This document shows positions 1-64,000 of a stretch of DNA of 64,000 nucleotides, one piece after another. The stretch covers positions 744,001 through 808,000 of the forward strand of contig NZ_CP023067.1 in assembly GCF_002288525.1 (NCBI RefSeq). The letters run 5' to 3'. The notes below the pieces were generated by a model. The model had not been told where the DNA came from, did no database searches, and saw only the letters and a list, made by a program, of their open reading frames with translations. The DNA comes from Sinorhizobium sojae CCBAU 05684. Lineage in GTDB: Bacteria; Pseudomonadota; Alphaproteobacteria; Rhizobiales; Rhizobiaceae. Made by a program: the position numbers and the translations under genes. The stretch's first letter is position 1. Each line of letters opens with the position of its first letter.

Positions 1-1
1 G

Positions 2-472
2 CTCGCCATGCTGATGACGCATTATCGCGAGCCGATCGACTTTTCGATCAAGCGGCTGGAGGAAGCCGAGCATCTGCTCTCCAAGTGGCCGGTGCCGGGC
101 GACGCGGCCGGCGAGCCGGACCGCCAGGTCCTGGCAGCTCTTGCGGACGACCTCAATACGGTTACAGCGATCCAGGCGCTGCATGCGCTGGCACAGAAGG
201 CATCGGCTGATGCCCAATATCTCGGTTCCTTCGCCGCGAGCGCCGCGTTGATCGGCATCGTGCCGAAGGAGATCGAACTCGACGAAGCGGTCGTGCACGA
301 GATCGACGCCCGGGTGCGCGCGCGCCTCGAACTCCTGAAGGCGAAGAATTTTGCCGAGGCCGACGCGATTCGCGCCGATCTCCAGGCGCGGGGCATCCAG
401 CTCAAGGACAGCAAGGACCCGGAAACCGGTGAACGGGTGACCACCTGGGAAGTGAAGCGCTCGCAGACCTGA
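2..472 (+). CDS. cysS: Cysteinyl-tRNA synthetase, C-terminal part (5' end outside window)
   Basis: Only the last ~156 residues are present; the reading frame is open from the first full codon of the window. The visible part matches the C-terminal helical (DALR-type) region of class I CysRS, which helps tRNA(Cys) recognition: a stretch from an HYREPIDFS motif, then [13 protein letters not shown] and GIQLKDSKD near the end, typical of CysS C-termini. The enzyme charges tRNA(Cys) with cysteine in the cytosol. The HIGH and KMSKS catalytic motifs would lie upstream, outside the window. It ends 49 bp before the first GFA gene. Confidence 0.93.
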
Positions 473-521
473 CTGACGCGAGTGCAAGGACCGACGGCAC
501 GCGAGGCAAGAGGAGGGCCAC

Positions 522-1004
522 ATGGTTGACGATATCCATACTGGCGGATGCCAATGCGGTGCGGTTCGCTTTCGCCTGGAAGGCAAGCTCGGCGACGCCT
601 CGGTCTGCCATTGCCGTATGTGCCAGAAGGCGAGCGGCAACTTCTACCTGCCGCTTGTCTCCGTTCGTGGTGCAAAGCTTATCTGGACGCGTGGCGAGCG
701 AACGCGCTTCCAATCCTCGAACCACGTGTGGCGCGGCTTCTGCGGAAACTGTGGGACACCGCTTACCTACGAGGCGCCGGACGGGATGGCGTTGACGATC
801 GCGGCTTTCGACAGGCCGGAAGGGATCGCGCCGACGATCCAATGGGGCGTCGAGGCGAAGTTGCCTTATGTCGATCGCGTCCCGGAACTTCCCGGCGAGG
901 ACACGATGGCCGACCTGGATTCGACATCTTTCCTCGCCGATCTCGTTTCCTATCAGCACCCGGACCATGACACGGAAACCTGGCCACGAAAGGAGAGACG
1001 ATGA
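522..1004 (+). CDS. GFA family (Mss4-like fold) zinc-binding protein, copy 1
   Basis: A 160-residue protein of the GFA/CENP-V family (PF04828), named for glutathione-dependent formaldehyde-activating enzyme; the substrate of most members is unknown. The zinc-ligand pattern is complete: C10 and C12 (GGCQCG), C29, C31 and C34 (CHCRMC), C74 and C77 (CGNC). It is the first of three adjacent paralogues and its stop overlaps the start of copy 2 in an ATGA. An AGGAGG lies about 7 bp upstream of the ATG. A role in formaldehyde metabolism is not supported by any neighbour here, so only the family is called. Confidence 0.9.
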   Translation: MVDDIHTGGCQCGAVRFRLEGKLGDASVCHCRMCQKASGNFYLPLVSVRGAKLIWTRGERTRFQSSNHVWRGFCGNCGTPLTYEAPDGMALTIAAFDRPEGIAPTIQWGVEAKLPYVDRVPELPGEDTMADLDSTSFLADLVSYQHPDHDTETWPRKERR

Positions 1005-1473
1005 GCGAGACCGTCAGAACAGGAGGGTGCCAGTGCGGCGCCGTTCGCTTCCGCATCCGCGGCGCGCTTGGACGCCCGTCGATCTGCCATTGCCGTATGT
1101 GCCAGAAGCAGTTCGGCTCGTTCTTCTCAGCCCTGGTGACCGCGCCGAAGGATGGCGTCGAATGGACCCGTGCCGAACCGAGCTATTTCCAGTCTTCCGT
1201 CAACATCGATCGCGGCTTCTGTCCGAAATGCGGCACGCCGCTGACCTACCGGCATCCCGGCGGGCTCGAAATCGCGATCGGCGCCTTTGATGACCGCTCC
1301 GATCTGGCGCCGCGCGTCCAGGTCAACTTTCAGGCGCGGCTGCCTTGGGTCGAGACCATCTTCGACCAGCCGGTTCACGAAGATCCGGATTACTATGCGC
1401 GCCAGGAGCAGATCATCTCGTTCCAGCATCCGGACCACGAGACCGAGCATTGGCCGGCGGCGGGAGCCTGGTC

Positions 1474-1477
<4 letters not shown>
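1001..1477 (+). CDS. GFA family (Mss4-like fold) zinc-binding protein, copy 2
   Basis: A 158-residue paralogue of the genes on either side. All seven Cys ligands are kept at the same spacing (C10, C12, C29, C31, C34, C74, C77), as is the shared ICHCRMCQK core. It diverges in the loop after that core (QFGSFFSAL, where the other two copies have GNFYLPL or GNYFLPL), so substrate pocket or partner may differ. ATGA overlaps at both ends imply translational coupling in one operon with copies 1 and 3 and pip. The biochemical function is not known. Confidence 0.9.
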
Positions 1478-2935
<1,458 letters not shown>

Positions 2936-2984
2936 TGCGGAAGCCGCCGCGCCTTTTGTAGACTTTGCATTTTGGAACCAAGCC

Positions 2985-4601
2985 ATGACCAGGGAACGCA
3001 TCTATCTCTTCGACACGACGCTTCGGGACGGGCAGCAGACGCCCGGCATCGACTTTTCCGTCGAGGACAAGATTGCAATCGCGGCCATGCTCGATGAATT
3101 CGGCGTCGACTATGTCGAAGGCGGCTATCCGGGCGCCAATCCGACCGACACGGAATTTTTCAAGCGCAAACGCACGGCGCAGGCGTCTTTCGTCGCCTTC
3201 GGCATGACCAAGCGTGCGGGTGTCTCGGCCTCCAACGATCCCGGTCTCAAGGCGCTGCTCGCCGCCGAGAGCGACGCGATCTGTCTCGTCGCCAAGAGCT
3301 GGGACTACCACGTCTCCGTGGCGCTCGGCTGTTCCAATGAGGAGAACGTCGAGAGCATCCGCGCATCGGTGGAGGCGGTCGTCGCCTCCGGCCGCGAGGC
3401 GATGGTCGACTGCGAGCATTTCTTCGACGGCTTTAAGGCAAACCCGGCCTATGCCACCGCCTGCGCAAGAGCTGCGCTCGAGGCGGGCGCACGTTGGGTA
3501 GTGCTCTGCGACACCAATGGCGGCACGCAGCCGCCGGAAATCCGCGACATCGTCGCCGCGGTTATTGCGGCGGGCGTGCCGGGCGCAAGGCTCGGCATCC
3601 ACGCCCATAACGACACGGGGCAGGCCGTGGCGAATTCGCTTGCGGCCGTCGAGGCCGGCGTGCGCCAGATCCAGGGAACGCTGAACGGGATCGGCGAGCG
3701 CTGTGGCAACGCCAATCTCGTGACACTGATCGCGACGCTCGGACTCAAGGAAACCTATTCGGCGCGTTTCGAGACCGGCATCGATGCCGAGAGGCTGCAG
3801 GAATTAACCGAGCTTGCCCACGCTTTCGACGAGCTCCTCAATCGCTCGCCGGATCCGCAGGCGCCCTATGTCGGCGCTTCGGCCTTCGCCACCAAGGCCG
3901 GCATCCACGCCTCGGCCCTTCTGAAGGACCCGCGCACCTACGAGCATGTCGCGCCGGAAAGCGTCGGCAACCTGCGCAAGGTCATGGTCTCGGATCAGGG
4001 CGGCAAGGCCAATTTCATCAACGCGCTGAAGCGCCGCGGCATCACGGTCGGCAAGGACGATCCGCGACTCGACAAACTGATCTCGATCGTCAAGGAGCGT
4101 GAGGCGACGGGCTATGCCTATGAGGGGGCGGATGCGAGCTTCACACTACTCGCCAACCGTATTCTCGGCACGGTGCCGGATTTCTTTCATGTCGAGAGCT
4201 TCCGGGTCATGGTCGAGCGGCGCTTCGATGCGAACGGCAATCTGAAGACTGTCTCGGAAGCCGTGGCCAGGGTGGTCGTCAACGGCGAGACGATGATGTC
4301 GGTCGCCGAGGGCCATGGTCCGGTCAATGCGCTCGATCTCGCCTTGCGCAAGGACCTAGGCAAGTACCAGTCGGAAATCGCCGACCTGGAACTCGCCGAT
4401 TACAAGGTGCGTATCCTCAACGGCGGTACCGAGGCCGTGACCCGGGTGCTGATCGAATCGACGGACCGGACCGGTGCACGCTGGTGGACGGTCGGCGTTT
4501 CCGACAACATCATCGACGCCTCCTTCCAGGCGCTGATGGACAGCATTGTCTACAAGCTGCTCAAGAACCGCGACCAGGTCGGCCTGGTGGCGGCGGAGTA
4601 G
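2985..4601 (+). CDS. cimA: Citramalate synthase (2-isopropylmalate/homocitrate synthase superfamily)
   Basis: A 538-residue enzyme. The N-terminal HMGL-type TIM barrel opens with LFDTTLRDGQQTPG, holding the metal-binding Asp and catalytic Arg. HAHNDTGQAV supplies metal-binding His residues and GIGERCGNANL is the barrel end. A LeuA-type allosteric dimer domain makes up roughly the last 130 residues. The family (R-citramalate synthase, TIGR00977 type) condenses acetyl-CoA with pyruvate, a threonine-independent entry to isoleucine. True 2-isopropylmalate synthases normally start differently, so cimA is preferred, but substrate specificity was not tested. Likely single-gene unit; a palindromic repeat follows the stop. 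Confidence 0.87.
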   Translation: MTRERIYLFDTTLRDGQQTPGIDFSVEDKIAIAAMLDEFGVDYVEGGYPGANPTDTEFFKRKRTAQASFVAFGMTKRAGVSASNDPGLKALLAAESDAICLVAKSWDYHVSVALGCSNEENVESIRASVEAVVASGREAMVDCEHFFDGFKANPAYATACARAALEAGARWVVLCDTNGGTQPPEIRDIVAAVIAAGVPGARLGIHAHNDTGQAVANSLAAVEAGVRQIQGTLNGIGERCGNANLVTLIATLGLKETYSARFETGIDAERLQELTELAHAFDELLNRSPDPQAPYVGASAFATKAGIHASALLKDPRTYEHVAPESVGNLRKVMVSDQGGKANFINALKRRGITVGKDDPRLDKLISIVKEREATGYAYEGADASFTLLANRILGTVPDFFHVESFRVMVERRFDANGNLKTVSEAVARVVVNGETMMSVAEGHGPVNALDLALRKDLGKYQSEIADLELADYKVRILNGGTEAVTRVLIESTDRTGARWWTVGVSDNIIDASFQALMDSIVYKLLKNRDQVGLVAAE

Positions 4602-4985
4602 GGGAAGCTGGTTGCACCATGGGCTGGTGGTAACCCCTTCTGCTGCCGGCCATCTCCCCCACAAGGGGGGCGACTCGTGGCGGGTTGATCGCCCGACAGT
4701 GAAGCTTGGCAAATGCAGAACCTTCTGATGAGGGCACGGGGCGCGTGCCGCTTGCCAGTCGCCCCGCTTGTGGGGGAGATGGCCGGCAGGCCAGAGGGGC
4801 TATCGACCATCGATTCCCGCGACTTAAGCGCTCCTCACTCTTCGCTTCACGGAAATGAATTGGTACATCATCATTCGTTGGGGTAGGACGATGAAGGAAC
4901 GGCGGTTCATGGGACGAGCCGTTAAGTGATGCCGTAGGCACCCGCCTCTTCGCGTGGCCCGGCGGATTTTTTCAGGACCACGATC
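4602..4985. other. cimA-rarD intergenic region
   Basis: This 384-bp gap holds no convincing gene. Its centre is a large imperfect palindrome (listed separately). The last ~120 bp before rarD carry an AT-richer stretch around 4850-4875, which may hold the rarD promoter, but no convincing -35/-10 pair stands out. A short AGGA about 8 bp before 4986 serves as the rarD ribosome binding site. Confidence 0.6.
4638..4800. repeat. RIME-like palindromic intergenic repeat
   Basis: The left arm at about 4645-4675 (GCCGGCCATCTCCCCCACAA and onward) and the right arm at about 4757-4788 (ending GGGGGAGATGGCCGGC) are near-perfect reverse complements about 30 nt long, separated by an 80-nt spacer. This is the form of the Rhizobium intergenic mosaic elements (RIMEs) known from Sinorhizobium, although assignment to a named class needs a search. 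It follows cimA and could fold into a long hairpin in the 3' region of its mRNA. Confidence 0.7.
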
Positions 4986-5924
4986 ATGGCCGAGCCGAAC
5001 GCGAAATTGCCCGCCGACAATACCGATTCCGCGAGAGGCTTCGCCTTCGCGCTGACGGCCTATCTCCTTTGGGGCTTCCTGCCCTTCTTCATGAAGGCGG
5101 TGGCGCATATTCCCGCGCCCGAGGTCGTCGCGCATCGTATCGTCTGGTCGGTGCCGCTCGCCGGGCTGGTGCTTGTGTGGCTCGGCCGCACACAGGAGCT
5201 CAAGGCGGCGCTCAGCTCTCCGCGCATGCTGAAGATGGCGACCTTGACGGCCGCGCTCATCACGGTGAACTGGGGCATCTATGTCTGGGCGATCGGCGCC
5301 GGCCGTGCGATCGAGACGGCTCTCGGCTATTATATCAACCCGCTCTTCTCGATTTTCCTTGGCGCCGTGCTGCTCAAGGAGAGGCCGAACCCGGCGCAGA
5401 TGGTAGCGATCGCGCTTGCCGCACTCGCCGTTGCCGTTCTCGCCTTCGATGCGGGTGGTCTTCCCTGGGTCTCGATCGGACTCTGCATCTCCTGGGGTTT
5501 TTACGCCTTCTTCCGCAAGACGCTGCCGATCGGACCGAACCAGGGCTTCTTCCTGGAGGTGCTTCTCTTGAGCGTCCCGGCGGTCGGCTACATCGTCTTG
5601 CTGGAGGCAACGGGTGAGGGGCATTTCGGCGACACCGGCATGACCGATGTCCTCTTGCTTCTCTCCTGCGGCATCGTCACGGCCGTGCCGTTGATGATCT
5701 ACGCCAACGGCGCCAAGCTGCTCAGGCTCTCGACCATAGGTATCATGCAATATATCGCCCCGACGATGATATTCCTGATCGCGGTCTTCGTCTTCAACGA
5801 GCCCTTCGGGGCCACGAAGCTCGTCGCATTCATTCTGATCTGGGCTGCCCTGTTCATCTATTCCGGCGCGATGCTGGTGGAAAGCCGGGCGCGACGAGCG
5901 GCGCAGCCGACGCCGGCAGAATGA
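4986..5924 (+). CDS. rarD: RarD-type EamA/DMT superfamily transporter
   Basis: A 312-residue inner-membrane protein with about ten predicted transmembrane helices arranged as two EamA halves. The N-terminal AYLLWGFLPFFMKAV and the central GYYINPLFSIFLGAVLLKER segments are characteristic of the RarD subfamily. RarD members are putative drug/metabolite exporters named for a chloramphenicol-sensitivity locus; the physiological substrate is unknown. It is flanked by the palindromic repeat upstream and a bidirectional terminator downstream, so it is probably monocistronic. Confidence 0.9.
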   Translation: MAEPNAKLPADNTDSARGFAFALTAYLLWGFLPFFMKAVAHIPAPEVVAHRIVWSVPLAGLVLVWLGRTQELKAALSSPRMLKMATLTAALITVNWGIYVWAIGAGRAIETALGYYINPLFSIFLGAVLLKERPNPAQMVAIALAALAVAVLAFDAGGLPWVSIGLCISWGFYAFFRKTLPIGPNQGFFLEVLLLSVPAVGYIVLLEATGEGHFGDTGMTDVLLLLSCGIVTAVPLMIYANGAKLLRLSTIGIMQYIAPTMIFLIAVFVFNEPFGATKLVAFILIWAALFIYSGAMLVESRARRAAQPTPAE

Positions 5925-5931
5925 GCGGATG

Positions 5932-5956
5932 AAGGGGCAATATCTGTGGCCCCTTT
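5932..5956. terminator. Bidirectional terminator between rarD and the LOG gene
   Basis: Stem AAGGGGC / GCCCCTT with a ~10-nt loop, followed by T-rich sequence on the plus side and preceded by A-rich sequence. It lies exactly between the convergent rarD and LOG-family genes and would serve both. Confidence 0.65.
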
Positions 5957-5973
5957 CTTCCGAAAGATCGAAT

Positions 5974-6594
5974 TCAGAGCTTGGAGATGATCTCGCGCTC
6001 GCCCTCGCGGCCTTTTGAAGCCGCCGCGGCGGCTAGAATGCGGGGAACGATCTCCTCGGCCCTGTCGACCACGAGCGGCTGAACGAGATGGGCCGTGTGG
6101 ACGAAGCCTTCGTCGCGCATGTGTTGAAGCAGTTCCAGCATCGGCGTCCAGAAGCCATTGATATTGCCGAACACCATCGGCTTGCGGTGCCGGCCGAGTT
6201 GCGCCCATGTCATGATCTCGACGATCTCTTCCAGCGTGCCGATGCCGCCGGGAAGCGCGACGAAGGCATCGGCGCGCTCGAACATCTTGTGCTTGCGCTC
6301 GTGCATATCCGCCGTGACGATCAGCTCATTGAGCTGCCCCAGCGAATGGCGCGTCGCTTCCTTGTCCATCAGGAACTCGGGAATAATACCGGTGACGTGA
6401 CCGCCCGCCGAGAGAACGCCGCTTGCCACCGCGCCCATGATGCCTCGCGTGCCGCCGCCGTAGACGAGTTGCAGGGCGTGCTCGGCGATCGACTTGCCGA
6501 GAAGACGACCCGCCTGCATATGGTCGGGATCGCGCCCGGGTTGAGAGCCGCAATAGACGCAGACGGATCGAATCGGGGAAGTTTCCTTGCTCAT
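5974..6594 (-). CDS. LOG family (TIGR00730) Rossmann-fold nucleotide phosphoribohydrolase
   Basis: A 206-residue cytosolic protein with the YCGS motif near the N-terminus, GGGTRGIMGA, and the diagnostic PGGIGTLEE motif of the LOG/lysine-decarboxylase-like family. Family members hydrolyse cytokinin riboside 5'-monophosphates or AMP-type nucleotides to free base and phosphoribose. In a plant-associated bacterium this could release active cytokinin, but many bacterial members are simply housekeeping nucleotide hydrolases. The start at 6594 (MSKETSPIR) fits the family; an ATG at 6609 is an alternative, and neither has a strong Shine-Dalgarno. Confidence 0.88.
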   Translation of the reverse strand: MSKETSPIRSVCVYCGSQPGRDPDHMQAGRLLGKSIAEHALQLVYGGGTRGIMGAVASGVLSAGGHVTGIIPEFLMDKEATRHSLGQLNELIVTADMHERKHKMFERADAFVALPGGIGTLEEIVEIMTWAQLGRHRKPMVFGNINGFWTPMLELLQHMRDEGFVHTAHLVQPLVVDRAEEIVPRILAAAAASKGREGEREIISKL

Positions 6595-6837
6595 GCCGCC
6601 AAGAGACATTGCAGCGCAGCATGGGTCAAGGATAATGAGGGAAAAAGCCGATCCGCGGGTGTGCACCTGCACACTCGGTGCTTGTGCCGAACCCCAGGAA
6701 ACGTTAGCAATTTCAGCGATGCATTGAAGAATTCCGACGGACGGGCCACCGTTGCGCTATAATGCGCCAAAAGCTTGGCGAGCGTAGGCCTGCAATGGGG
6801 ATGCGCGGAGCAGGACTCCGCTCCTGTGGAGAGTGGC

Positions 6838-8502
6838 ATGATAAAGAACAAGGCCAGTTGGGTGGCACTTAGCGTGCTGGCGATTGCGACTGCGCTGATG
6901 GTTTTCGTAGTCCAGCCGAACCTGAACGACGAGGTGACGGAAGAGGCCGCGCAGTCCACGGCTGGCGACGTCCCGGCTGAACTGGCACCGGCAACGGCCG
7001 AAACGGCCGCCTCCGATGCGGTGAAGAACTGGACCGTTCCTGGATTTGACATCCTCCGCGTCGAGCCCGACGGTTCGACCGTGATAGCCGGTCGTGCTGA
7101 ACCGGGCACAAAGCTTGAAATTCTGAGCGGTGACATGGTTCTCGGCACGGCGGATGTCAGTGCCGCAGGGGATTTCGCAGCCGTCTTCGAAAAGCCTTTG
7201 CCGGCCGGCGACCACCAGCTGAGGCTGAGGAGCGTCGGCGTCGGCGGTGCAAGCCGGACGTCGGAAGAGGTTGCGACCGTTTCCGTCCCGAAGGAACCGG
7301 GCGGCCAATTGCTGGCGATGGTCTCGCGGCCGGGCGAGGCGAGCCGGCTGATCACCACGCCGAGTGCCGAGGACGAGCTGGCGCAGGTGGCCGCGGCCCC
7401 CGCCGCGCAGGCGGGTGCTGCTGCTGCCCTGGCGACGCCGGACACGCCCAATGCGGTACCGGGGCTGCAGGTGACAGCCGTGGAGATCGAAGGCAAGACG
7501 ATGTACGTTGCCGGCAATGCAAAGCCGGGGGCGCTGGTGCGCATATATGCCGACGACACGCTGTTCGGAGAGATGAGGGCCGACGAAAAGGGGCACTTCG
7601 TCGTCGATGGTATGATCGATCTTGCGGTCGGTAGCCATATCATCCGGGCCGACATGATGAACGACGACGCCACCAAGGTGGCCATGCGTGCGTCGGTGCC
7701 CTTCGATCGGCCTGAGGGAGTCCAAGTCGCAGCAATTGCCGCTGCGCCGGCGGACGCCGCGGCGACGGGCCTCGATGGTCTGAAGACGGAAGCGGGCAAG
7801 GCGCTCGCTTTGCTGAAGGGCCTCTTCGCCGACGGCAAACAGCCGACGGCGGAGGAACTGGCCGCGGCGCGATCGGCCACCGAGTTCGCCCTTCAGTCGC
7901 TTGCGGAGTTCAAGCCCGCGGACAATTCCGAGCCGGCGCTGCTCGCGGCGGCGCACGATGCCGCCAAGGCTGCGGAGGAGGCGCTGGCGGTTATGAAGTC
8001 TTTGCCGGAGGATCCGGCGAGCGTCGTTGCGGCCTTGGACAAGGTGGACGGCGTAATCGGCCCCGCATTGCCGCAGCCGGCGAGTGTTGCGCTGGCGCTT
8101 GCTTCCGACAGGCCCGTAATGGCAACGCAACCGGCAACCTTGAGCACTGCCGAGCGGCCAAAGGTCGGGGAGGCGGAAGATGCCGCGGCCAAGCCCGAAA
8201 TCGAGACGAGGGACATGGCCGCGTCCGCGCCAGCCGACACGGATGAGCAGCCGGCGACGATCCGTCAGGCGCCGCTCGAGGAGAGCAAGTCCTCAGTGAT
8301 CATTCGCCGCGGCGACACGCTTTGGGAGATTTCGAGGCGCGTATACGGGGCAGGCGTTCGCTACACGACGATCTATCTCGCCAACCGCGAGCAGATCGAA
8401 AATCCCGACCTCATTCAACCGGGGCAGGTTTTTGGCGTGCCGGGCGAGGCGCTTTCCGATGTGGAATCGCGGGAGATCCATCGCAAGCATATGCGGCACT
8501 AG
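6838..8502 (+). CDS. LysM-domain envelope protein with Ig-like repeats
   Basis: A 554-residue protein starting with a single transmembrane/signal-anchor helix (residues about 8-25). Two related ~75-residue beta-rich modules follow, one around residues 65-135 (IAGRAEPGTKLEILSGD) and one around 210-290 (VAGNAKPGALVRIYADD), resembling bacterial Ig-like folds. Then comes a long Ala/Glu-rich, probably helical linker. The C-terminal LysM (RRGDTLWEISRRVYG to IQPGQVF) should bind peptidoglycan N-acetylglucosamine chains. The ATG at 6838 is chosen because GGAGAG lies 5 bp upstream and the anchor follows at once. A periplasmic envelope role is inferred. The gene ends at a strong terminator. Confidence 0.85.
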   Translation: MIKNKASWVALSVLAIATALMVFVVQPNLNDEVTEEAAQSTAGDVPAELAPATAETAASDAVKNWTVPGFDILRVEPDGSTVIAGRAEPGTKLEILSGDMVLGTADVSAAGDFAAVFEKPLPAGDHQLRLRSVGVGGASRTSEEVATVSVPKEPGGQLLAMVSRPGEASRLITTPSAEDELAQVAAAPAAQAGAAAALATPDTPNAVPGLQVTAVEIEGKTMYVAGNAKPGALVRIYADDTLFGEMRADEKGHFVVDGMIDLAVGSHIIRADMMNDDATKVAMRASVPFDRPEGVQVAAIAAAPADAAATGLDGLKTEAGKALALLKGLFADGKQPTAEELAAARSATEFALQSLAEFKPADNSEPALLAAAHDAAKAAEEALAVMKSLPEDPASVVAALDKVDGVIGPALPQPASVALALASDRPVMATQPATLSTAERPKVGEAEDAAAKPEIETRDMAASAPADTDEQPATIRQAPLEESKSSVIIRRGDTLWEISRRVYGAGVRYTTIYLANREQIENPDLIQPGQVFGVPGEALSDVESREIHRKHMRH

Positions 8503-8581
8503 ACGCGCGGGCTGTAGGATTAATCGCGCATTCGGCCGCGCTTCCATTGCGGCTGCGGGAGAGCTGACCTATCTGTGAAGC

Positions 8582-8612
8582 AAAGGCGGCGTCCTCAAAG
8601 ACGCCGCCTTTC
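8582..8612 (+). terminator. Rho-independent terminator after the LysM gene
   Basis: Perfect stem AAAGGCGGCGTC / GACGCCGCCTTT with a 6-nt loop and a short T-run. It lies 80 bp after the LysM gene stop and 87 bp before the ABC exporter start. Confidence 0.85.
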
Positions 8613-8698
8613 ATTGAGCCGGACGGGTTGCGGGGTGCGACGGCCCTGTCGCGCCCGGAAAGCGACGGCCTTCAAGAGCACCGGAAGCGGACTGAAAC

Positions 8699-10591
8699 GT
8701 GGCATCCAGTACCCAGACGAAAACGGTTTCCACCGATACCAGCAACCCTTTGGCGACAATTGCGAATCTCTGGCCCTACATGTGGCCGGCAGACCGTATG
8801 GATCTGAAGCTCAGGGTCGTTTGGGCGACGGTCATTCTCGTGGTCGCCAAGGTCGTGCTCATCCTCGTGCCCTATTTCTTCAAATGGGCCACGGACGCGC
8901 TCAATGGCAGGCCGGCGGATCTGGCCTTCCTGCCGCAATTCCTCACCGGCGCCGTCATGCTGGTGCTCGCCTATAACGTCGCGCGTCTGCTGCAGAGCGG
9001 CCTCAACCAGCTGCGCGACGCGCTTTTCGCCAGTGTCGGCCAGCACGCCGTTCGGCAGCTTGCCTACCGAACATTCGTCCACATGCACCAGCTGTCGCTG
9101 CGCTTCCATCTCGAGCGGCGCACCGGCGGGCTTTCACGCATCATCGAGCGCGGTACCAAGGGCATCGAGACGATCGTCCGCTTCACCATTCTGAACAGCG
9201 TGCCGACGCTCCTCGAATTCCTGCTGACAGCGGTGATCTTCTGGTGGGGCTACGGCTTCAGCTATCTCTTCGTTACCGCCGTTACCGTCTGGCTCTATAT
9301 CTGGTTCACCGTGCGCGCCAGTGACTGGCGAATTGCCATCCGTCGTTCGATGAACGACAGCGACACGGACGCCAACACCAAGGCGATCGACTCGCTCCTG
9401 AACTTCGAGACGGTCAAATATTTCGGCAACGAGGAAATGGAGGCCGGGCGCTTCGATCGCTCGATGGAGCGCTATGAACGGGCCGCGACCCAGGTCTGGA
9501 CATCGCTTGGCTGGCTGAACTTCGGGCAGGCGCTGATCTTCGGCGCCGGCACCGCCGTCATGATGACGATCTCGGCGCTGGCCGTTCAGCGCGGCGAACA
9601 GACGATCGGCGACTTCGTCTTCGTCAATGCGATGCTGATCCAGCTCGCCATTCCGTTGAACTTCATCGGCTTCGTCTATCGCGAAATTCGCCAGGGCCTC
9701 ACCGATATCGAGCACATGTTCGACCTCTTGGACGTACGTCCCGAGGTCGTCGATCGGCCGAATGCGGCGGATCTCAAGATCGAGCGCGGAGCGATCGCCT
9801 TCCGCGACGTGCATTTCGCCTACGATCAGGCGCGGCCGATCCTGAAGGGGATATCCTTCGAAGTGCCCGCCGGCAAGACAGTCGCGGTCGTCGGCCCGTC
9901 CGGCGCCGGCAAGTCCACCCTGTCGCGGCTTCTCTACCGCTTCTACGATGTGCAGCGCGGATCGATCACCATCGATGGTCAGGACGTTCGTGATGTCACC
10001 CAGAAGAGCCTGCGCGCAGTCATCGGCATGGTGCCGCAGGACACGGTGCTCTTCAACGATACGATCGCCTACAATATCCGCTATGGCCGGGTGAGTGCGT
10101 CCGATGCCGAGGTCGAGGCGGCCGCCGAAGCCGCGCAGATCGCCGATTTCATTCGGGGCCTGCCGGAGGGCTACCGCGCAACGGTCGGCGAGCGCGGGCT
10201 GAAGCTCTCGGGCGGCGAGAAGCAGCGGGTCGCCATCGCCCGGACCATCCTCAAGGCACCGCCGATCCTGATCCTCGACGAGGCGACATCGGCGCTCGAC
10301 ACGAAGACGGAACAGGAGATCCAGGCGGCGCTCGACGTGATTTCCCGCAACCGGACGACGCTGGTCATCGCCCACCGTCTGTCGACGGTCATCAATGCCG
10401 ACGAGATCATCGTTCTGAAGGACGGCGTCATTGCCGAGCGCGGCACGCATCGGGAACTCATCGAGCGCGACGGCCTTTATGCTTCGATGTGGAGCCGCCA
10501 GCGCGAGGCGACACAGGCCGAAGAACAATTGAAGCGGGTGCTCGAAAGCGACGATTTCGGCATCATCGACCGTGGAGTGCCCGCCGTCTGA
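8699..10591 (+). CDS. Atm1-type ABC exporter, fused membrane and ATPase domains
   Basis: A 630-residue half-transporter working as a homodimer in the inner membrane. Six transmembrane helices span residues about 35-320. The nucleotide-binding domain has Walker [10 protein letters not shown] near residue 399, signature LSGGEKQR near 503, Walker B ILILDEATSALD, and the H-loop IAHRLST. The N-terminal segment (WPYMWPADR) and the membrane part (RLLQSGLNQLRD) resemble the ABCB7/HMT1/Atm1 group, which exports glutathione-type conjugates or sulfur species and protects against heavy metals. The start is a GTG at 8699 with GGAAG upstream. It could equally be called a generic heavy-metal/lipid exporter. 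Confidence 0.9.
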   Translation: MASSTQTKTVSTDTSNPLATIANLWPYMWPADRMDLKLRVVWATVILVVAKVVLILVPYFFKWATDALNGRPADLAFLPQFLTGAVMLVLAYNVARLLQSGLNQLRDALFASVGQHAVRQLAYRTFVHMHQLSLRFHLERRTGGLSRIIERGTKGIETIVRFTILNSVPTLLEFLLTAVIFWWGYGFSYLFVTAVTVWLYIWFTVRASDWRIAIRRSMNDSDTDANTKAIDSLLNFETVKYFGNEEMEAGRFDRSMERYERAATQVWTSLGWLNFGQALIFGAGTAVMMTISALAVQRGEQTIGDFVFVNAMLIQLAIPLNFIGFVYREIRQGLTDIEHMFDLLDVRPEVVDRPNAADLKIERGAIAFRDVHFAYDQARPILKGISFEVPAGKTVAVVGPSGAGKSTLSRLLYRFYDVQRGSITIDGQDVRDVTQKSLRAVIGMVPQDTVLFNDTIAYNIRYGRVSASDAEVEAAAEAAQIADFIRGLPEGYRATVGERGLKLSGGEKQRVAIARTILKAPPILILDEATSALDTKTEQEIQAALDVISRNRTTLVIAHRLSTVINADEIIVLKDGVIAERGTHRELIERDGLYASMWSRQREATQAEEQLKRVLESDDFGIIDRGVPAV

Positions 10592-10894
10592 CGAATGCCC
10601 GCTTGCGGCCCCGGCGGCGTCAGGCGTTGCCGGGCCATCGAATTCGCGCTACTGCATGTTTCCTTGGATCGAAATCGATAGAAGGACAAAGACATGCAGC
10701 AATTCAAAGCCCTACAGCGACCTTTGCGCGTCTGATAGGACGCGCAAAGGTCGCCGTAGGGCATATCGCCCGAAAGTCTGCAGCGGTTTTTGGACGGCGA
10801 CATGCACAAGAAAAAGCCCGAAGCGCGTTGCACGAAACCGTTCAAAATGCGACGCGCTTCAGGCGACGTTTCGCGTAAAGCTGGAGTAGATTTC
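10592..10894. other. ABC exporter-psd intergenic region
   Basis: About 300 bp without a credible gene. Its centre is the two-hairpin repeat (10650-10761), which continues into a tail to ~10890 containing AAAAAGCCCG. A possible N-terminal extension of psd through 10790 is not homologous to the family. GGAG at 10883-10886 is the psd ribosome binding site. Confidence 0.6.
10650..10761 (+). repeat. Two-hairpin intergenic repeat, copy 1 (full length)
   Basis: Hairpin I pairs CTGCATGT with ACATGCAG (10653-10700), with inner pairs TCCTT/AAGGA and ATCGA/TCGAT. After the linker AATTCAAAG comes hairpin II, an almost perfect 52-bp inverted repeat at 10710-10761 (CCCTAC...GTAGGG, core GCGCGTC/GACGCGC). 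Related copies on the same strand are at 12611, 18575 and 61594, with a doubtful one at 48544. In this copy hairpin II is more symmetrical than in the others. Confidence 0.75.
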
Positions 10895-11593
10895 ATGAAC
10901 TTGGTCGACACGGTGCGCAACACGCTCGTTCCGGTGCACAAGGAAGGCTATCGCTTCATTGCGATCTTCTTCGCCGTTTCACTGGTGCTTGGCCTTCTGT
11001 GGGAACCCTTGATGTGGATCGGCTTCCTGCTGACCGCGTGGTGCGCCTATTTCTTCAGAGACCCCGAGCGCATGACCCCGGTCGATGAGGACCTCGTCGT
11101 CAGCCCGGCCGACGGGCGCGTATCGGCGGTCGCCCATGTGACGCCGCCGGAGGAACTGGGTCTCGGTTCGGAGCCGATGCTGCGCATTTCCGTGTTCATG
11201 AACGTCTTCGACTGCCATGTGAATCGCGCGCCGATGAGCGGAACGGTCCGGCGCATCGCCTATCGGGCCGGCAGCTTCCTCAATGCGGAACTCGACAAGG
11301 CCAGCCACGAAAACGAGCGCAACGGCCTCGTCATCGAAACGAACCATGGTGCGATCGGCGTCGTGCAGATCGCCGGCCTGGTCGCGCGCCGCATCCTCTG
11401 CTGGACGGGGGAAAACGCCGCGCTGGAAGCGGGCGAGCGCTTCGGGCTCATCCGGTTCGGCTCGCGCCTCGATGTCTTCCTGCCCGAAGGCGCTGCCCCG
11501 CGCGTCAGCGTCGGCCAGACAGCCGTTGCCGGCGAAACGGTGCTCGCCGAATTCGGCTCGGAAAAAGGGCCGGTCATCAGTCGGCGCGCGTAA
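10895..11593 (+). CDS. psd: Phosphatidylserine decarboxylase proenzyme
   Basis: A 232-residue, short-type Psd. It decarboxylates phosphatidylserine to phosphatidylethanolamine at the inner membrane. N-terminal hydrophobic segments (residues ~20-50) anchor it, and YFFRDPER is a family hallmark. The self-cleavage site is the FGS triplet at G189-S190 ([12 protein letters not shown]), giving the pyruvoyl cofactor on the small alpha chain. The ATG at 10895 has GGAG 8 bp upstream; upstream in-frame ATGs lie in repeat sequence and are rejected. pssA, encoding the preceding step, starts 9 bp downstream, so the two form one operon. Confidence 0.95.
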
Positions 11594-11602
11594 GGAGCGG
11601 TC

Positions 11603-12484
11603 ATGGAAGAGCCCCGGATGGAAGAACCCAGGCACAACGAGGCGGCAGGCAGCCCGGCATCGGACGCCGAGGTGAACGGCACCCATGACAAGGCGCGCGG
11701 GCCGCGGCTGCGCGAAATTCCGCTGCGCCTGATGATCCCGAATATGATCACGGTTCTGGCGATCTGCGCCGGCCTTTCCGGCATTCGCCTGGCCTTCGAG
11801 AACCGCTTCGAACTCGCCGTCGGCATGGTCTTGCTGGCGGCCTTCCTTGATGGGATCGATGGACGCGTCGCACGCCTGCTCAAAGCCACCTCGAACTTCG
11901 GTGGGCAGATGGATTCGCTCGCCGATATCATCAATTTCGGTGTGGCTCCGGCGCTTGTCCTTTACGTGTTCCTGCTCGATCAGGCGCGCTCGATCGGCTG
12001 GATCGCGGCCCTGATCTACGCAATTGCGACCGGCCTGCGGCTCGCCCGTTTCAACGTCATGGCCGAGCGTCAGGTGAAAGCCTCCTGGCAGTCGGAATAT
12101 TTCGTCGGCGTTCCGGCGCCGGCGGGCGCCATACTCGTGCTCCTGCCGGTCTATATCGGCCTGCTCGGCTTCGCGCCGGAGCGGATTTTTGCGGTGGTCG
12201 CGTCAGCCTACACCGTGCTGATCGCCTTCCTGCTGGTCAGCCGCCTGCCGGTCTGGTCCGGAAAGTCCGAAACCAGCCGGGTGCGCCGCGATCTCGTGCT
12301 GCCGGTCATTCTCATCGTCGTCCTCTATGTCGCGACGCTGATGACCTATACCTGGGAAACCATGGTGGTGACCGCGCTTGCCTACCTGATCAGTCTGCCG
12401 TTCGGCGCGCGCGCCTGGCAGCGGAAATATGGCGATTGGCCTGCGGGGCATGGCACCGACGGGCTACCGGGAGATAGTGAATAG
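11603..12484 (+). CDS. pssA: CDP-diacylglycerol-serine O-phosphatidyltransferase
   Basis: A 293-residue integral membrane enzyme making phosphatidylserine from CDP-diacylglycerol and serine, the substrate of the adjacent Psd. The CDP-alcohol phosphotransferase motif is complete: D86-G87, A90-R91, G100, D104, D108. About eight membrane helices follow a polar ~40-residue N-terminus, as in the membrane-bound (Bacillus-like, type II) Pss reported from Sinorhizobium. AAGGAG lies 5 bp before the ATG. A palindromic repeat and the two-hairpin repeat follow the stop. Confidence 0.95.
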   Translation: MEEPRMEEPRHNEAAGSPASDAEVNGTHDKARGPRLREIPLRLMIPNMITVLAICAGLSGIRLAFENRFELAVGMVLLAAFLDGIDGRVARLLKATSNFGGQMDSLADIINFGVAPALVLYVFLLDQARSIGWIAALIYAIATGLRLARFNVMAERQVKASWQSEYFVGVPAPAGAILVLLPVYIGLLGFAPERIFAVVASAYTVLIAFLLVSRLPVWSGKSETSRVRRDLVLPVILIVVLYVATLMTYTWETMVVTALAYLISLPFGARAWQRKYGDWPAGHGTDGLPGDSE

Positions 12485-12504
12485 GCGGAGGGTTCAGACG
12501 CGTC

Positions 12505-12556
12505 TGTCCCTCATCCGTCTGCCGGCACCTTCTCTCCCGCAGCGGGGCGAAAGGGG
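12505..12556. repeat. Short palindromic intergenic repeat (CCCTCATCCG type)
   Basis: A CCCTCATCCGTCTGCCGGCA stretch is followed by a CTCCCGCAGCGGGGCGAAAGG palindrome. The same CCCTCATCCGG start and CCCCGC/GCGAGGAG core recurs at 44244-44302. It resembles the abundant RIME-like palindromes of rhizobial chromosomes and lies just after pssA. Confidence 0.55.
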
Positions 12557-12610
12557 ATTTGCGGTCGCGCTTCCAGCTCCCTCTTCCGCCAACGATTTTC
12601 CGAAAGCTCT

Positions 12611-12674
12611 ATGCGCAGATTCCAAGAGTCATAGCGACGTTTGCGCGTCCGAAAAGACGCGCGGCGCTGCAGGA
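12611..12674 (+). repeat. Two-hairpin intergenic repeat, copy 2 (second half only)
   Basis: It contains ATGCGCAG, an ATTCCAAGAG linker, CATAGCGACGTTTGCGCGTC, then GACGCGCGGCGCTGCAGGA: the linker and hairpin II of the family seen in full at 10650 and 18575. Hairpin I is missing or decayed. It lies between the convergent pssA and SDR genes. Confidence 0.65.
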
Positions 12675-12699
12675 TGGGGGGCTGTGAAGCTGGCCGAAC

Positions 12700-13440
12700 C
12701 TATTCCGGCATCCGATAATCGACGATCTTCTTCTCGCGGACGATGAAGAGCTTGCCCGTTTCCGTCTGCTCGGGACCGAAGAGCGGCATCAGCGCGGCGG
12801 CGACCTCGGAAGGGTGCGGCACCGACGACGGATCCTCGCCCGGCATCGCTTGCGCCCGCATGGCGGTGCGGGTCGGGCCGGGGTCGACGCTCAGGACACG
12901 CAGCGGCAGGCGTTGCGTTTCATGCGCCCAGGTGCGCGCCAGCGCTTCGACGGCGGCCTTCGAGGCGGAGTAGGGTCCCCAGAAGGGCTTGCATTTGTGC
13001 GCGGCGCCTGACGAAAGAAGGAGCGCACGTCCGGCATCGGAGCGCACGAGCAGCGGCTCGAGCGAGCGGATCAGCCGCCACGTGGCGGTGACGTTGATCG
13101 TCATCACCTTTTCGAAGACCTTTGCCTCCACATGGCCGATCGGCGAAATTGTCCCGAGCACGCCGGCATTGGCAACCAGGATGTCGAGCTTGCCCCAGCG
13201 CTCGTTGATGGCGCCGCCGAGCTTGTCGATGGCGGCCATATCGGCGAGATCGAAGGGAACGAGCGTTGCCGAACCACCGCCAGCTTTGATGGCGTCGTCG
13301 AGCTCTTCCAGTCCGCCGACGGTGCGGGCGCAGGCGATGACATGTGCGCCGGCCTTGGCGAGTTCGAGGGCGGTGAAGTAGCCGATACCGCGCGATGCGC
13401 CGGTGACGACGGCGATCCGGTCTTTCAGATTGGGCGTCAT
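12700..13440 (-). CDS. Short-chain dehydrogenase/reductase, unknown substrate
   Basis: A 246-residue classical SDR. It has the cofactor motif TGASRGIGY near residue 14, NAG (VANAGVLG) near 92, and the catalytic Ser plus YSASK (Y and K) at about residues 145-165. The acidic/basic residues after beta-2 do not settle NAD versus NADP. It follows purF by 12 bp on the same strand and is probably co-transcribed, an arrangement common in rhizobia, although its metabolic role is unknown. No membrane segment or signal peptide. Confidence 0.88.
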   Translation of the reverse strand: MTPNLKDRIAVVTGASRGIGYFTALELAKAGAHVIACARTVGGLEELDDAIKAGGGSATLVPFDLADMAAIDKLGGAINERWGKLDILVANAGVLGTISPIGHVEAKVFEKVMTINVTATWRLIRSLEPLLVRSDAGRALLLSSGAAHKCKPFWGPYSASKAAVEALARTWAHETQRLPLRVLSVDPGPTRTAMRAQAMPGEDPSSVPHPSEVAAALMPLFGPEQTETGKLFIVREKKIVDYRMPE

Positions 13441-13452
13441 TGTGTTGTCTTG

Positions 13453-14943
13453 TTATCCGTTGCTGGCAAGAACCGAGAGCTTGCGGACGTTGCTCGCGCC
13501 TTCCTGGTCGAGGAGGCGGGTGGGGTAGTCACCGGTGAAATAGTGGTCGGTGAACTGCGGCGCCTGCGCGTCGCGCGGCGCGCCGCCGACGGCCTGGTAA
13601 AGGCCGTCGATCGAGAGGAACTCGAGCGAATCCGCGCCGATATAGCGGCACATCGAGGCCAGGTCGGCATACTGATTGGCAAGCAGCTTGTCGCGGTCCG
13701 GCGTGTCGATGCCGTAGAAGTCCGGATGGAAGATCATCGGGCTTGCGACGCGCACATGCACCTCGCGTGCGCCGGCATCGCGAATCATCTGCACGATCTT
13801 GACCGAGGTCGTACCGCGCACGATGGAATCGTCGACGAGCACCACGCGCTTGTCCTTGATCATGGCGCGGTTGGCCGAATGCTTTAGCTTGACGCCGAAG
13901 GCGCGGATCTGCTGCGTCGGCTCGATGAATGTCCGCCCGACATAGTGATTTCGGATGATGCCATATTCGAAGGGAATTCCGCTCTGCTGTGCGTAACCGA
14001 GTGCGGCCGGAGTTCCGCCGTCGGGCACGGGAACGACAACGTCGGCCTCGACGGGTGCTTCCCTGGCGAGATTGATACCCATGTTCTTGCGCGCCACATA
14101 GACGCTGCGGCCCCCGACAACCGAGTCGGGACGGGCGAAATAAACATATTCGAAAAGGCAGAGCCGTTCGGTCCGCGGCGATTCCGGCTTGCGCGCGTCG
14201 ATCGAGATCGAGCCATCCGGCTGGATTTCGCAAATGACCACTTCGCCGTTCTCGACATCGCGGATGTACTTGGCCCCGATGATGTCGAGCGCGCAGGTTT
14301 CCGAACAGAAGATCGGTTTGCCGTCGAGCTCGCCCATCACGAGCGGGCGGATACCGATCGGGTCGCGCGCGGCGATCAGCTTGGTCCGCGTCATGGCCAG
14401 CATGGAATAACCCCCCTCCATCTGGCGGATGGCGTCGATGAAGCGATCGGAGGAGGAGGTCTGCTTGGAGCGGGCGATGAGGTGAAGGACGACTTCGGTG
14501 TCCGAGGTCGACTGACAGATCGCGCCGTCGGCGATCAGCTGGCGGCGGAGCGTCAGGCCATTGGTGAAGTTCCCATTATGGGCGATGGCGATGCCGCCGA
14601 CTTCGAGCTCGGCAAAGAGCGGCTGAACGTTACGCAGCGCCACCTCGCCGGTCGTCGAGTAGCGCGTATGCCCGATGGAAATATACCCCGGCAGCTTCGC
14701 CAGCGTTGCGGGATCCGTATAGTGATCCCCGACGAGGCCCATGCGCTTTTCGGTGTAGAACTGCTTGCCATCGAAGGTAACGATGCCGGCTGCTTCCTGG
14801 CCGCGGTGTTGGAGCGCGTGCAGGCCGAGGGCCGTCAACGTCGCTGCATCCGGATGCCCGAGAATGCCGAAAACGCCGCACTCTTCGTGCAGCGTATCGC
14901 CATCGAGTTCGTCGTGGATTTCACTGGATCTGAGATCGGTCAT
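13453..14943 (-). CDS. purF: Amidophosphoribosyltransferase
   Basis: A 496-residue enzyme committing PRPP to purine synthesis (PRPP plus glutamine to 5-phosphoribosylamine). An N-terminal 21-residue propeptide precedes the Ntn-hydrolase nucleophile C22 (EECGVFGIL), so processing is expected as in the Bacillus-type enzyme. The glutaminase domain covers ~22-250 with HNGNFTN. The phosphoribosyltransferase domain has the PRPP loop VVLVDDSIVRGTTS. It is downstream of cvpA, the classic partner, but a hairpin terminator intervenes. An SDR gene follows 12 bp downstream. Confidence 0.96.
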   Translation of the reverse strand: MTDLRSSEIHDELDGDTLHEECGVFGILGHPDAATLTALGLHALQHRGQEAAGIVTFDGKQFYTEKRMGLVGDHYTDPATLAKLPGYISIGHTRYSTTGEVALRNVQPLFAELEVGGIAIAHNGNFTNGLTLRRQLIADGAICQSTSDTEVVLHLIARSKQTSSSDRFIDAIRQMEGGYSMLAMTRTKLIAARDPIGIRPLVMGELDGKPIFCSETCALDIIGAKYIRDVENGEVVICEIQPDGSISIDARKPESPRTERLCLFEYVYFARPDSVVGGRSVYVARKNMGINLAREAPVEADVVVPVPDGGTPAALGYAQQSGIPFEYGIIRNHYVGRTFIEPTQQIRAFGVKLKHSANRAMIKDKRVVLVDDSIVRGTTSVKIVQMIRDAGAREVHVRVASPMIFHPDFYGIDTPDRDKLLANQYADLASMCRYIGADSLEFLSIDGLYQAVGGAPRDAQAPQFTDHYFTGDYPTRLLDQEGASNVRKLSVLASNG

Positions 14944-15045
14944 CGCAGTCTGCCTTTGCTCCGTGCCGTGCGCATATCGTGATCGGTCCGCCAGTCGTCA
15001 AGCAATCTTAGCCGAAAAGCCTGGCGAGCGTCATTTCAAATAGAC

Positions 15046-15066
15046 AAAGCCCGCACAGCGGGCTTT
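15046..15066 (-). terminator. Terminator between cvpA and purF
   Basis: Perfect stem AAAGCCCGC / GCGGGCTTT with a 3-nt loop, followed on the minus strand by a T-rich tail (TTTGTCTATTT). It lies 20 bp after the cvpA stop and about 100 bp before the purF start, so purF probably also has its own promoter. Confidence 0.7.
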
Positions 15067-15085
15067 CTTGCAAACGCTTCCTCTG

Positions 15086-15670
15086 TCAGCCGTTCGTCGC
15101 CGGCGCCTGTTCGGTGGCGGCGGGCGGGTTTTCGCTCTCCCCCTCGCCGGTCGTATCGCGGCCGCGCAGACGGTCGAGAATGGTGGCGTCCGCTTCTTCC
15201 GGCAGCAGTTCGACCAGCTTGTTGCCGAGATTGTCGAGCAGCGGCTTCGACTTTGCTTGCGTGACCCAGATCGGCTGCTGCTGGGGCACGACCAGCCAGT
15301 TGAAGAACAGCATGGCGACGACGACGAGGAGAACGCCGCGCGCCGCACCGAAGAGGAATCCGAGCGTACGGTCGAGAGCGCCGATGCGGCTGTCGATGAT
15401 GAAATCGGCGATCCGCATCGTGATGAAGGAAATGACGATCAGCGCCACCAGAAAGATGACGGCGGCCGAACCGATCATCGCGACCGTGTCGTTGTCGGTA
15501 TATTGTTTCGCATAGGGCAGCAGGTGCGGGTAGAGAAAATACGCGGCGGCGGCGGCACCGATCCAGCTTGCGACCGAAAGAACCTCGCGCGAGAAACCGC
15601 GGACCATGGCGAGAATTGCCGAAAACAGTGCGACGCCGAGAACGATACCGTCGAGAATTGTGATGGGCAT
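15086..15670 (-). CDS. cvpA: CvpA family membrane protein
   Basis: A 194-residue inner-membrane protein with four predicted helices in the first ~130 residues, including the conserved GLVLGVALFSAILAM-like first helix and GALDRTLGFLFGAARG, followed by a polar, Pro/Ala-rich C-terminal tail. The CvpA family is named for colicin V production and is associated with envelope homeostasis and purF operons; its molecular activity is not established. It sits between radA (114 bp upstream) and purF. Confidence 0.9.
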   Translation of the reverse strand: MPITILDGIVLGVALFSAILAMVRGFSREVLSVASWIGAAAAAYFLYPHLLPYAKQYTDNDTVAMIGSAAVIFLVALIVISFITMRIADFIIDSRIGALDRTLGFLFGAARGVLLVVVAMLFFNWLVVPQQQPIWVTQAKSKPLLDNLGNKLVELLPEEADATILDRLRGRDTTGEGESENPPAATEQAPATNG

Positions 15671-15784
15671 GTTGTCCTTACTCCGACCCCGTCTCCAAGC
15701 GGGTCATACAACGCTTATCCGACACCGGCCGCTCGCGCACGCGCTTGAGAACATCTATTCACTGCCGATCGCGCGGCCGATGCC

Positions 15785-17188
15785 TCATTCCGCTTCTTCC
15801 GCCCGCTGCAGCGCGCGCCGTGATCCGGCGATCTGCGCCACGAGGTCCGGCAGGCTTTCCATCTCGCTCCACCGGCCATTGCCGCTCTTCGGCAGGTCGG
15901 TCGATGCGGACGGCAATACGGCCTGGGAGAAACCGAGCTTTTCGGCTTCCTTGAGACGTTGAGCGGTATGCGCAACCGGCCGGACGGCGCCCGACAAGCT
16001 GACTTCGCCGAAATAGACGCAATCAGCCGGAAGGGCAAGCCCGGCAAGCGACGAAACCAGTGCGGAAGCGACGGCGAGGTCGGCCGCGGGTTCGGAAATG
16101 CGATAGCCGCCGGCGACATTCAGATAGACGTCGTGCTGGCCGAGGCGCACGCCGCAATGGGCCTCGAGCACGGCGAGGATCATTGAGAGCCGCGCCGAAT
16201 CCCAGCCTAGCACTGCGCGCCGCGGCGTGCCGAGCGAGGTCGGCGCGACGAGTGCCTGCACCTCGACGAGCAGCGGCCGGGTTCCTTCCACGCCGGCAAA
16301 GACGGCAGCACCCGGCGATTTCTCATTGCGCTCCCCGAGAAAGAGCTCCGATGGATTTGCGACTTCGCGCAAACCGCGGTCCGACATCTCGAACACGCCG
16401 ATCTCGTCCGTGGCGCCGAAGCGGTTCTTGACGGTTCGCAAGATACGGTAGTGATGACCGCGATCGCCTTCGAAATAGAGCACCGCGTCGACCATATGCT
16501 CGACCACCCGCGGACCGGCGATCTGACCTTCCTTGGTGACATGGCCGACGAGCACGATCGCCGTGCCGGTCTGTTTGGCGAAACGGATCATCGCCTGCAC
16601 CCCGGTGCGCACCTGCGTCACCGTCCCGGGAGCGGAATCGACCGTGTCGCTCCATAGCGTCTGGATCGAATCGATGATGACGAGATCCGGCCGTTTGCCT
16701 TCGGAAAGCGTCGCCAAAATGTCCTCGACATTGGTTTCGGCCGCAAGCAGCACGTCGCTGTCGGCGGCGCCGAGCCGCTGGGCGCGCAGCCGCACCTGAG
16801 CGACCGCCTCTTCGCCCGAGACGTAGATCACCCGATGTTTGCGGCGCGAAAGCGCCGCTGCTGCCTGCATCAGCACCGTTGACTTGCCGATGCCGGGATC
16901 GCCGCCAACGAGGAGCGCCGAGCCGCGCACGAAACCGCCGCCGGTCACGCGGTCGAGTTCGGAGATACCTGTCTCGATCCGCGGCGCATCCTCGATCTCG
17001 CCGGAAAGCGTCGTCAGCGCTACGGGGCGCCCCTTCTTCGGCGCACGCGAGGGGCCGCCGCCGATACCGCCCATCGGGTCTTCCTCGATGATGGTGTTCC
17101 ATTCGCCGCAGCCGTCGCATTTGCCCGCCCAGCGGGAGTGGACGGTGCCGCAATTCTGGCAGGTGAACTGGGTGCGGGCTTTCGCCAT
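15785..17188 (-). CDS. radA: DNA repair protein RadA
   Basis: A 467-residue RecA-like branch-migration ATPase used in recombinational repair. In order it has a C4 zinc finger (C10, C13, C24, C27), Walker A GGDPGIGKST at residues 95-104, the KNRFG motif (KNRFGATDEIG) specific to RadA, and a Lon-protease-like C-terminal domain from about residue 290. Length is standard. It is preceded by alr 119 bp upstream on the same strand and followed by cvpA, so an alr-radA-cvpA transcript is plausible. Confidence 0.96.
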   Translation of the reverse strand: MAKARTQFTCQNCGTVHSRWAGKCDGCGEWNTIIEEDPMGGIGGGPSRAPKKGRPVALTTLSGEIEDAPRIETGISELDRVTGGGFVRGSALLVGGDPGIGKSTVLMQAAAALSRRKHRVIYVSGEEAVAQVRLRAQRLGAADSDVLLAAETNVEDILATLSEGKRPDLVIIDSIQTLWSDTVDSAPGTVTQVRTGVQAMIRFAKQTGTAIVLVGHVTKEGQIAGPRVVEHMVDAVLYFEGDRGHHYRILRTVKNRFGATDEIGVFEMSDRGLREVANPSELFLGERNEKSPGAAVFAGVEGTRPLLVEVQALVAPTSLGTPRRAVLGWDSARLSMILAVLEAHCGVRLGQHDVYLNVAGGYRISEPAADLAVASALVSSLAGLALPADCVYFGEVSLSGAVRPVAHTAQRLKEAEKLGFSQAVLPSASTDLPKSGNGRWSEMESLPDLVAQIAGSRRALQRAEEAE

Positions 17189-17307
17189 GAGAATTCGCTT
17201 TCGGAAGTCGGATGTGGGCGGCGCCTCTCCACCCGGGAATCGCTTTCGGCGGTCACATAATGACGCGAAATGCCGTTTTAAAGGATGGTTTTCAACAGCG
17301 GACTGGC

Positions 17308-18447
17308 TCAGCTGTTGTCGATATATTCGCGGCAGTAGCGGCGGCCGAGGCTCGTCAGCAGTTCGTAACCGATCGTGCCGCCGGCACGGGCCACGTCGTC
17401 GATCGCGATATTGCGGCCGAAGAGCTCGACATAGTCGCCGGCGCGAACGGCCCCTTCCGGCAGGTCCGTGACGTCGAAGAGGCTCAAGTCCATCGTCACC
17501 CGCCCGACATGCGGCACCCTCTGTCCGTGCAGGAAGCCATCGGCGCCCGACGGCATCGCCTGCCGGAGCGTGACACCGCCGCCCGAAAGCGAGCGGTGAT
17601 AGCCGTCGGCATAGCCGACCGCGACCGTGGCGATGCGGCTATCGCGGGTAAAGCGCGCCGAGGCGCCGTAGCTCGCCGTGCCGCCAGAGGGGACGGTACG
17701 GACCTGCAGGATGCGCGCTTCCGCGGCTACGACCGGCTTCATCCGATTGGCGGCGCCGTTCACCGCCTCGCCGCCATAGACGGAGATTCCCGGACGTGTG
17801 AGATCGAAATGATAGTCCACGCCGAGGAACACGCCGCCCGAATTGGCGAGACTCGCGGGGATGCCGTCAAAGGCCGCCGTCACCTCGCGGAAGCGCTGAA
17901 GCTGGCCGAGATTCATCGGATGCGGCGGGTCGTCGGCGCAGGCGAGGTGACTCATGACGAGCACGGGCGAGAAGCTTGCGGGTCGCGCCGGGTCTTGGGC
18001 AAGCGCGAGAGCTTCCTCCACGGAGAGGCCGAGGCGGTTCATGCCGGTGTCGACATGCAGCACGCAAGGATAGTCGCCCCGCTCGGAAAGCGCGGCCATG
18101 AAGACGGCAAGCTGCTCGTCCGAGTTGACGATCGGCACGAGGTCGTTGGCGAAGAAGAGCTCCTCGTTGCCCGGCCACATGCCGGCTAGGATGTAGATTC
18201 GTGCGTCCGGTATCAGCGGGCGAAGTTCGGCGCCTTCCTCGACGCTGGCGACGAAGAAATCACGCGCTCCGGCGGCATAGAGCGCCGGCGCCGCCTCGAA
18301 GACCCCGATGCCATAGGCGTCGGCCTTGAGTACGGCGGCGGCGCGGGCCTTGCCCGAGCGCTCGTCCATGGACCGCCAGTTGTCGGCAAGCGCGGCGAGG
18401 TCGATGGTGAGCCGGTTGGAGGCAGCGAGAAATTCGGGACTGTGCAT
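17308..18447 (-). CDS. alr: Alanine racemase
   Basis: A 379-residue PLP enzyme interconverting L- and D-alanine for peptidoglycan. PLP-binding Lys is K41 (VLKADAYGIG). The second catalytic base is the Tyr in ASYGASARFT. HVDTGMNRLGL and GYADGYHRSL are further family motifs. Fold-type III barrel N-terminally, beta domain C-terminally. The start at 18447 gives a family-sized N-terminus. It diverges from the AraC-family gene, and the 243-bp gap contains a two-hairpin repeat. Confidence 0.94.
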   Translation of the reverse strand: MHSPEFLAASNRLTIDLAALADNWRSMDERSGKARAAAVLKADAYGIGVFEAAPALYAAGARDFFVASVEEGAELRPLIPDARIYILAGMWPGNEELFFANDLVPIVNSDEQLAVFMAALSERGDYPCVLHVDTGMNRLGLSVEEALALAQDPARPASFSPVLVMSHLACADDPPHPMNLGQLQRFREVTAAFDGIPASLANSGGVFLGVDYHFDLTRPGISVYGGEAVNGAANRMKPVVAAEARILQVRTVPSGGTASYGASARFTRDSRIATVAVGYADGYHRSLSGGGVTLRQAMPSGADGFLHGQRVPHVGRVTMDLSLFDVTDLPEGAVRAGDYVELFGRNIAIDDVARAGGTIGYELLTSLGRRYCREYIDNS

Positions 18448-18574
18448 GAGGCGGGGCTCTCTTTGGCGATGGCTTGAGCTTTACATGCAAGCGTCGATGG
18501 CAGCAAACGGCTTCGCCCATGCGGCCTGCGATGCGGGCGAGCACTTTTGTACAAGACGCCCCGCCGTGACGGCG

Positions 18575-18681
18575 CTACTGCTTGTTTCCTTAAGTCGACC
18601 TCGATTTAGGAAATGGACATGCAGCAATTCAAAAGTGCTACGGCGGCCATTGCGCGTTTGGTAAGATGCGCGGCGCTGTAG
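18575..18681 (+). repeat. Two-hairpin intergenic repeat, copy 3 (full length), abutting araC-type gene
   Basis: Hairpin I pairs CTGCTTGT with ACATGCAG (18578-18624), inner pairs TCCTTAA/TTAGGA. The linker AATTCAAAAG leads to hairpin II (GCTACGGC...GCGCTGTAG, core GCGCGTTTGGTAAGATGCGC). The repeat ends 9 nt before the start codon of the AraC-family gene, and its terminal GTAGGA may act as that gene's ribosome binding site. Confidence 0.75.
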
Positions 18682-18690
18682 GATCGGTCG

Positions 18691-19548
18691 ATGCATACGA
18701 TTTCCCAGGAAGAGGCCACCGGGGCCATGCCGCTCAAGGGCGCCGAACGGACCCGATTCTGGCGGGATCACCGCTTCAACGGCATGGAGTGTCTGAGCGC
18801 CACATTCATCACCCACGAATTCGCGCCGCACGCGCACGACACGTTCAGCATCGGCGCCATCGAAGCCGGCTCTCAGATCAGCACCATCAAGGGCGAGCGA
18901 TCCCGGACAGGGCCGGGCGACTTTTATCTCATCAACCCCGACGAGGTGCATGACGGGCATCCGGGCGCTGACGGCTACCGCTATCGCATGATCTATCCCT
19001 CGGTGGAGCTCTTCGTCGAGGTTCTCGAGGATGTCACCGGCCGACCGTTCCGTGGAACGCCCTGCTTTTCGCGGCAATGGCTGACGGATCCGGAGCTTGC
19101 CGGCGCCTTCCACCGTGCTCACCGTACGCTCGAAGGTAAGGCGGGAGCGCTCGAGGCGGACGAAGGCCTTTTCAGTTTCCTGGCAACACTTTTTCAGCGG
19201 CACGGAAGCGCCATCATCGTTCCCGTCCGATCGCGCGAGAGCTCCGCCGTGCATCGCGCGCGAGACTATCTGATCGAAAATTACGCGCGTGACATCGGCC
19301 TCGACGAGCTTGCCAAGGTGGCGGGGCTCAGCCGCGCACATCTGATCCGCGCTTTCCGCAAGGAGTTCCACATCACCCCGCACGCTTTCCTCACCGACAA
19401 GCGCGTGCGCGAGGCGCGAGGCCTGCTGCGGCTCGGCTGGTCGGCGGCCGACACGGCCTACCAGTGCGGCTTCGCCGACCAGGCGCATTTTACCCGACAC
19501 TTCAAGGCGCGAACCGGCGTCACGCCGGGTGCTTTCCGCGCCGGCTGA
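18691..19548 (+). CDS. AraC family transcriptional regulator with cupin sensor domain
   Basis: A 285-residue regulator. An N-terminal AraC-type cupin domain (residues ~20-160, with FAPHAHDTFSIG and PGDFYLINPDEVHDG) probably binds a small ligand. A C-terminal pair of helix-turn-helices follows (residues ~185-285: ELAKVAGLSRAHLIRAFRKE and AYQCGFADQAHFTRHFK), typical of the family. It lies 71 bp upstream of azlC on the same strand, so it probably controls the AzlCD exporter, by analogy with other azlCD loci that carry a linked regulator. The inducer is unknown. A dispersed repeat occupies its 5' leader. Confidence 0.9.
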   Translation: MHTISQEEATGAMPLKGAERTRFWRDHRFNGMECLSATFITHEFAPHAHDTFSIGAIEAGSQISTIKGERSRTGPGDFYLINPDEVHDGHPGADGYRYRMIYPSVELFVEVLEDVTGRPFRGTPCFSRQWLTDPELAGAFHRAHRTLEGKAGALEADEGLFSFLATLFQRHGSAIIVPVRSRESSAVHRARDYLIENYARDIGLDELAKVAGLSRAHLIRAFRKEFHITPHAFLTDKRVREARGLLRLGWSAADTAYQCGFADQAHFTRHFKARTGVTPGAFRAG

Positions 19549-19619
19549 TCACTTTCGTTCAAGACCCGGCGTGGTTCTCCTCCTATGAGCTCTGGTGAAC
19601 AACGACGGAGATCGCGGAC

Positions 19620-20321
19620 GTGAAAAGGGCCGAAATCCTGCATGAATTTGTCGGCGGCATGCGGGCGATGGCCCCGCTCACGACAGCCGTGGTGCCGATC
19701 GGGCTGGTCTTCGGCGCCGTTGCCGCTGCCAAGGGGTTGAGCAGTCTCGAAGCGGCGATGATGAGCGCCTTGGTCTTTGCCGGTGGCTCGCAATTCGTGG
19801 CCATGGACATCTGGATGCATCCGGCCTCCTGGAGCGCGCTCGCCTTCTCGGCCTTGCTCGTCAACATCCGACATGTGCTGATGGGCGCCTCGATCGGCAT
19901 GAGGATGCCGGCCTTTTCCGGGCCGGCGAAGTGTGCCGCGGTGCTGCTGCTTGCCGACGAAATCTGGGCGATGGCGGAGCTGCGCGCTGGGCAGACGCGG
20001 TTGACGCCTGCCTGGTATGCCGGCCTTGCGATACCCTTCTATTGCGTCTGGGTGCTGACAAGTCTTGCGGGGTCGCTCGTCGGCGCCTTCCTGGGGGATC
20101 CGAAGGCGATCGGTCTCGATTTCGCCTTTCCGGCGGTATTCACGGTTCTCGTCATGAGTTTTTGGAAGGGGCGGGAGACCGGCGCGGTGCTCGCGGCCAG
20201 TGCCGCCGCCGCCGTCCTCGTTTACCAGCTTCTACCCGGCGTCTGGTACATCGCGGCCGGTGCCGCTGCCGGAGTCGTTGCAACCCTCACGAGGGGGCGG
20301 CAGCGGGAGGCCTCCGCATGA
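19620..20321 (+). CDS. azlC: AzlC family branched-chain amino acid exporter, large subunit
   Basis: A 233-residue membrane protein with about six to seven helices, containing the family motifs VPIGLVFGAVAA, FAGGSQFVA and LLVNIRHVLMGASIG. AzlC with AzlD exports branched-chain amino acids or analogues. The GTG at 19620 is used; GGAG lies about 10 bp upstream and the family N-terminus follows. The stop overlaps the azlD start (ATGA). It is probably regulated by the AraC-type gene just upstream. Confidence 0.9.
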   Translation: MKRAEILHEFVGGMRAMAPLTTAVVPIGLVFGAVAAAKGLSSLEAAMMSALVFAGGSQFVAMDIWMHPASWSALAFSALLVNIRHVLMGASIGMRMPAFSGPAKCAAVLLLADEIWAMAELRAGQTRLTPAWYAGLAIPFYCVWVLTSLAGSLVGAFLGDPKAIGLDFAFPAVFTVLVMSFWKGRETGAVLAASAAAAVLVYQLLPGVWYIAAGAAAGVVATLTRGRQREASA

Positions 20322-20623
20322 CGCTGGATCCGAATGTCTTCCTCGCGATTGTCGCCATGGCCGCAGCCACGGTGCTGACGCGCATCGCCGGGCTCGTCCT
20401 CATCCGCTTCATCGCCATCGGTCCGCAGCAGAAGCGGGCGCTCGAGGCCATTCCGCCGGCCGTGCTGATGGCCGTCATCGCTCCGACGGCACTCGCCACA
20501 GGCCCGGCCGAAACGCTCGCCACCCTTGCGACCGCGATCGCCGCCACGCGGCTGCCGCTGCTTGCAGCCGTTGCGATCGGTGTTTTTGTGGTAGCCATCG
20601 GAAGGGCCATGATCGGCGGGTGA
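20318..20623 (+). CDS. azlD: AzlD domain protein, exporter small subunit
   Basis: A 101-residue membrane protein with four predicted helices and the AzlD signature TRIAGLVLIRFI and IPPAVLMAVIAPT. It starts inside the azlC stop (ATGA), so translation is coupled, as expected for subunits of one exporter. The gene is convergent with dnaB, 42 bp away. Confidence 0.9.
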   Translation: MTLDPNVFLAIVAMAAATVLTRIAGLVLIRFIAIGPQQKRALEAIPPAVLMAVIAPTALATGPAETLATLATAIAATRLPLLAAVAIGVFVVAIGRAMIGG

Positions 20624-20665
20624 CTGCTGCTGCTTGAGTAGCTGGCGTCAGGACGCCGAAAAAAC

Positions 20666-22165
20666 TCAATGCTCATACTGCGTAAAGGACGGATCGGCCA
20701 GATCCGAGAAGCGGGTGAATTCGGACTGGAAGGCGAGCTTGACGGTGCCGGTCGGCCCGTGGCGCTGCTTGGCGATGATCACGTCGGCCGTGCCCTTCAC
20801 CTTGTCCATCTGCATCTTCCATTCTTCGTATTTCGGGTCGAACTCGTCGCGCGGCTCCATGTTCTTCACATAGTATTCCTCGCGGAACACGAAGAGCACC
20901 ACGTCGGCGTCCTGTTCGATCGAGCCTGATTCGCGCAGGTCCGAGAGCTGCGGGCGCTTGTCTTCGCGGCTTTCGACGGCACGCGAGAGCTGCGAAAGCG
21001 CGATGATCGGCACGTTGAGTTCCTTGCCGAGCGCCTTGAGGCCGGTGGTGATCTCGGTGATCTCCTGCACGCGGTTCTCGCCCGACTTCTTCGAGCCGGT
21101 CATCAGCTGTACGTAGTCGACGACGAGCACGTCGAGCCCGCGCTGCCGCTTCAGTCGGCGGGCGCGCGCCGCCAATTGCGCAATGGAGATGCCGCCGGTC
21201 TGGTCGATATAGAGCGGCACCTTCTGCATCATCTGCGAGCAGGCGACGAGCTTCTCGAAATCGGCTTCCGAAATGTCGCCGCGGCGGATCTTCGAAGAGG
21301 AGACCTCGGTCTGCTCGGAGATGATACGGGTGGCGAGCTGTTCCGACGACATTTCGAGCGAGTAGAAGCCGACGACGCCGCCGTTCTTCGCCTTGAAGGA
21401 GCCGTCAGGCTGCACCTCCGGTTCGTAGGCCGCGGCGATGTTGTAGGCGATGTTCGTCGCAAGCGAGGTCTTGCCCATGCCGGGGCGTCCCGCGAGGATG
21501 ATCAGGTCCGAGCGCTGCAACCCGCCCATCTTGCCGTCCAGCGAATGGATGCCGGTGGATATGCCCGAAAGGTGTCCGTCGCGCTCGAAAGCCTGGCCCG
21601 CCATGTCGATGGCAAGGGCAACGGCATCGTTGAACGACTGGAAGCCGCCGTCGTAACGCCCGGTCTCCGCGAGTTCGAAGAGCCGCCGTTCGGCATCCTC
21701 GATCTGGCTTTGAGGCGGCATGTCGAGCGGCGCGTCATAGGCGATGTTGACCATGTCCTCGCCGATGGTGATCAGTGAGCGGCGCAGCGCCAGGTCGTAG
21801 ATCGCGCGGCCGTAATCCTCCGCATTGATGATCGAGACGGCTTCGGCCGCAAGGCGTGCGAGATATTGCGCGACCGTCAGGTCGCCAACCTTCTCGTCGG
21901 CCTTGAGGAAGGTCTTGACCGTCACCGGATTGGCGGTCTTGCCCATGCGGATGATTTCGCCGGCGATCTCGAAGATCTTGCGATGCAGCGGCTCGTAGAG
22001 ATGCACGGGTTTGAGGAAGTCCGACACGCGGTAGAAGGCGTCGTTGTTGACGAGAATGGCGCCGAGCAGCGCCTGCTCGGCTTCCAGGTTGTTCGGCGCC
22101 TCGCGATAGTGCTGGTCCGCCTGATCCTTGGCCAAGGGGGCGAGCTTTCGCGCTGCGTCGTTCAT
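20666..22165 (-). CDS. dnaB: Replicative DNA helicase
   Basis: A 499-residue hexameric helicase that unwinds DNA at the replication fork. The N-terminal helical domain has NLEAEQALLGAIL at residues ~26-38. The RecA-like domain has Walker A GRPGMGKT at 226-233, Walker B VLVVDYVQLM, and the later SQLSRAVESR and KQRHGPTG motifs. No intein is visible. The start at 22165 (MNDAARKLAPLAK) has GGAA upstream at proper spacing; about 104 extra in-frame codons upstream have no family resemblance and are excluded. It is separated from rplI by a terminator and a 270-bp gap. Confidence 0.97.
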   Translation of the reverse strand: MNDAARKLAPLAKDQADQHYREAPNNLEAEQALLGAILVNNDAFYRVSDFLKPVHLYEPLHRKIFEIAGEIIRMGKTANPVTVKTFLKADEKVGDLTVAQYLARLAAEAVSIINAEDYGRAIYDLALRRSLITIGEDMVNIAYDAPLDMPPQSQIEDAERRLFELAETGRYDGGFQSFNDAVALAIDMAGQAFERDGHLSGISTGIHSLDGKMGGLQRSDLIILAGRPGMGKTSLATNIAYNIAAAYEPEVQPDGSFKAKNGGVVGFYSLEMSSEQLATRIISEQTEVSSSKIRRGDISEADFEKLVACSQMMQKVPLYIDQTGGISIAQLAARARRLKRQRGLDVLVVDYVQLMTGSKKSGENRVQEITEITTGLKALGKELNVPIIALSQLSRAVESREDKRPQLSDLRESGSIEQDADVVLFVFREEYYVKNMEPRDEFDPKYEEWKMQMDKVKGTADVIIAKQRHGPTGTVKLAFQSEFTRFSDLADPSFTQYEH

Positions 22166-22403
22166 GATCTTCCGTTCCGCCTGTCGTTCCTTCGAGCAAA
22201 TCCGGTTTGCTGTCTGCTCCGGTCCACGTCTAGTGTAGCCGTGCAACAGTGCCGCGGCATGCAACCCCGCCCGTCGCCTTTGCCCGTTGTCCACACTCAT
22301 CCACAGGGCCGCCGCGAGGCACGAAACGGGCCTGTTGCAAGGCAAGGGAAATTGACGCAAGGGGCCCGAAGAAATTATCTGATTCGCACTTTGGCGTCGC
22401 CCG

Positions 22404-22419
22404 CAAAGCGTGCGCTTTG
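22404..22419. promoter_or_regulatory. Small inverted repeat upstream of dnaB
   Basis: Perfect inverted repeat CAAAGCG / CGCTTTG with a 2-nt centre, between the rplI terminator and dnaB. It may be an operator or part of a leader hairpin for dnaB; there is no direct evidence for either. Confidence 0.35.
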
Positions 22420-22438
22420 AGTCGGTAGAGCCCCAAAG

Positions 22439-22470
22439 AAAAACCCGGACCGCAAGGGATCCGGGTTTTT
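22439..22470 (-). terminator. Rho-independent terminator after rplI
   Basis: Perfect stem AAAAACCCGGA / TCCGGGTTTTT with a 10-nt loop and T-run on the minus strand. It ends the rpsF-rpsR-DUF2232-rplI unit 24 bp after the rplI stop. Confidence 0.85.
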
Positions 22471-22493
22471 CCTTCATCAGCTCTCGCTGGCGC

Positions 22494-23069
22494 TTATTCT
22501 TCTTCGCCTTCGAACTCAGCTTCCGGGTTGAAGAAGTCTCCCGGCTTCAGCGCGTCTTCGTCGACGCCGTAGATCGCCTCGGCGGAGGTCAGGCTTTCGC
22601 CCTTGGCCTGGCGCTCGGCTTCTTCAGCCGAACGGGCGACGTTGATTTCGATGACCACATCGACTTCCGCATGCAGCTGCAGCGTGACCTTATGTACACC
22701 GATGGCCTTGATCGGCTGGTTGAGGTTCACCTGATTGCGGTTGATGTTGAAACCTTCTGCAGCCAGCGCTTCGACGATGTCGCGAGCGGCAACCGAGCCG
22801 TAGAGCTGGCCGGTCTCGCCAGCGGAACGAACGATGACGAAGGACTTGCCGTCGAGCGTTTCGGCGACCTTCTGGGCTTCTGACTTGCGCTCCAGATTGC
22901 GGGCTTCCAGCGTAGTGCGCTCTGCTTCGAAGCGGGCCTTGTTGGCGGCGTTGGCGCGCAGCGCCTTGCCGAGCGGCAGCAGGTAGTTGCGTGCAAAGCC
23001 GTCGCGAACCTTCACGGTTTCGCCCATCTGGCCGAGCTTCGCGATGCGTTCGAGGAGAATGACTTCCAT
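22494..23069 (-). CDS. rplI: 50S ribosomal protein L9
   Basis: A 191-residue L9 with the N-terminal rRNA-binding domain [19 protein letters not shown] and [11 protein letters not shown], a connecting helix, and a C-terminal domain. A ~40-residue acidic tail (ending in a run of Glu) is common in alphaproteobacteria and makes it longer than the ~150-residue E. coli protein. The start at 23069 is set by the conserved N-terminus, and GGAA lies just upstream. It follows the DUF2232 gene by 35 bp. Confidence 0.96.
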
Positions 23070-23104
23070 GATTTCGTTCCTTTCAGTTTGGCATTGTTCG
23101 TTGG

Positions 23105-24058
23105 TTAGCTTTTTCCCGTCGGCGTGACAGCGATGGTGCGTCGCGTGTCGGTCAATCCGAAGAGAAGGAAGAAGAGCGCCGGAAGCGTGAATACGAATAC
23201 CGACAGATAGGCGATCCACAGCACGGGGAGCCGCCATGCCCTGCCGCGCGTGCGATAGTGGAAGGAGGCAAAGCCCGAAAGCAGGAAGCCCGCGCCGAAG
23301 GTGCCGCAGACGAGGGCGCCGATCGCCGCCGGCGCGCCGCCGATAAAGGCAAGGACGAGCCCGCCGAGAAAGAGGAAGATGGCGTTGCGATGCATGCGCA
23401 ACGTGGACGGGATATCTTCCCGTGGCCGCATGGAGCGCCCGGACATCTGCACGATGCGGGTGGCAAGATAGTAGGCCGAAAACAGCATCATCACCCAGAC
23501 AGCCCCCTGCACGAGGGGGAGCGCCAGCGTAAACATCGCCTTCAGTTGGGCGATGGCGGCCGCGTCAGGATCGTAGAGCGGCTCCTGCGCCTTTACCGCC
23601 TCGATCAGCATATCGACCATCAAGTCGGAGACGCTCGAGTCATATCCGACGATGTAGCCGACAATGATCATGCCGACGGTGACGAGGCCGGCGAGGTGGC
23701 TGAGAATGTCCGACAGCGGATACCAGGCGAGCGCACCTTCAGGGCCGCCGATCTCGCTGGCCGGGCGGGCGAGATTGGCAAGATGGCTGAGCCAGCCTGC
23801 AGGGATGAGGGTGACCACGAGGATCAGCAGCGCGAAATAGGGGGACGCGAGGCCTGCTGCCGTCACACTGGCGGCGGCGATGGCGGCGATCGCCGCGGCA
23901 TTGCCCCAGCCGAGCCCGGCAATCAGGATCGGCAGCGCGGAAGCAGCATAGAGGACGATTGCAAAGGACGACTGCGTATTCGCGCCCATCGACAGAAGGG
24001 CGGCGGTAATGCCGGCAAGTGCGCCGACGATCAGCGATGTCCTGTTCCAGTTCTGCAC
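23105..24058 (-). CDS. DUF2232 (YybS-like) multi-pass membrane protein
   Basis: A 317-residue inner-membrane protein with about eight predicted helices, matching the DUF2232/YybS family, function unknown. It lies between rpsR and rplI in a ribosomal-protein operon. In Bacillus subtilis a YybS homologue is likewise near rplI and dnaC (the DnaB helicase gene), with gdpP in between, so the neighbourhood is conserved across phyla even though gdpP is absent here. No catalytic motif is visible. A 12-bp stem-loop separates it from rpsR and may change its expression relative to the ribosomal genes. Confidence 0.82.
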
Positions 24059-24165
24059 GTTCGCTGTCCTGCTTCAACGCAGTTAGGGGCTGCTATTCGG
24101 CGTAGCCCCAACATGGGATTTGGCGTTTACCGCCGGTTCCGATCCGCGCCCACCGCGGAAGGGAG

Positions 24166-24199
24166 AGGGCAGGGCATCACCTGAAGAATGCCCTGCCCT
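24166..24199 (-). promoter_or_regulatory. Strong stem-loop between rpsR and the DUF2232 gene
   Basis: Perfect 12-bp stem AGGGCAGGGCAT / ATGCCCTGCCCT with a 10-nt loop and no T-run. It lies in the 188-bp rpsR-DUF2232 gap. It may be a processing or partial-termination site protecting the 3' end of the rpsF-rpsR message. Confidence 0.55.
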
Positions 24200-24246
24200 G
24201 GATTTGAGCTTCCGTTGAGTCAGGTGATCAACGGAGAGTCATGTCC

Positions 24247-24495
24247 TTACGATACGATGTAGGGCAGCAGGCCGAGGAAGCGTGCGCGCTTGATCGCCTG
24301 TGCGAGTTCGCGCTGCTTCTTCTGGGAAACGGCCGTGATGCGGGACGGAACGATCTTGCCGCGCTCGGAAATGTAGCGCTGCAGGAGGCGAACGTCCTTG
24401 TAGTCGATCCGCGGAGCGTTTGCGCCCGAGAAGGGGCAGGTCTTGCGGCGGCGGTGGAACGGACGGCGTACCGGAGCGGAAGAAACTTCAGCCAT
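24247..24495 (-). CDS. rpsR: 30S ribosomal protein S18
   Basis: An 82-residue S18 containing the family core [14 protein letters not shown] and [18 protein letters not shown] with the basic [16 protein letters not shown] helix. It binds S6 and 16S rRNA in the platform of the small subunit. The start at 24495 (MAEVSS) follows an AAGGAG; an ATG two codons upstream at 24501 is the alternative, lying only 4 nt from the same AAGGAG. It is 26 bp downstream of rpsF. Confidence 0.96.
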
Positions 24496-24521
24496 TGTCA
24501 TCTATCTCCTTCGGCTTCTGG

Positions 24522-24968
24522 TTACGCGCGGTCTTCACGCGGACGGCGCGGACGGTCTTCGCGGTCGCCACGGTCCGGACGCGGGCCACGGTCGAAACCG
24601 CCCTCACGCGGGCCACGGCCTTCGCCGCGCGGACGATCGTCGCGGTCACGCTTCTGCATCATCGCGGATGGGCCTTCCTCGTGCTTCTCGACGGCGATCG
24701 TCATGTAGCGCAGGACGTCCTCGTTGATGCGCATCTGGCGCTCGACTTCGTGGACTGCCGGTGCCGGAGCATCGATGTCCATGAGGACGTAGTGAGCCTT
24801 GCGGTTCTTCTTGATGCGGTAGGTGAGGGACTTCAGGCCCCAGTTCTCGACGCGACCAACCTTGCCGCCATTCGCTTCGATTACGCCCTTGTACTGTTCG
24901 ACGAGGGCGTCGACCTGCTGCGGCGTGATATCCTGCCGGGCAAGGAATACGTGTTCATAAAGAGCCAT
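24522..24968 (-). CDS. rpsF: 30S ribosomal protein S6
   Basis: A 148-residue S6. The ferredoxin-like core (residues 1-~95) begins [16 protein letters not shown]-terminal extension is rich in Arg, Asp and Gly (repeated DR, PR, ED blocks to residue 148), typical of alphaproteobacterial S6 and probably disordered or RNA-binding. It heads the rpsF-rpsR operon; S6 pairs with S18. Its leader has a possible autoregulatory fold (see findings). Confidence 0.96.
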
Positions 24969-25357
24969 TGTGGCTTGCCTTTCTTGCGTTAATCAGCCCG
25001 GACCTCGGCGGCTAAGCCTCAACGACTGTTCTTATTGGCTGCGACGAGCCGGCAAGAAAGTGTTGTATCGAGACGGTCGAGAGCGGAGACACGGGAGGCC
25101 GGAACATCTGTCATTCCTGGCGGCCTCCAAGGCGGAAGCCGGCCCTCCGTTCAGCCACCAGCCAGAAGACCGGGCGTTTCGAACAGCGCGCTTATACGGA
25201 TTTTCCGGACAAATGCAAGGCGCGATCGCGGAGAACTTGCCGCGCTTGGCCATCTGTGGGCGCTGCTGCCCGAAACTGGGGAACATACACCCGCCTTCCT
25301 TGTTCTGCCCCCTGTACCCCCGCAAGCAGCTAACCCCGCAAACAGCAGGAGATAAAG
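24969..25357. other. Divergent intergenic region rpsF / Cys-rich gene
   Basis: 389 bp with no credible coding sequence. The first ~60 bp form the rpsF leader, with the pairing TTAGCC/GGCTGA on the minus strand. Promoters for both directions must lie here; a TATACGG-like AT-richer stretch near 25194-25215 is the only candidate seen. CAGGAG lies about 6 bp before the ATG at 25358. Confidence 0.55.
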
Positions 25358-25690
25358 ATGAACCGTATAGACCCCAAGGTGCAGGAGTGCATCGACCGGT
25401 GCCTCGCCTGCTACAGTGCCTGTCTCTCGACGGCGATGGGTCATTGCCTGGAAACCGGTGGCAAGCACACCGAGCCGGCGCATTTCCGGTTGATGATGGC
25501 CTGCGCCGAAATTTGTCGGACCGCGGCACATTTCATGCTTGTCGGAACGCGCCATCACCGGCACGTCTGTGCCGAATGCGCGGAAATCTGCGCCGAATGC
25601 GCGACCGATTGCGAACGCATCGGTGAGATGCAGGATTGCGTCGAAGCCTGTCGGCGCTGCGCCGAAAGCTGCCGCTTGATGGCGGCCTGA
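25358..25690 (+). CDS. Cys-rich four-helix bundle copper-binding protein (Csp/DUF326-like)
   Basis: A 110-residue protein with 16 cysteines arranged mostly as C-x2-C and C-x3-C pairs (C11, C15, C18, C22 and so on, with AECAEICAECATDC in the middle) on predicted amphipathic helices. This is the pattern of the copper storage protein/DUF326 group, in which Cys thiols line the core of a four-helix bundle and bind many Cu(I) ions. There is no signal peptide, so it would be cytosolic (Csp3-like). A strong SD (CAGGAG) precedes the ATG. Copper storage is inferred from family; no copper exporter or CueR gene is adjacent. Confidence 0.85.
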   Translation: MNRIDPKVQECIDRCLACYSACLSTAMGHCLETGGKHTEPAHFRLMMACAEICRTAAHFMLVGTRHHRHVCAECAEICAECATDCERIGEMQDCVEACRRCAESCRLMAA

Positions 25691-25713
25691 CGGGCGGGTC
25701 GCCACAGTCCCGA

Positions 25714-26757
25714 TCAGATCGGCGCCGGATAGAGCCGATGCAGGCGGCGAATGCCGTTCATGACGTCCTGTGATAGCGAAACCTCGGCGGCGCCGATATC
25801 GGTCTTCAGCTGTGCGATCGATGTGGCGCCGATGATGACCGAAGCCATGAACGGACGCGTCAGGCAGAAGGCGAGCGCCATTTGCGCCGGATCGAGGCCC
25901 TTTTCGCGCGCGAGCGCCACATAGGCCGCGACCGCAGGCTCCTGATGCGGCGTGAAGCGGCCGCCGAGGTCGCCGTTGATCGACAGGCGCGATCCGGCGG
26001 GCTTCGCCCCGTCGAGATATTTGCCGGTCAGGAGGCCGGCCGCGAGCGGTGAATAGGCGAGCAGGCCGACATCCTCGTGCTGCGACAGCTCCGCCAAATC
26101 GAGATCGTAGCTGCGATAAAGCAGATTGTATTCGTTCTGGATCGTCGCCACGCGCGGAAGGCCATGCTTCTCCGCGAGGTCAAGCATCTTCATTGTGCCC
26201 CATGCCGTGTCGTTCGAAAGCCCGATGGCGCGGACCTTTCCGGCCTTCACAAGATCGCCGAGCTTGTCGAGAATCGCCCTCAGATCGGCGGCGACATGCG
26301 CCTTGTCCTGCTTCGATGGATCATAGGACCAGGCGTTGCGGAAATGATAGTGGCCGCGATTCGGCCAGTGGATCTGATAAAGATCGACGTAATCGGTCTT
26401 CAGGCGCTTCAGGCTGGCATCGATCGCCTGGTCGATCCCTTCCGGGGTGATCGGGCCGCCGTTGCGGATATAGGGGCGGCCGGAGCCGGCGACCTTGGTC
26501 GCGAGAACCACATCGCCGCGTCGCCGCCGTTTCGCCAGCCATTCGCCGATGATGCGTTCGGTATTGCCATAGGTCTCGGCCGAAAGCGGCGTCGTCGGAT
26601 AGAGTTCGGCCGTGTCGATGAAGTTGACGCCAAGCTCGAAGGCATAGTCGAGCTGACCATGGGCCTCGGCTTCGGTGTTCTGGGAGCCCCAGGTCATGGT
26701 GCCGAGGCAGATTTCGGAGACCTTGATGCCGGTGCGGCCAAGCGGGTTGTAGCGCAT
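25714..26757 (-). CDS. Aldo/keto reductase (Tas-like)
   Basis: A 347-residue NADP(H)-dependent oxidoreductase of the AKR (Tas/YajO) type. The tetrad is visible as D48, Y53 (FIDTAELYP), K88 (LATKVAG) and H130 (YQIHW). The opening MRYNPLGRTGIKVSEICLGT is typical and fixes the start at 26757; a longer open frame upstream has no resemblance to the family. Substrate unknown. It is divergent from fabD across a 346-bp gap. Confidence 0.9.
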   Translation of the reverse strand: MRYNPLGRTGIKVSEICLGTMTWGSQNTEAEAHGQLDYAFELGVNFIDTAELYPTTPLSAETYGNTERIIGEWLAKRRRRGDVVLATKVAGSGRPYIRNGGPITPEGIDQAIDASLKRLKTDYVDLYQIHWPNRGHYHFRNAWSYDPSKQDKAHVAADLRAILDKLGDLVKAGKVRAIGLSNDTAWGTMKMLDLAEKHGLPRVATIQNEYNLLYRSYDLDLAELSQHEDVGLLAYSPLAAGLLTGKYLDGAKPAGSRLSINGDLGGRFTPHQEPAVAAYVALAREKGLDPAQMALAFCLTRPFMASVIIGATSIAQLKTDIGAAEVSLSQDVMNGIRRLHRLYPAPI

Positions 26758-27103
26758 GAGTTGACGTTCCTTGGTCGTGGCGGATGCGCGCCGGGGGAGG
26801 AGAAGGCGCGCCCTACAAAACGGGATGATGGCCGCAGCCGAAAGCAGATGGGGCGCGGCGGCAATGACGGAGGCAAACTTACGTCTTGATCGACGAAGTT
26901 CAAGGGCAAAAGCCCGGAGAGACCGACGAAGACGGCCCCGCGCGCTTGACTCGCCGTTCAGGAATGTGAATGGAGAGGGGAAAACAGCGGGCGGGCCGGA
27001 GGCGAACGCAGTCGTCGCCAGTGCTCCGCTTGAACCACGGGAATCGTTCGCGTCGGGCCGGATCGCTCCGCTCCTGCAGCGATCAAGGGAAGAGGCACTC
27101 CTG
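26758..27103. other. Divergent intergenic region AKR / fabD
   Basis: 346 bp without a supported gene. Plus-strand promoter candidates include CTTGAC near 26944 and a GGAATGTGAATGG downstream of it, but the match to alphaproteobacterial sigma70 sites is weak. It contains a GGGAAGAGG-type sequence as fabD ribosome binding site. Open frames extending fabD or the AKR gene through the gap are compositional. Confidence 0.5.
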
Positions 27104-28048
27104 ATGAGCATTGCATTCACGTTCCCCGGTCAGGGCAGCCAGGCCGTCGGCATGGGCAAGGATTTGGCGGAGGCCTTTCCGGAGGCGGCATCCGTCTTTG
27201 CCGAGGTGGACGAGGCGCTCGGCGAGAAATTGTCCGATATCATGTGGAACGGGCCCGAAGAGACGCTGACGCTGACCGCGAATGCCCAGCCGGCGCTGAT
27301 GGCGGTCTCGATCGCCGTGATCCGCGTTCTCGAGGCAAAGGGATTGGATCTGAAGAGCAGGATCTCGTTCGTCGCCGGCCATTCGCTCGGCGAATACTCG
27401 GCCCTTTGTGCCGCCGGGACCTTTTCGCTTGCCGACACGGCGCGGCTCCTGCGCATTCGCGGCAATGCGATGCAGGCGGCCGTTCCGGTGGGAAAGGGCG
27501 CGATGGCCGCGATCATGGGGCTGGAGCATGATGACGTCGAGGCCGTCTGTCGCGAGGCTGCGTCACTCGGCGCATGCCAGATCGCCAACGACAATGGCGG
27601 TGGACAATTGGTGATCTCCGGCGAAAAGCCGGCGGTCGAAAGGGCGGCGGCGCTGGCTTCGGAAAAGGGTGCCAAGCGCGCCTTGATGCTGCCGGTCTCG
27701 GCTCCCTTCCATTCCGCCCTGATGGCGCCCGCCGCCGAAGCCATGCGCGAGGCGCTCTCCAAGGTCGAAAAGCGCCATCCGGTCGTGCCGGTCGTGGCGA
27801 ACGTGCGCGCCGCCCCGGTCGGCGATGCCGACGAGATCGCCCGGCTGCTCGTAGAGCAGGTGACCGGGCAGGTGCGCTGGCGCGAGACGGTGCAATGGTT
27901 CGCCGCCAATGGCGTCACGACCCTTTATGAGATCGGTTCGGGCAAGGTGCTGACGGGGCTTTCCCGGCGGATAGACAGGAATCTCAACGGCATCGCAGTC
28001 AACACGCCCGCCGACATCGATGCGGTGATGACCGCCCTTCTGGCCTGA
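27104..28048 (+). CDS. fabD: Malonyl-CoA:ACP transacylase
   Basis: A 314-residue enzyme loading malonate onto ACP. It has the N-terminal FTFPGQGSQ, the nucleophile S94 in GHSLGEYSAL, R119 for carboxylate binding, and catalytic H203 (APFHSALM). Ferredoxin-like small domain in the middle. The start at 27104 (MSIAFTFPGQ) is set by the conserved N-terminus. It leads the fabD-fabG-acpP-fabF cluster; fabG follows after 43 bp that include a 17-bp tandem duplication. Confidence 0.96.
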   Translation: MSIAFTFPGQGSQAVGMGKDLAEAFPEAASVFAEVDEALGEKLSDIMWNGPEETLTLTANAQPALMAVSIAVIRVLEAKGLDLKSRISFVAGHSLGEYSALCAAGTFSLADTARLLRIRGNAMQAAVPVGKGAMAAIMGLEHDDVEAVCREAASLGACQIANDNGGGQLVISGEKPAVERAAALASEKGAKRALMLPVSAPFHSALMAPAAEAMREALSKVEKRHPVVPVVANVRAAPVGDADEIARLLVEQVTGQVRWRETVQWFAANGVTTLYEIGSGKVLTGLSRRIDRNLNGIAVNTPADIDAVMTALLA

Positions 28049-28080
28049 GCGCCCCAATTACAAGAGCGCCCCAATTACAA
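28047..28080. repeat. Tandem 17-bp direct duplication between fabD and fabG
   Basis: The unit GAGCGCCCCAATTACAA occurs twice, head to tail (28047-28063 and 28064-28080), starting inside the fabD stop codon. It is immediately followed by GGGAG, the fabG ribosome binding site. Looks like a recent replication-slippage duplication. Confidence 0.9.
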
Positions 28081-28091
28081 GGGAGAAATCC

Positions 28092-28829
28092 ATGTTCGAT
28101 CTTTCCGGCCGCAAGGCCCTCGTAACCGGCGCATCCGGCGGCATTGGCGAGGAAATCGCCCGTCTGCTGCATGCCCAAGGCGCCACCGTCGGCCTGCACG
28201 GTACGCGCGTGGAGAAACTCGAGGCGCTGGCCAATTCGCTCGGCGAGCGGGTCCAGATCTTTCCCGCGAACCTGTCCGACCGGGGCGAGGTCAAAGCGCT
28301 TGGCGAGAAGGCGGAGGCCGAGCTCGGAGGTGTGGACATCCTCGTCAACAATGCCGGCATCACCAAGGACGGTCTCTTCGTTCGCATGAGCGACGAGGAC
28401 TGGGACAACGTGTTGGAGGTCAACCTGACGTCCGTGTTCCGCCTGACGCGGGAACTGACCCATCCCATGATGCGCCGCCGCTTCGGCCGCATCATCAACA
28501 TCACCTCCGTCGTCGGCGTCACCGGCAACCCGGGTCAGGCCAATTATTGCGCGTCTAAGGCGGGCATGATCGGCTTCTCCAAATCTCTTGCCCAGGAGAT
28601 CGCCACCCGCAACGTCACCGTCAACAGCGTTGCGCCGGGCTTTATCGAAAGCGCCATGACCGGCAAGCTGAACGAGAAGCAGAAGGAAGGCATCATGGCC
28701 GCCATCCCGATGCGGCGCATGGGAAGCGGCACGGAGGTGGCCTCCGCCGTCGTCTATCTCGCCTCCAATGAAGCGGGCTACGTCACTGGTCAGACCATCC
28801 ACGTCAATGGCGGCATGGCAATGATCTGA
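28092..28829 (+). CDS. fabG: 3-oxoacyl-[acyl-carrier-protein] reductase
   Basis: A 245-residue SDR reducing 3-ketoacyl-ACP with NADPH. It has TGASGGIG at residues 12-19, NNAG at 86-89, and the triad S139, Y152, K156 (NYCASKAG). The C-terminal IHVNGGMAMI ending is the standard FabG terminus. GGGAG lies 8 bp before the ATG. Its position between fabD and acpP supports the specific function over a generic SDR. Confidence 0.96.
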   Translation: MFDLSGRKALVTGASGGIGEEIARLLHAQGATVGLHGTRVEKLEALANSLGERVQIFPANLSDRGEVKALGEKAEAELGGVDILVNNAGITKDGLFVRMSDEDWDNVLEVNLTSVFRLTRELTHPMMRRRFGRIINITSVVGVTGNPGQANYCASKAGMIGFSKSLAQEIATRNVTVNSVAPGFIESAMTGKLNEKQKEGIMAAIPMRRMGSGTEVASAVVYLASNEAGYVTGQTIHVNGGMAMI

Positions 28830-29141
28830 TCCCGCGTTCCGGCGGTCGGTTTTCGCAATAAGCGGCCGGCCGTCTCACGCAGGCCAAATGCCTGAAATTC
28901 AATGTTGAGCAAGCGAATGTCAGGCATTTTCCGACTTTGCGACAGACTTAAACCGTGTTAATCGGGCCATGACTGTGCGCAGTCGACCGGTCCGGTCAGG
29001 TCGTCCGGCAGCCTCGCTGCCACGGGTTTCCGCGGTGTCGGTTGAATGGATTGCCCGTTGGCCCATCTTGGTCTATCAGGCGTGAATTGAATACCGGCGC
29101 CACATGGCGCCGCAGAGAAACGAAGGTCGAGGAACTCCGAC
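28830..29141. other. fabG-acpP intergenic region
   Basis: 312 bp without a gene. It carries a spaced 10-bp inverted repeat (28886-28929) and should contain the acpP promoter, since acpP usually needs high expression. The stretch from about 28930 to 28970 (GACTTTGCGACAGACTTAAA) is a possible promoter region. AGGAACTCCGAC lies just before the acpP ATG. Confidence 0.55.
28886..28929. promoter_or_regulatory. Perfect 10-bp inverted repeat upstream of acpP
   Basis: Arms AAATGCCTGA and TCAGGCATTT are exact reverse complements, separated by 24 nt, with the right arm followed by one further T (TTTT in all). It may be a fabG terminator with an unusually long loop, or a two-half-site operator for acpP. 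Confidence 0.55.
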
Positions 29142-29378
29142 ATGAGCGATATCGCAGAACGCGTGAAGAAAATTGTTATTGATCATCTTGGCGTCGACGC
29201 CGAAAAGGTCAGCGAAGGCGCAAGCTTCATCGATGACCTCGGCGCGGACTCGCTCGACACGGTCGAACTGGTCATGGCATTCGAAGAAGAATTCGGTGTC
29301 GAAATCCCGGACGACGCAGCAGACTCGATCCTGACCGTCGGCGACGCCGTTAAGTTCATCGAGAAGGCCCAGGCCTGA
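29142..29378 (+). CDS. acpP: Acyl carrier protein
   Basis: A 78-residue acidic ACP. Phosphopantetheine attaches to S37 in [13 protein letters not shown]. It carries growing acyl chains for FabD, FabG and FabF encoded on both sides and for lipid A and phospholipid acyltransferases. The four-helix sequence is typical of the primary rhizobial AcpP rather than nodulation NodF or AcpXL, which are longer or divergent. Confidence 0.97.
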
Positions 29379-29405
29379 TCGCATTTCGCGGCCGAGGCCG
29401 CTTGA

Positions 29406-29428
29406 CGGGCCGCACTTCTTGCGGCCCG
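29406..29428. terminator. GC hairpin after acpP
   Basis: Stem CGGGCCGC / GCGGCCCG with a 7-nt loop, 27 bp past the acpP stop, preceded by a second short palindrome GCGGCCGAGGCCGC. No T-run follows, so it may act as an mRNA 3' stabiliser or a weak terminator between acpP and fabF. Confidence 0.5.
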
Positions 29429-29597
29429 CTCAGCCCTGGGGAGGTGGGCTGGCCCGTGCCTGTCGCGGGTTGCGATCAGCAAAAGCGTTCCCGCCTTTCC
29501 CCATGATCGTCGTCACAAGATTTTCAGCGGAGGCACGGATCGGGGCATCGCAGGTGGTCCGGCTCCGGAATCGAACAGTCAGGGTGGATCACGGTTT

Positions 29598-30863
29598 ATG
29601 AGACGTGTCGTTATCACCGGTACCGGCATGGTATCGCCTTTGGGTTGCGGAACCGAGGTTAGCTGGTCGCGTCTTCTTGCCGGCGGCAACGCGGCGCGCA
29701 AGGTCACTGAATTCGAGGTCGAGGATCTCCCCGCCAAGATTGCTTGTCGTATCCCCTTCGGCGACGGAGCCGACGGCACCTTCAATGCCGACGACTGGAT
29801 GGAGCCGAAGGAACAGCGCAAGGTCGATCCCTTCATCGTCTACGCAATGGCCGCCGCCGATATGGCGCTGGCCGATGCGGGCTGGAAGCCGGAAAGCGAC
29901 CAGGATCAGATCGCGACCGGCGTGTTGATCGGTTCGGGCATCGGCGGCCTGGAAGGGATCGTCGAGGGCGGCTACACCTTGCGCGACAAGGGTCCCCGCC
30001 GGCTTTCGCCCTTCTTCATTCCGGGCCGTCTGATCAATCTGGCCTCGGGTCAGGTTTCGATTCGGCACAGGCTGCGCGGCCCCAACCATTCCGTCGTCAC
30101 GGCCTGCTCGACCGGCGCGCACGCGATCGGCGACGCAAGCCGGCTAATTGCGCTCGGCGATGCCGACGTGATGGTGGCTGGCGGAACCGAATCGCCGATC
30201 TGCCGAATCTCGCTCGCGGGGTTTGCCGCCTGCAAGGCGCTGTCGACCCAGCACAATGACGACCCGCAAAAAGCGTCGCGGCCCTATGATGCCGATCGCG
30301 ACGGCTTCGTCATGGGCGAGGGCGCCGGCATCGTCGTTCTGGAAGAACTCGAGCATGCCAAGGCGCGCGGCGCCAAGATCTATGCCGAAGTGGTCGGCTA
30401 CGGCCTCTCCGGCGACGCGTTTCACATCACGGCCCCGTCGGAGGACGGCGAAGGCGCCTATCGCTGCATGCAGATGGCGCTGAAGCGCGCGGGCCTGACG
30501 CCCGCCGACATCGACTATATCAACGCGCACGGCACCTCGACCATGGCCGATACCATTGAGCTCGGCGCCGTCGAGCGACTGGTCGGCGACAGCGCCTCGC
30601 AGATATCCATGTCTTCGACGAAGTCGGCGATCGGGCATCTGCTCGGGGCCGCGGGCGCGGTCGAGGCGATCTTTTCGGCCCTGGCGATTCGCGACAATGT
30701 CGCGCCACCCACGCTCAATCTCGACAATCCGTCGGTCCAAACCAGGATCGACCTTGTGCCGCACGTCGCCCGGGAGCGGGAGATCAATGTGGCGCTGTCG
30801 AATTCCTTTGGTTTCGGCGGCACGAACGCGTCGCTGGTTCTTCGCCGCTACACGGGCGATTGA
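29598..30863 (+). CDS. fabF: Beta-ketoacyl-ACP synthase II
   Basis: A 421-residue condensing enzyme elongating acyl-ACP. The catalytic Cys is C170 (VTACSTGAHAIG); the His of NAHGTST, the Lys of STKSAIGHLLGAAG and its following His complete the KAS II active site. The C-terminal SNSFGFGGTNAS loop is standard. Located 219 bp after acpP as in most alphaproteobacteria. Not a nodulation NodE, because it lies in the housekeeping fab cluster and has the normal FabF length. Confidence 0.96.
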   Translation: MRRVVITGTGMVSPLGCGTEVSWSRLLAGGNAARKVTEFEVEDLPAKIACRIPFGDGADGTFNADDWMEPKEQRKVDPFIVYAMAAADMALADAGWKPESDQDQIATGVLIGSGIGGLEGIVEGGYTLRDKGPRRLSPFFIPGRLINLASGQVSIRHRLRGPNHSVVTACSTGAHAIGDASRLIALGDADVMVAGGTESPICRISLAGFAACKALSTQHNDDPQKASRPYDADRDGFVMGEGAGIVVLEELEHAKARGAKIYAEVVGYGLSGDAFHITAPSEDGEGAYRCMQMALKRAGLTPADIDYINAHGTSTMADTIELGAVERLVGDSASQISMSSTKSAIGHLLGAAGAVEAIFSALAIRDNVAPPTLNLDNPSVQTRIDLVPHVAREREINVALSNSFGFGGTNASLVLRRYTGD

Positions 30864-31247
30864 TCCTGCGCTATCGACATGGCAACGGTCGTGGCCGTGA
30901 ATGACGGCGCGCATTGCTCGCGTTGTCATGCCCGACATCGCCGCCGCATGTCCCGCTTTTTGCCGCAATGCTCGCTAAAAGCTGTCGGAGAAAGGTGTGT
31001 CCGGGCGCCGGACGGGGGAATGCAGGCAACGTTATGTGCGCAGGCCGTCTCGAAGGTTGTGGATCGTCGTGGTGATCTGGAACGAATTGGCTTCATCGCC
31101 ACGGGGTGGCTATGTTCGCGCAAGGCACAGCTGGCAACTGTAGTATATCCATTGCCCTGACACATTCATGCTTGCCGCCGGTCCAGGCCGAAATTCGCGC
31201 CGGCGGGCTGCTTGATAGAAGGAGCGAATTTCGGATTCGGGATCATC
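30864..31247. other. fabF-mltG intergenic region
   Basis: 384 bp. Short open frames on both strands (for example 30879-31160) have no recognisable family, start signal or conserved features and are judged spurious. A GTCCG/CGGAC hairpin occurs at about 30999-31013. An AAGGAG at 31219-31224 is too far (24 nt) from the GTG used for mltG, leaving that start uncertain. Confidence 0.5.
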
Positions 31248-32435
31248 GTGAGCGACTCAAACGAGAACGGCGCGGCGCAGTTCGGCCGCAATGAAAACGG
31301 GAGCAACGGGCCGATCATTCCGAAGTCGGCCAACGAGGCGCTGCGCCCGGAGAAGGTGCCGCAGCCGCCCAAGCGCTCCCGCAAGGCACGCAGCCAGATC
31401 GTGATCTTCTTGAACTTCATGATGACGGTTGTGGTTCTTGTGGCACTGGCGGCGGCCGGCGCCGTCTATTACGCTATGCACGAATATGAGAAGCCGGGGC
31501 CGCTCGAGGCGAACAAGAACTTCATTGTTAAACGGGGCGCCGGCATGCAGGAAATCGCCAACGCCCTGGAGCGCAACGACATCATCACCGACAGCCGCGT
31601 CTTCCGCTTCGTCTCCGAAGCCTATCTCGACGACGACACGCTGAAGGCCGGCGAATACGAGATCAAGGCCCATGCGTCGATGCAGGAGATCATGCAACTT
31701 TTGAAATCGGGCAAGTCGATTCTCTATTCGGTCTCGCTGCCGGAGGGCCTGACGGTCAAGCAGATGTTCCGCAAGCTTGCCGATGATCCGGTTCTCGTCG
31801 GCGATCTTCCGGACGAGCTTCCGCCGGAGGGATCGCTCAAGCCGGATACCTACAAATTCATGCGCGGCACGCAACGCATGGAAGTCATTGAACAGATGAT
31901 CGCCGCGCAGAAAGCCCTGGTCGAGCAGATCTGGAGCAAACGCGACCCCGAGTTGCCGATTTCAACGGTCGAGGAATTCGTGACGCTTGCATCGATCGTC
32001 GAAAAGGAAACGGGACGCGCCGACGAGCGGCCGCGGGTCGCGTCGGTGTTCATCAACCGGCTCGAAAAGGGTATGCGGCTGCAGTCGGACCCGACAATTA
32101 TCTACGGCATCTTCGGTGGGGAAGGCAAACCAGCGGATCGGCCGATCTTCAAATCGGATCTCGACAAGGACACGCCGTACAACACCTATATCGTCAAGGG
32201 GTTGCCGCCCACTCCGATCGCCAATCCCGGCCGGGCGGCTCTGGAGGCTGTCGCCAATCCTTCGCGCACGCCCGAACTCTACTTCGTCGCCGACGGAACC
32301 GGTGGACACGTCTTCGCCGAAACGCTCGAGGAGCACAACGCCAATGTTCGGCGTTGGCGGAAGATCGAGGCCGAAAAGGCGGCGGAGGCGGCCAAGGCCG
32401 CTGCCGAAGGGGATCCCGCAGTCCAGGCGCAGTGA
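31248..32435 (+). CDS. mltG: Endolytic transglycosylase MltG (YceG-like)
   Basis: A 395-residue inner-membrane lytic transglycosylase that cuts nascent peptidoglycan glycan strands. A polar N-terminus of ~50 residues is followed by a transmembrane helix (about 58-82), a LysM-like subdomain, and the YceG catalytic domain with the Glu in SIVEKETG near residue 250 and QSDPTIIYGI. The C-terminus has an Ala/Glu-rich tail. The GTG at 31248 is preferred; a TTG at 31212 would add 12 residues, and no start has a well-spaced Shine-Dalgarno. The fabF-mltG-yicC-gmk order is conserved in Rhizobiales. Confidence 0.92.
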   Translation: MSDSNENGAAQFGRNENGSNGPIIPKSANEALRPEKVPQPPKRSRKARSQIVIFLNFMMTVVVLVALAAAGAVYYAMHEYEKPGPLEANKNFIVKRGAGMQEIANALERNDIITDSRVFRFVSEAYLDDDTLKAGEYEIKAHASMQEIMQLLKSGKSILYSVSLPEGLTVKQMFRKLADDPVLVGDLPDELPPEGSLKPDTYKFMRGTQRMEVIEQMIAAQKALVEQIWSKRDPELPISTVEEFVTLASIVEKETGRADERPRVASVFINRLEKGMRLQSDPTIIYGIFGGEGKPADRPIFKSDLDKDTPYNTYIVKGLPPTPIANPGRAALEAVANPSRTPELYFVADGTGGHVFAETLEEHNANVRRWRKIEAEKAAEAAKAAAEGDPAVQAQ

Positions 32436-32536
32436 AGACAGGCTGATTTGTGGACGGTTGGCCGGCGGCGCGGATATCCCTTGCGGGATGCCGCGCCGCC
32501 GGCCTAATGCTTCTACAAGGAATGACGGAGGATGAT

Positions 32537-33424
32537 ATGCCGCTCCAATCGATGACCGGCTTTGCCAGGAAAGAGGGGAGCAGCGGGCGCTTTCGCTGGG
32601 CCTGGGAATTGCGCTCGGTCAACGGCAAGGGGCTTGACGTGCGGCTGCGACTGCCGCCAGGCCTCGAGCGACTGGAGCCGGACTGTCGGCGCCTCACGGC
32701 GCAGTATTTTTCGCGCGGCAATCTGCAGGTCGGCTTGTCGCTTGCAAGCAGTGAGACGGCGATCGAGGCCGTGATCAACCATGAAGCATTGGCGGCGGTG
32801 CTGAAGTTGCGGGAGCAGATCGGCGATAGCATTGACCCGGCGCCGCTTCGCTTCGACACGCTGCTTACCATCCGCGGTATCATCGATTTTCGGGAGCCGG
32901 AAGAAAGCGAGAGCGAGCGCGACGCCCGCGATGCGGACATCCTTGCCGGCCTGGATCAGGCGCTTGCCGATCTGAGGAGCATGCGGGAGGAGGAGGGGAG
33001 TGCACTCGGACAGATTCTTTCCGCCCAGGTGAACCGCATCGAGCAGTTGAGGGCAACGGTCGAGAACGACCCGTCGCGCAGTCCGCAGTCCATTGCCGAT
33101 CGGCTCGCGCAGCAAGTAGCGCTGGTGATGGACAACGCGTCCTCGCTCGACCGCGAGAGGCTGCATGCCGAGGTGGCCTTGCTCGCCACCAGGGCCGATC
33201 TCCGGGAGGAAATCGATCGTCTTGGTGCTCATATCGCCGTCGCGCGCGACCTCTTGGCGAAGGGCGGGCCGGTTGGGCGCAAGCTCGATTTCCTTGCACA
33301 GGAATTTAACCGCGAATCGAATACGATCTGTTCGAAGTCGAACGCCGCCGCCGTCTCCGCTGCCGGTATCGAATTGAAGGTGGTCATCGACCAGTTCCGC
33401 GAACAGGTTCAGAACTTGGAGTAA
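32537..33424 (+). CDS. YicC/YloC family endoribonuclease
   Basis: A 295-residue YicC-family protein. It begins with the family hallmark MPLQSMTGFAR and ELRSVNGKGLDVRLRLP, and ends with the C-terminal DUF1732 part including REEIDRLGAHI, GRKLDFLAQEFNRE and NTICSKS. YicC members are toroidal endoribonucleases. The ATG at 32537 has GGAGG 6 bp upstream; upstream in-frame starts are not supported. Four bases separate it from gmk, as is typical for yicC-gmk pairs. Confidence 0.94.
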   Translation: MPLQSMTGFARKEGSSGRFRWAWELRSVNGKGLDVRLRLPPGLERLEPDCRRLTAQYFSRGNLQVGLSLASSETAIEAVINHEALAAVLKLREQIGDSIDPAPLRFDTLLTIRGIIDFREPEESESERDARDADILAGLDQALADLRSMREEEGSALGQILSAQVNRIEQLRATVENDPSRSPQSIADRLAQQVALVMDNASSLDRERLHAEVALLATRADLREEIDRLGAHIAVARDLLAKGGPVGRKLDFLAQEFNRESNTICSKSNAAAVSAAGIELKVVIDQFREQVQNLE

Positions 33425-33427
33425 GAC

Positions 33428-34087
<660 letters not shown>

Positions 34088-34152
34088 CGGCTCCTGCCAA
34101 TTTGCAGAGGTGAGGTCGGTCGGCGAAGGCGCAGGGGTTACCCCGCTGCCGC

Positions 34153-34977
34153 TCAAAGGCAATTGGCCAGACGACAGAATTCTTCGACCGTGAGCGTTTC
34201 GGCGCGGCGCTGCGGGTCGATGGCGGCCTTGGAAAGCAAAGCCTCGCCGCCGAGCGGTTTCAGGCTCTGCCGCAGCATCTTTCGGCGCTGGCCGAATGCA
34301 GCCAGGGTGACTTTCTCGAGGGCCGAAACCGGGCAGGGGATCGGATCCTCGACCGGCTCCAGGTGTACGACCGTGGAGGTCACTTTCGGCGGCGGCGTGA
34401 AGGCCTGTGGCGGCACGTCGAAGGCAAGCCGCGCCTTCGTCCGCCAGCCGCAGAGTACGCCCAGTCGGCCGTAATGATCGTCATCGGCACTTGCGACGAT
34501 TCGCAGTCCCACCTCGCGCTGGAACATCAGGGTCATGGACCGCCAGAAGGGCGGCCAGCGCTTCGGCAGCAGCCAGTTGACGAGGAGCTGGGTACCGACG
34601 TTGTAGGGCAGGTTGGCGATGATGCATGTCGGGCCGTCGGCGAGCGTTTCGAAGTCGATCTTCAGCGCGTCGGCCTCGATCACCTCCAGGCGGTCCGGAT
34701 AATGGCCTTGGATTTCCGCGAGTGCCGGGAGGCAACGGGCATCGCGTTCGATTGCGATGACCTTCTTCGCACCCAGCGCGAGAATCGCGCGCGTCAGTCC
34801 GCCCGGTCCGGGGCCGACTTCGATAACGGTCATGTCCTCGAGCGGACCGGCCGTACGGGCGATCTTCTGGGTGAGGTTGAGGTCGAGCAGGAAGTTCTGC
34901 CCGAGGGCCTTCTTCGCGTCCAGTCCATGGCGCTGAATGACGTCTCGGAGCGGCGGCAGTCCGTCAAGCGCTGCCAT
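34153..34977 (-). CDS. rsmA: 16S rRNA (adenine1518/1519-N6)-dimethyltransferase
   Basis: A 274-residue SAM-dependent enzyme (KsgA) that dimethylates two adenines in helix 45 of 16S rRNA during 30S maturation. N-terminal [14 protein letters not shown] motif [11 protein letters not shown], and catalytic motif [10 protein letters not shown] are present, with the helical C-terminal domain. Its ATG shares one base with the pdxA stop (TAATG), so the two genes are translationally coupled. Confidence 0.96.
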
Positions 34978-36005
34978 TAGCGAGAAGCTCCCGCCGTGTT
35001 GGCGGCGAGTTCCGCTGCCAGGCGCAGTGCGGCCATCAGGCTGTCTGCACGCGCGATGCCCTTTCCGGCAATGCCGAAAGCGGTGCCGTGGTCGGGCGAC
35101 GTCCTGATGAAGGGCAGGCCAAGTGTGACATTGACGCTGTCGTCGAAGCCGAGCGCCTTGGCAGGGATCAGCGCCTGGTCGTGATACATGCAGATGGCGA
35201 CGTCATAGGTTTCCCTGGCGCGGTCGTGGAACATGGTGTCGGCCGGAAGCGGGCCTGCAACATCCAGTCCTTCGGCTCGAAGCCGGTCGATAACGGGGCG
35301 GATTATCGCATCGTCCTCGAGGCCGAGCGCCCCGCCCTCGCCCGCATGCGGGTTGAGGCCGGCAATCGCGAGGCGGGGCGCCGCAACCCCGAAGAGGCGC
35401 TTGAGATCGCCGGCCGTAATCACGGATGTTCTGTATATGAGATCCGGCGTCAAGGCGCCTGGCACGTCCTTGAGCGGAATATGTATGGTCACGGGGACAG
35501 TGCGCAGCTTCGGTCCGGCGAGCATCATCACCGGCAGGACGGGTGCGCCCATCGCCTTTTTCGAGAGGTCGGCGAGATATTCCGTATGGCCGGGGAAGCG
35601 GAACCCAGCCTCGTAGAGCACGGCCTTTGCGATGGGGTTGGTCGCCACGGCGGAGGCCTTGCCGCTCATCACCAGCCGGACGGCGGTGTCGATGGCCTCG
35701 GTGACGGCGCCGGCGTTCTCCGGGTTGGGTTGGCCGGCGACGACCGAAGCGGGACAGCGGATCGGCAGGACTGGGAGCGCGTCCGCGAAAGCCGCGGCCG
35801 CACCTTCGCAGTCGGTTTCCCTGATCTGGACCGTCTCTCCGAGGGCCTTGGCACGCTCGGAGAGCACGGACGGGTCACCGATGAAGAGGAAGGGCGGGAT
35901 ATCATCCGACCGCCGCAGCGCCCATGTGGAGAGGCTGATGTCCGGGCCAATGCCGGCCGGATCGCCCATCGTCAGGGCGATCGGACCGCCGCTCGTCTTG
36001 TTCAT
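34977..36005 (-). CDS. pdxA: 4-hydroxythreonine-4-phosphate dehydrogenase
   Basis: A 342-residue NAD-dependent enzyme of de novo pyridoxal phosphate synthesis. It shows the [11 protein letters not shown] start, [20 protein letters not shown] with metal-binding His, and [36 protein letters not shown]. Standard length. It lies 6 bp downstream of surA and overlaps rsmA by one base; surA-pdxA-rsmA is a widely conserved trio. Confidence 0.96.
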
Positions 36006-36011
36006 GTCGCG

Positions 36012-36950
36012 TTACTTGTTGATGATCTGCGCCTTGGCGCGCAGTTCTTCGAGATATTCGACGCTGTTCGGATCCTCGCCGCCGGTCTTCTTCTTGCCAA
36101 GGTCCTCGGCGCGGAAGACGATTTCGGCGGCGGTGTCGTCATTGACCTGACGCTTCTTGCAGATCGCCAGATATTCGACACCCTTTTCCGTCACGCGCGT
36201 GCCCGTGGTCATGCCGTCGCCGGCCTTTTCGATGAGCGGCTTCCATTCCTCCGGCAGTTGCTGCGCGAGCACGCGGCCGAGGTTGCGGATCGACACGTCG
36301 CGGTAGTTCGCTGCAAAGACCTTCGAGGTCTCGCAGCCGGGGAATTTCGAGCGCGAGGCGTTCGCTTCCGCCTGCCGCTTGCCGGTGATCGTGCCGCGTT
36401 TCGATTCCGGAATGACGAAGATGACTTGCTGGAGGAAGTACTCCGTCGTTACCGGCTTGTCGCCGCCGGCTTCCATCATGCGCTTGACGAGGTCACCGCC
36501 GGAAAGGCGGCTGGCGCTGCCATAGCGGAAGTTCACGAGACGCGGCCAGCTCATCTGAACCGCGATATATTGTTTGAAGTGCTCGACCCCCACGCCCGCC
36601 TGTTCGAGAATCTTGCCGAGCTGCTCCGTCGTGAGCTTGTTGCCGGCGGCAAAACGCGCATAGGCGGCATCGACCTCCTGGGTGCTCACCGACTGCTGGA
36701 CGCGGGCGATCTCGCCGCGCTTGAGGACTTCGTCGATCAACTGCTTTTTCGCTTCGGCGGCTCCGCCGCCCTGCTTCTGAAGACGAAGGAAAGCCGCCCG
36801 CTTGGCAATGTCGCCCGAGGTGATCACGACATTGTTGACGATCACCTTGACCTCGCTTGCCGCCCTGGCGACCGTTGCGGCCGCAAAGCTCAATGCGCCG
36901 GCAAGCGCCAGCGCCGTAAGTGCCCTCACGATCGAGAATTTCCCACCCAT
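36012..36950 (-). CDS. surA: SurA-like periplasmic chaperone (N-terminal domain plus degenerate parvulin domain)
   Basis: A 312-residue exported protein. The signal peptide spans about residues 1-30 (FSIVRALTALALAGALSFAA, cut after ARA). A SurA N-terminal chaperone domain follows (VIVNNVVITSGDIAKRAAFL, then KKQLIDEVLKR). The later region around residues 165-285 is a divergent single peptidyl-prolyl isomerase-like domain, compared with two in E. coli SurA (428 residues). It should escort outer-membrane proteins such as the adjacent LptD. The ATG at 36950 is chosen because AAGGA is 6 bp upstream; the ATG at 36956 touches it. Confidence 0.87.
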   Translation of the reverse strand: MGGKFSIVRALTALALAGALSFAAATVARAASEVKVIVNNVVITSGDIAKRAAFLRLQKQGGGAAEAKKQLIDEVLKRGEIARVQQSVSTQEVDAAYARFAAGNKLTTEQLGKILEQAGVGVEHFKQYIAVQMSWPRLVNFRYGSASRLSGGDLVKRMMEAGGDKPVTTEYFLQQVIFVIPESKRGTITGKRQAEANASRSKFPGCETSKVFAANYRDVSIRNLGRVLAQQLPEEWKPLIEKAGDGMTTGTRVTEKGVEYLAICKKRQVNDDTAAEIVFRAEDLGKKKTGGEDPNSVEYLEELRAKAQIINK

Positions 36951-37252
36951 CGTCATTCCTTGCCCGTTACGCGTGTCAAGTGAGAGCGACCTTCCGCGGC
37001 CGCGCTCTCCCGTAATTCGTCGCAAATGCATAATACATGCGGCCAAACGATGACAAGAGCGCATGAGCGGCCGCAGAGCGTCGTTGAGCGCTGCTTCCGC
37101 CTATTCTCATCGGGGGAGGAGCCGTGCCGAAGCGCGCCGCCTGAACGTATCGCGTGCATCCCGCTCGGTCGGGTTAAAGCGCCGCCCGTCTTTCAGGCGT
37201 CGCCGTCGCTCTTAGGATCTGCGCCGTCCCGGTTGGGGCTGAGGCTCAAGCG
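36951..37252. other. lptD-surA intergenic region
   Basis: 302 bp on the minus-strand transcript between lptD and surA. No supported gene, clear terminator or strong promoter seen. Small open frames on both strands lack any family resemblance. Confidence 0.5.
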
Positions 37253-39601
37253 TCAGAAATAGTCGAGTTCGTCGACCGTGGTATCGCCCACATTGATATC
37301 GCCGAGCGTGCGGAAGCTGATACGCGCACCGATGGACCAGTCGTTGGCAAGGGAGCTGTCGGTGTCGCGCTCCTGTCTGTAGACGATCGAGAACAGCGTG
37401 TCCTGATCGTCATAGGTGATGCCGAAACCGTTGCGGGATACGACACCTTCGTTGATGTCGTAAGTCAACGCGCCGAAGACCGACCAGTAGTCATGGAAGC
37501 GATAGGCGGCTGCCGTCTGGACTTCGTCCTGATCGGACGAAGACCCGTAGAGCGGCTGTGCTTCGATCCGCGTATAGGTCAGGGCTGCTTGCCAGGTCAG
37601 GCCGAGATAGCCGACTGTCGCGTCGGCGCGGCGCAGGTTAAAACTCTCTTCGTCCAGCCGCCCGGAAAGGCTCGCCATCAGACCGGACGGCGCGTCGATG
37701 CCGACCATTGCGACATAGTCGGAGCGGTCGGTTTCCAGGCCCGAATCCGCGCCGGCCTTGACGAGATCGTCGGTTGCGAAGGAGTTGAGGCCTCCAAGGT
37801 GGAAGGACTGGCCGGCAACGGCGCGCAGGCCATAGCCGTTGTCGAAGGTGCCGGTATAGCGCAGGCCGATATTGGCGCGCGTTCCGCCCTCGATCCGGTC
37901 GTAGCCCGAATATTTGTCGCGTTCGAAGAGATTGGTCGCGTCGAAGACGAAGCTCTGGGCGTCCTCGTTCGGCAATCCGCCCGGATATTGTTCGTCCGGG
38001 CGCACATAGATCTGGCCGATCGGTTCCAGAATATGGCTGCTGCTCTCGCCTGCAAAGAGCATCGGGTAACGCGCCTCGAGACCGGCGGTCAGCATGCGCC
38101 GCGTGACCGCATCGCTGCTGGTGAAGTCGCCGGTATAGCCGGTCGGATCGTCCATATTGATGCCGATGGCGTCGCCGCGCGCCGCCAGGAGCGGCGTCAG
38201 GACGAGACCGCCGGGCGCGATGAATGTCCGCTTCCATTCCACGTCCGCCGTCAGCCGGTGCGACGAGCCTTCGAGGCCGGGAAAGCGCTGGACGCCGAAG
38301 ACGGTGGTGTCGATGTCCAGTCGGTTGCGCCTTACGTTTGTCAGGTTGATATCGGCGTTAAGCTCTCCGCCCAGCACCGGTTCCGGCGCGGTGTAGGAAT
38401 AGTCGAGGACCTGCGCGACCGGTTGCTGGTTCTCCGCCAGGCTGTCCGGGTCTGCGTCCTGGATGTCGAAGTAGAAGGCGCGCAGATCGAAATAATTGCG
38501 CCTGCCGAGGCCTGTCAGATAGGCCTGATTAATATAGGTGGTGCCGTCGAAGCTCGACAGGTCGTAGGTCTTGGCGAAGTTGTTGTCCGTCTGGACGAGG
38601 ACGTCCCAGCCGAAGGTCCAGCGGGGATTGATCTCGAACCGGCCTCTGGAAGCCACCATGGCGCGGTTCGTTTCGAGTGCGTCGACGGTTCCCGGCGTGA
38701 ACTGGTCGCGGTCCAGCTGGCTGATGCCGGCGACGTTCAGAGTGTGCAGGCCGTTGTGGAACTGCTGGCGAAATTCGCCTTCGAGCAGAAAGCCCTGGCG
38801 CGTCAGGCCCGTCGCCGTGACCGTCGCATCCATATAGGGCGAGATCGCCCAATAATAGGGCACGCTGACCCCGGCGCCGAGTTTCTGCGCGTAGCCGAAC
38901 TGAGGAAACAGGAAGCCGCTCTTGCGCTTGACCGTATGGTCGGGGATCTCCATCACCGGAATATAGGCGATGGGTTTGCCGAAGAGCTCGAAATAGGCGT
39001 TTTCAAGCCGGATGGTATGCGTGCGGCCGTCCTGGATGACGCGCTCGGCCTTGATGTGCCACAGCGAGCGATGCTCGGGCTTGGTGGCGCAGGGCGTGCA
39101 GGCGGTATAGACGGCCCTGTTCAGGATGAACTGGTCGCCGCTACGCCGTTCGCCGGTCTCGGCCGCGAGCCTGGTGAGCTCCGTCGTCTCGATCCTGAGC
39201 GCCTCGACGATGCCGTCAGCGAAATCGTCCGTCACGTTCATCCTTTCGGCATAGACGATGTTGCCGTCCGGCTCGATCAACTGGATCTCTCCGGTCGCCA
39301 CGATGCGGCCGGACCGCTGGTCGTATTCGACCTGGCGGGCGACCATCTTGTAGCCGCCATATTCGATCTGGACATTGCCGCGCACGGTCACTGTTTCGGT
39401 GTCGCGATTGTAGACGAGCTCGTTGGCCGTCAGCAGCATCTTGGCGTGGGCCGGGATGTTTGGCTGCAGCGAATCGATTCGCGTTCCTGCGTCCTGCGCC
39501 ATGGCTGGCGCATACATTCCGATGGCGAGGGCATGCAACGCCACACCTGCGAGCAGGGCGGCATTGAACAATTTCTTACGTTCGCGGTTGCCTGCCGCCA
39601 C
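37253..39601 (-). CDS. lptD: LPS-assembly protein LptD
   Basis: A 782-residue outer-membrane protein that inserts lipopolysaccharide into the outer leaflet. Signal peptide at residues ~10-36 (ending MYAPAMAQ). The N-terminal OstA jelly-roll domain (about 45-150: LLTANELVYNRDTETVTVRG) and the LptD beta-barrel with CTPC-type cysteines (YTACTPCATKPEH) follow. The last residues end in aromatic DYF, as in barrel proteins. The GTG at 39601 overlaps the lptG stop by one base (TAGTG). Grouped with lptFG and surA, which act in the same pathway. Confidence 0.95.
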   Translation of the reverse strand: MAAGNRERKKLFNAALLAGVALHALAIGMYAPAMAQDAGTRIDSLQPNIPAHAKMLLTANELVYNRDTETVTVRGNVQIEYGGYKMVARQVEYDQRSGRIVATGEIQLIEPDGNIVYAERMNVTDDFADGIVEALRIETTELTRLAAETGERRSGDQFILNRAVYTACTPCATKPEHRSLWHIKAERVIQDGRTHTIRLENAYFELFGKPIAYIPVMEIPDHTVKRKSGFLFPQFGYAQKLGAGVSVPYYWAISPYMDATVTATGLTRQGFLLEGEFRQQFHNGLHTLNVAGISQLDRDQFTPGTVDALETNRAMVASRGRFEINPRWTFGWDVLVQTDNNFAKTYDLSSFDGTTYINQAYLTGLGRRNYFDLRAFYFDIQDADPDSLAENQQPVAQVLDYSYTAPEPVLGGELNADINLTNVRRNRLDIDTTVFGVQRFPGLEGSSHRLTADVEWKRTFIAPGGLVLTPLLAARGDAIGINMDDPTGYTGDFTSSDAVTRRMLTAGLEARYPMLFAGESSSHILEPIGQIYVRPDEQYPGGLPNEDAQSFVFDATNLFERDKYSGYDRIEGGTRANIGLRYTGTFDNGYGLRAVAGQSFHLGGLNSFATDDLVKAGADSGLETDRSDYVAMVGIDAPSGLMASLSGRLDEESFNLRRADATVGYLGLTWQAALTYTRIEAQPLYGSSSDQDEVQTAAAYRFHDYWSVFGALTYDINEGVVSRNGFGITYDDQDTLFSIVYRQERDTDSSLANDWSIGARISFRTLGDINVGDTTVDELDYF

Positions 39602-40683
39602 TAGCCATCCTCCTGATGCAGTAGAATCGTCGAGCCCAGCGCCATCGCTACAACAACTGGCAACCAGGCTGCAACGAACGGAGGCACAATACCGCTGCTC
39701 CCGAATGCTTTGACAAGCACGGTGACGACATAAAGCACGAAGCCTGAGAGGATTCCACCGAGAATTACCGAGCGCGATTGGTTGAACCGGCTAAATTTCA
39801 GGGACACGCATGCGGCGATCAGGGTCATTGCAACGAGAAGCAGCGGCAGGGACAAAAGCGAGTGAAGCTGCGTCTCCATGCCGTTCGTCGAAAACCCGAA
39901 GGAACGTGCGATCTCGATCTTGCGCGGAAGGTCGAAAAACTGAATGGAATCAGCCTTTGCAAGGCGTTCCTGGACGAATTCCGGTTTCAGATTGGTACGA
40001 AGTTGTGCCGTTTCCAAGCGGCGGGGCAGTTGCCCGTTCCCGGTTTCGGTGACGTCGTTAAGCAGCCAGTAACCATCTTCCAGTTTCGCCGACTTTGCAT
40101 CTTGCCTGAGAATGATCGTTCCCTGTGGATCGAAGTGGATAACGGTGACATTGATGAGCTCCGTGCCGCCGTTCTGCACGGACCGGGCGCCGATGATTGT
40201 ATCGGTGCCGTCATAGATCTGTCTGAGCCACGGAACCGAGTTCGTTTGCGCCGCGCGTGACGAACCCCACTCGGCCTCCAGCGCCTCGGCTCGCTTGTTG
40301 CCCCAGGCTGCAAGCGGGTTGAGCGCGATCACAGCCAGAACGCCGAACAGAAATGCGCCGAGCACGAAGGGCCTCAGGAACTGCCAGACGGAGATGCCGG
40401 CGGCCCGCGTGACGACCAGTTCATAGCGACGGTTGAGTGAAATCAGGGCCGCCATCGCCGCAAACAGCGCAACGAAGGGAATGGTCTGCTGCAGGATCAT
40501 CGGAATGCGGAACGTCGTCATCACCAGCGCACCCGCAACCGTGTAGTGCGGCAGGTTGGACATGCGGCTCGCGAGTTCGCTGAAGTCGATGATGAAAATC
40601 AGCGTGAAGATTCCGATGAGGAACCAGAACGTCGTGACGACGTAACGCTTGAAGAAATACCGTCCGAGCGTATTGAGAATCAT
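39601..40683 (-). CDS. lptG: LPS export ABC transporter permease LptG
   Basis: A 360-residue inner-membrane permease with six predicted helices and a periplasmic beta-jellyroll between TM3 and TM4 (around residues 120-270). The opening LGRYFFKRYVVTTFWFLIGI and the IPFVALFAAM and LNRRYELVVTRAAGIS coupling segment are family hallmarks. With LptF and the LptB ATPase (not in this window) it extracts LPS from the inner membrane. It is coupled to lptF by an ATGA overlap and to lptD by a shared base. Confidence 0.95.
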   Translation of the reverse strand: MILNTLGRYFFKRYVVTTFWFLIGIFTLIFIIDFSELASRMSNLPHYTVAGALVMTTFRIPMILQQTIPFVALFAAMAALISLNRRYELVVTRAAGISVWQFLRPFVLGAFLFGVLAVIALNPLAAWGNKRAEALEAEWGSSRAAQTNSVPWLRQIYDGTDTIIGARSVQNGGTELINVTVIHFDPQGTIILRQDAKSAKLEDGYWLLNDVTETGNGQLPRRLETAQLRTNLKPEFVQERLAKADSIQFFDLPRKIEIARSFGFSTNGMETQLHSLLSLPLLLVAMTLIAACVSLKFSRFNQSRSVILGGILSGFVLYVVTVLVKAFGSSGIVPPFVAAWLPVVVAMALGSTILLHQEDG

Positions 40684-41849
40684 GATGCCGGCCCCGCGTC
40701 AGCGCCGGCCCGGAAGTGCCGGAGCCGGGCCATGAGATCGGAGAGTTTGTCCTGCCAGGACGTGGGGATGCCCAGGCCGCGATTGCTTGCCAGCTGGCGA
40801 ATGGCCCATGCGCCGGTCACGAGCGGGACGAGATACATGAGCGGCACGAACCAGACGGAGTCTTCCGCACTGTTGCCGGCATAGAAGGTCATCCATCGAA
40901 TGACCAGGGCTGCCCCGACCGCGCTGATCGTCGGATGCATGCGGGCCTCGCGATGAGAGCGGGCGTCGCTGCTGACCACAAGCGCGATCAGGCCGAAAAG
41001 CAGCGGGTAGGTCCATTCGGTGAAGCGCCGGTGGAGTTCCGCGGTAAAGGCCAGCGGCGCTCTCTTGAAGGCGGGGTCTTCCGGGTCGGGATTCAAGAGG
41101 TAGAAAAGGTCGCGGTCCTTGGCCCGGATGTTTGCCTCTCCCGCAGACTTCGTCATGTCCGTGAGGTCGAAGGCGTAGGAATCGAACTTGATGACCGACA
41201 CGCCGCCATCAGGCAGTTTGCGGTGAACCTCGCCGTCCTTCATCACCAGCGCGGAACTCTCCTCGTCCACCGCGCCTTCGCGCGCGTAATAGACGAGCTC
41301 GAAGTTCGGATTGCGCGAATCGGCAACGAAGATGCCGTGCAGCACGCCGCCGCTGCGCCGGGCGCCCACCTGCACGTAGAGCCCGTCCGTGATCTTGCGG
41401 AAGGAATTCTCCTGTACCACGGAAGACAGCAGGTCGGCATGCGCGGTCGCGATCATCTTGCGGACGGCGACGCGCGAATAGGGCTCCACGAAATTGTCGA
41501 TCGCAAAGGAAAGGATGCTTAACCCGGCCGCGAGATAGATGACCGGCCGTATGATAGACATGCGCGAACTGCCGGCGGCGTTGAGCACGGTCAGCTCCGA
41601 ATCGCTGTTCATTGCGCTCAGCGTCTGCGTCACGCCGATCACGAGCGCGAAAGGCAGGATGATCGGAACGACGGACGGCAGGATCAGCGTCGCGAGCTTC
41701 AGGAAAGCCAGCACCGATTGGCCGCTGTCGGTCACGAGATTGACATTGGTGAGCGCTTGCGTGGTCCAGACGATTCCGAGCAGCGGCAGGAGCGTCGCGA
41801 GGAACATGATCGCCGCGCGCCGGAAAATGTAGCGTTCGATCAGCTTCAT
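40680..41849 (-). CDS. lptF: LPS export ABC transporter permease LptF
   Basis: A 389-residue permease, paralogue of LptG, with six helices and the periplasmic jellyroll. It has the N-terminal IERYIFRRAAIMFLATLLPL, VTDSGQSVLAFLKL and SDSELTVLNAAGSSRM coupling region. First gene of the minus-strand lptF-lptG-lptD-surA-pdxA-rsmA group, so the promoter should lie in the 383-bp gap shared with pepA. Confidence 0.95.
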   Translation of the reverse strand: MKLIERYIFRRAAIMFLATLLPLLGIVWTTQALTNVNLVTDSGQSVLAFLKLATLILPSVVPIILPFALVIGVTQTLSAMNSDSELTVLNAAGSSRMSIIRPVIYLAAGLSILSFAIDNFVEPYSRVAVRKMIATAHADLLSSVVQENSFRKITDGLYVQVGARRSGGVLHGIFVADSRNPNFELVYYAREGAVDEESSALVMKDGEVHRKLPDGGVSVIKFDSYAFDLTDMTKSAGEANIRAKDRDLFYLLNPDPEDPAFKRAPLAFTAELHRRFTEWTYPLLFGLIALVVSSDARSHREARMHPTISAVGAALVIRWMTFYAGNSAEDSVWFVPLMYLVPLVTGAWAIRQLASNRGLGIPTSWQDKLSDLMARLRHFRAGADAGPAS

Positions 41850-42232
41850 AGACGTTTCCGGTCAACATCCTGCTTGAGACCACGATCCCGCAGATTAGGC
41901 ATCGTGATCGATTCCAACAAGCGGTGCGGGATGCGCGTTTCGCCATTCCGCCCCGCCGCCTTGCCGTCCGCGCGAATCGCCACTGGCGCTGCCCGACCGG
42001 ACCGGTTCTCGTTCCTGCGTTACAAATCAGAATCTGGAACAACAGGGATAATATAAGGCGAAGAACTGCGGTTAAGCGCATGTAAACATGTGCGGCCATC
42101 TTGCCAAGCGATTCAAAAGCGAGAAGGGTACGCGCCACGGTCTTGATCGCGGCCGACATTGCGAATGTCGCCCACTGTAGCTGCCCGGTAACAGACCGGG
42201 CGCCTCCCAATCAGAAGTGTCCGGAGTCCTGC
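41850..42232. other. Divergent intergenic region lptF / pepA
   Basis: 383 bp, no gene. Contains an AT-rich GGATAATATAAGG stretch (about 42048-42060) that is a plausible -10 region, a CATGTAAACATG palindrome at 42079-42090, and a hairpin GCCCGGT/ACCGGGC at 42183-42201 in the pepA leader. Both genes' promoters must lie here or nearby. Confidence 0.55.
42183..42201 (+). promoter_or_regulatory. Hairpin in the pepA leader
   Basis: Perfect 7-bp stem GCCCGGT / ACCGGGC with a 5-nt loop, ending 32 nt upstream of the pepA ATG. Function unknown; could be a translational control element or an operator. Confidence 0.4.
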
Positions 42233-43726
42233 ATGCCGATGAAGTTCGAGTTCACCTTCGTGAAATCCCACCGCCCGGCCGGCGGCGTCGCCGTTCTGCT
42301 GCAGGTGGCGAATCCCAAGGAAGCGGCCGGCGCGGCTGTAGCCGATCCTGAAGGGATTATCGCTAAGGCGGCAAAGATAGGCAAGTTCACGGGCAAGGCG
42401 CTCTCGACCCTCGACATCGTCGCTCCGCACGGATCGCCGGCCGATCGAATCGTTCTTCTCGGCCTCGGCGGCGCGGCTGATGTTACGAATCACGATTGGC
42501 TGAAAGCCGGCGGCGCGGCGGCTGCCAAGTTGCGCAAGGCCGAGAAAGCGACGATCTTCCTCGATGCTCCGGGCATCGACGTCACCGGCAAGGCAGCCGC
42601 GGACTTTGCGCTCGGCATGGAAATGAACGCCTATGCCTTCGACAGCTACAAGACGCGCAAGTCCGACGACGAAGCGAAAACGCCCCAGAAGCCAGTGAAG
42701 GTCACGATCGTCACCGGCGCGGTGATCGCCGCCAAGAAGGCCTTCGCCACGGCCCAGTCGGTGGGCGAGGGCGTCTTTCTGGCGCGCGACCTCGTCAACG
42801 AGCCGGCCAATGTTCTCGGCCCGGTGGAGTTCGCCGCACGTGCGAAGGAGCTGGAAAAGCTCGGCGTCGAAGTCGAAATCCTCACCGAGCGGGAGATGAA
42901 GAAGCTTGGCATGGGCGCGCTGCTCGGCGTCGCTCAAGGATCGTCCCGGCCGCCGCGGCTCGTCGTCATGCAATGGAAGGGCGGCAAGGCGAAGGACAAG
43001 CCGCTGGCATTCGTCGGCAAGGGCGTCGTGTTCGATACCGGCGGCATCTCGATCAAGCCGGCCTCGGGGATGGAGGAAATGAAGGGCGACATGGGTGGGG
43101 CGGCTGCGGTGACCGGTCTCATGCATGTGCTGGCGGCGCGCAAGGCGAATGTCAATGCGGTCGGCATTATCGGCCTCGTGGAGAACATGCCGGACGGCAG
43201 TGCCCAGCGCCCGGGCGACATCGTGACCTCGATGTCGGGGCAGACGATCGAGGTGATCAATACCGATGCCGAGGGCAGGCTGGTCCTTTGCGATGCGCTC
43301 TGGTATTGCAACGACCGCTTCAAGCCGAAAGCGATGATCGATCTGGCGACGCTGACGGGCGCGATCCTGGTGGCGCTCAGCAATCACTATGCCGGCCTGT
43401 TCTCCAATGACGATCGGCTGGCCGAGCAATTGCTTGCGGCAGGCACCACGACACGGGAGCGCCTGTGGCGGATGCCGCTCGGCAAGGAATACGACAAGAT
43501 GATTGACAGCAAGTTCGCCGACATGAAGAACACCGGCGGCCGCCATGGCGGCTCGGTTACGGCGGCCCAGTTCCTCAAGCGCTTCGTCAAGGACACGCCC
43601 TGGGCGCATCTCGACGTCGCCGGCACGGCCATGGGGTCGCCGACCGACGAGATCAACCAGTCCTGGGGCTCCGGCTTCGGTGTGCGGCTGCTGGACGAAC
43701 TGGTCCGCGCAAACTACGAATCCTGA
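42233..43726 (+). CDS. pepA: Leucyl aminopeptidase (M17)
   Basis: A 497-residue hexameric cytosolic aminopeptidase. The N-terminal macro-like domain (1-~170) precedes the catalytic domain with [24 protein letters not shown] and the M17 signature [10 protein letters not shown], supplying the two metal ions' ligands. In some bacteria PepA also binds DNA. The ATG at 42233 (MPMKFEFTF) has GGAG 6 bp upstream; an in-frame ATG 132 bp earlier is rejected as it extends past the family start. Confidence 0.95.
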
Positions 43727-43764
43727 CCGTTGAGCGAGGAAACGGGTGCCCGGGAGAGATCGGC

Positions 43765-44214
43765 ATGACCGAGATTCTTTTCTACCACCTGACGGAATCG
43801 AAACTCGAGGACGCCTTGCCGCCGCTGCTCGACAAGAGCATCGAGCGCGGATGGCGAGTGGTGGTGCAGACGGTCGACGCCGAAAGGCGCGACGCTCTCG
43901 ACACGCATCTCTGGGTTTATCGCGACGACAGCTTCCTGCCGCACGGCACTGATGCGGGGGACTTCGCGGCCGAGCAGCCGATCCTGATCGTCGCCAACGG
44001 CGGCAATCCAAGCGCGGCCACCGTACGCTTCCTCGTCGACGGCGCCGAGCCACCGGCAGTCGCCGGTTACGAGCGGGTCGTCTTCATGTTCGACGGCTAC
44101 GACCAGGCACAGCTCGAGGCGGCGCGCGCCCAATGGAAACGCCTGAAAGGCGAGGGGCACAATCTCACCTATTGGCAGCAGAACCGCGATGGACGGTGGG
44201 AGAAGAAGGCGTGA
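43765..44214 (+). CDS. holC: DNA polymerase III subunit chi
   Basis: A 149-residue HolC: MTEILFYHLTESKLEDALPP, then the RGWRVVVQT and LWVYRDDSFLPHG segments typical of chi, which links the clamp loader to single-strand-binding protein. A pepA-holC pair is common in alphaproteobacteria; the gap here is 38 bp, so they are probably one operon. A palindromic repeat follows. Confidence 0.93.
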   Translation: MTEILFYHLTESKLEDALPPLLDKSIERGWRVVVQTVDAERRDALDTHLWVYRDDSFLPHGTDAGDFAAEQPILIVANGGNPSAATVRFLVDGAEPPAVAGYERVVFMFDGYDQAQLEAARAQWKRLKGEGHNLTYWQQNRDGRWEKKA

Positions 44215-44243
44215 TCACCGCGCATCGAGCGGAACGGCGCGTG

Positions 44244-44302
44244 CCCTCATCCGGCCTACTCCCCGCCTGCGAGGAGAAGGTCCCGGCAGGGGGGATGAGG
44301 GG
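44244..44302. repeat. RIME-like palindromic repeat after holC
   Basis: Outer arms CCCTCATCC and GGATGAGGG (44244 to 44302) enclose an inner CTCCCCGC/GCGAGGAG palindrome. Related to the repeat at 12505-12556. It lies between convergent holC and the MocA-type gene, where it could act as a bidirectional terminator. Confidence 0.65.
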
Positions 44303-44337
44303 CAGGCAGCGACGACCTGCGCCGCCCGCACATCAAA

Positions 44338-45264
44338 TCAATCGTGAAATGCCTCGACGAACTTGCGGCGGCCGAGCATGAAGGCGTCGGCAACGTGGCG
44401 GAGCGGCGCGAGGTCGACATCGGACTTGCCCGCCTTGATGATCTCGGCGAAGCGCCTGTAGAGCATCGGATATTCCTGCTCGGGTTCCTCGTGGACGATC
44501 TTACCCTCGACGGCGAGCTTGGCGCCGCCCTCGGAGAGGATCATTTCGCCGGCCTCGGTTTCCGCAATGATGTCCCAGCTCTGCTTGCCCGTCTGGCGCC
44601 AGTCGAATTCGGCGGCGACGTCGAGCTTGTCGGCGTCGCTGAATGCGATCGAAGCAGCGATCGGCGCGTCACGGTTCTCGGGGAATTCGAGCGTCGCCGA
44701 GGTGATGAAGATCGGGCGCGGCAGGATATGGGTGACGATCGAAAGGGCGTTGATGCCCGGGTCGAAAACACCGAGTCCGCCGGCGGCCCAGATCCATTCC
44801 TGATTTGGATGCCAGTGGCGCACATCCTCCTTCCAGATGACCCGGACGTTGCGAATCGCGGTCGAGGCGAGAAAGGCCTTGGCGGCTTCGACCGCGGGCG
44901 CATAGCGAGAATGCCAGCTCGCAAAAAGGGAGACGCTGTTGGCGGCGGCAAGCGCCTCGATGTCGGCGACCTCGCTCAGGGTCGCGCCCGGCGGCTTTTC
45001 GAGAAAGACATGCTTGCCGGCCGCAAGGGCGGTGCGGGCTGCCTCGTAGCGATATTGCGGCGGCATGCAGAGCGACACGGCCTCGATCGCAGGCACCGCT
45101 TCGAGCATCGCCTCGATCGACTTGAAATTGTCGATGCCGTCGACGGTTCCATGGCGGCTCGCTGCGGCGATCAGTTGGTAGCCGGCGTTCTTCTGCAGTG
45201 CCGGCAGGTGCTGATCGCGCACGATCTTGCCGACCCCGACTATGGCAATTTTGATGGGAGACAT
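44338..45264 (-). CDS. Gfo/Idh/MocA family oxidoreductase (possibly galactose 1-dehydrogenase)
   Basis: A 308-residue NAD(P)-dependent dehydrogenase. Rossmann start IKIAIVGVGKIVRDQHLPAL, the GKHVFLEKPPGAT motif (Lys in EKP), and a C-terminal alpha/beta substrate domain with DPGINALSI. It resembles bacterial D-galactose 1-dehydrogenases of this family, which feed the De Ley-Doudoroff pathway, but no sugar gene is adjacent, so only the family is firm. Divergent from the GNAT gene. Confidence 0.85.
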   Translation of the reverse strand: MSPIKIAIVGVGKIVRDQHLPALQKNAGYQLIAAASRHGTVDGIDNFKSIEAMLEAVPAIEAVSLCMPPQYRYEAARTALAAGKHVFLEKPPGATLSEVADIEALAAANSVSLFASWHSRYAPAVEAAKAFLASTAIRNVRVIWKEDVRHWHPNQEWIWAAGGLGVFDPGINALSIVTHILPRPIFITSATLEFPENRDAPIAASIAFSDADKLDVAAEFDWRQTGKQSWDIIAETEAGEMILSEGGAKLAVEGKIVHEEPEQEYPMLYRRFAEIIKAGKSDVDLAPLRHVADAFMLGRRKFVEAFHD

Positions 45265-45439
45265 GGTGTTTCGCCCTGATTAGTATGACTTATTGCCGCT
45301 GTTGTAGCAGATTGGGGAGAGCGGGCAAGCGGGCTTCGCACCGCACATCAAAGCTGGCAGTCTGGGCACGAAATGCCAACAGGAAAGTTAGGTGATCCGG
45401 CCCGTGATCCGAGCTTGAGCAAGACATCAAGGAGTTGCC

Positions 45440-46279
45440 ATGCCGAATATCCGCCACGCGACGCGCGTCGAGCTCGATACGATCATCGATTGGGCCGCAC
45501 GTGAAGGCTGGAATCCGGGCCTTGAGGATGCCAACGCCTTCTGGGCCGCCGATCCGCAAGGCTATTGGGTTGCCACGGAGGACGATGCGCTGGCCGCGGC
45601 GATCTCCGTCGTCCGTTACGGCGGCGAATATGCCTTTCTCGGCCTTTATATCGCCGAGCCGGCCTTTCGGGGCAGGGGCATCGGCTTTCGACTGTGGAGA
45701 CACGCGATCGAAAGCGCCGACGGCGGGACCATCGGTCTCGACGGCGTCGTGGCCCAGCAGGAGAACTACAGGAAATCCGGCTTCTCAAGGGCGCATGCGA
45801 ATATCCGATATGGGGGGACGGTCAATGTAACCGAGCCGCCGGGTATCGATCTCGTCGATGCCGCGCCGGTTCATGCCGCGGCGCTGATCGACTATGACCG
45901 CCGCTTCAACCCGGCCCGGCGCGATGCGTTTCTCCATGAATGGACCAAACAGTTACCAACGCGGCGCAGCGTCGTGCTTCTGCGCGACGGCACCATTGTC
46001 GGCTACGGCGCGATCCGCGCCTGCCGAGAGGGCTTCAAGATCGGCCCGCTCTTCGCCGATAGTGAGACCGGTGCCGACCTGATCTTCCGCAAGCTCGCGG
46101 CGGGCGTCAAAGGCGCACGGGTGCATCTCGACCTTCCCGAACCGAATGCCTCGGCGCGGGCGCTTTGCGCGCGCTACAATATGAAGCCGGTCTTCGAGAC
46201 CGCGCGCATGTATCGGGGGCGGACGCCGGACCTGCCTTTGGCGCGGATCTATGGGATAACGACCTTCGAGCTTGGCTGA
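45440..46279 (+). CDS. GNAT acetyltransferase with second YitH-like domain
   Basis: A 279-residue protein with two parts. The N-terminal GNAT fold (residues 1-~130) includes the acetyl-CoA binding RGRGIGFRLW motif (Q/R-x-x-G-x-G/A) near residue 80. A C-terminal YitH/HolE-type domain (about 150-275) follows, with ALCARYNMKPVFETARMYRG. Tandem-domain members of this sort acetylate unknown small molecules. The ATG has AAGGAG nearby (about 7 bp). A dispersed repeat follows. Confidence 0.88.
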   Translation: MPNIRHATRVELDTIIDWAAREGWNPGLEDANAFWAADPQGYWVATEDDALAAAISVVRYGGEYAFLGLYIAEPAFRGRGIGFRLWRHAIESADGGTIGLDGVVAQQENYRKSGFSRAHANIRYGGTVNVTEPPGIDLVDAAPVHAAALIDYDRRFNPARRDAFLHEWTKQLPTRRSVVLLRDGTIVGYGAIRACREGFKIGPLFADSETGADLIFRKLAAGVKGARVHLDLPEPNASARALCARYNMKPVFETARMYRGRTPDLPLARIYGITTFELG

Positions 46280-46301
46280 TGATCGGCGAGCCCAGGTCAC
46301 G

Positions 46302-46401
46302 ATGATTTTAGGGCGGATCGACCTAAAATCATAAACGTGATTCGAGAAGTTGGAGCGGGATGCGGGCGGAAAACCGCGCACCCTTTTCCTCATCCCGCGC
46401 T
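46302..46401. repeat. Double-palindrome intergenic repeat after GNAT gene
   Basis: First palindrome ATGATTTTAGG / CCTAAAATCAT at 46302-46332, second AGCGGGATG / CATCCCGCGCT at 46354-46401 with an inner GCGGAAAACCGC. This arrangement is a familiar repeated element of Sinorhizobium/Rhizobium chromosomes and fills the gap between two convergent genes, overlapping the ABC-F stop codon. Confidence 0.7.
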
Positions 46402-48289
46402 AGCCCGCCATCGCCTCTTCGTATTCGGCAGACAGCGCGAGCCACTGCTCCTCGGCCTCTGCCAGTCTGGCCGCCGCCTCGGCGCGTTCCTTTGCCCTAT
46501 GCGCGGCCCTGGCGGGCGCCTTTTCGTAAAGGAGGGGGTCGGCGAGTTCTGCATCGAGCGCCTGAATCTGTTTCTCCAGTTTTCCCGTCAAGGACTCGAT
46601 CTCGTTGATCTTTTTCTTGAGCGGCGCGAGCGAGGCGCGCTTGTCGGCATTGGCTTTGCGCTGGTCGGCCTTCGACAGCGTCTCATCCGCACCGTTCGCC
46701 TTCTGCCTGTCGTCCCGAGGTCTGGGGCTGCCGACGATCAGGCTTCGGTAGTCCTCCAGATCCCCCTCGTAGCTTGAAACCGTCCCGTTACTCACCAGCC
46801 ATAGGCGATCGGCGGTCGCCTCGATCAGGTGCCGGTCGTGCGAGATCAGGATGACGGCGCCGGAATAGTCGTTGAGCGCGGCGATCAGCGCGTTGCGGCT
46901 GTCGATGTCCAAGTGGTTGGTCGGCTCGTCGAGAATGAGCAGGTTCGGTTGATCGAAGGCGGCGAGCCCCATCAGGAGTCGTGCCTTCTCGCCGCCGGAG
47001 AGGTCCTTGGCGGCCGTGTCCATCTTTTCCGTCGCGAGCCCCATTTGCGCCACGCGCGATCGCACTTTCGCTTCCGGCGCGTCCGGCATCAGGCGACGCA
47101 CGTGTTCGACGGCGCTTTGCGTCGGGATGAGATCGTCGAGTTGGTGCTGGGCGAAGAACCCGATCTTCAGGCCGGGTGCGACGCGCACTTCGCCGGCGTC
47201 AGCCGCGAGCCGGCCGGAGATGAATTTCGCGAAGGTGGACTTACCGTTGCCGTTGGAGCCGAGGAGCGCAATCCGGTCGTCGGAGTCGATGCGGAGATTG
47301 ATCCTCTTCAGGACCGGCTTGTCTGGCTCGTATCCGACGGCGCCGCCCTGGATGGCGATAATGGGCGAGGCCACCGGCTTTTCCGGGTCCGGGAAGGTGA
47401 AGCCCTGCACATGCTCCTCGATTACGGCCGCGACGGTGCCCATGCGCTCCAGCGCCTTGATGCGGCTTTGCGCCTGGCGGGCCTTCGTCGCCTTTGCCCT
47501 GAAGCGGTCGATGAAGCTCTGAAGGTGCTTGCGCGCCGCTTCGTTCTTGACGCGCGCCTTCATCTGCAATTCGTCGGCCTCCGCCTTCTGCCGCTCGAAC
47601 TGGTCGTAGGAGCCGCGGTAGAACGTGAGTTTCTTCTGGTCGAGGTGGACGATGGCGTTGACCGCTGTGTTCAGGAGATCGCGGTCGTGGCTGATGATGA
47701 TGACCGTGTGCGGATAGCGGCGGATATAGTCCTCGAGCCAGAGCGTGCCTTCGAGGTCGAGGTAGTTGGTCGGCTCGTCGAGGAGAAGCAGGTCCGGCTC
47801 GGAAAAGAGTACGGCCGCAAGCGCCACGCGCATGCGCCAGCCGCCGGAGAAAGCGGAGGCGGGGCGCTTCTGCGCCTCGTGGTCGAAGCCGAGCCCGGAG
47901 AGAATGCTCGCCGCACGTGCTTCCGCCGAGTGGGCGCCGATATCGGCAAGCCGCGTCTGGATCTCGGCGATCCTATGGGCGTCCGTCGCCGTTTCTGCCT
48001 CGGCGAGAAGCGCCGTGCGCTCCTTGTCCGCCTTCAGGACGATCTCGATCAGCGGTTCCTCAGTGCCGGGCGCTTCCTGCGCCACCTGACCGATCCGCGC
48101 GTGCCTCGGCAGCGAAACCTTGCCGGCCTCGGCCGTAAGCTCGCCCGTGATGATGCGGAAGAGCGTCGACTTGCCGGCGCCGTTTCGACCGACGAGGCCG
48201 GCCTTCGTGCCCGCCGGAAGCGTCACGGAAGCGTTTTCGATGAGAAGACGGCCCGCGATGCGGGCGGAAAGGCCGGTGATCTGGATCAT
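46400..48289 (-). CDS. ABC-F family ATPase (Uup/YheS-like)
   Basis: A 629-residue soluble protein with two ABC domains and no membrane helices. Walker A motifs GRNGAGKST (residues ~34-42) and GSNGNGKST (about 340), signatures FSGGWRMR and LSGGEKAR, and DEPTNYLD/DEPTNHLD Walker B motifs are all intact. The interdomain linker (about 235-290) carries the P-site tRNA-interaction motif. A C-terminal Lys/Glu-rich coiled coil follows (about 540-625). ABC-F proteins act on the ribosome; the exact subfamily is not resolved. Confidence 0.93.
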   Translation of the reverse strand: MIQITGLSARIAGRLLIENASVTLPAGTKAGLVGRNGAGKSTLFRIITGELTAEAGKVSLPRHARIGQVAQEAPGTEEPLIEIVLKADKERTALLAEAETATDAHRIAEIQTRLADIGAHSAEARAASILSGLGFDHEAQKRPASAFSGGWRMRVALAAVLFSEPDLLLLDEPTNYLDLEGTLWLEDYIRRYPHTVIIISHDRDLLNTAVNAIVHLDQKKLTFYRGSYDQFERQKAEADELQMKARVKNEAARKHLQSFIDRFRAKATKARQAQSRIKALERMGTVAAVIEEHVQGFTFPDPEKPVASPIIAIQGGAVGYEPDKPVLKRINLRIDSDDRIALLGSNGNGKSTFAKFISGRLAADAGEVRVAPGLKIGFFAQHQLDDLIPTQSAVEHVRRLMPDAPEAKVRSRVAQMGLATEKMDTAAKDLSGGEKARLLMGLAAFDQPNLLILDEPTNHLDIDSRNALIAALNDYSGAVILISHDRHLIEATADRLWLVSNGTVSSYEGDLEDYRSLIVGSPRPRDDRQKANGADETLSKADQRKANADKRASLAPLKKKINEIESLTGKLEKQIQALDAELADPLLYEKAPARAAHRAKERAEAAARLAEAEEQWLALSAEYEEAMAG

Positions 48290-48650
48290 TCCGGCCTTTT
48301 GCCCGGACTTTTCCGGTTAGGCAAGGGGGCGGCGGTTCGGCCGTTCCCTATGCGCGTGGACGGCATTTTCAAGAGGATATTGTTATCGGATCATGGACAA
48401 CGTGTTCCAATAATCAACACTTCCGGTCCTCATGATGAGGGACCATATGTATCGGCGAAGGGCGCAGGAGCTGCTCTTCCGATCGCTTGGGATCAGGACG
48501 AACGTTATCGGAGCATGAACTCCCCTAAATCGTCGCCGATCTCGTCAGACGCGCGGCGCTGCAGCCCGCCGCGTTCGGCGAGACCCATCCGAAAAAGCTG
48601 GTCGTGATGAAACCATCGTTCAAGTGAACGACCGATCTGGAGTGATGTTC
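48290..48650. other. Divergent intergenic region ABC-F / small secreted protein
   Basis: 361 bp with no supported gene. It contains AT-richer sequence near 48372-48420 (a likely promoter zone), the weak partial repeat at 48544-48564, and near 48602-48638 the sequence leading to a GGAG ribosome binding site for the gene at 48651. Confidence 0.5.
48544..48564 (+). repeat. Possible remnant of the two-hairpin repeat
   Basis: GTCAGACGCGCGGCGCTGCAG matches the 3' end of hairpin II of the repeats at 12611 and 18575. The rest is not recognisable, so this may be a decayed copy. Confidence 0.4.
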
Positions 48651-48929
48651 ATGAGGAATGCAATCCACAGCGCGCTCGCCGCCGCCCTCGTCGCCGTCGC
48701 CGTCATCGGCGGCGCCTCCGCCGCCTTTGCGGGCGGCAGCTACTACGAAGGCATCAGCCCGTCCCCGCTCTACACCGGACGCGCGGCCAAGTCCGGCGGT
48801 GAGACTGTCCGACACAATGCGAACGGCACCATCGACCGTACCGCCACCGGGTCGGTCTACGGCTATGCACGGCAGCCGAAGATGATCCCGGGCGGCGAGG
48901 GCGAATATTATCAGGGCCTCAGCCGCTAA
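48651..48929 (+). CDS. Small secreted protein of unknown function
   Basis: A 92-residue protein with a clear signal peptide (MRNAIHSALAAALVAVAVIG, cleavage after AFA near residue 27). The mature ~65-residue part is polar and rich in Gly, Tyr and Arg (GGSYYEGISPSPLYTG; EGEYYQGLSR at the end). No domain recognised. The ATG at 48651 is preferred over 48645 because the GGAG at 48639 is 8 bp away. A hairpin terminator follows about 48 bp downstream. Probably periplasmic. Confidence 0.75.
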   Translation: MRNAIHSALAAALVAVAVIGGASAAFAGGSYYEGISPSPLYTGRAAKSGGETVRHNANGTIDRTATGSVYGYARQPKMIPGGEGEYYQGLSR

Positions 48930-48976
48930 ACTGCCGCGATGCCGGCATGCGCCCGCGCTGCCGATCCTCCCAAGCA

Positions 48977-49008
48977 CCCGGCTTCGCTGAGCGAGGCCGG
49001 GTTTCGCT
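48977..49008 (+). terminator. Terminator after the small secreted protein gene
   Basis: Stem CCCGGCTTCGCT / GCGAGGCCGGG followed by TTTCGCTTATTT, about 48 bp past the stop at 48929. Imperfect but T-rich tail present. Confidence 0.6.
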
Positions 49009-49015
49009 TATTTGA

Positions 49016-49375
49016 CGCAGTAACGGAATGCCTCCGCCCTTTTCGGACATGTGCCAACGCCAAAGCGAGTTCCGCCTGGCGCTCAAACTCCTTGGCACCG
49101 GCTGCGCTATCGGTGAGCGCGATGCCGGCGCTGAGGGAGAGCCGTTTAGGGTGGATGCGCGGCCCGGCGTGATCCGCAGGTCGGTGAAGGTTTGTCGGAT
49201 GCGCCGCGATCATCTCGGCATTGCCGGCGTCGACGTCGTTGCAGACGATGACGAACTCCTGCGGGCTGCACTAGAGATGTCGCGCGGAGATGCTTGCCGA
49301 AAGACGATGCCCCGCTGAACGCTCGTTCTGCACGGCATTTTCCGCAACGGGCTCATACTTGACTATCGGAGTCAT
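49016..49375 (-). pseudogene. Decayed GGDEF (diguanylate cyclase-like) domain remnant
   Basis: On the minus strand one frame reads GGDEF-domain sequence from an AGHRLSASISARHL stretch (compare GH..GD..L..A..L), through an in-frame TAG at 49273-49271, then SPQEFVIV where GGDEFVVL is expected, and finally RLSLSAGIALTDSAAGA and ELALALAHVRKGRR (compare S.GIA and AD.AL..AK..GRN). The signature GG is SP, the N-terminal half is missing and there is a nonsense codon. It cannot be a working cyclase. A relic left by deletion is inferred. Confidence 0.72.
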
Positions 49376-49398
49376 CAATAATATGCCGCCTCGCTAAA

Positions 49399-52062
49399 AT
49401 GGAGGCGATCTTGGGGGCTGGGGATATTTCGAATTTTCCGTTTCGAGTTGCGGCGCTGGCCGCCCGAGGCGAGCAGCCGGCGCTCCTCCTTCCGGGCGGG
49501 CGATCCGTCACCTATCGGGAACTGGCCGAGCGCGTCGATCGCCTGGCGTCGCTGTGGCGCGGCAGGCGCGGCCTGGTGATGTTGGAGACGGATCTATCGG
49601 AGCACGCGGTCATCGGCTATCTCGCAGCGCTTGAGGCAGGCCATGTGGTCGCTATGCAGACACCCTGCGGCGCAGAGGCAGACAGCGCCGTCTTCAGGCC
49701 GGACTATCGCTATCGCCGTTTCGACGGGCGCTGGCGTATCGAGCGGCTCGAGGGCGACGCAACGGGCCCTCATCCCGATCTTGCCGTCCTGCTTTCGACC
49801 TCGGGCAGCACCGGACAGGGCAAGAGCGTCCGCCTCTCCGCGGCCAATCTTTGCTCCAATGCACGGGCGATCGCCGAATATCTCGGTCTCACGGCGGCGG
49901 ACAGGGCCTGCCTCATCCTTCCGCTTCACTATTCCTACGGGCTCTCCGTCCTGAACGCCCATCTCTCTGTGGGTGCCAGCGTCTACTTGCCGGGCGGCTC
50001 CATTCTCGACGAGGGCTTCCTCGACGGGCTTGCCGAAAGCGGCAGTTCCAATCTTTCGGGCGTTCCCTATTCCTACGAGCTCCTGGAGAAGGTGGGGTTT
50101 CGCGGGCGCCTCTTTCCGCAGCTACGCTTCATGACGGTCGCCGGCGGTCGCCTGGCGCCCGAGACCGTTCGCCTCTACAACGAACATCTCACCGCATGCG
50201 GTGCCTCTCTGTTCGTGATGTACGGTCAGACGGAGGCGACCGCCCGCATGGCCTATATGCCGCCGGAGCATCTTCGTGGCCGGGAGGACCGTATCGGCAT
50301 TGCAATCCCGGGCGGCAGCCTGGCGATCGAGGATGAAGAGGGCCGCCTGATCTCCGGCGTGGATCAGCCGGGGGAACTCGTCTACCGCGGTGCGAATGTG
50401 ATGATGGGTTACGCCCAATCCCGGGACGACCTCGCGCGCGGCGCCGAGCTTGGCGTACTCAGGACCGGCGATCTCGCCATTCGGGATGCGGACCGATTTT
50501 TCCGTATCGTCGGGCGAAGCAAGCGCATCTCGAAAATTGCCGGCCTTCGAATCGGGCATGACAGCCTGGAAGCTGCGCTCGAGCGCCACGGCATTTCCGC
50601 TGCCGTCACCGGCGACGATGCGGAAATCCTTGCCCATTACGTCGGCGCATGCGGCTCGGAGGCCGTTCGCCGGCTTCTCGTCGCCGCAAGCGGCCTGACT
50701 CTGCTGCAAGTCAAAGCCTCACGCATCGACGCGCTGCCGCGATTGCCGTCGGGCAAGATCGACTATCAGGCGCTACGCAATCGCGCGGGCAGGGCGGATG
50801 CGGTTCCTGAAAGCAAAGGCGTACAGGAGCTGTTCGAACAGCTGTTCTTTCCGGCAAGGATTCGGGCGGAGGACAGCTTTCTGTCGCTCGGCGGCGATTC
50901 GCTCCGCTTCGTGCAATTGTCGCTCGGCCTCGAGAAGATCCTCGGCGAGGTGCCGGACAAATGGGAACGGATGCCGGTCCGGGACTTGGCGGCCTTGGAC
51001 CGAAGCGACAGCAAACGCCCGCAGATCGGTATCGATCTGGTCATCCGCGCGCTGGCGATCTTGCTGGTCGTAGTCCATCACGAAACCCTTTGGCCGATAC
51101 CGGGCGGGGCGGCCGCGATGGTCATTCTCGTTGGTTTTGGCTTCGCGCGGTTTCAGAGCGGCGCGCTCATTTCCGGTTCGCTCAAGCAGCTCTTGCGGCC
51201 GCTCGTCCATATTCTCGTTCCCTATTATCTGATCGTCGCAGCTTACGCGCTTGCCTGGGGCGACGTGCCCTGGGCTTCCGTCTTCCTCGTCGGCAATTTC
51301 GGCTTCGCCGACCCGGAGCGCCACAGCATGCTGCCCTATCTCTACTGGTTCATAGAGGCCTATTGCCAAATGCTGCTGGTTTTTGCAGCCCTGTTCGCCG
51401 TGCCTTTCGTCCGGCGCTCGGCAATCGCCCGGCCCTTCGAAACCGGCATGGCTTTCCTGGCCGCAGCTCTTGCAGCCCGGCTCGTGCTGCCGCAATTCTG
51501 GGATATCGGCAATCGCCAGATTTTCACCTTGCCGTGGATATTCTATCTCGCAGCTATCGGCTGGTGCGCGGCGATCGCCGAGACTCGGCGCCAGCGGCTG
51601 GCGCTGATGGTGGCGGGTACGGCGATCTTTCTCTTCTTCGGCATCTACAAGGGCGTCTGGATCGGCACCAAGATCAAGTATCTCCTGCAGATCCCCGTTC
51701 TTTGGGCACTCCTGTTCCTGCCGCGCATCCGACTGCCGCAATGGGGCGCGCGGCTGATCCTGCCGGTCGCCGCGGCAGGCTTTCACATCTACATCCTGCA
51801 CCGCTTCGTGCCGGAGCTCCTGCTCGCGCCGGCGCAGCCGCTGCTGTCGCCCATTGCCAATTCGCTCCTGGCGATCGTCGGCGGCATCCTGCTCGGCCTT
51901 GCGGCATGGGCAGCGCAGCGCCGGCTCTTCACCCGGCTCTCGCGCGCCCTAATTGGCCTTCGTCCGATGGAATGGGCGAACGCAACGCGGCCCTGGATTG
52001 CCTCAGACCGCCCACTTCTCGCCTTCGGTCCGCAGAAAGAAAACCAGGTCCAGCGTCAGTGA
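49399..52062 (+). CDS. Adenylation-carrier-membrane acyltransferase fusion protein
   Basis: An 887-residue, three-domain protein. Residues ~10-460 form an AMP-binding (ANL) adenylation domain: STSGSTGQGKS at 133-143, YGQTEAT at 275-281, RTGDL at 355-359, GRSKRISKIAGLRIG at 372-386, catalytic Lys in LPSGKID at 449-455. Residues ~472-532 are a phosphopantetheine carrier with attachment S501 (SLGGDSLRF). Residues ~545-850 resemble acyltransferase family 3 (OafA-like), nine to ten helices, with R550-x10-H561. It should activate an acid, load it on the carrier, and transfer it to a membrane or extracytoplasmic acceptor; the acceptor is unknown. TTG at 49411 with GGAGG 5 bp upstream is a strong alternative start. 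Confidence 0.85.
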   Translation: MEAILGAGDISNFPFRVAALAARGEQPALLLPGGRSVTYRELAERVDRLASLWRGRRGLVMLETDLSEHAVIGYLAALEAGHVVAMQTPCGAEADSAVFRPDYRYRRFDGRWRIERLEGDATGPHPDLAVLLSTSGSTGQGKSVRLSAANLCSNARAIAEYLGLTAADRACLILPLHYSYGLSVLNAHLSVGASVYLPGGSILDEGFLDGLAESGSSNLSGVPYSYELLEKVGFRGRLFPQLRFMTVAGGRLAPETVRLYNEHLTACGASLFVMYGQTEATARMAYMPPEHLRGREDRIGIAIPGGSLAIEDEEGRLISGVDQPGELVYRGANVMMGYAQSRDDLARGAELGVLRTGDLAIRDADRFFRIVGRSKRISKIAGLRIGHDSLEAALERHGISAAVTGDDAEILAHYVGACGSEAVRRLLVAASGLTLLQVKASRIDALPRLPSGKIDYQALRNRAGRADAVPESKGVQELFEQLFFPARIRAEDSFLSLGGDSLRFVQLSLGLEKILGEVPDKWERMPVRDLAALDRSDSKRPQIGIDLVIRALAILLVVVHHETLWPIPGGAAAMVILVGFGFARFQSGALISGSLKQLLRPLVHILVPYYLIVAAYALAWGDVPWASVFLVGNFGFADPERHSMLPYLYWFIEAYCQMLLVFAALFAVPFVRRSAIARPFETGMAFLAAALAARLVLPQFWDIGNRQIFTLPWIFYLAAIGWCAAIAETRRQRLALMVAGTAIFLFFGIYKGVWIGTKIKYLLQIPVLWALLFLPRIRLPQWGARLILPVAAAGFHIYILHRFVPELLLAPAQPLLSPIANSLLAIVGGILLGLAAWAAQRRLFTRLSRALIGLRPMEWANATRPWIASDRPLLAFGPQKENQVQRQ

Positions 52063-52515
52063 TGGGCGGCCGAGCGCGGTGAGGGTGGCGTGCGCCTGAC
52101 CGCGATGATGGGTCTGGTGGTTGAAGAAGTGGGCCAGCGTCGGTCCGAGCTTCTGCCTGATCTCGCCTGGCATGGTGATGGGCGTGTAGGTGAAATGCGC
52201 GCCAAGACGGGCCTCGTCGAGACCGTCGACATAGCTGATGATGCGCTCGTCTTCGGCCCGGCGCGCCGCCTCCAGGCTGGCGAGATCCTCGTGCAGGGTG
52301 GCATCGAGCCGCGTGGGTGCCTCGCCTTCCCCGGTGAAGCGTCTCATCCAGATCCGGTCGGCGGCGAGGATGTGGTTGAGTGTGGCATGCAGCGACCCGA
52401 AGAAGGCTCCCTTGTCCGTGCGGTATTCCGCATCGGATAGCTCCGAGGCGGCGGCATAGAGCCGACGGTTGGCCCAGCGATTGTAATCGGCAAACATCCG
52501 GTAATGTTCGAGCAT
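52003..52515 (-). CDS. DinB family putative metal-dependent hydrolase
   Basis: A 170-residue DinB/YfiT-like four-helix bundle protein: MLEHYRMFADYNRWANRRLY start, the NHILAADRIWMRRF segment with metal-binding His, and FFNHQTHHRGQAHATL near the end supplying further His ligands. Members use a His-triad metal site; some are thiol S-transferases, most are uncharacterised. The ATG at 52515 has GGAG upstream. The 3' end overlaps the 3' end of the fusion gene by 60 bp on the opposite strand. Confidence 0.9.
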   Translation of the reverse strand: MLEHYRMFADYNRWANRRLYAAASELSDAEYRTDKGAFFGSLHATLNHILAADRIWMRRFTGEGEAPTRLDATLHEDLASLEAARRAEDERIISYVDGLDEARLGAHFTYTPITMPGEIRQKLGPTLAHFFNHQTHHRGQAHATLTALGRPSLTLDLVFFLRTEGEKWAV

Positions 52516-52694
52516 CGGCTTCTCCGTGGATACTGATTCCATTGGCTGAAGCAGACTACCGCGAGCAGGCATTTCCGTGTGGAATGCCATTCATGAAATT
52601 TACTGATTTGATTGGACGGCGTCGCTGTCGTCCTATGGGTCGCCTACCGCATTTCCTCTCAAATCGAGGATGCAATCGCTCATCTGGAGGTGGA

Positions 52695-53384
52695 ATGACC
52701 CGCAGACTCTATGCCCTTTGCGGCACCGACCGCACGCGCCCCTTCTCGCCGCATGTGTGGAAGACCAAGCTTTCCCTGGCGCATAAGGGGCTCGACTTCG
52801 ACGTGGCGCCAGGCGGATTCACCGAAATTCCGAAGCTGGAACGGGGCGCAACGACGATCGTGCCTCTGCTGCGCGACGGCGACATACTCGTCAGCGACAG
52901 TTTCGAGATCGCGCTTTATCTCGAAGCGACCTATCGCGAGCGCCCAACGCTCTTCGGCGGGGAGGGCGGCAAGGCGACCGCTCGCTTCGTCGAGGGCTGG
53001 TCGCAAACGACGCTGCACCCGGCGATCGGGCGCATTGCCATCATGGATATCCACGACCGCCTCGATCCGGTCGACCAAGCCTATTTCCGGCAAAGCCGCG
53101 AGCAACGCTTCGGCAAGCCGCTCGAAGCGGTTGCCGAAGCGGGGCAGGCCGATCTCGAAGCCTTTTCGGCCAAGCTCGAACCGCTCCGCCACATGCTGAA
53201 GTTTCAGCCCTTCCTCGGCGGCGACCGTCCTCTCTTCGCCGACTATATCGTCTTCGGCGCGCTGCAATGGGCGCGCATCGTTTCGAGGCAGCGCCTGCTG
53301 GCGGACGGCGACGTGGTAACCGATTGGTTCGAGCGCTGCCTCGACCTGCACGACGGGCTCGGCCGCTCCGTGACAGCGGCGTGA
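52695..53384 (+). CDS. Glutathione S-transferase family protein (beta-etherase-like)
   Basis: A 229-residue GST-fold protein: an N-terminal thioredoxin-like domain (GTDRTRPFSPHVWKTKLSLAHKG; then IVPLLRDGDILVSDSFEIALYLE with the glutathione-binding Ser) and an all-helical C-terminal domain (about 95-225). The opening resembles the bacterial beta-etherase/LigE branch, but substrate is unknown. The ATG at 52695 is preceded by GGAGG; an earlier in-frame extension has no homology. ndk starts about 100 bp downstream. Confidence 0.87.
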   Translation: MTRRLYALCGTDRTRPFSPHVWKTKLSLAHKGLDFDVAPGGFTEIPKLERGATTIVPLLRDGDILVSDSFEIALYLEATYRERPTLFGGEGGKATARFVEGWSQTTLHPAIGRIAIMDIHDRLDPVDQAYFRQSREQRFGKPLEAVAEAGQADLEAFSAKLEPLRHMLKFQPFLGGDRPLFADYIVFGALQWARIVSRQRLLADGDVVTDWFERCLDLHDGLGRSVTAA

Positions 53385-53487
53385 AACGACGCATGGCGGC
53401 GGCGAATCATCGCCGCGCCCCCTTGTTTTGATCGGCATTGGCGGCTAAGGGAACCGCCACTTTCCCCAGAAACGAGGATTTGAGCCA

Positions 53488-53910
53488 ATGGCGATTGAAC
53501 GTACCTTTTCGATGATCAAGCCGGATGCGACGAAGCGCAACCTGACCGGCGCCATCACCAAGATGCTCGAAGACGCCGGCTTGCGCGTCGTCGCTTCGAA
53601 GCGCGTGTGGATGAGCCGCCGCGAGGCCGAAGGCTTCTACGCAGTCCACAAGGAGCGCCCGTTCTTCGGCGAACTGGTCGAGTTCATGTCCTCCGGTCCG
53701 ACCGTCGTTCAGGTTCTCGAAGGCGAGAACGCGATTGCCAAGAACCGCGAAATCATGGGCGCCACCAACCCGGCCAATGCCGACGAGGGCACCATCCGCA
53801 AGGTCTTCGCGTTGTCGATCGGCGAAAACTCCGTTCACGGTTCCGACGGTCCGGAAACAGCCGCCGAGGAAATCGCCTACTGGTTCGCCGGCACCGAGAT
53901 CGTCGGCTGA
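53488..53910 (+). CDS. ndk: Nucleoside diphosphate kinase
   Basis: A 140-residue enzyme balancing NTP/NDP pools. The [19 protein letters not shown] start, the [11 protein letters not shown] segment and [15 protein letters not shown] are typical. The active-site His lies in [17 protein letters not shown] strong terminator follows. Likely monocistronic. Confidence 0.97.
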
Positions 53911-53956
53911 TTCAAAGTCTTCGCTTTGGGCCGCAAAGGCTTGAAACGATTCCATG

Positions 53957-53985
53957 AAACGGGGCGGCGACGCCCCGTTTGCTTT
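53957..53985 (+). terminator. Rho-independent terminator after ndk
   Basis: Stem AAACGGGGCG / CGCCCCGTTT with a short loop and following GCTTT, 46 bp after the ndk stop; it also lies just past the stop of the convergent lipoprotein gene. Confidence 0.8.
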
Positions 53986-54487
53986 ATGGCGGGCAGGCGG
54001 CCATGTCGAACTGCGTCGGCGCCAGCCCGTTGCGGAAGACCTCCGGGTTCTTGTCATAGGCTGGCCCCACCACCAGGGGCCTCGCCGGCAGAACATCCTG
54101 ATCCACGTCGGAGATCACCGTCGTCTCCAGCTTCTGCAGCGTTGCTCCGTCCGGCCCCTTGACCTCGATCGTCACGGCATAGGGCCTCTCTTTCCTGACG
54201 CAGGTAACATCGGGGCTTTCCAGCACGACCTTGTCGAGCTTCGGGAAGAGCTTGCGCGTGAGTGTCAGCGGATCGCCGCCGGCCGGGTTCTCGAAACTCG
54301 CCACCACGATGCTGCCGTCCGGCACCGGCCCCGCCTTGTTGAGCGTGATCATGTAGGTGGCGTAGGCCAACCGGTAGTTGAACACGAACATCTTGCCGGT
54401 CAGCTTCAACGCGTCCGGCCCGGTTTCGCGCTGGCAGCCGGTAAGAGCGGCCGCGGCCAGAACGGCGCAAAGGACTATTCTCTTCAT
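53984..54487 (-). CDS. Putative lipoprotein of unknown function
   Basis: A 167-residue exported protein with a lipobox (MKRIVLCAVLAAAALTGC, Cys18 the lipidation site). The mature part is beta-rich, including YMITLNKAGPVPDGSIVV and SPDVTCVRKERPYAVTIEVKG; no enzymatic motif seen. The start at 54487 overlaps the stop of the upstream CGNR gene (ATGA), so its translation is coupled to that regulator-like protein. An extended frame upstream lies inside the CGNR gene and is rejected. Envelope location inferred. Confidence 0.78.
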   Translation of the reverse strand: MKRIVLCAVLAAAALTGCQRETGPDALKLTGKMFVFNYRLAYATYMITLNKAGPVPDGSIVVASFENPAGGDPLTLTRKLFPKLDKVVLESPDVTCVRKERPYAVTIEVKGPDGATLQKLETTVISDVDQDVLPARPLVVGPAYDKNPEVFRNGLAPTQFDMAACPP

Positions 54488-55044
54488 GGCTGCGTTTCCT
54501 CCCTGTTGCGGCGATAGTGGCGCCGGGCCTTCGTGCGGTTGCCGCAAACAGCCATGTCGCACCAGGTTCGGCTCCTGTTGCGGCTGCGGTCGAGAAACAG
54601 CCATTCGCAATTGGGACAGATTTTCAGGCGGTCCGTCTCCGGATTGGCGACGAGGCTGAGCGCTGAATGCGCCGTCGCCGCGTCGAGCGCGACGGAGCTG
54701 CCGCGCCGCGGCGTCCGGCGCAGGATGGCGGCGATCGCCTCAAGCAGATCCGCAAGCAGATACGGCCTATCCTCTGCCCTGATGATCGCCCGGACATGTC
54801 GGTCCGTTGCCTCGCGCAATTCAAGAAGTGATTTGCGGTCTTCGGGCCGCGCCGGACCGAGCGGCCCGAAGCGCTCCCGCTCGGCGCCGTAGAGATTGGC
54901 GGCGTCGGCGAAGGAATCCATTGCCGCGAAATCGGCGAAACGATCGATCCGGCGCTGCGGATCGAAACGCAGGACGACGGTATTGGCGACGTCCAGGGCC
55001 AAGGCGCCGCCGGCGAATCTATGTGCTGTCCAGGTGAAGCTCAT
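54484..55044 (-). CDS. CGNR zinc finger/ABATE domain protein, putative regulator
   Basis: A 186-residue protein with an N-terminal ABATE (stress-induced transcription regulator-like) domain and a C-terminal CGNR zinc finger: C-x2-C in ICPNCEWLF, then C-x4-CGNR in WCDMAVCGNRTKARRH. The family is thought to bind DNA or RNA, but regulation by it is not established. It is divergent from the LivH-type permease gene across a 168-bp gap, and coupled to the downstream lipoprotein gene, so it may control one or both. Confidence 0.88.
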   Translation of the reverse strand: MSFTWTAHRFAGGALALDVANTVVLRFDPQRRIDRFADFAAMDSFADAANLYGAERERFGPLGPARPEDRKSLLELREATDRHVRAIIRAEDRPYLLADLLEAIAAILRRTPRRGSSVALDAATAHSALSLVANPETDRLKICPNCEWLFLDRSRNRSRTWCDMAVCGNRTKARRHYRRNREETQP

Positions 55045-55212
55045 ATCATAAAATCTAACTGGTAAAACGCATGTTGCAAGTTATATTACATCCGTCGGCG
55101 GCCGCATGGCAAAGCTACAGGCGGGTTCCGCTCCGCCGCCGCAGTTCGCGATGTAAACCGAGCTTCTGTGAAGGGCGGTTCATCTCGGGGGCGCCGCGTT
55201 ACGGGATGTGCC

Positions 55213-56109
55213 ATGGCCTATTTTCTTCAGCAGATCGCCAACGCTGTACCCGTGGCCGCGCTCTATGCGGCACTCGCCTTCGGCTATGCCATCGCCTTCG
55301 CCGTAACCCGGCGCGCCGATCTGACCTATGGCGCTCTCTTTGCCTTCGCCGGACAGATCTTCGTGCTCTTTGCCGATTTCGGCTGGAACCGCCTTTGGCT
55401 CGTGCTGCCCGCAGCTCTCGGCGTCGGGGCGGCTGCGGCACTGACATTCGGTCTTGGTGCCGGCCTCGTTGCGGGGCGCTATGTCATGCGTCCGCTCGCC
55501 TTTTCATCCGCAAACGCCGTGGTCGTTGCTTCTCTCGGCAGCCTGCTGGTGCTCATGGAAACGGCGCGTCTCGCTTCGGATACGCGCAGCCTCTGGCTGC
55601 CGCCCTTTCTGAACAATGTCGTCGTCTTCTGGCCGGACCCGCAGTTTCCCGTGACGCTGACCGCCGTCCAATTGGTAAATACGGGGCTGATGGTCGCGCT
55701 GGTCGCCGGTGGGCACTGGCTGCTCACCCATTCCTATGCCGGCCGTTACTGGCGCGCCGTCTCGGAGGACCGTGAGGCGGCAGCCCTTTGCGGCGTCGAT
55801 CCGTCGATCGTCTACATCGTCGCCTATGGCGCGGCCTCGCTGATTGCCGCCTTCTGCGGAATTCTTGCCGCGTCCTACTACGGTAACATGGATTTCGGAA
55901 TGGGCCTGAGTTTCGGCGTCAAGGTGCTCTTCATCGCCGCGATCGGCGGCCAGACGGCACCTCTTCTTGCAGCCTGCGGCGCGGCCGGCGTGGGGTTCCT
56001 GGAGACGCTATGGAGCGCCTATGGACCGATCCTCTGGCGGGATTTCGCGATCTTCGGTTTCCTCGTTGTCGTTCTGGCCGTCACGCGCCGGGAGAAGGCG
56101 ATCCCATAG
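55213..56109 (+). CDS. LivH-type branched-chain amino acid ABC transporter permease, no partner genes
   Basis: A 298-residue inner-membrane permease, eight predicted helices, with the family pattern ALYAALAFGYAIAFAVTRRADLTYGALF near the N-terminus and the RAVSEDREAAALCGVD coupling loop near residue 180. It matches LivH-like permeases, which normally pair with LivM, two ATPases (LivG/LivF) and a binding protein. None of these is adjacent. Start 55213 fits the family; a GTG at 55168 would add 15 residues. The substrate is unknown. Confidence 0.85.
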   Translation: MAYFLQQIANAVPVAALYAALAFGYAIAFAVTRRADLTYGALFAFAGQIFVLFADFGWNRLWLVLPAALGVGAAAALTFGLGAGLVAGRYVMRPLAFSSANAVVVASLGSLLVLMETARLASDTRSLWLPPFLNNVVVFWPDPQFPVTLTAVQLVNTGLMVALVAGGHWLLTHSYAGRYWRAVSEDREAAALCGVDPSIVYIVAYGAASLIAAFCGILAASYYGNMDFGMGLSFGVKVLFIAAIGGQTAPLLAACGAAGVGFLETLWSAYGPILWRDFAIFGFLVVVLAVTRREKAIP

Positions 56110-56198
56110 AATTGCCTGCAGCGAAGTCCTTCGGCTCCGAAATGCGCAAGCATGTCCATTTCGCGCGGACGTGGTGCGGCTCACGCCGTAGCAGGCAG

Positions 56199-56216
56199 CG
56201 GGGGCGTGCTCCCCGC
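56199..56216. terminator. GC hairpin between livH-like and moaE genes
   Basis: Stem GCGGGG / CCCCGC with a 6-nt loop in the 119-bp convergent gap; no T-run on either side, so a termination role is weakly supported. Confidence 0.35.
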
Positions 56217-56228
56217 CGCAAAAGTGGG

Positions 56229-56699
56229 TCAGTCCTCGCGAGCCCACCTGCCGCGCGCGGCGTCGTCGGCATCCCTGGCGCTGACCCATTCGCCGATGCT
56301 GCCGTCGGCGCGATGCTCCTTCTTCCAGAAGGGGGCGGAAGTCTTCAGGAAGTCCATGATGAAATTCGCGCCGTCGAAGGCCGACTGCCTGTGCGGCGAG
56401 GCGGCAATCACCAGGACGATGTTCTCGCCGGGTGCAATACGGCCGAAGCGATGGATGGCCGTTGCCCCCTGCAGGCCGAAGCGGGTCACCGCCACGCGGC
56501 AGATGCGGTTAATCTCGGCCTCGGCCATGCCCGGATAATGTTCGAGCTCGAGCGCATTGAGGGCGCCTGCCTCATTGCGGCAGAGCCCGGAAAACGTCAC
56601 CACCGCGCCGATGTCCGCCCGTCCGCGGCAGAGCGCCGAGATCTCGGTGCCAAGATCGAAGTCCTCGCGCTGGACGCGCACGGTGATGGGTACACGCAT
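56229..56699 (-). CDS. moaE: Molybdopterin synthase catalytic subunit
   Basis: A 156-residue MoaE that transfers sulfur from MoaD thiocarboxylate to precursor Z, forming molybdopterin. GAVVTFSGLCRN, ALELEHYPGMAE, RFGRIAPGE and SPHRQSAFDGANFIMDFLK are present, with the catalytic Lys in PFWKKEH. It lies 4 bp downstream of moaD on the same strand, so both subunits are made together. Confidence 0.96.
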   Translation of the reverse strand: MRVPITVRVQREDFDLGTEISALCRGRADIGAVVTFSGLCRNEAGALNALELEHYPGMAEAEINRICRVAVTRFGLQGATAIHRFGRIAPGENIVLVIAASPHRQSAFDGANFIMDFLKTSAPFWKKEHRADGSIGEWVSARDADDAARGRWARED

Positions 56700-56703
56700 T
56701 GCC

Positions 56704-56964
56704 TCAGCCGCCCGTCATCGGCGGGAAGAGGGCGATCTCGCGGGCGCCGGCGATCGATTTGCCATGTTGGACATGTTCCTGGTCGATTGCCGCGCGGATG
56801 ACGTTCTCATGCTCCAACGCCGACTGGTATTCTTCGCCGAGCGTCTTCAGATGCGCCAGCAGATCGGCGATCGTGACGACATCCGCGGGCAGTTCCAGCG
56901 TTTCCTCACCCTTGCCGATCCGCTCGCGGACCCAGGAGAAATAGACGAGATTGACGGTATTCAT
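56704..56964 (-). CDS. moaD: Molybdopterin synthase sulfur carrier subunit
   Basis: An 86-residue ubiquitin-fold protein ending in GG (FPPMTGG), whose C-terminal glycine is converted to a thiocarboxylate. Its start overlaps the pgsA stop by 4 bp (ATGA), and moaE follows. This pgsA-moaD-moaE order is common in Rhizobiales. Confidence 0.95.
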   Translation of the reverse strand: MNTVNLVYFSWVRERIGKGEETLELPADVVTIADLLAHLKTLGEEYQSALEHENVIRAAIDQEHVQHGKSIAGAREIALFPPMTGG

Positions 56965-57548
56965 TCGTTGACCACGTGCTTGAGGCCGGCCCTGAAATAA
57001 TCATAGCCCGTATAGAGCGTGATTGCTGCGGCGATCCACAGAAGCAGGATACCCGCTTCCGTCGTATAGGGCACGATCTTGTCGCCGGCCGGACCGGCAA
57101 GCAGGAAGGCGATCGCCACCATCTGGATCGTCGTCTTCCACTTGGCGATCCGCGTCACCGGCACGCTGACCTTGAGCGCGGCGAGATATTCGCGCAGGCC
57201 CGAAACAAGGATCTCGCGGCAAAGAATGATGATCGCCGCCCAGATCGACCAGCCGGCAATCGTGCCGTCGGCGGCTACGAGCAGAAGGATCGAGGCGACG
57301 AGCAATTTGTCGGCGATCGGGTCCAGCATCCGACCGATATTGGAGGTCTGCTTCCAGATGCGCGCGAGATAGCCGTCGAAGAAATCCGTGATCGAAGCGG
57401 TGACGAAGAGCACGAGCGCCGTCCAGCGCGCGAAATCGGAGCTGTGCAGCCGCCCCTCGACGAAGAAGCAGAACACGATCAACGGCACGATGAGGATCCG
57501 GAAATAGGTTAGCAGGTTCGGGATGCTGTAGGCTACAGGCGTTGGCAT
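56961..57548 (-). CDS. pgsA: CDP-diacylglycerol-glycerol-3-phosphate phosphatidyltransferase
   Basis: A 195-residue membrane enzyme making phosphatidylglycerophosphate. The CDP-alcohol motif D-G-x2-A-R-x8-G-x3-D-x3-D is seen as DGYLARIWKQTSNIGRMLDPIAD. Four to five helices. The start at 57548 (MPTPVAYSIPNLLTYFRI) matches the family; an ATG at 57581 would add 11 residues, and neither has a strong ribosome binding site. It shares the pathway with psd/pssA at 10.9-12.5 kb. Confidence 0.94.
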   Translation of the reverse strand: MPTPVAYSIPNLLTYFRILIVPLIVFCFFVEGRLHSSDFARWTALVLFVTASITDFFDGYLARIWKQTSNIGRMLDPIADKLLVASILLLVAADGTIAGWSIWAAIIILCREILVSGLREYLAALKVSVPVTRIAKWKTTIQMVAIAFLLAGPAGDKIVPYTTEAGILLLWIAAAITLYTGYDYFRAGLKHVVNE

Positions 57549-57695
57549 GGACTCGGTTTCTCTGGACACGACACCCCCCATTTCCCGCGGTCTAGGGTTA
57601 TCGGCGCTGGCTGTTCTGGTTACGGGTGGAGCGGGATAAGCTTGACGACGGTCTTCCCGTCCCCCCCAAAATTTCACGTGTACAGAATGACTTTG

Positions 57696-57715
57696 TGACC
57701 GCAAGGTCAACAGGT
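57696..57715 (-). promoter_or_regulatory. Possible pgsA promoter with overlapping inverted repeat
   Basis: On the minus strand GTTGACC is a good -35 box and CTGTAC about 18 nt downstream a poor -10. The -35 overlaps a TGACC-GCAA-GGTCA inverted repeat (57696-57709), which could be an operator. Confidence 0.3.
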
Positions 57716-57783
57716 CATCGAATACCTCTGCCATATTTCCCGGATTCCGGCTGAATGCAGCCTGAATTGCGCCACCCGGGAAC

Positions 57784-59808
57784 TCATTTGGTGGCGTCCT
57801 CGTGAAAGTGCTCGTAGACGAGGCGGGCTACCGATTCGGAAATGCCATTCACCGCCATCAGATCGTTGATGCCGGCGCGCGACACCGCCTTGGCGGTGCC
57901 GAAATGGGTGAGAAGCGCCCGCTTTCGGGTCGGACCGATGCCGGCGATCTCGTCGAGCGGGTTCTTGACCATCTCCTTCTTCCGCCGCGCCCGATGCGAG
58001 CCGATCGCGAAGCGGTGCGCCTCGTCGCGAAGCCGCTGGATGAAGTAGAGCACCGGATCGCGCGGCGGCAGCGTGAAGCTTTCCCGGCCTAGCGCGAAGA
58101 AGCGCTCGCGTCCGGCATCGCGATCAACGCCCTTGGCGACACCGATCGCCGTCACGCATTCTCCGATGTCGAGTTCCTTCAGAACGGCGCGAACGGCCGT
58201 CATCTGTCCCTGGCCGCCATCGATCAGGATGACGTCGGGCCAGGCCGGAAAGCCGGTCTCCTCGCCTGGCTCAGCCGAGCGGTCCGGCTTGCCTTCCTCC
58301 TTCAGGAGACGCGAAAAGCGGCGCGTCATGACCTCGCGCATCATGCCGAAATCGTCGCCGGGCGTGATGTCGGTCGATTTGATGTTGAACTTGCGGTACT
58401 GGCCTTTGACGAAGCCTTCCGGGCCGGCCACCACCATGCCGCCGACTGCATTGGTGCCCATGATGTGCGAGTTGTCGTAGACCTCGATGCGGCGTGGCAC
58501 GGAAGGAAGCCTGAATGTCTGCGCAAAGCCCTCGAGCAGCCGTGACTGCGACGCCGTTTCCGCCAGCTTGCGTCCATGTGCCTCGCGGGCATTGGCGAGC
58601 GCATGGTCGACGAGATCCTTCTTCTCCCCGCGCTGCGGCACGAGGACCGATACCTTGTAACCGGACTTTTCGCTGAGCGCCTGAGCGAGCAGTTCCTGTT
58701 CCGCGACAGCCTCGCAGAGCAGGATCTGCCGCGGACAGGGCTTATCGTCGTAGAACTGCGCGAGAAAGGCACTGAGCACTTCGCTTGCCGGGAGCGCCGG
58801 GTCGGCCTTGGGGAAATAGGCGCGGTTGCCCCAGTTCTGCCCGGTGCGGAAGAAGAACACCTGAATGCAGGAAATCCCGCCCTCGTGATGGATGGCGAAG
58901 ACATCCGCCTCCTCGACGCCCGAGGGATTGATGCCCTGATGGCTCTGGACGTGGCTCAGCGCCGCCAGGCGGTCGCGATAGAGGGCCGCGCGCTCGAAGT
59001 CGAGATTTTCGGAAGCTTCCGCCATGGCGGCGGCTATCGTCTGCTTCACGGCCTGGCTCTTGCCGGAGAGGAAATCCTTCGCCTCTCGGACGAGCTCTGC
59101 ATAATCTTCATCGCTGATCTCGCCGGTGCAGGGCGCCGCACAGCGCTTGATCTGGTAAAGCAGGCAAGGGCGCGTGCGCGTTTCGAAAACGCTGTCCGTG
59201 CAGGTCCGAAGCAGGAAGGCGCGCTGCAGCGAGTTGATCGTTCGCCCGACGGCGCCGGCGGAGGCGAAGGGGCCGAAATACTCACCCTTTCGGCTGCGCG
59301 CGCCGCGATGCTTGTAGAGCGCAGGGGCACGGCTGTCGCCGGTGACAACGATATAGGGGAAGGACTTGTCGTCGCGCAGAAGCACGTTGAAGCGCGGACG
59401 CAGGCGCTTGATGAGGTTCGCCTCGAGCAGCAGCGCCTCGATCTCCGTCCGCGTCGTGACGAATTCCATATTCGCCGTCTCGCGGACCATGCGCGCGATG
59501 CGGTTGGAGTGGCCGCGCCCCTGCGCGTAGTTGCTCACCCGCTTTTTCAGGCTGCGCGCCTTGCCGACATAGAGCACGTCGCCGGCCGCGTTGAGCATGC
59601 GATAGACGCCCGGCCCGTTCGGCAAGCGCTTGACGAAAGCCTGGATCAACTCGGCTCCTTTGAGCCCTTCCGTTTCCGGCTGGCTTTCCGCCCAAGCAAC
59701 CGCAGGGGCAGGCCGCTCGCTCTCGCTCACCTCGACGAGGTCTTCGTCATCGTCCGTCTCGCTGCCGTCATAAAGGATGCCACCGTCCGTGGGCGTTCGC
59801 CCGTTCAT
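57784..59808 (-). CDS. uvrC: Excinuclease ABC subunit C
   Basis: A 674-residue nuclease making both incisions in nucleotide excision repair. In order: a polar ~45-residue N-terminal extension, GIY-YIG nuclease ([20 protein letters not shown]) near 57-80, Cys-rich linker ([18 protein letters not shown]-type), UVR domain binding UvrB (about 230-265), RNase H-like endonuclease domain (about 400-560, with [12 protein letters not shown]), and tandem helix-hairpin-helix at the C-terminus. It starts inside the SDR stop (ATGA). Confidence 0.96.
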
Positions 59809-60569
59809 TCCACTATCTCCCGAATATCCGGCGTCTCCCAGGCGAGGTGCTGGCCGCCGTCGAGCGCGATCATCTGTCCGGTAACCGAGGGCGTCTCGAA
59901 AAGGAAGCGGATCGCGCGTCCGAACTCGTCGAGGGTCGGGCCGCGCCTGAGTATCAGCGCCTCGACCTGCGCCTCGAAGTCCGTCCGGTTCTGCCGGTCG
60001 TTTGGCAGCGTCGGGCCCGGTCCGATGCCGTTGACGCGGATGTTGGGGGCAAGCGCCTGTGCCATCGTCCGGGTGGCCGTCCAGAGCGCCGACTTGGACA
60101 GCATATAGGAATAAAAGCGGGGATTTGGAGACCAGACGCGCTGGTCGATCACATTGACCACGAGGCCGGAGACGCCGCCTGGGCGCTGGCGGGCGAAATC
60201 ACGGGCAAGCAGGGAAGGGGCCTTCACATGGAGCGCGAAATGCCGCTCCCACACTGCTTCGTCGAACTGATCGAGGCTGTCCTTGCTGAAGACGGAAGCA
60301 TTGTTGACGAGAAGATCGAGAGGGCCGATCCGGTCAACAGCTTCGGCGACCAGTCGCGTCGCCGCCTCGGCATCGGTCAGGTCCGCCTGCAGCGCGACGG
60401 CCCTGACGCCGGAGGCGCCAAGCTCCGCTGCCAATGCCTCCGCCTCTGAGAAGGAGCCGTTCGCATGAATGGCAACCGCAAAGCCGTGCGTCGCCAGGTC
60501 CTCAACTATTGCCCTGCCTATCCGTCGGGCGCCGCCCGTTACCAGCGCCGCCTTTAGTGCCCTTTTCAA
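59805..60569 (-). CDS. SDR oxidoreductase, FolM/pteridine reductase-like
   Basis: A 254-residue SDR with the motif [11 protein letters not shown] (FolM/PTR1 style, Arg following the glycines, suggesting NADPH), NNASVF, and the [10 protein letters not shown] active site. The ending DGGQHLAWE resembles dihydromonapterin/pteridine reductases. The function would be reduction of pteridines such as dihydrofolate or dihydromonapterin; this is inferred from motifs. It shares a transcript with uvrC (4-bp overlap). Confidence 0.85.
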
Positions 60570-60938
60570 CGTGTCGTCCCGTTCGCGAATCCTGTTCCAA
60601 CAGGTTCAAGATATAGGCCATAAGCGGGTGGCCTAACCACTGCCCGGACGATTCATTTCCAAAATTTTAACGGGATCGGCGCAAATCGAGTTATTTTCCG
60701 TAGTTAAAGTATAGTTTTCGTTAATCTTGAGATTTGGTTAACAAATACCCTGTTGTTTGAAAACAACACCAAATTTCTGCCGCGCTGGCGCCACTGAAAT
60801 TTCATATTTTAGCTCTTGAGAATCCGCATTTGCTGTCCAATTTTCGGTCAACCGGGCGGGTTAATTACAGATGTCCGGTGTTCCCCTAAGGAGCACGTCA
60901 TGCTTGCTTAGGGGCGCCGGTTCGAAAAGGAGAATAGT
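60570..60938. other. Divergent AT-rich region upstream of the porin gene
   Basis: 369 bp, the most AT-rich stretch of the window (about 60655-60850), with no gene. It holds the palindrome at 60751-60768, several TTAAC/GTTAA elements and a TTTCATATTTTAGC stretch near 60800. Strong promoter(s) for the porin gene and a long 5' UTR are probable. The AAAAGGAG ribosome binding site is about 8 bp before the ATG. Confidence 0.65.
60751..60768. promoter_or_regulatory. Perfect palindrome upstream of the porin gene
   Basis: TGTTGTTT-GA-AAACAACA, two exact 8-bp half-sites around a 2-bp centre, about 170 bp upstream of the porin start in AT-rich DNA. A good candidate operator for a dimeric regulator. Confidence 0.5.
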
Positions 60939-61577
60939 ATGCGTACCCTCACCACCACCCTCATGGCATCGGCCATTGCTCTCGTTGCCTTCCAGGCCGC
61001 CCACGCCGCCGACGCGGTCTACGAAGTCCCGGCTGCCCCGGCCGCCGAATACACCGAGCCGGCGGTCAAGAACTGGTCGGGCGCCTATGTAGGCGGCACG
61101 GCGAATTGGCATTACGGCGAAGCTGACGCAACCGGCGACAATACCTCGGCCGGCTTCGGCGGCGGCCTCTACGGCGGCTACAACGTCCAGGACGGGCAGA
61201 TGGTCTATGGCGGTGAAGCCGACATCAACTATGCCGGCAATGATTCCACCCTCGGTGACCGCCGCGTCAAGCAGGGCGTCAACGGCTCGGTCCGCGGTCG
61301 CGTCGGCGTCGATGTGAACCCGGTTCTGGTTTACGGCACGGCCGGTGTCGCGCTCGGCAACGCCAAGCTTTCGACCTCGGCGGGCTCGGATGACAAGACG
61401 CTGGTCGGCTGGACCGCCGGCGTCGGCGCGGAGACCTTCGTCACCGACAACATCACCGCGCGTGCCGAATACCGCTACACCGATTACGCCTCGAAGGACT
61501 TCCGCCCGGGCGGCACGACCGTCTCGTCGGGCTATGACGAGCACAGCGTTCGCCTCGGCATGGGCGTGAAGTTCTGA
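60939..61577 (+). CDS. Omp25/RopB-type outer-membrane beta-barrel protein
   Basis: A 212-residue outer-membrane protein: signal peptide (residues 1-23, ending AAHA), an Ala/Pro-rich linker (YEVPAAPAAEYTEPAV), then an eight-stranded-type barrel with NWSGAYVGGTANWHYG, GGGLYGGYNVQDGQMVYGGE and a C-terminal Phe (RLGMGVKF), the sorting signal for BamA. Matches the RopB/Omp25/Omp31 group of Rhizobiales, abundant surface proteins altered during symbiosis. Long AT-rich leader and a strong bidirectional terminator flank it. Confidence 0.92.
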   Translation: MRTLTTTLMASAIALVAFQAAHAADAVYEVPAAPAAEYTEPAVKNWSGAYVGGTANWHYGEADATGDNTSAGFGGGLYGGYNVQDGQMVYGGEADINYAGNDSTLGDRRVKQGVNGSVRGRVGVDVNPVLVYGTAGVALGNAKLSTSAGSDDKTLVGWTAGVGAETFVTDNITARAEYRYTDYASKDFRPGGTTVSSGYDEHSVRLGMGVKF

Positions 61578-61593
61578 TCCTCAAGGGTGCATT

Positions 61594-61652
61594 GCTGCGC
61601 AAATTCAAAGGGTTATAGAGAACTTTGCGCGTCTGAAAAGAGGTGCGGCGCT
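61594..61652 (+). repeat. Two-hairpin intergenic repeat, partial copy after porin gene
   Basis: GCTGCGCAAATTCAAAG linker, GTTATAGAG in place of GCTACAGCG, and a core TTGCGCGTCTGAAAAGAGGTGCGGCGC; the left arm is diverged and hairpin I absent. Same orientation as copies at 10650, 12611 and 18575. It directly precedes the terminator. Confidence 0.6.
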
Positions 61653-61678
61653 AAAAGGCCGGGGTGACCCGGCCTTTT
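61653..61678. terminator. Bidirectional terminator between porin and GST genes
   Basis: Perfect stem AAAAGGCCGGG / CCCGGCCTTTT with a 4-nt loop; A- and T-runs on both sides. Serves the convergent porin and GST genes. Confidence 0.85.
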
Positions 61679-61695
61679 AACATATGGCCTGTCTG

Positions 61696-62286
61696 TCAGG
61701 CCTTGAATTTCGAATAGTCGGGGAAGTGCTTCTCGAATTTGGCGGGCCATTTTTCGAGTCTGCGCCGGCCTTTCTGCCACTCACCGGTAAAGCGCAGCTC
61801 GATGTAGCGCAGCATGGCGGCAAGCGCGAAGTGGCCGGCATGCAGCTTGCCACCGGTCTTCGGCAGATTGGCCTCAAGGTAGTCGAGGCCGCGCTCCACC
61901 TTTTCCCATTGCCGGTCGATCCAGGGCTGATGCACCTTTTCCGGCGGATGGGAGCGTTTTTCGTAAACGATGGCGAGAAGACTGTCGCAAATGCCGTCAC
62001 AAAGCGCTTCGAGCACTTCCACCTCCGTGCGTTTCGCAGGCTTCTTGGGGTAGAGGTTGCCCTTGGTCTCTCGATCGATGAAGTGCATGATCGCGCGGCT
62101 GTCGTAGATCGCCTGGCTCTCCGAGGTGACGAGGGTCGGAATCTTGCCGAGAGGATTATTGGTGACGAGTTCCGGCGGATTGGCGTTGGTATCCGTGAGG
62201 ACGCTTTCCGCGGCCAGGCCGACGTGATGCGCCGCCATGCGGACCTTGTTCGAATAGGGGGAGGCGGGGGAATAGAATATCTTCAT
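61696..62286 (-). CDS. Glutathione S-transferase family protein
   Basis: A 196-residue GST: thioredoxin-like N-terminal domain MKIFYSPASPYSNKVRMAAH with NPLGKIPTLV and the DSRAIMHFID glutathione-binding stretch, then an all-helical C-terminal domain. No unusual feature. It lies 16 bp downstream of the RNase T2 gene and is probably co-transcribed with it; specificity unknown. Confidence 0.9.
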   Translation of the reverse strand: MKIFYSPASPYSNKVRMAAHHVGLAAESVLTDTNANPPELVTNNPLGKIPTLVTSESQAIYDSRAIMHFIDRETKGNLYPKKPAKRTEVEVLEALCDGICDSLLAIVYEKRSHPPEKVHQPWIDRQWEKVERGLDYLEANLPKTGGKLHAGHFALAAMLRYIELRFTGEWQKGRRRLEKWPAKFEKHFPDYSKFKA

Positions 62287-62302
62287 GCGGCGACTTTCTG
62301 TT

Positions 62303-63010
62303 TCATTGGGCGGGAGGCAGGACGACCACGCTTCTTCTGCAGGCGCGGCTATCCACTTCCGGGCAAGTCCTGAAGTTCAGCTCCTTGTCAAAGCAGATCC
62401 TGATTTCGTCGAGAAGCCGGCCCTCGCAGGTAACGGCGATCGTCTGCGGTGTCATCCCCGGATTTCTCTCCACGAAAGCTGTTTCGATTGCCGCGATGGA
62501 CAGGTTGCGCGATTGACTCGTGCTCAGGAGGTCCGGCGGGACGGCGAGCCTTTCGCGGGCGGCCCGTGTTGCGGCGAGATAATCGGCCTGATCAAGCCCG
62601 GAGCAGGTGCCATGCTTGCGCCACTGATGGCCGATCAGGCCCATGGACGGGATGAGATCGAGATATTGCCGCCCCAGCACCTCGGGCACGCGCCGCGGCG
62701 CCCAACTTGGGCAATTTTCCGGATAGCCGCTTTCGTATTGTGGCCACAGGCCATGAACGACGAGACCATGCCCGTCACCCTCTTCGCATTGATCCGTCTT
62801 TCCCTTCGCGTCGTTGGCCTTGCACCAAGTCGGCGACCAGGAAAGCGACAACACGTAGAAATCAAATCCCGTGCCGACGGGAATTGCTGCCGCATTCGCT
62901 GTGGGCGACGCCGCCCTGCCGCCGTCTTCGCCGCTACATCCCGCGATCGCCAACAGGGCGACGAACGCCGGTAAGAACCTTTCTGCCGCGATCAACGCAA
63001 CGAAGCGCAA
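62303..63010 (-). CDS. Ribonuclease T2 family lipoprotein
   Basis: A ~235-residue T2-type ribonuclease. Conserved active site I HGLWPQ and site II GHQWRKHGTC are both present, so catalytic His, Glu-region and Lys/His residues are kept. The N-terminus has a hydrophobic stretch with lipobox LLAIAGC, suggesting an envelope lipoprotein. The start is uncertain: the frame begins at a TTG (63010) overlapping the upstream gene by 19 bp, with no Shine-Dalgarno; a further TTG at 62995 is possible. It would degrade periplasmic or extracellular RNA. Confidence 0.87.
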   Translation of the reverse strand: MRFVALIAAERFLPAFVALLAIAGCSGEDGGRAASPTANAAAIPVGTGFDFYVLSLSWSPTWCKANDAKGKTDQCEEGDGHGLVVHGLWPQYESGYPENCPSWAPRRVPEVLGRQYLDLIPSMGLIGHQWRKHGTCSGLDQADYLAATRAARERLAVPPDLLSTSQSRNLSIAAIETAFVERNPGMTPQTIAVTCEGRLLDEIRICFDKELNFRTCPEVDSRACRRSVVVLPPAQ

Positions 63011-63435
63011 TGGGCGCCGTAGACATACCAGGGATCAAGCCCCCCAATGCAGAACTCGACATTGGAACCGACGCCGGCAAAGCCCCATGGCCGCTCGATC
63101 ACGTACCACATCGGGCGGCGCACGCCGTCCGTCGTCACGGCCGTTCCGTAGCAATATTCGCGCTCTACCAGATGCGTGTAATCACGCGGCTCGTACCGCG
63201 TGAGGCCCATGTCGCGGATCTCGGAAATGGCGATGTTCGCGTGCAGATAATTCACTGCCTTGTAGTCGAAGCGCCGGGTAATGAAGCCGAGGACGGAGGG
63301 ATTGCCGCAAGCGCCGATATCGTAGGTCGGCTTGACGACGGGCGCCTCGGCATAATCGGCAGCCGCGGCGTGGCCGACTGCTCCGGCGGCGAGGGAAAGC
63401 GAGGTGAGAAGCATTGCGGCAAGCTTGCAGGTCAT
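62992..63435 (-). CDS. Exported protein of unknown function, upstream of RNase T2
   Basis: A 147-residue protein with a signal peptide (residues 1-26, ending AAAA) and a mature part containing five to six Cys (for example DIGACGNP, REYCYG, EFCIGG, GAHCAS) that may form disulfides. No family recognised. GGAGG lies just before the ATG. Its stop overlaps the RNase T2 start, so the two are translationally linked; a role as partner or inhibitor of the nuclease is only a hypothesis. Confidence 0.8.
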   Translation of the reverse strand: MTCKLAAMLLTSLSLAAGAVGHAAAADYAEAPVVKPTYDIGACGNPSVLGFITRRFDYKAVNYLHANIAISEIRDMGLTRYEPRDYTHLVEREYCYGTAVTTDGVRRPMWYVIERPWGFAGVGSNVEFCIGGLDPWYVYGAHCASLR

Positions 63436-63486
63436 GGCTACCTCCCTGAATCACCTGGAGAGATTGCGGCCAGCAGCTTGGCTCCG

Positions 63487-64000
63487 TCAAGCCCCTCGGT
63501 TGAGAGGCGCTTCCCCACGCAGCCAGAAGCAGCGTGCCGAAGCGAACCGATCCTGCCGCAGCTTCTCCTTCAGGTAAGGCAGCAGAATGTCGAGTTCGCC
63601 CTTGAGCGTGTAGGGCGGGTTGACGATGACTAGGCCTGATCCGGCAAGCCCCGTCGTGTCACGGTCGCTTCGGACGGAAAGCTCGGCGACAAGCATTTTC
63701 GGGATATCCAGCGCCTTCAGTGCCGCGTGAAGATCCTTGACCGGTGCCCCCTTCTTCAGCGGATACCAGAGGCAATAGATGCCTCCTGCGAAGCGGCGAT
63801 ATGCCTTGGCGAGGCCGTCGACCAGCCGCTCGTACTCGCCTTCGATCTCGAAGGGCGGATCGACGAGGACGAGACCGCGCTTCTCCTTCGGCGGCAGATG
63901 GGCGCCGAGCGCCAGCCAGCCGTCAAGCTGCGTCACCCGGCTTTGGAAGTCGCCCTCGAACAGACGGTGCAGCGTCTCGTAGTCCTCTGGATGAAGTTCC
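63487..64000 (-). CDS. rlmJ: 23S rRNA (adenine2030-N6)-methyltransferase, C-terminal part (5' end outside window)
   Basis: About 171 residues are visible; the frame runs off the window end without a stop, starting mid-gene. The DPPFE catalytic motif (VLVDPPFEIEGEY), GGIYCLWYPLK, and the NPPYTLKGEL C-terminal block match RlmJ, which methylates A2030 of 23S rRNA. A GTG at 63936 is inside the open frame and is not a gene start, since the upstream residues (ELHPEDYETLHRLFEGD) also fit the family. Confidence 0.9.
   Translation of the reverse strand, partial: ELHPEDYETLHRLFEGDFQSRVTQLDGWLALGAHLPPKEKRGLVLVDPPFEIEGEYERLVDGLAKAYRRFAGGIYCLWYPLKKGAPVKDLHAALKALDIPKMLVAELSVRSDRDTTGLAGSGLVIVNPPYTLKGELDILLPYLKEKLRQDRFASARCFWLRGEAPLNRGA

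Follow-up and report, generated by a model that had tools for sequence, protein, structure and literature searches.

The gene analysed here, from Sinorhizobium sojae CCBAU 05684, encodes a fusion of an adenylation (A), a carrier (T) and a transmembrane acyltransferase-3 (AT3) domain and very probably serves iron acquisition. It lies within a 64,000-nucleotide stretch of the genome, hereafter the window. We base this assignment on regulation in two phyla, on the FbpABC transporter genes that neighbour its actinobacterial homologues, and on the expression pattern of SMc00592, its probable orthologue in S. meliloti. Going further, we tentatively propose, giving it somewhat less than an even chance, that the product is a membrane-embedded, iron-starvation-induced one-protein synthase of an acylated ferric-iron ligand; an iron-catching molecule may thus be made in a way not yet described. 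The domains, conserved catalytic residues, operator-like sites and neighbourhood behind this proposal are established at the level of sequence.

The initial annotation had recognized an ANL adenylation domain, a carrier and a membrane acyltransferase in a single 887-residue chain, and this architecture held (Table 1). Ser501, Arg550 and His561 stood where it had placed them, with ten residues between the latter two. Among 155 distinct homologues (those under ~750-800 aa were omitted from the count), S135, G139, E279, D358, R373, K453 and H561 were conserved in 155 each, and S501 and R550 in 154 each. These data support a single chain in which activation, tethering and membrane acyl transfer would all take place. 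The full-length structure model had a pTM of 0.51, so domain docking was not deduced from it.

Table 1. Positions in the window of the fusion gene, its domains and key codons, and its candidate control elements
Feature	Position	Strand	Basis or remark
Candidate operator TTGACTATCGGAGTCA, TGA-N9-TCA, RirA IRO type, overlapping the promoter	49359..49374	+	last base 25 nt upstream of the start codon
Putative -10 region AATAATAT, directly after the operator	49377..49384	+	sequence; conserved A/T-rich block; predicted promoter function
A-T-AT3 fusion gene, 887 aa plus stop	49399..52062	+	exact ORF boundaries; Pfam; conservation
Adenylation (ANL) domain, ~residues 17-466	49447..50796	+	Pfam AMP-binding E 2e-41; PDB NRPS A-domain profile matches; Foldseek
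K453 codon	50755-50757	+	within adenylation domain
Carrier (thiolation) domain, ~residues 475-531	50821..50991	+	PP-binding in 34/44 relatives; S501 in 154/155
Ser501 codon	50899-50901	+	within carrier domain
Transmembrane AT3 domain, ~residues 545-853	51031..51957	+	Pfam matches of relatives; model; conservation
R550 codon	51046-51048	+	within AT3 domain
H561 codon	51079-51081	+	within AT3 domain

The adenylation domain carries the A3 loop, A5 YGxTE, A7 TGD, the A8 Arg and the A10 catalytic Lys of ANL enzymes. As had been noted earlier, the Asp that binds the alpha-amino group is absent: in a hand alignment to the GrsA motif containing Asp235, Ser179 faces this Asp of amino-acid-activating domains, and over 47 representatives the column held Ser in 34, Cys in 11 and Ala in 2. 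The domain thus lacks the residue that marks alpha-amino-acid-activating (NRPS) A-domains, and an alpha-amino acid is an unlikely substrate. Arg283 is invariant and may bind a second carboxylate; the best adenylation matches (oxalate, malonate and VinN) only hint at such a group. Because these matches were only hints and the motif YSYGLS...MYGQTEATAR was common to fused and A-only relatives, pocket-based prediction of the substrate was dropped. For the carrier domain, Pfam PP-binding matched the window protein at E 0.0027 (18.4 bits against a cut-off of 20.8) and the relatives in Table 1 at E <= 0.01; the attachment Ser lies within this domain, and S501 is predicted to bear phosphopantetheine.

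The C-terminal acyltransferase assignment stood only in part in the domain search. Pfam Acyl_transf_3 (PF01757) aligned with the window protein over profile positions 6-319 of 326 but remained below the cut-off (E 0.093; 12.2 bits versus 31), and its C-terminal part alone matched no family at E <= 0.01, whereas 27 of 44 relatives matched Acyl_transf_3 at E <= 0.01 (best 1.1e-10), as did the C-terminal part alone in 17 of 22 cases. Structure prediction agreed with the assignment: the modelled domain (pLDDT 87; about ten long helices as read by eye) fitted human HGSNAT (8vly_B) with Z 14.3 and 4.7 A over 275 residues in VIA-align, in which a Z under ~13 may arise by chance for helical proteins; GWT1 followed at Z 10.8 and the next unrelated row at 5.8. 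Plain Foldseek returned nothing significant for the model, and the HGSNAT likeness comes from the second look by VIA-align only. The domain combines the R-x10-H motif of AT3 proteins with an HGSNAT/AT3-like fold.

Upstream of the gene, we infer RirA as the binder of the TGA-N9-TCA operator from the IRO consensus given in the available text of PMC6386902. Of 27 representatives from Rhizobiaceae and allied groups, 20 had an IRO-type site in the last 110 bp upstream (Sinorhizobium/Ensifer-like, 12/13; others, 8/14), while 300 rounds of a shuffled control gave a mean of 0.49 and at most 3; in a wider proteobacterial set the proportion was 22/39. As the sequences used for column conservation of the operator were picked for TTGAC, only the GTCA half is informative there. 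The exact pattern TTGACT-N5-AGTCA was present at two places in the genome, before the fusion gene and before a gene for a ferrichrome/ferrioxamine-type binding protein, and a site with one mismatch stands before a TonB siderophore receptor. One-mismatch sites were rarer in this genome than in the control (20 versus 37), and the others were by eye mostly not before iron genes. A hemP family search of the genome gave no match, and known RirA targets were consequently not used as a positive control. SMc00592, which by position is probably the S. meliloti orthologue, has an expression pattern that tracks the hmu, fhu and exb genes; Rodionov 2006 or Chao 2005 may contain an earlier prediction or array value for it. 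In S. fredii, loss of RirA is described as raising fbpA expression (PMC6386902), and the available text of a RirA ChIP-seq study with 10 peaks, Table S2 aside, does not name the fusion gene (PMC8822346).

Iron boxes also marked the actinobacterial homologues. In 28 of 49 loci (expected, 2.0) the top-ranking IdeR-like box of the locus fell within the promoter of the homologue itself, and in 11 more loci of this set it stood just before fbpA of a shared operon; in a second set the own promoter held the top box in 24 of 36 (expected, 0.87). The consensus for this 19-bp IdeR/DmdR box was entered by hand, and most sites matched it at 12-16 of 19 positions. An iron box at the promoter is what members of an IdeR/DmdR regulon display.

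The main recurrent neighbour was FbpABC, which stood beside the gene in 41 of 85 actinobacterial loci (22/49 and 19/36 in the two sets); "beside" denotes FbpA, FbpB and FbpC within ~9 kb at an identity of 38% or more, and the 85 loci are partly non-independent (L073 is the same place as L237, and several are near-identical). Neighbourhoods were taken from 40 of the 61 genomes with a homologue in one family and from 36 of the 48 genomes new in the class set. A neighbour census of 66 of these loci (L206-L235 and L249-L284, with the FbpABC-rich L198-L205 left out) placed FbpA and FbpB first with 32 loci each, followed by ORFs read as antisense to FbpC (23) and ABC ATPases, FbpC included (18); after these the next family occurred in 6 loci. 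The partner FbpAs are similar to ferric-binding proteins of known structure from two subfamilies, namely SfuA (7.6e-136) and 1y9u (1.1e-141), and gene and transporter occur in four arrangements (upstream, downstream, convergent and divergent). Together, these arrangements and subfamilies suggest repeated pairing, not one inherited neighbourhood. A transporter of this type in Mycobacterium smegmatis (SfuB-type, MSMEG_3633-3636) supports low-iron growth without mycobactin and exochelin and is described in the available text as siderophore-independent, with which uptake of bare Fe(III) also fits (PMC6684656).

FbpABC stood beside the gene in 2 of 31 distinct proteobacterial loci outside Sinorhizobium (L128-L144, L058, L059, L062, L063, L066, L068 and L082-L089, with duplicates L056, L060 and L071 dropped; L130 and L132 are on contigs under 8 kb, and L143 has a partial homologue) and in none of the Sinorhizobium loci examined; in the window's genome the search found a single close FbpA, encoded ~460 kb from the fusion gene. 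A Pararhizobium FbpA query had no match at E <= 1e-40 in 4 of 16 Rhizobiaceae carriers, nor a mycobacterial one at 1e-60 in 3 of 9 mycobacterial carriers, and such carriers without a close FbpA lower our confidence in the ligand mechanism.

In this mechanism, scarce iron would cause the repressor, probably RirA in Rhizobiaceae and one of IdeR/DmdR type in Actinobacteria, to leave the operator. The adenylation domain would activate a small carboxylic acid with ATP, and the acyl group would be loaded on the phosphopantetheine arm at Ser501. The AT3 domain would next take over the acyl group from the cytosolic arm and, much as HGSNAT does with acetyl-CoA, transfer it at or across the membrane to a common metabolite that offers a hydroxyl or an amine. 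The resulting ester or amide, whether free to diffuse or held at the cell, would bind Fe(III) and deliver it to a transporter of the FbpABC/SfuABC type, whose genes adjoin the homologue in about half of the loci from Actinobacteria but lie at a distant site in the window's genome. S. fredii HH103 is described as having no CAS activity even without RirA (PMC6386902), although the gene is general in Sinorhizobium genomes and presumably present in this strain; any ligand would therefore be weak, cell-bound or not made there. No dedicated receptor or exporter was seen to recur with the gene. A bolder version, which we think unlikely, would make this a third siderophore route beside multi-module NRPS and NRPS-independent (IucA/IucC-type) synthesis: one membrane protein would activate a small acid, perhaps with two or three carboxylates (citrate or malate, for example), tether it and join it to a common metabolite during passage through the membrane, so that synthesis and export form one step and FbpABC provides the return path. 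If true, rhizobia, roseobacters, mycobacteria, rhodococci and other Actinobacteria would share a minimal iron system of "one enzyme plus one importer".

The initial annotation had set the protein in a Dlt-like system of envelope-polymer modification. It rightly saw no adjacent glycan gene, which is true of the window and of S. meliloti Ak57, but it noticed neither the operator nor the iron context. Dlt-like polymer modification was dropped as the main reading, as no polymer gene recurs by eye. An iron-starvation-switched form of Dlt- or OafA-like modification, in which AT3 acylates an outer-face lipid, glycan or LPS and alters charge or surface iron capture, is nevertheless the first alternative to be weighed. 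AT3 domains usually O-acylate glycans or lipids, and the likeness of the modelled fold to HGSNAT, the absence of a close FbpA from some carriers and the A-only relatives, which adjoin carrier proteins in polysaccharide loci, are all in keeping with such a role, as is the lack of reported CAS activity in HH103 (PMC6386902). However, no glycan or lipid gene recurred widely by eye among neighbour families found in at least 3 of 66 actinobacterial loci, and the very different envelopes of rhizobia and mycobacteria would have to offer a common acceptor; we consider this alternative rather improbable.

The protein could instead act in tailoring: by acylating a siderophore that other genes supply or that the cell takes up from others, it would keep this molecule nearby. 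The iron regulation of the gene would suit this role, as would the EntS-like exporter that adjoins the Marinobacterium homologue, but inspection by eye showed no recurrent neighbour for siderophore synthesis or of siderophore-receptor type, and FbpA-type proteins accept ferric iron as such or small ferric ligands, not large siderophores. We regard tailoring as very unlikely. We assign an equally low probability to mere co-regulation with Fbp, by which the enzyme would remodel metabolism or lipids in iron-poor cells and have no part in iron capture: it agrees with the non-adjacent FbpABC of Sinorhizobium and nearly all proteobacterial loci examined, but the repeated pairing suggested above speaks against it.

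Every genome of the genus searched, the window's own and 32 others, had a homologue. One actinobacterial family had homologues in 61 of 301 genomes, and a sample of 345 genomes from the class had them in 57, some of these matches being partial. Public annotation, where encountered, reads "AMP-binding protein" or the like, and among the titles and abstracts listed as matches in our literature searches we found no description of an A-T-AT3 fusion with a role in iron; the wording "AMP-binding" in the available text of PMC12815270 refers to cyclic AMP. Should the fusion protein produce a ligand that FbpABC takes up, this would account for iron supply to such transporters where no siderophore is known, reveal a logic of biosynthesis that probably escapes genome mining based on clusters, and add a rhizobial iron system possibly bearing on nodules and soil competition.

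Among known systems, SfuABC/FbpABC uptake, including MSMEG_3633-3636, is of the same type as the neighbouring transporter, and the available text on MSMEG_3633-3636 mentions no synthase partner (PMC6684656). The epsilon-poly-lysine synthetase and PosA likewise unite A, T and a membrane-bound C-terminal part in one chain; they are described as having three pairs of membrane helices, six in all, separated by large soluble parts, and as polymerising basic amino acids (PMC10522769). The fusion protein differs from them in its AT3 fold and in lacking the Asp that would bind an alpha-amino group. Aas (acyl-[ACP]-phospholipid O-acyltransferase) resembles it in joining an ANL domain to an acyltransferase; Aas-like phospholipid acylation was dropped because the Aas family NCBIfam NF006386 matches the ANL part at 95 bits, far below the cut-off of 1221. 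Aas itself has a PlsC-type acyltransferase, uses fatty acids and works with a separate ACP. The Dlt system (DltA, DltC, DltB and DltD) shares ATP-dependent acid activation, a carrier arm and outward acyl transfer through the membrane, but it consists of separate proteins encoded among teichoic-acid genes, whereas the fusion gene specifies one chain, appears iron-controlled and has Ser179 at the Asp position. DltA takes D-alanine, and DltB is an MBOAT protein, not an AT3 protein; the 44 relatives matched 5 Pfam families, MBOAT not among them, which separates them from Dlt. With the AT3/HGSNAT/YeiB group of transmembrane acyltransferases (OafA, OafB and HGSNAT) the fusion protein shares the R-x10-H motif and, in the model, the HGSNAT-like fold. 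Known members of this group use acyl-CoA, whereas the fusion protein has a carrier domain fused in front of AT3 as the likely acyl donor.

The A-T-AT3 protein was initially annotated as a Dlt-like system in which activation, tethering and transfer across the membrane could take place in one chain. Its composition of adenylation (ANL), carrier and transmembrane acyltransferase domains was borne out by Pfam searches over relatives, by structure prediction and by the catalytic residues retained in 154-155 of 155 distinct homologues. For the window protein itself the Pfam result was mixed: AMP-binding was matched clearly (E 2e-41), but PP-binding (E 0.0027) and Acyl_transf_3 (E 0.093) were sub-threshold, the last nevertheless covering nearly the whole profile. 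At E <= 0.01, the three families matched 44, 34 and 27 of 44 aligned relatives, respectively. The C-terminal model (330 residues, mean pLDDT 87) had no significant match in plain Foldseek and aligned to human HGSNAT (Z 14.3, 4.7 A, 275 residues), followed by GWT1 (Z 10.8) and then a row at 5.8, where Z values below about 13 may be chance in helical proteins. Conservation of K453 (155/155), S501 (154), R550 (154) and H561 (155) indicates selection on each of the three active sites; the pocket residue R283 was likewise kept in all 155. The sole homologue without the carrier Ser, from Rhizobium sp. Pop5, has two IS30 transposase genes upstream and is possibly a decaying copy.

Positions of the features discussed
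Feature	Sequence	Position	Strand	Remark
A-T-AT3 ORF	window	49399-52062	+	887 residues
Operator-like site TTGACTATCGGAGTCA	window	49359-49374		upstream of start codon; match to TGA-N9-TCA
A-T-AT3 homologue	L085, Rhizobium sp. Pop5	7983-10592		Ser501 to Leu
EntS-like MFS exporter	L058, Marinobacterium sedimentorum	12805-14094	-	NF007792, 180 bits (cut-off 324)
A-only cluster	L095, Rhizobium beringeri pRlX3	1-15359		adenylation domain without fused parts

The closest homologues belong to Sinorhizobium/Ensifer, with the surrounding gene order as in S. meliloti. Besides the own genome, 32/32 others from the genus that were searched had a homologue matching 850 or more of the 887 residues, in one case with a TAG inside the matched part. 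Further homologues occur on Rhizobium plasmids and in Pararhizobium, Shinella, Phyllobacterium, Rhodobacter, Leisingera, Marinobacterium and Bradyrhizobium. Matches were found in 25 of 247 genomes of the family sample (E <= 1e-60; the own genus is counted, and a few of the matches are partial) and in 9 of 385 of the class sample, four over the whole protein including the own genome. Matches, some of them partial, were also found in 61/301 genomes of one actinobacterial family (E <= 1e-90) and in 57/345 Actinobacteria at class level (E <= 1e-80).

The site before the start codon has the form of the RirA operator as given in the available part of PMC6386902, and it overlaps a -35-like TTGACT that is followed by a -10-like element. 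Across 35 distinct Sinorhizobium/Ensifer upstream sequences, selected for the presence of TTGAC, the GTCA half-site was 94-100% conserved and the intervening bases varied, which at the sequence level is the picture of a palindromic operator. TGA-N9-TCA lay within 110 bp of the start in 20 of 27 representatives of Rhizobiaceae and allies sharing < 85% protein identity (Sinorhizobium/Ensifer-like 12/13, others 8/14), against a mean of 0.49 and a maximum of 3 over 300 rounds of dinucleotide shuffling; for all 39 proteobacterial representatives the count was 22 (shuffled mean 0.72). An 11-base operator pattern had exactly two exact matches in the 6.1-Mb genome, one before the A-T-AT3 gene and the other 50 bp before a ferrichrome/ferrioxamine-type binding protein gene, whose product scored 249.9 bits against a curated cut-off of 374, with the next family at 59.6. 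A TonB-dependent siderophore receptor (176 bits on a partial reading, cut-off 223.5) has a site with one mismatch before it. As evidence against the operator reading, one-mismatch sites were not enriched in this genome (20 versus 37 for a reversed-pattern control), and most of the remaining ones, by eye, do not precede iron genes.

SMc00592 is probably the S. meliloti orthologue, by position rather than from sequence comparison, since SMc00595 is ndk in the available text of PMC2912261 and PMC4941405 and the gene order is AMP-binding, DinB, GST, ndk. The accessible part of PMC2848241 lists SMc00592 ('hypothetical, transmembrane protein') with array log ratios of -0.44, 1.47, 1.30 and -0.23, a profile shaped like those of hmuV, hmuT, exbB, exbD and fhuF; the section there discusses the iron genes and not SMc00592. 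RirA ChIP-seq in S. fredii gave ten peaks, and the target names in the available text of PMC8822346 do not include the A-T-AT3 gene. In S. fredii HH103, according to the available part of PMC6386902, fbpA expression rises without RirA and no CAS-detectable siderophore appears even then, so that, provided the strain carries and expresses the gene, it is unlikely to secrete a strong chelator in those conditions.

In Actinobacteria, 22 of 49 loci, which are not all independent, had homologues of FbpA, FbpB and FbpC, the ferric ABC transporter, next to the gene. The transporter genes share its strand in these loci, lying directly upstream in 14 and downstream in 8. Within about 9 kb, 36 wider-class loci had A+B+C in 19, B+C in 4, C alone in 4 and none in 9, with convergent and divergent arrangements too, at times with intervening genes. 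When the best match to the IdeR consensus was sought over the whole stretch of each locus (about 13-22 kb), it fell in the gene's own promoter in 28/49 loci (2.0 expected), while 11 others had it immediately ahead of fbpA in the shared operon; in the second set the figures were 24/36 (0.87 expected) and, read from coordinates, 8 others with it immediately ahead of fbpA. These sites mostly matched 12-16 of 19 bases, and 18/19 at locus L278. Neighbour clustering of 66 loci, with looser homology than the FbpABC counts, placed FbpA and FbpB homologues in 32 each. FbpC-related ORFs made up two clusters, with 23 and 18 loci, and the families after these reached only 6 loci, one being a Fur-family regulator. 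This Fur-like gene lies 0.5-6 kb upstream in L255, L256, L257, L261, L280 and L281, five of which have a lipoprotein nearby that by eye resembles zinc-binding proteins, perhaps an adjoining zinc locus. In three homologues (L230-L232) the top site resembles an iron box and lies about 140 bp upstream; these have no FbpABC and share a different neighbourhood with sigma-factor-like and macro-domain-like genes by eye. Smaragdicoccus niigatensis (L073/L237) and the L069 genome each have three full-length copies, two in tandem; at the tandem places and at L069 the top IdeR-like site is outside the promoter.

Among Proteobacteria, 31 distinct loci outside Sinorhizobium were compared, and FbpABC adjoins the gene in 2 of them, Rhizobium sp. 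Leaf453 (L056, L131) and Pararhizobium (L082); no Sinorhizobium locus examined shows this. The search of the window genome gave a single close FbpA, about 460 kb from the gene. Four of 16 Rhizobiaceae carriers had no match to Pararhizobium FbpA (E <= 1e-40) and 3 of 9 mycobacterial carriers none to mycobacterial FbpA (E <= 1e-60). The pairing is therefore not strict. The neighbouring binding proteins fall into two subfamilies, Rhodococcus SfuA/YfuA type (7.6e-136) and Pararhizobium 1y9u FbpA type (1.1e-141), which together with the four arrangements suggests that the pairing arose more than once. In Marinobacterium sedimentorum an EntS-like exporter adjoins the homologue. The available text of PMC6684656 reports that MSMEG_3633-3636 of M. 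smegmatis, with an SfuB-like permease, is required for low-iron growth without mycobactin and exochelin, and has orthologues in many mycobacteria, not in M. tuberculosis. Its authors term the route siderophore-independent, a description compatible with bare ferric iron or with a ligand that has escaped recognition.

The adenylation domain has Ser179 where amino-acid-activating domains have Asp, an absence the initial annotation had pointed out. Invariant Arg283 sits in the segment where VinN, a 3-methylaspartate enzyme, has an Arg that binds a carboxylate. This hints at a second carboxyl group on the substrate and is not proof, because the same Arg occurs in 20 of the 22 relatives examined that are A-only or shorter. 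By eye, no other biosynthetic gene recurs widely beside the loci, which makes it probable that common metabolites serve as both acid and acceptor. Because the carrier domain runs directly into the first AT3 helix, the acyl arm would be on the cytosolic side, and transfer may finish on the opposite side of the membrane, as in HGSNAT.

Several A-only relatives (35-46% identity; Deinococcus sp. NW-56 L093, Parabacteroides distasonis L096, and L070, L072, L074 and L076-L078) have SDR and/or carrier-protein genes alongside (annotated in L093 and L096, by eye elsewhere); the annotated loci are capsule-like. The pocket motif of these relatives is also that of the fusion proteins, and for this reason they may use the same acid. 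The cluster on R. beringeri pRlX3 combines an A-only relative with FabZ, an acyl carrier protein, the two halves of a transketolase, and a ligase and acyl-CoA reductase that are LuxE/LuxC-like by context; a TonB siderophore receptor gene and fhuB are close by, and it is perhaps another unusual siderophore cluster.

We tentatively propose that the A-T-AT3 protein synthesizes an acylated ferric-iron ligand that aids FbpABC or another importer, a reading we place slightly below an even chance. It had stood at an even chance and was lowered since no close FbpA was found in some carriers; if it is right, those carriers must use another importer. The main rival, an iron-controlled modification of the envelope, is considered less likely. 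The papers listed by full-text literature searches, with few subscription papers covered, yielded no description of the A-T-AT3 combination, of iron control in two phyla or of the FbpABC pairing. Each domain of the protein is of a known kind; that it represents a new route to siderophores is a bolder possibility, which we hold to be rather unlikely.
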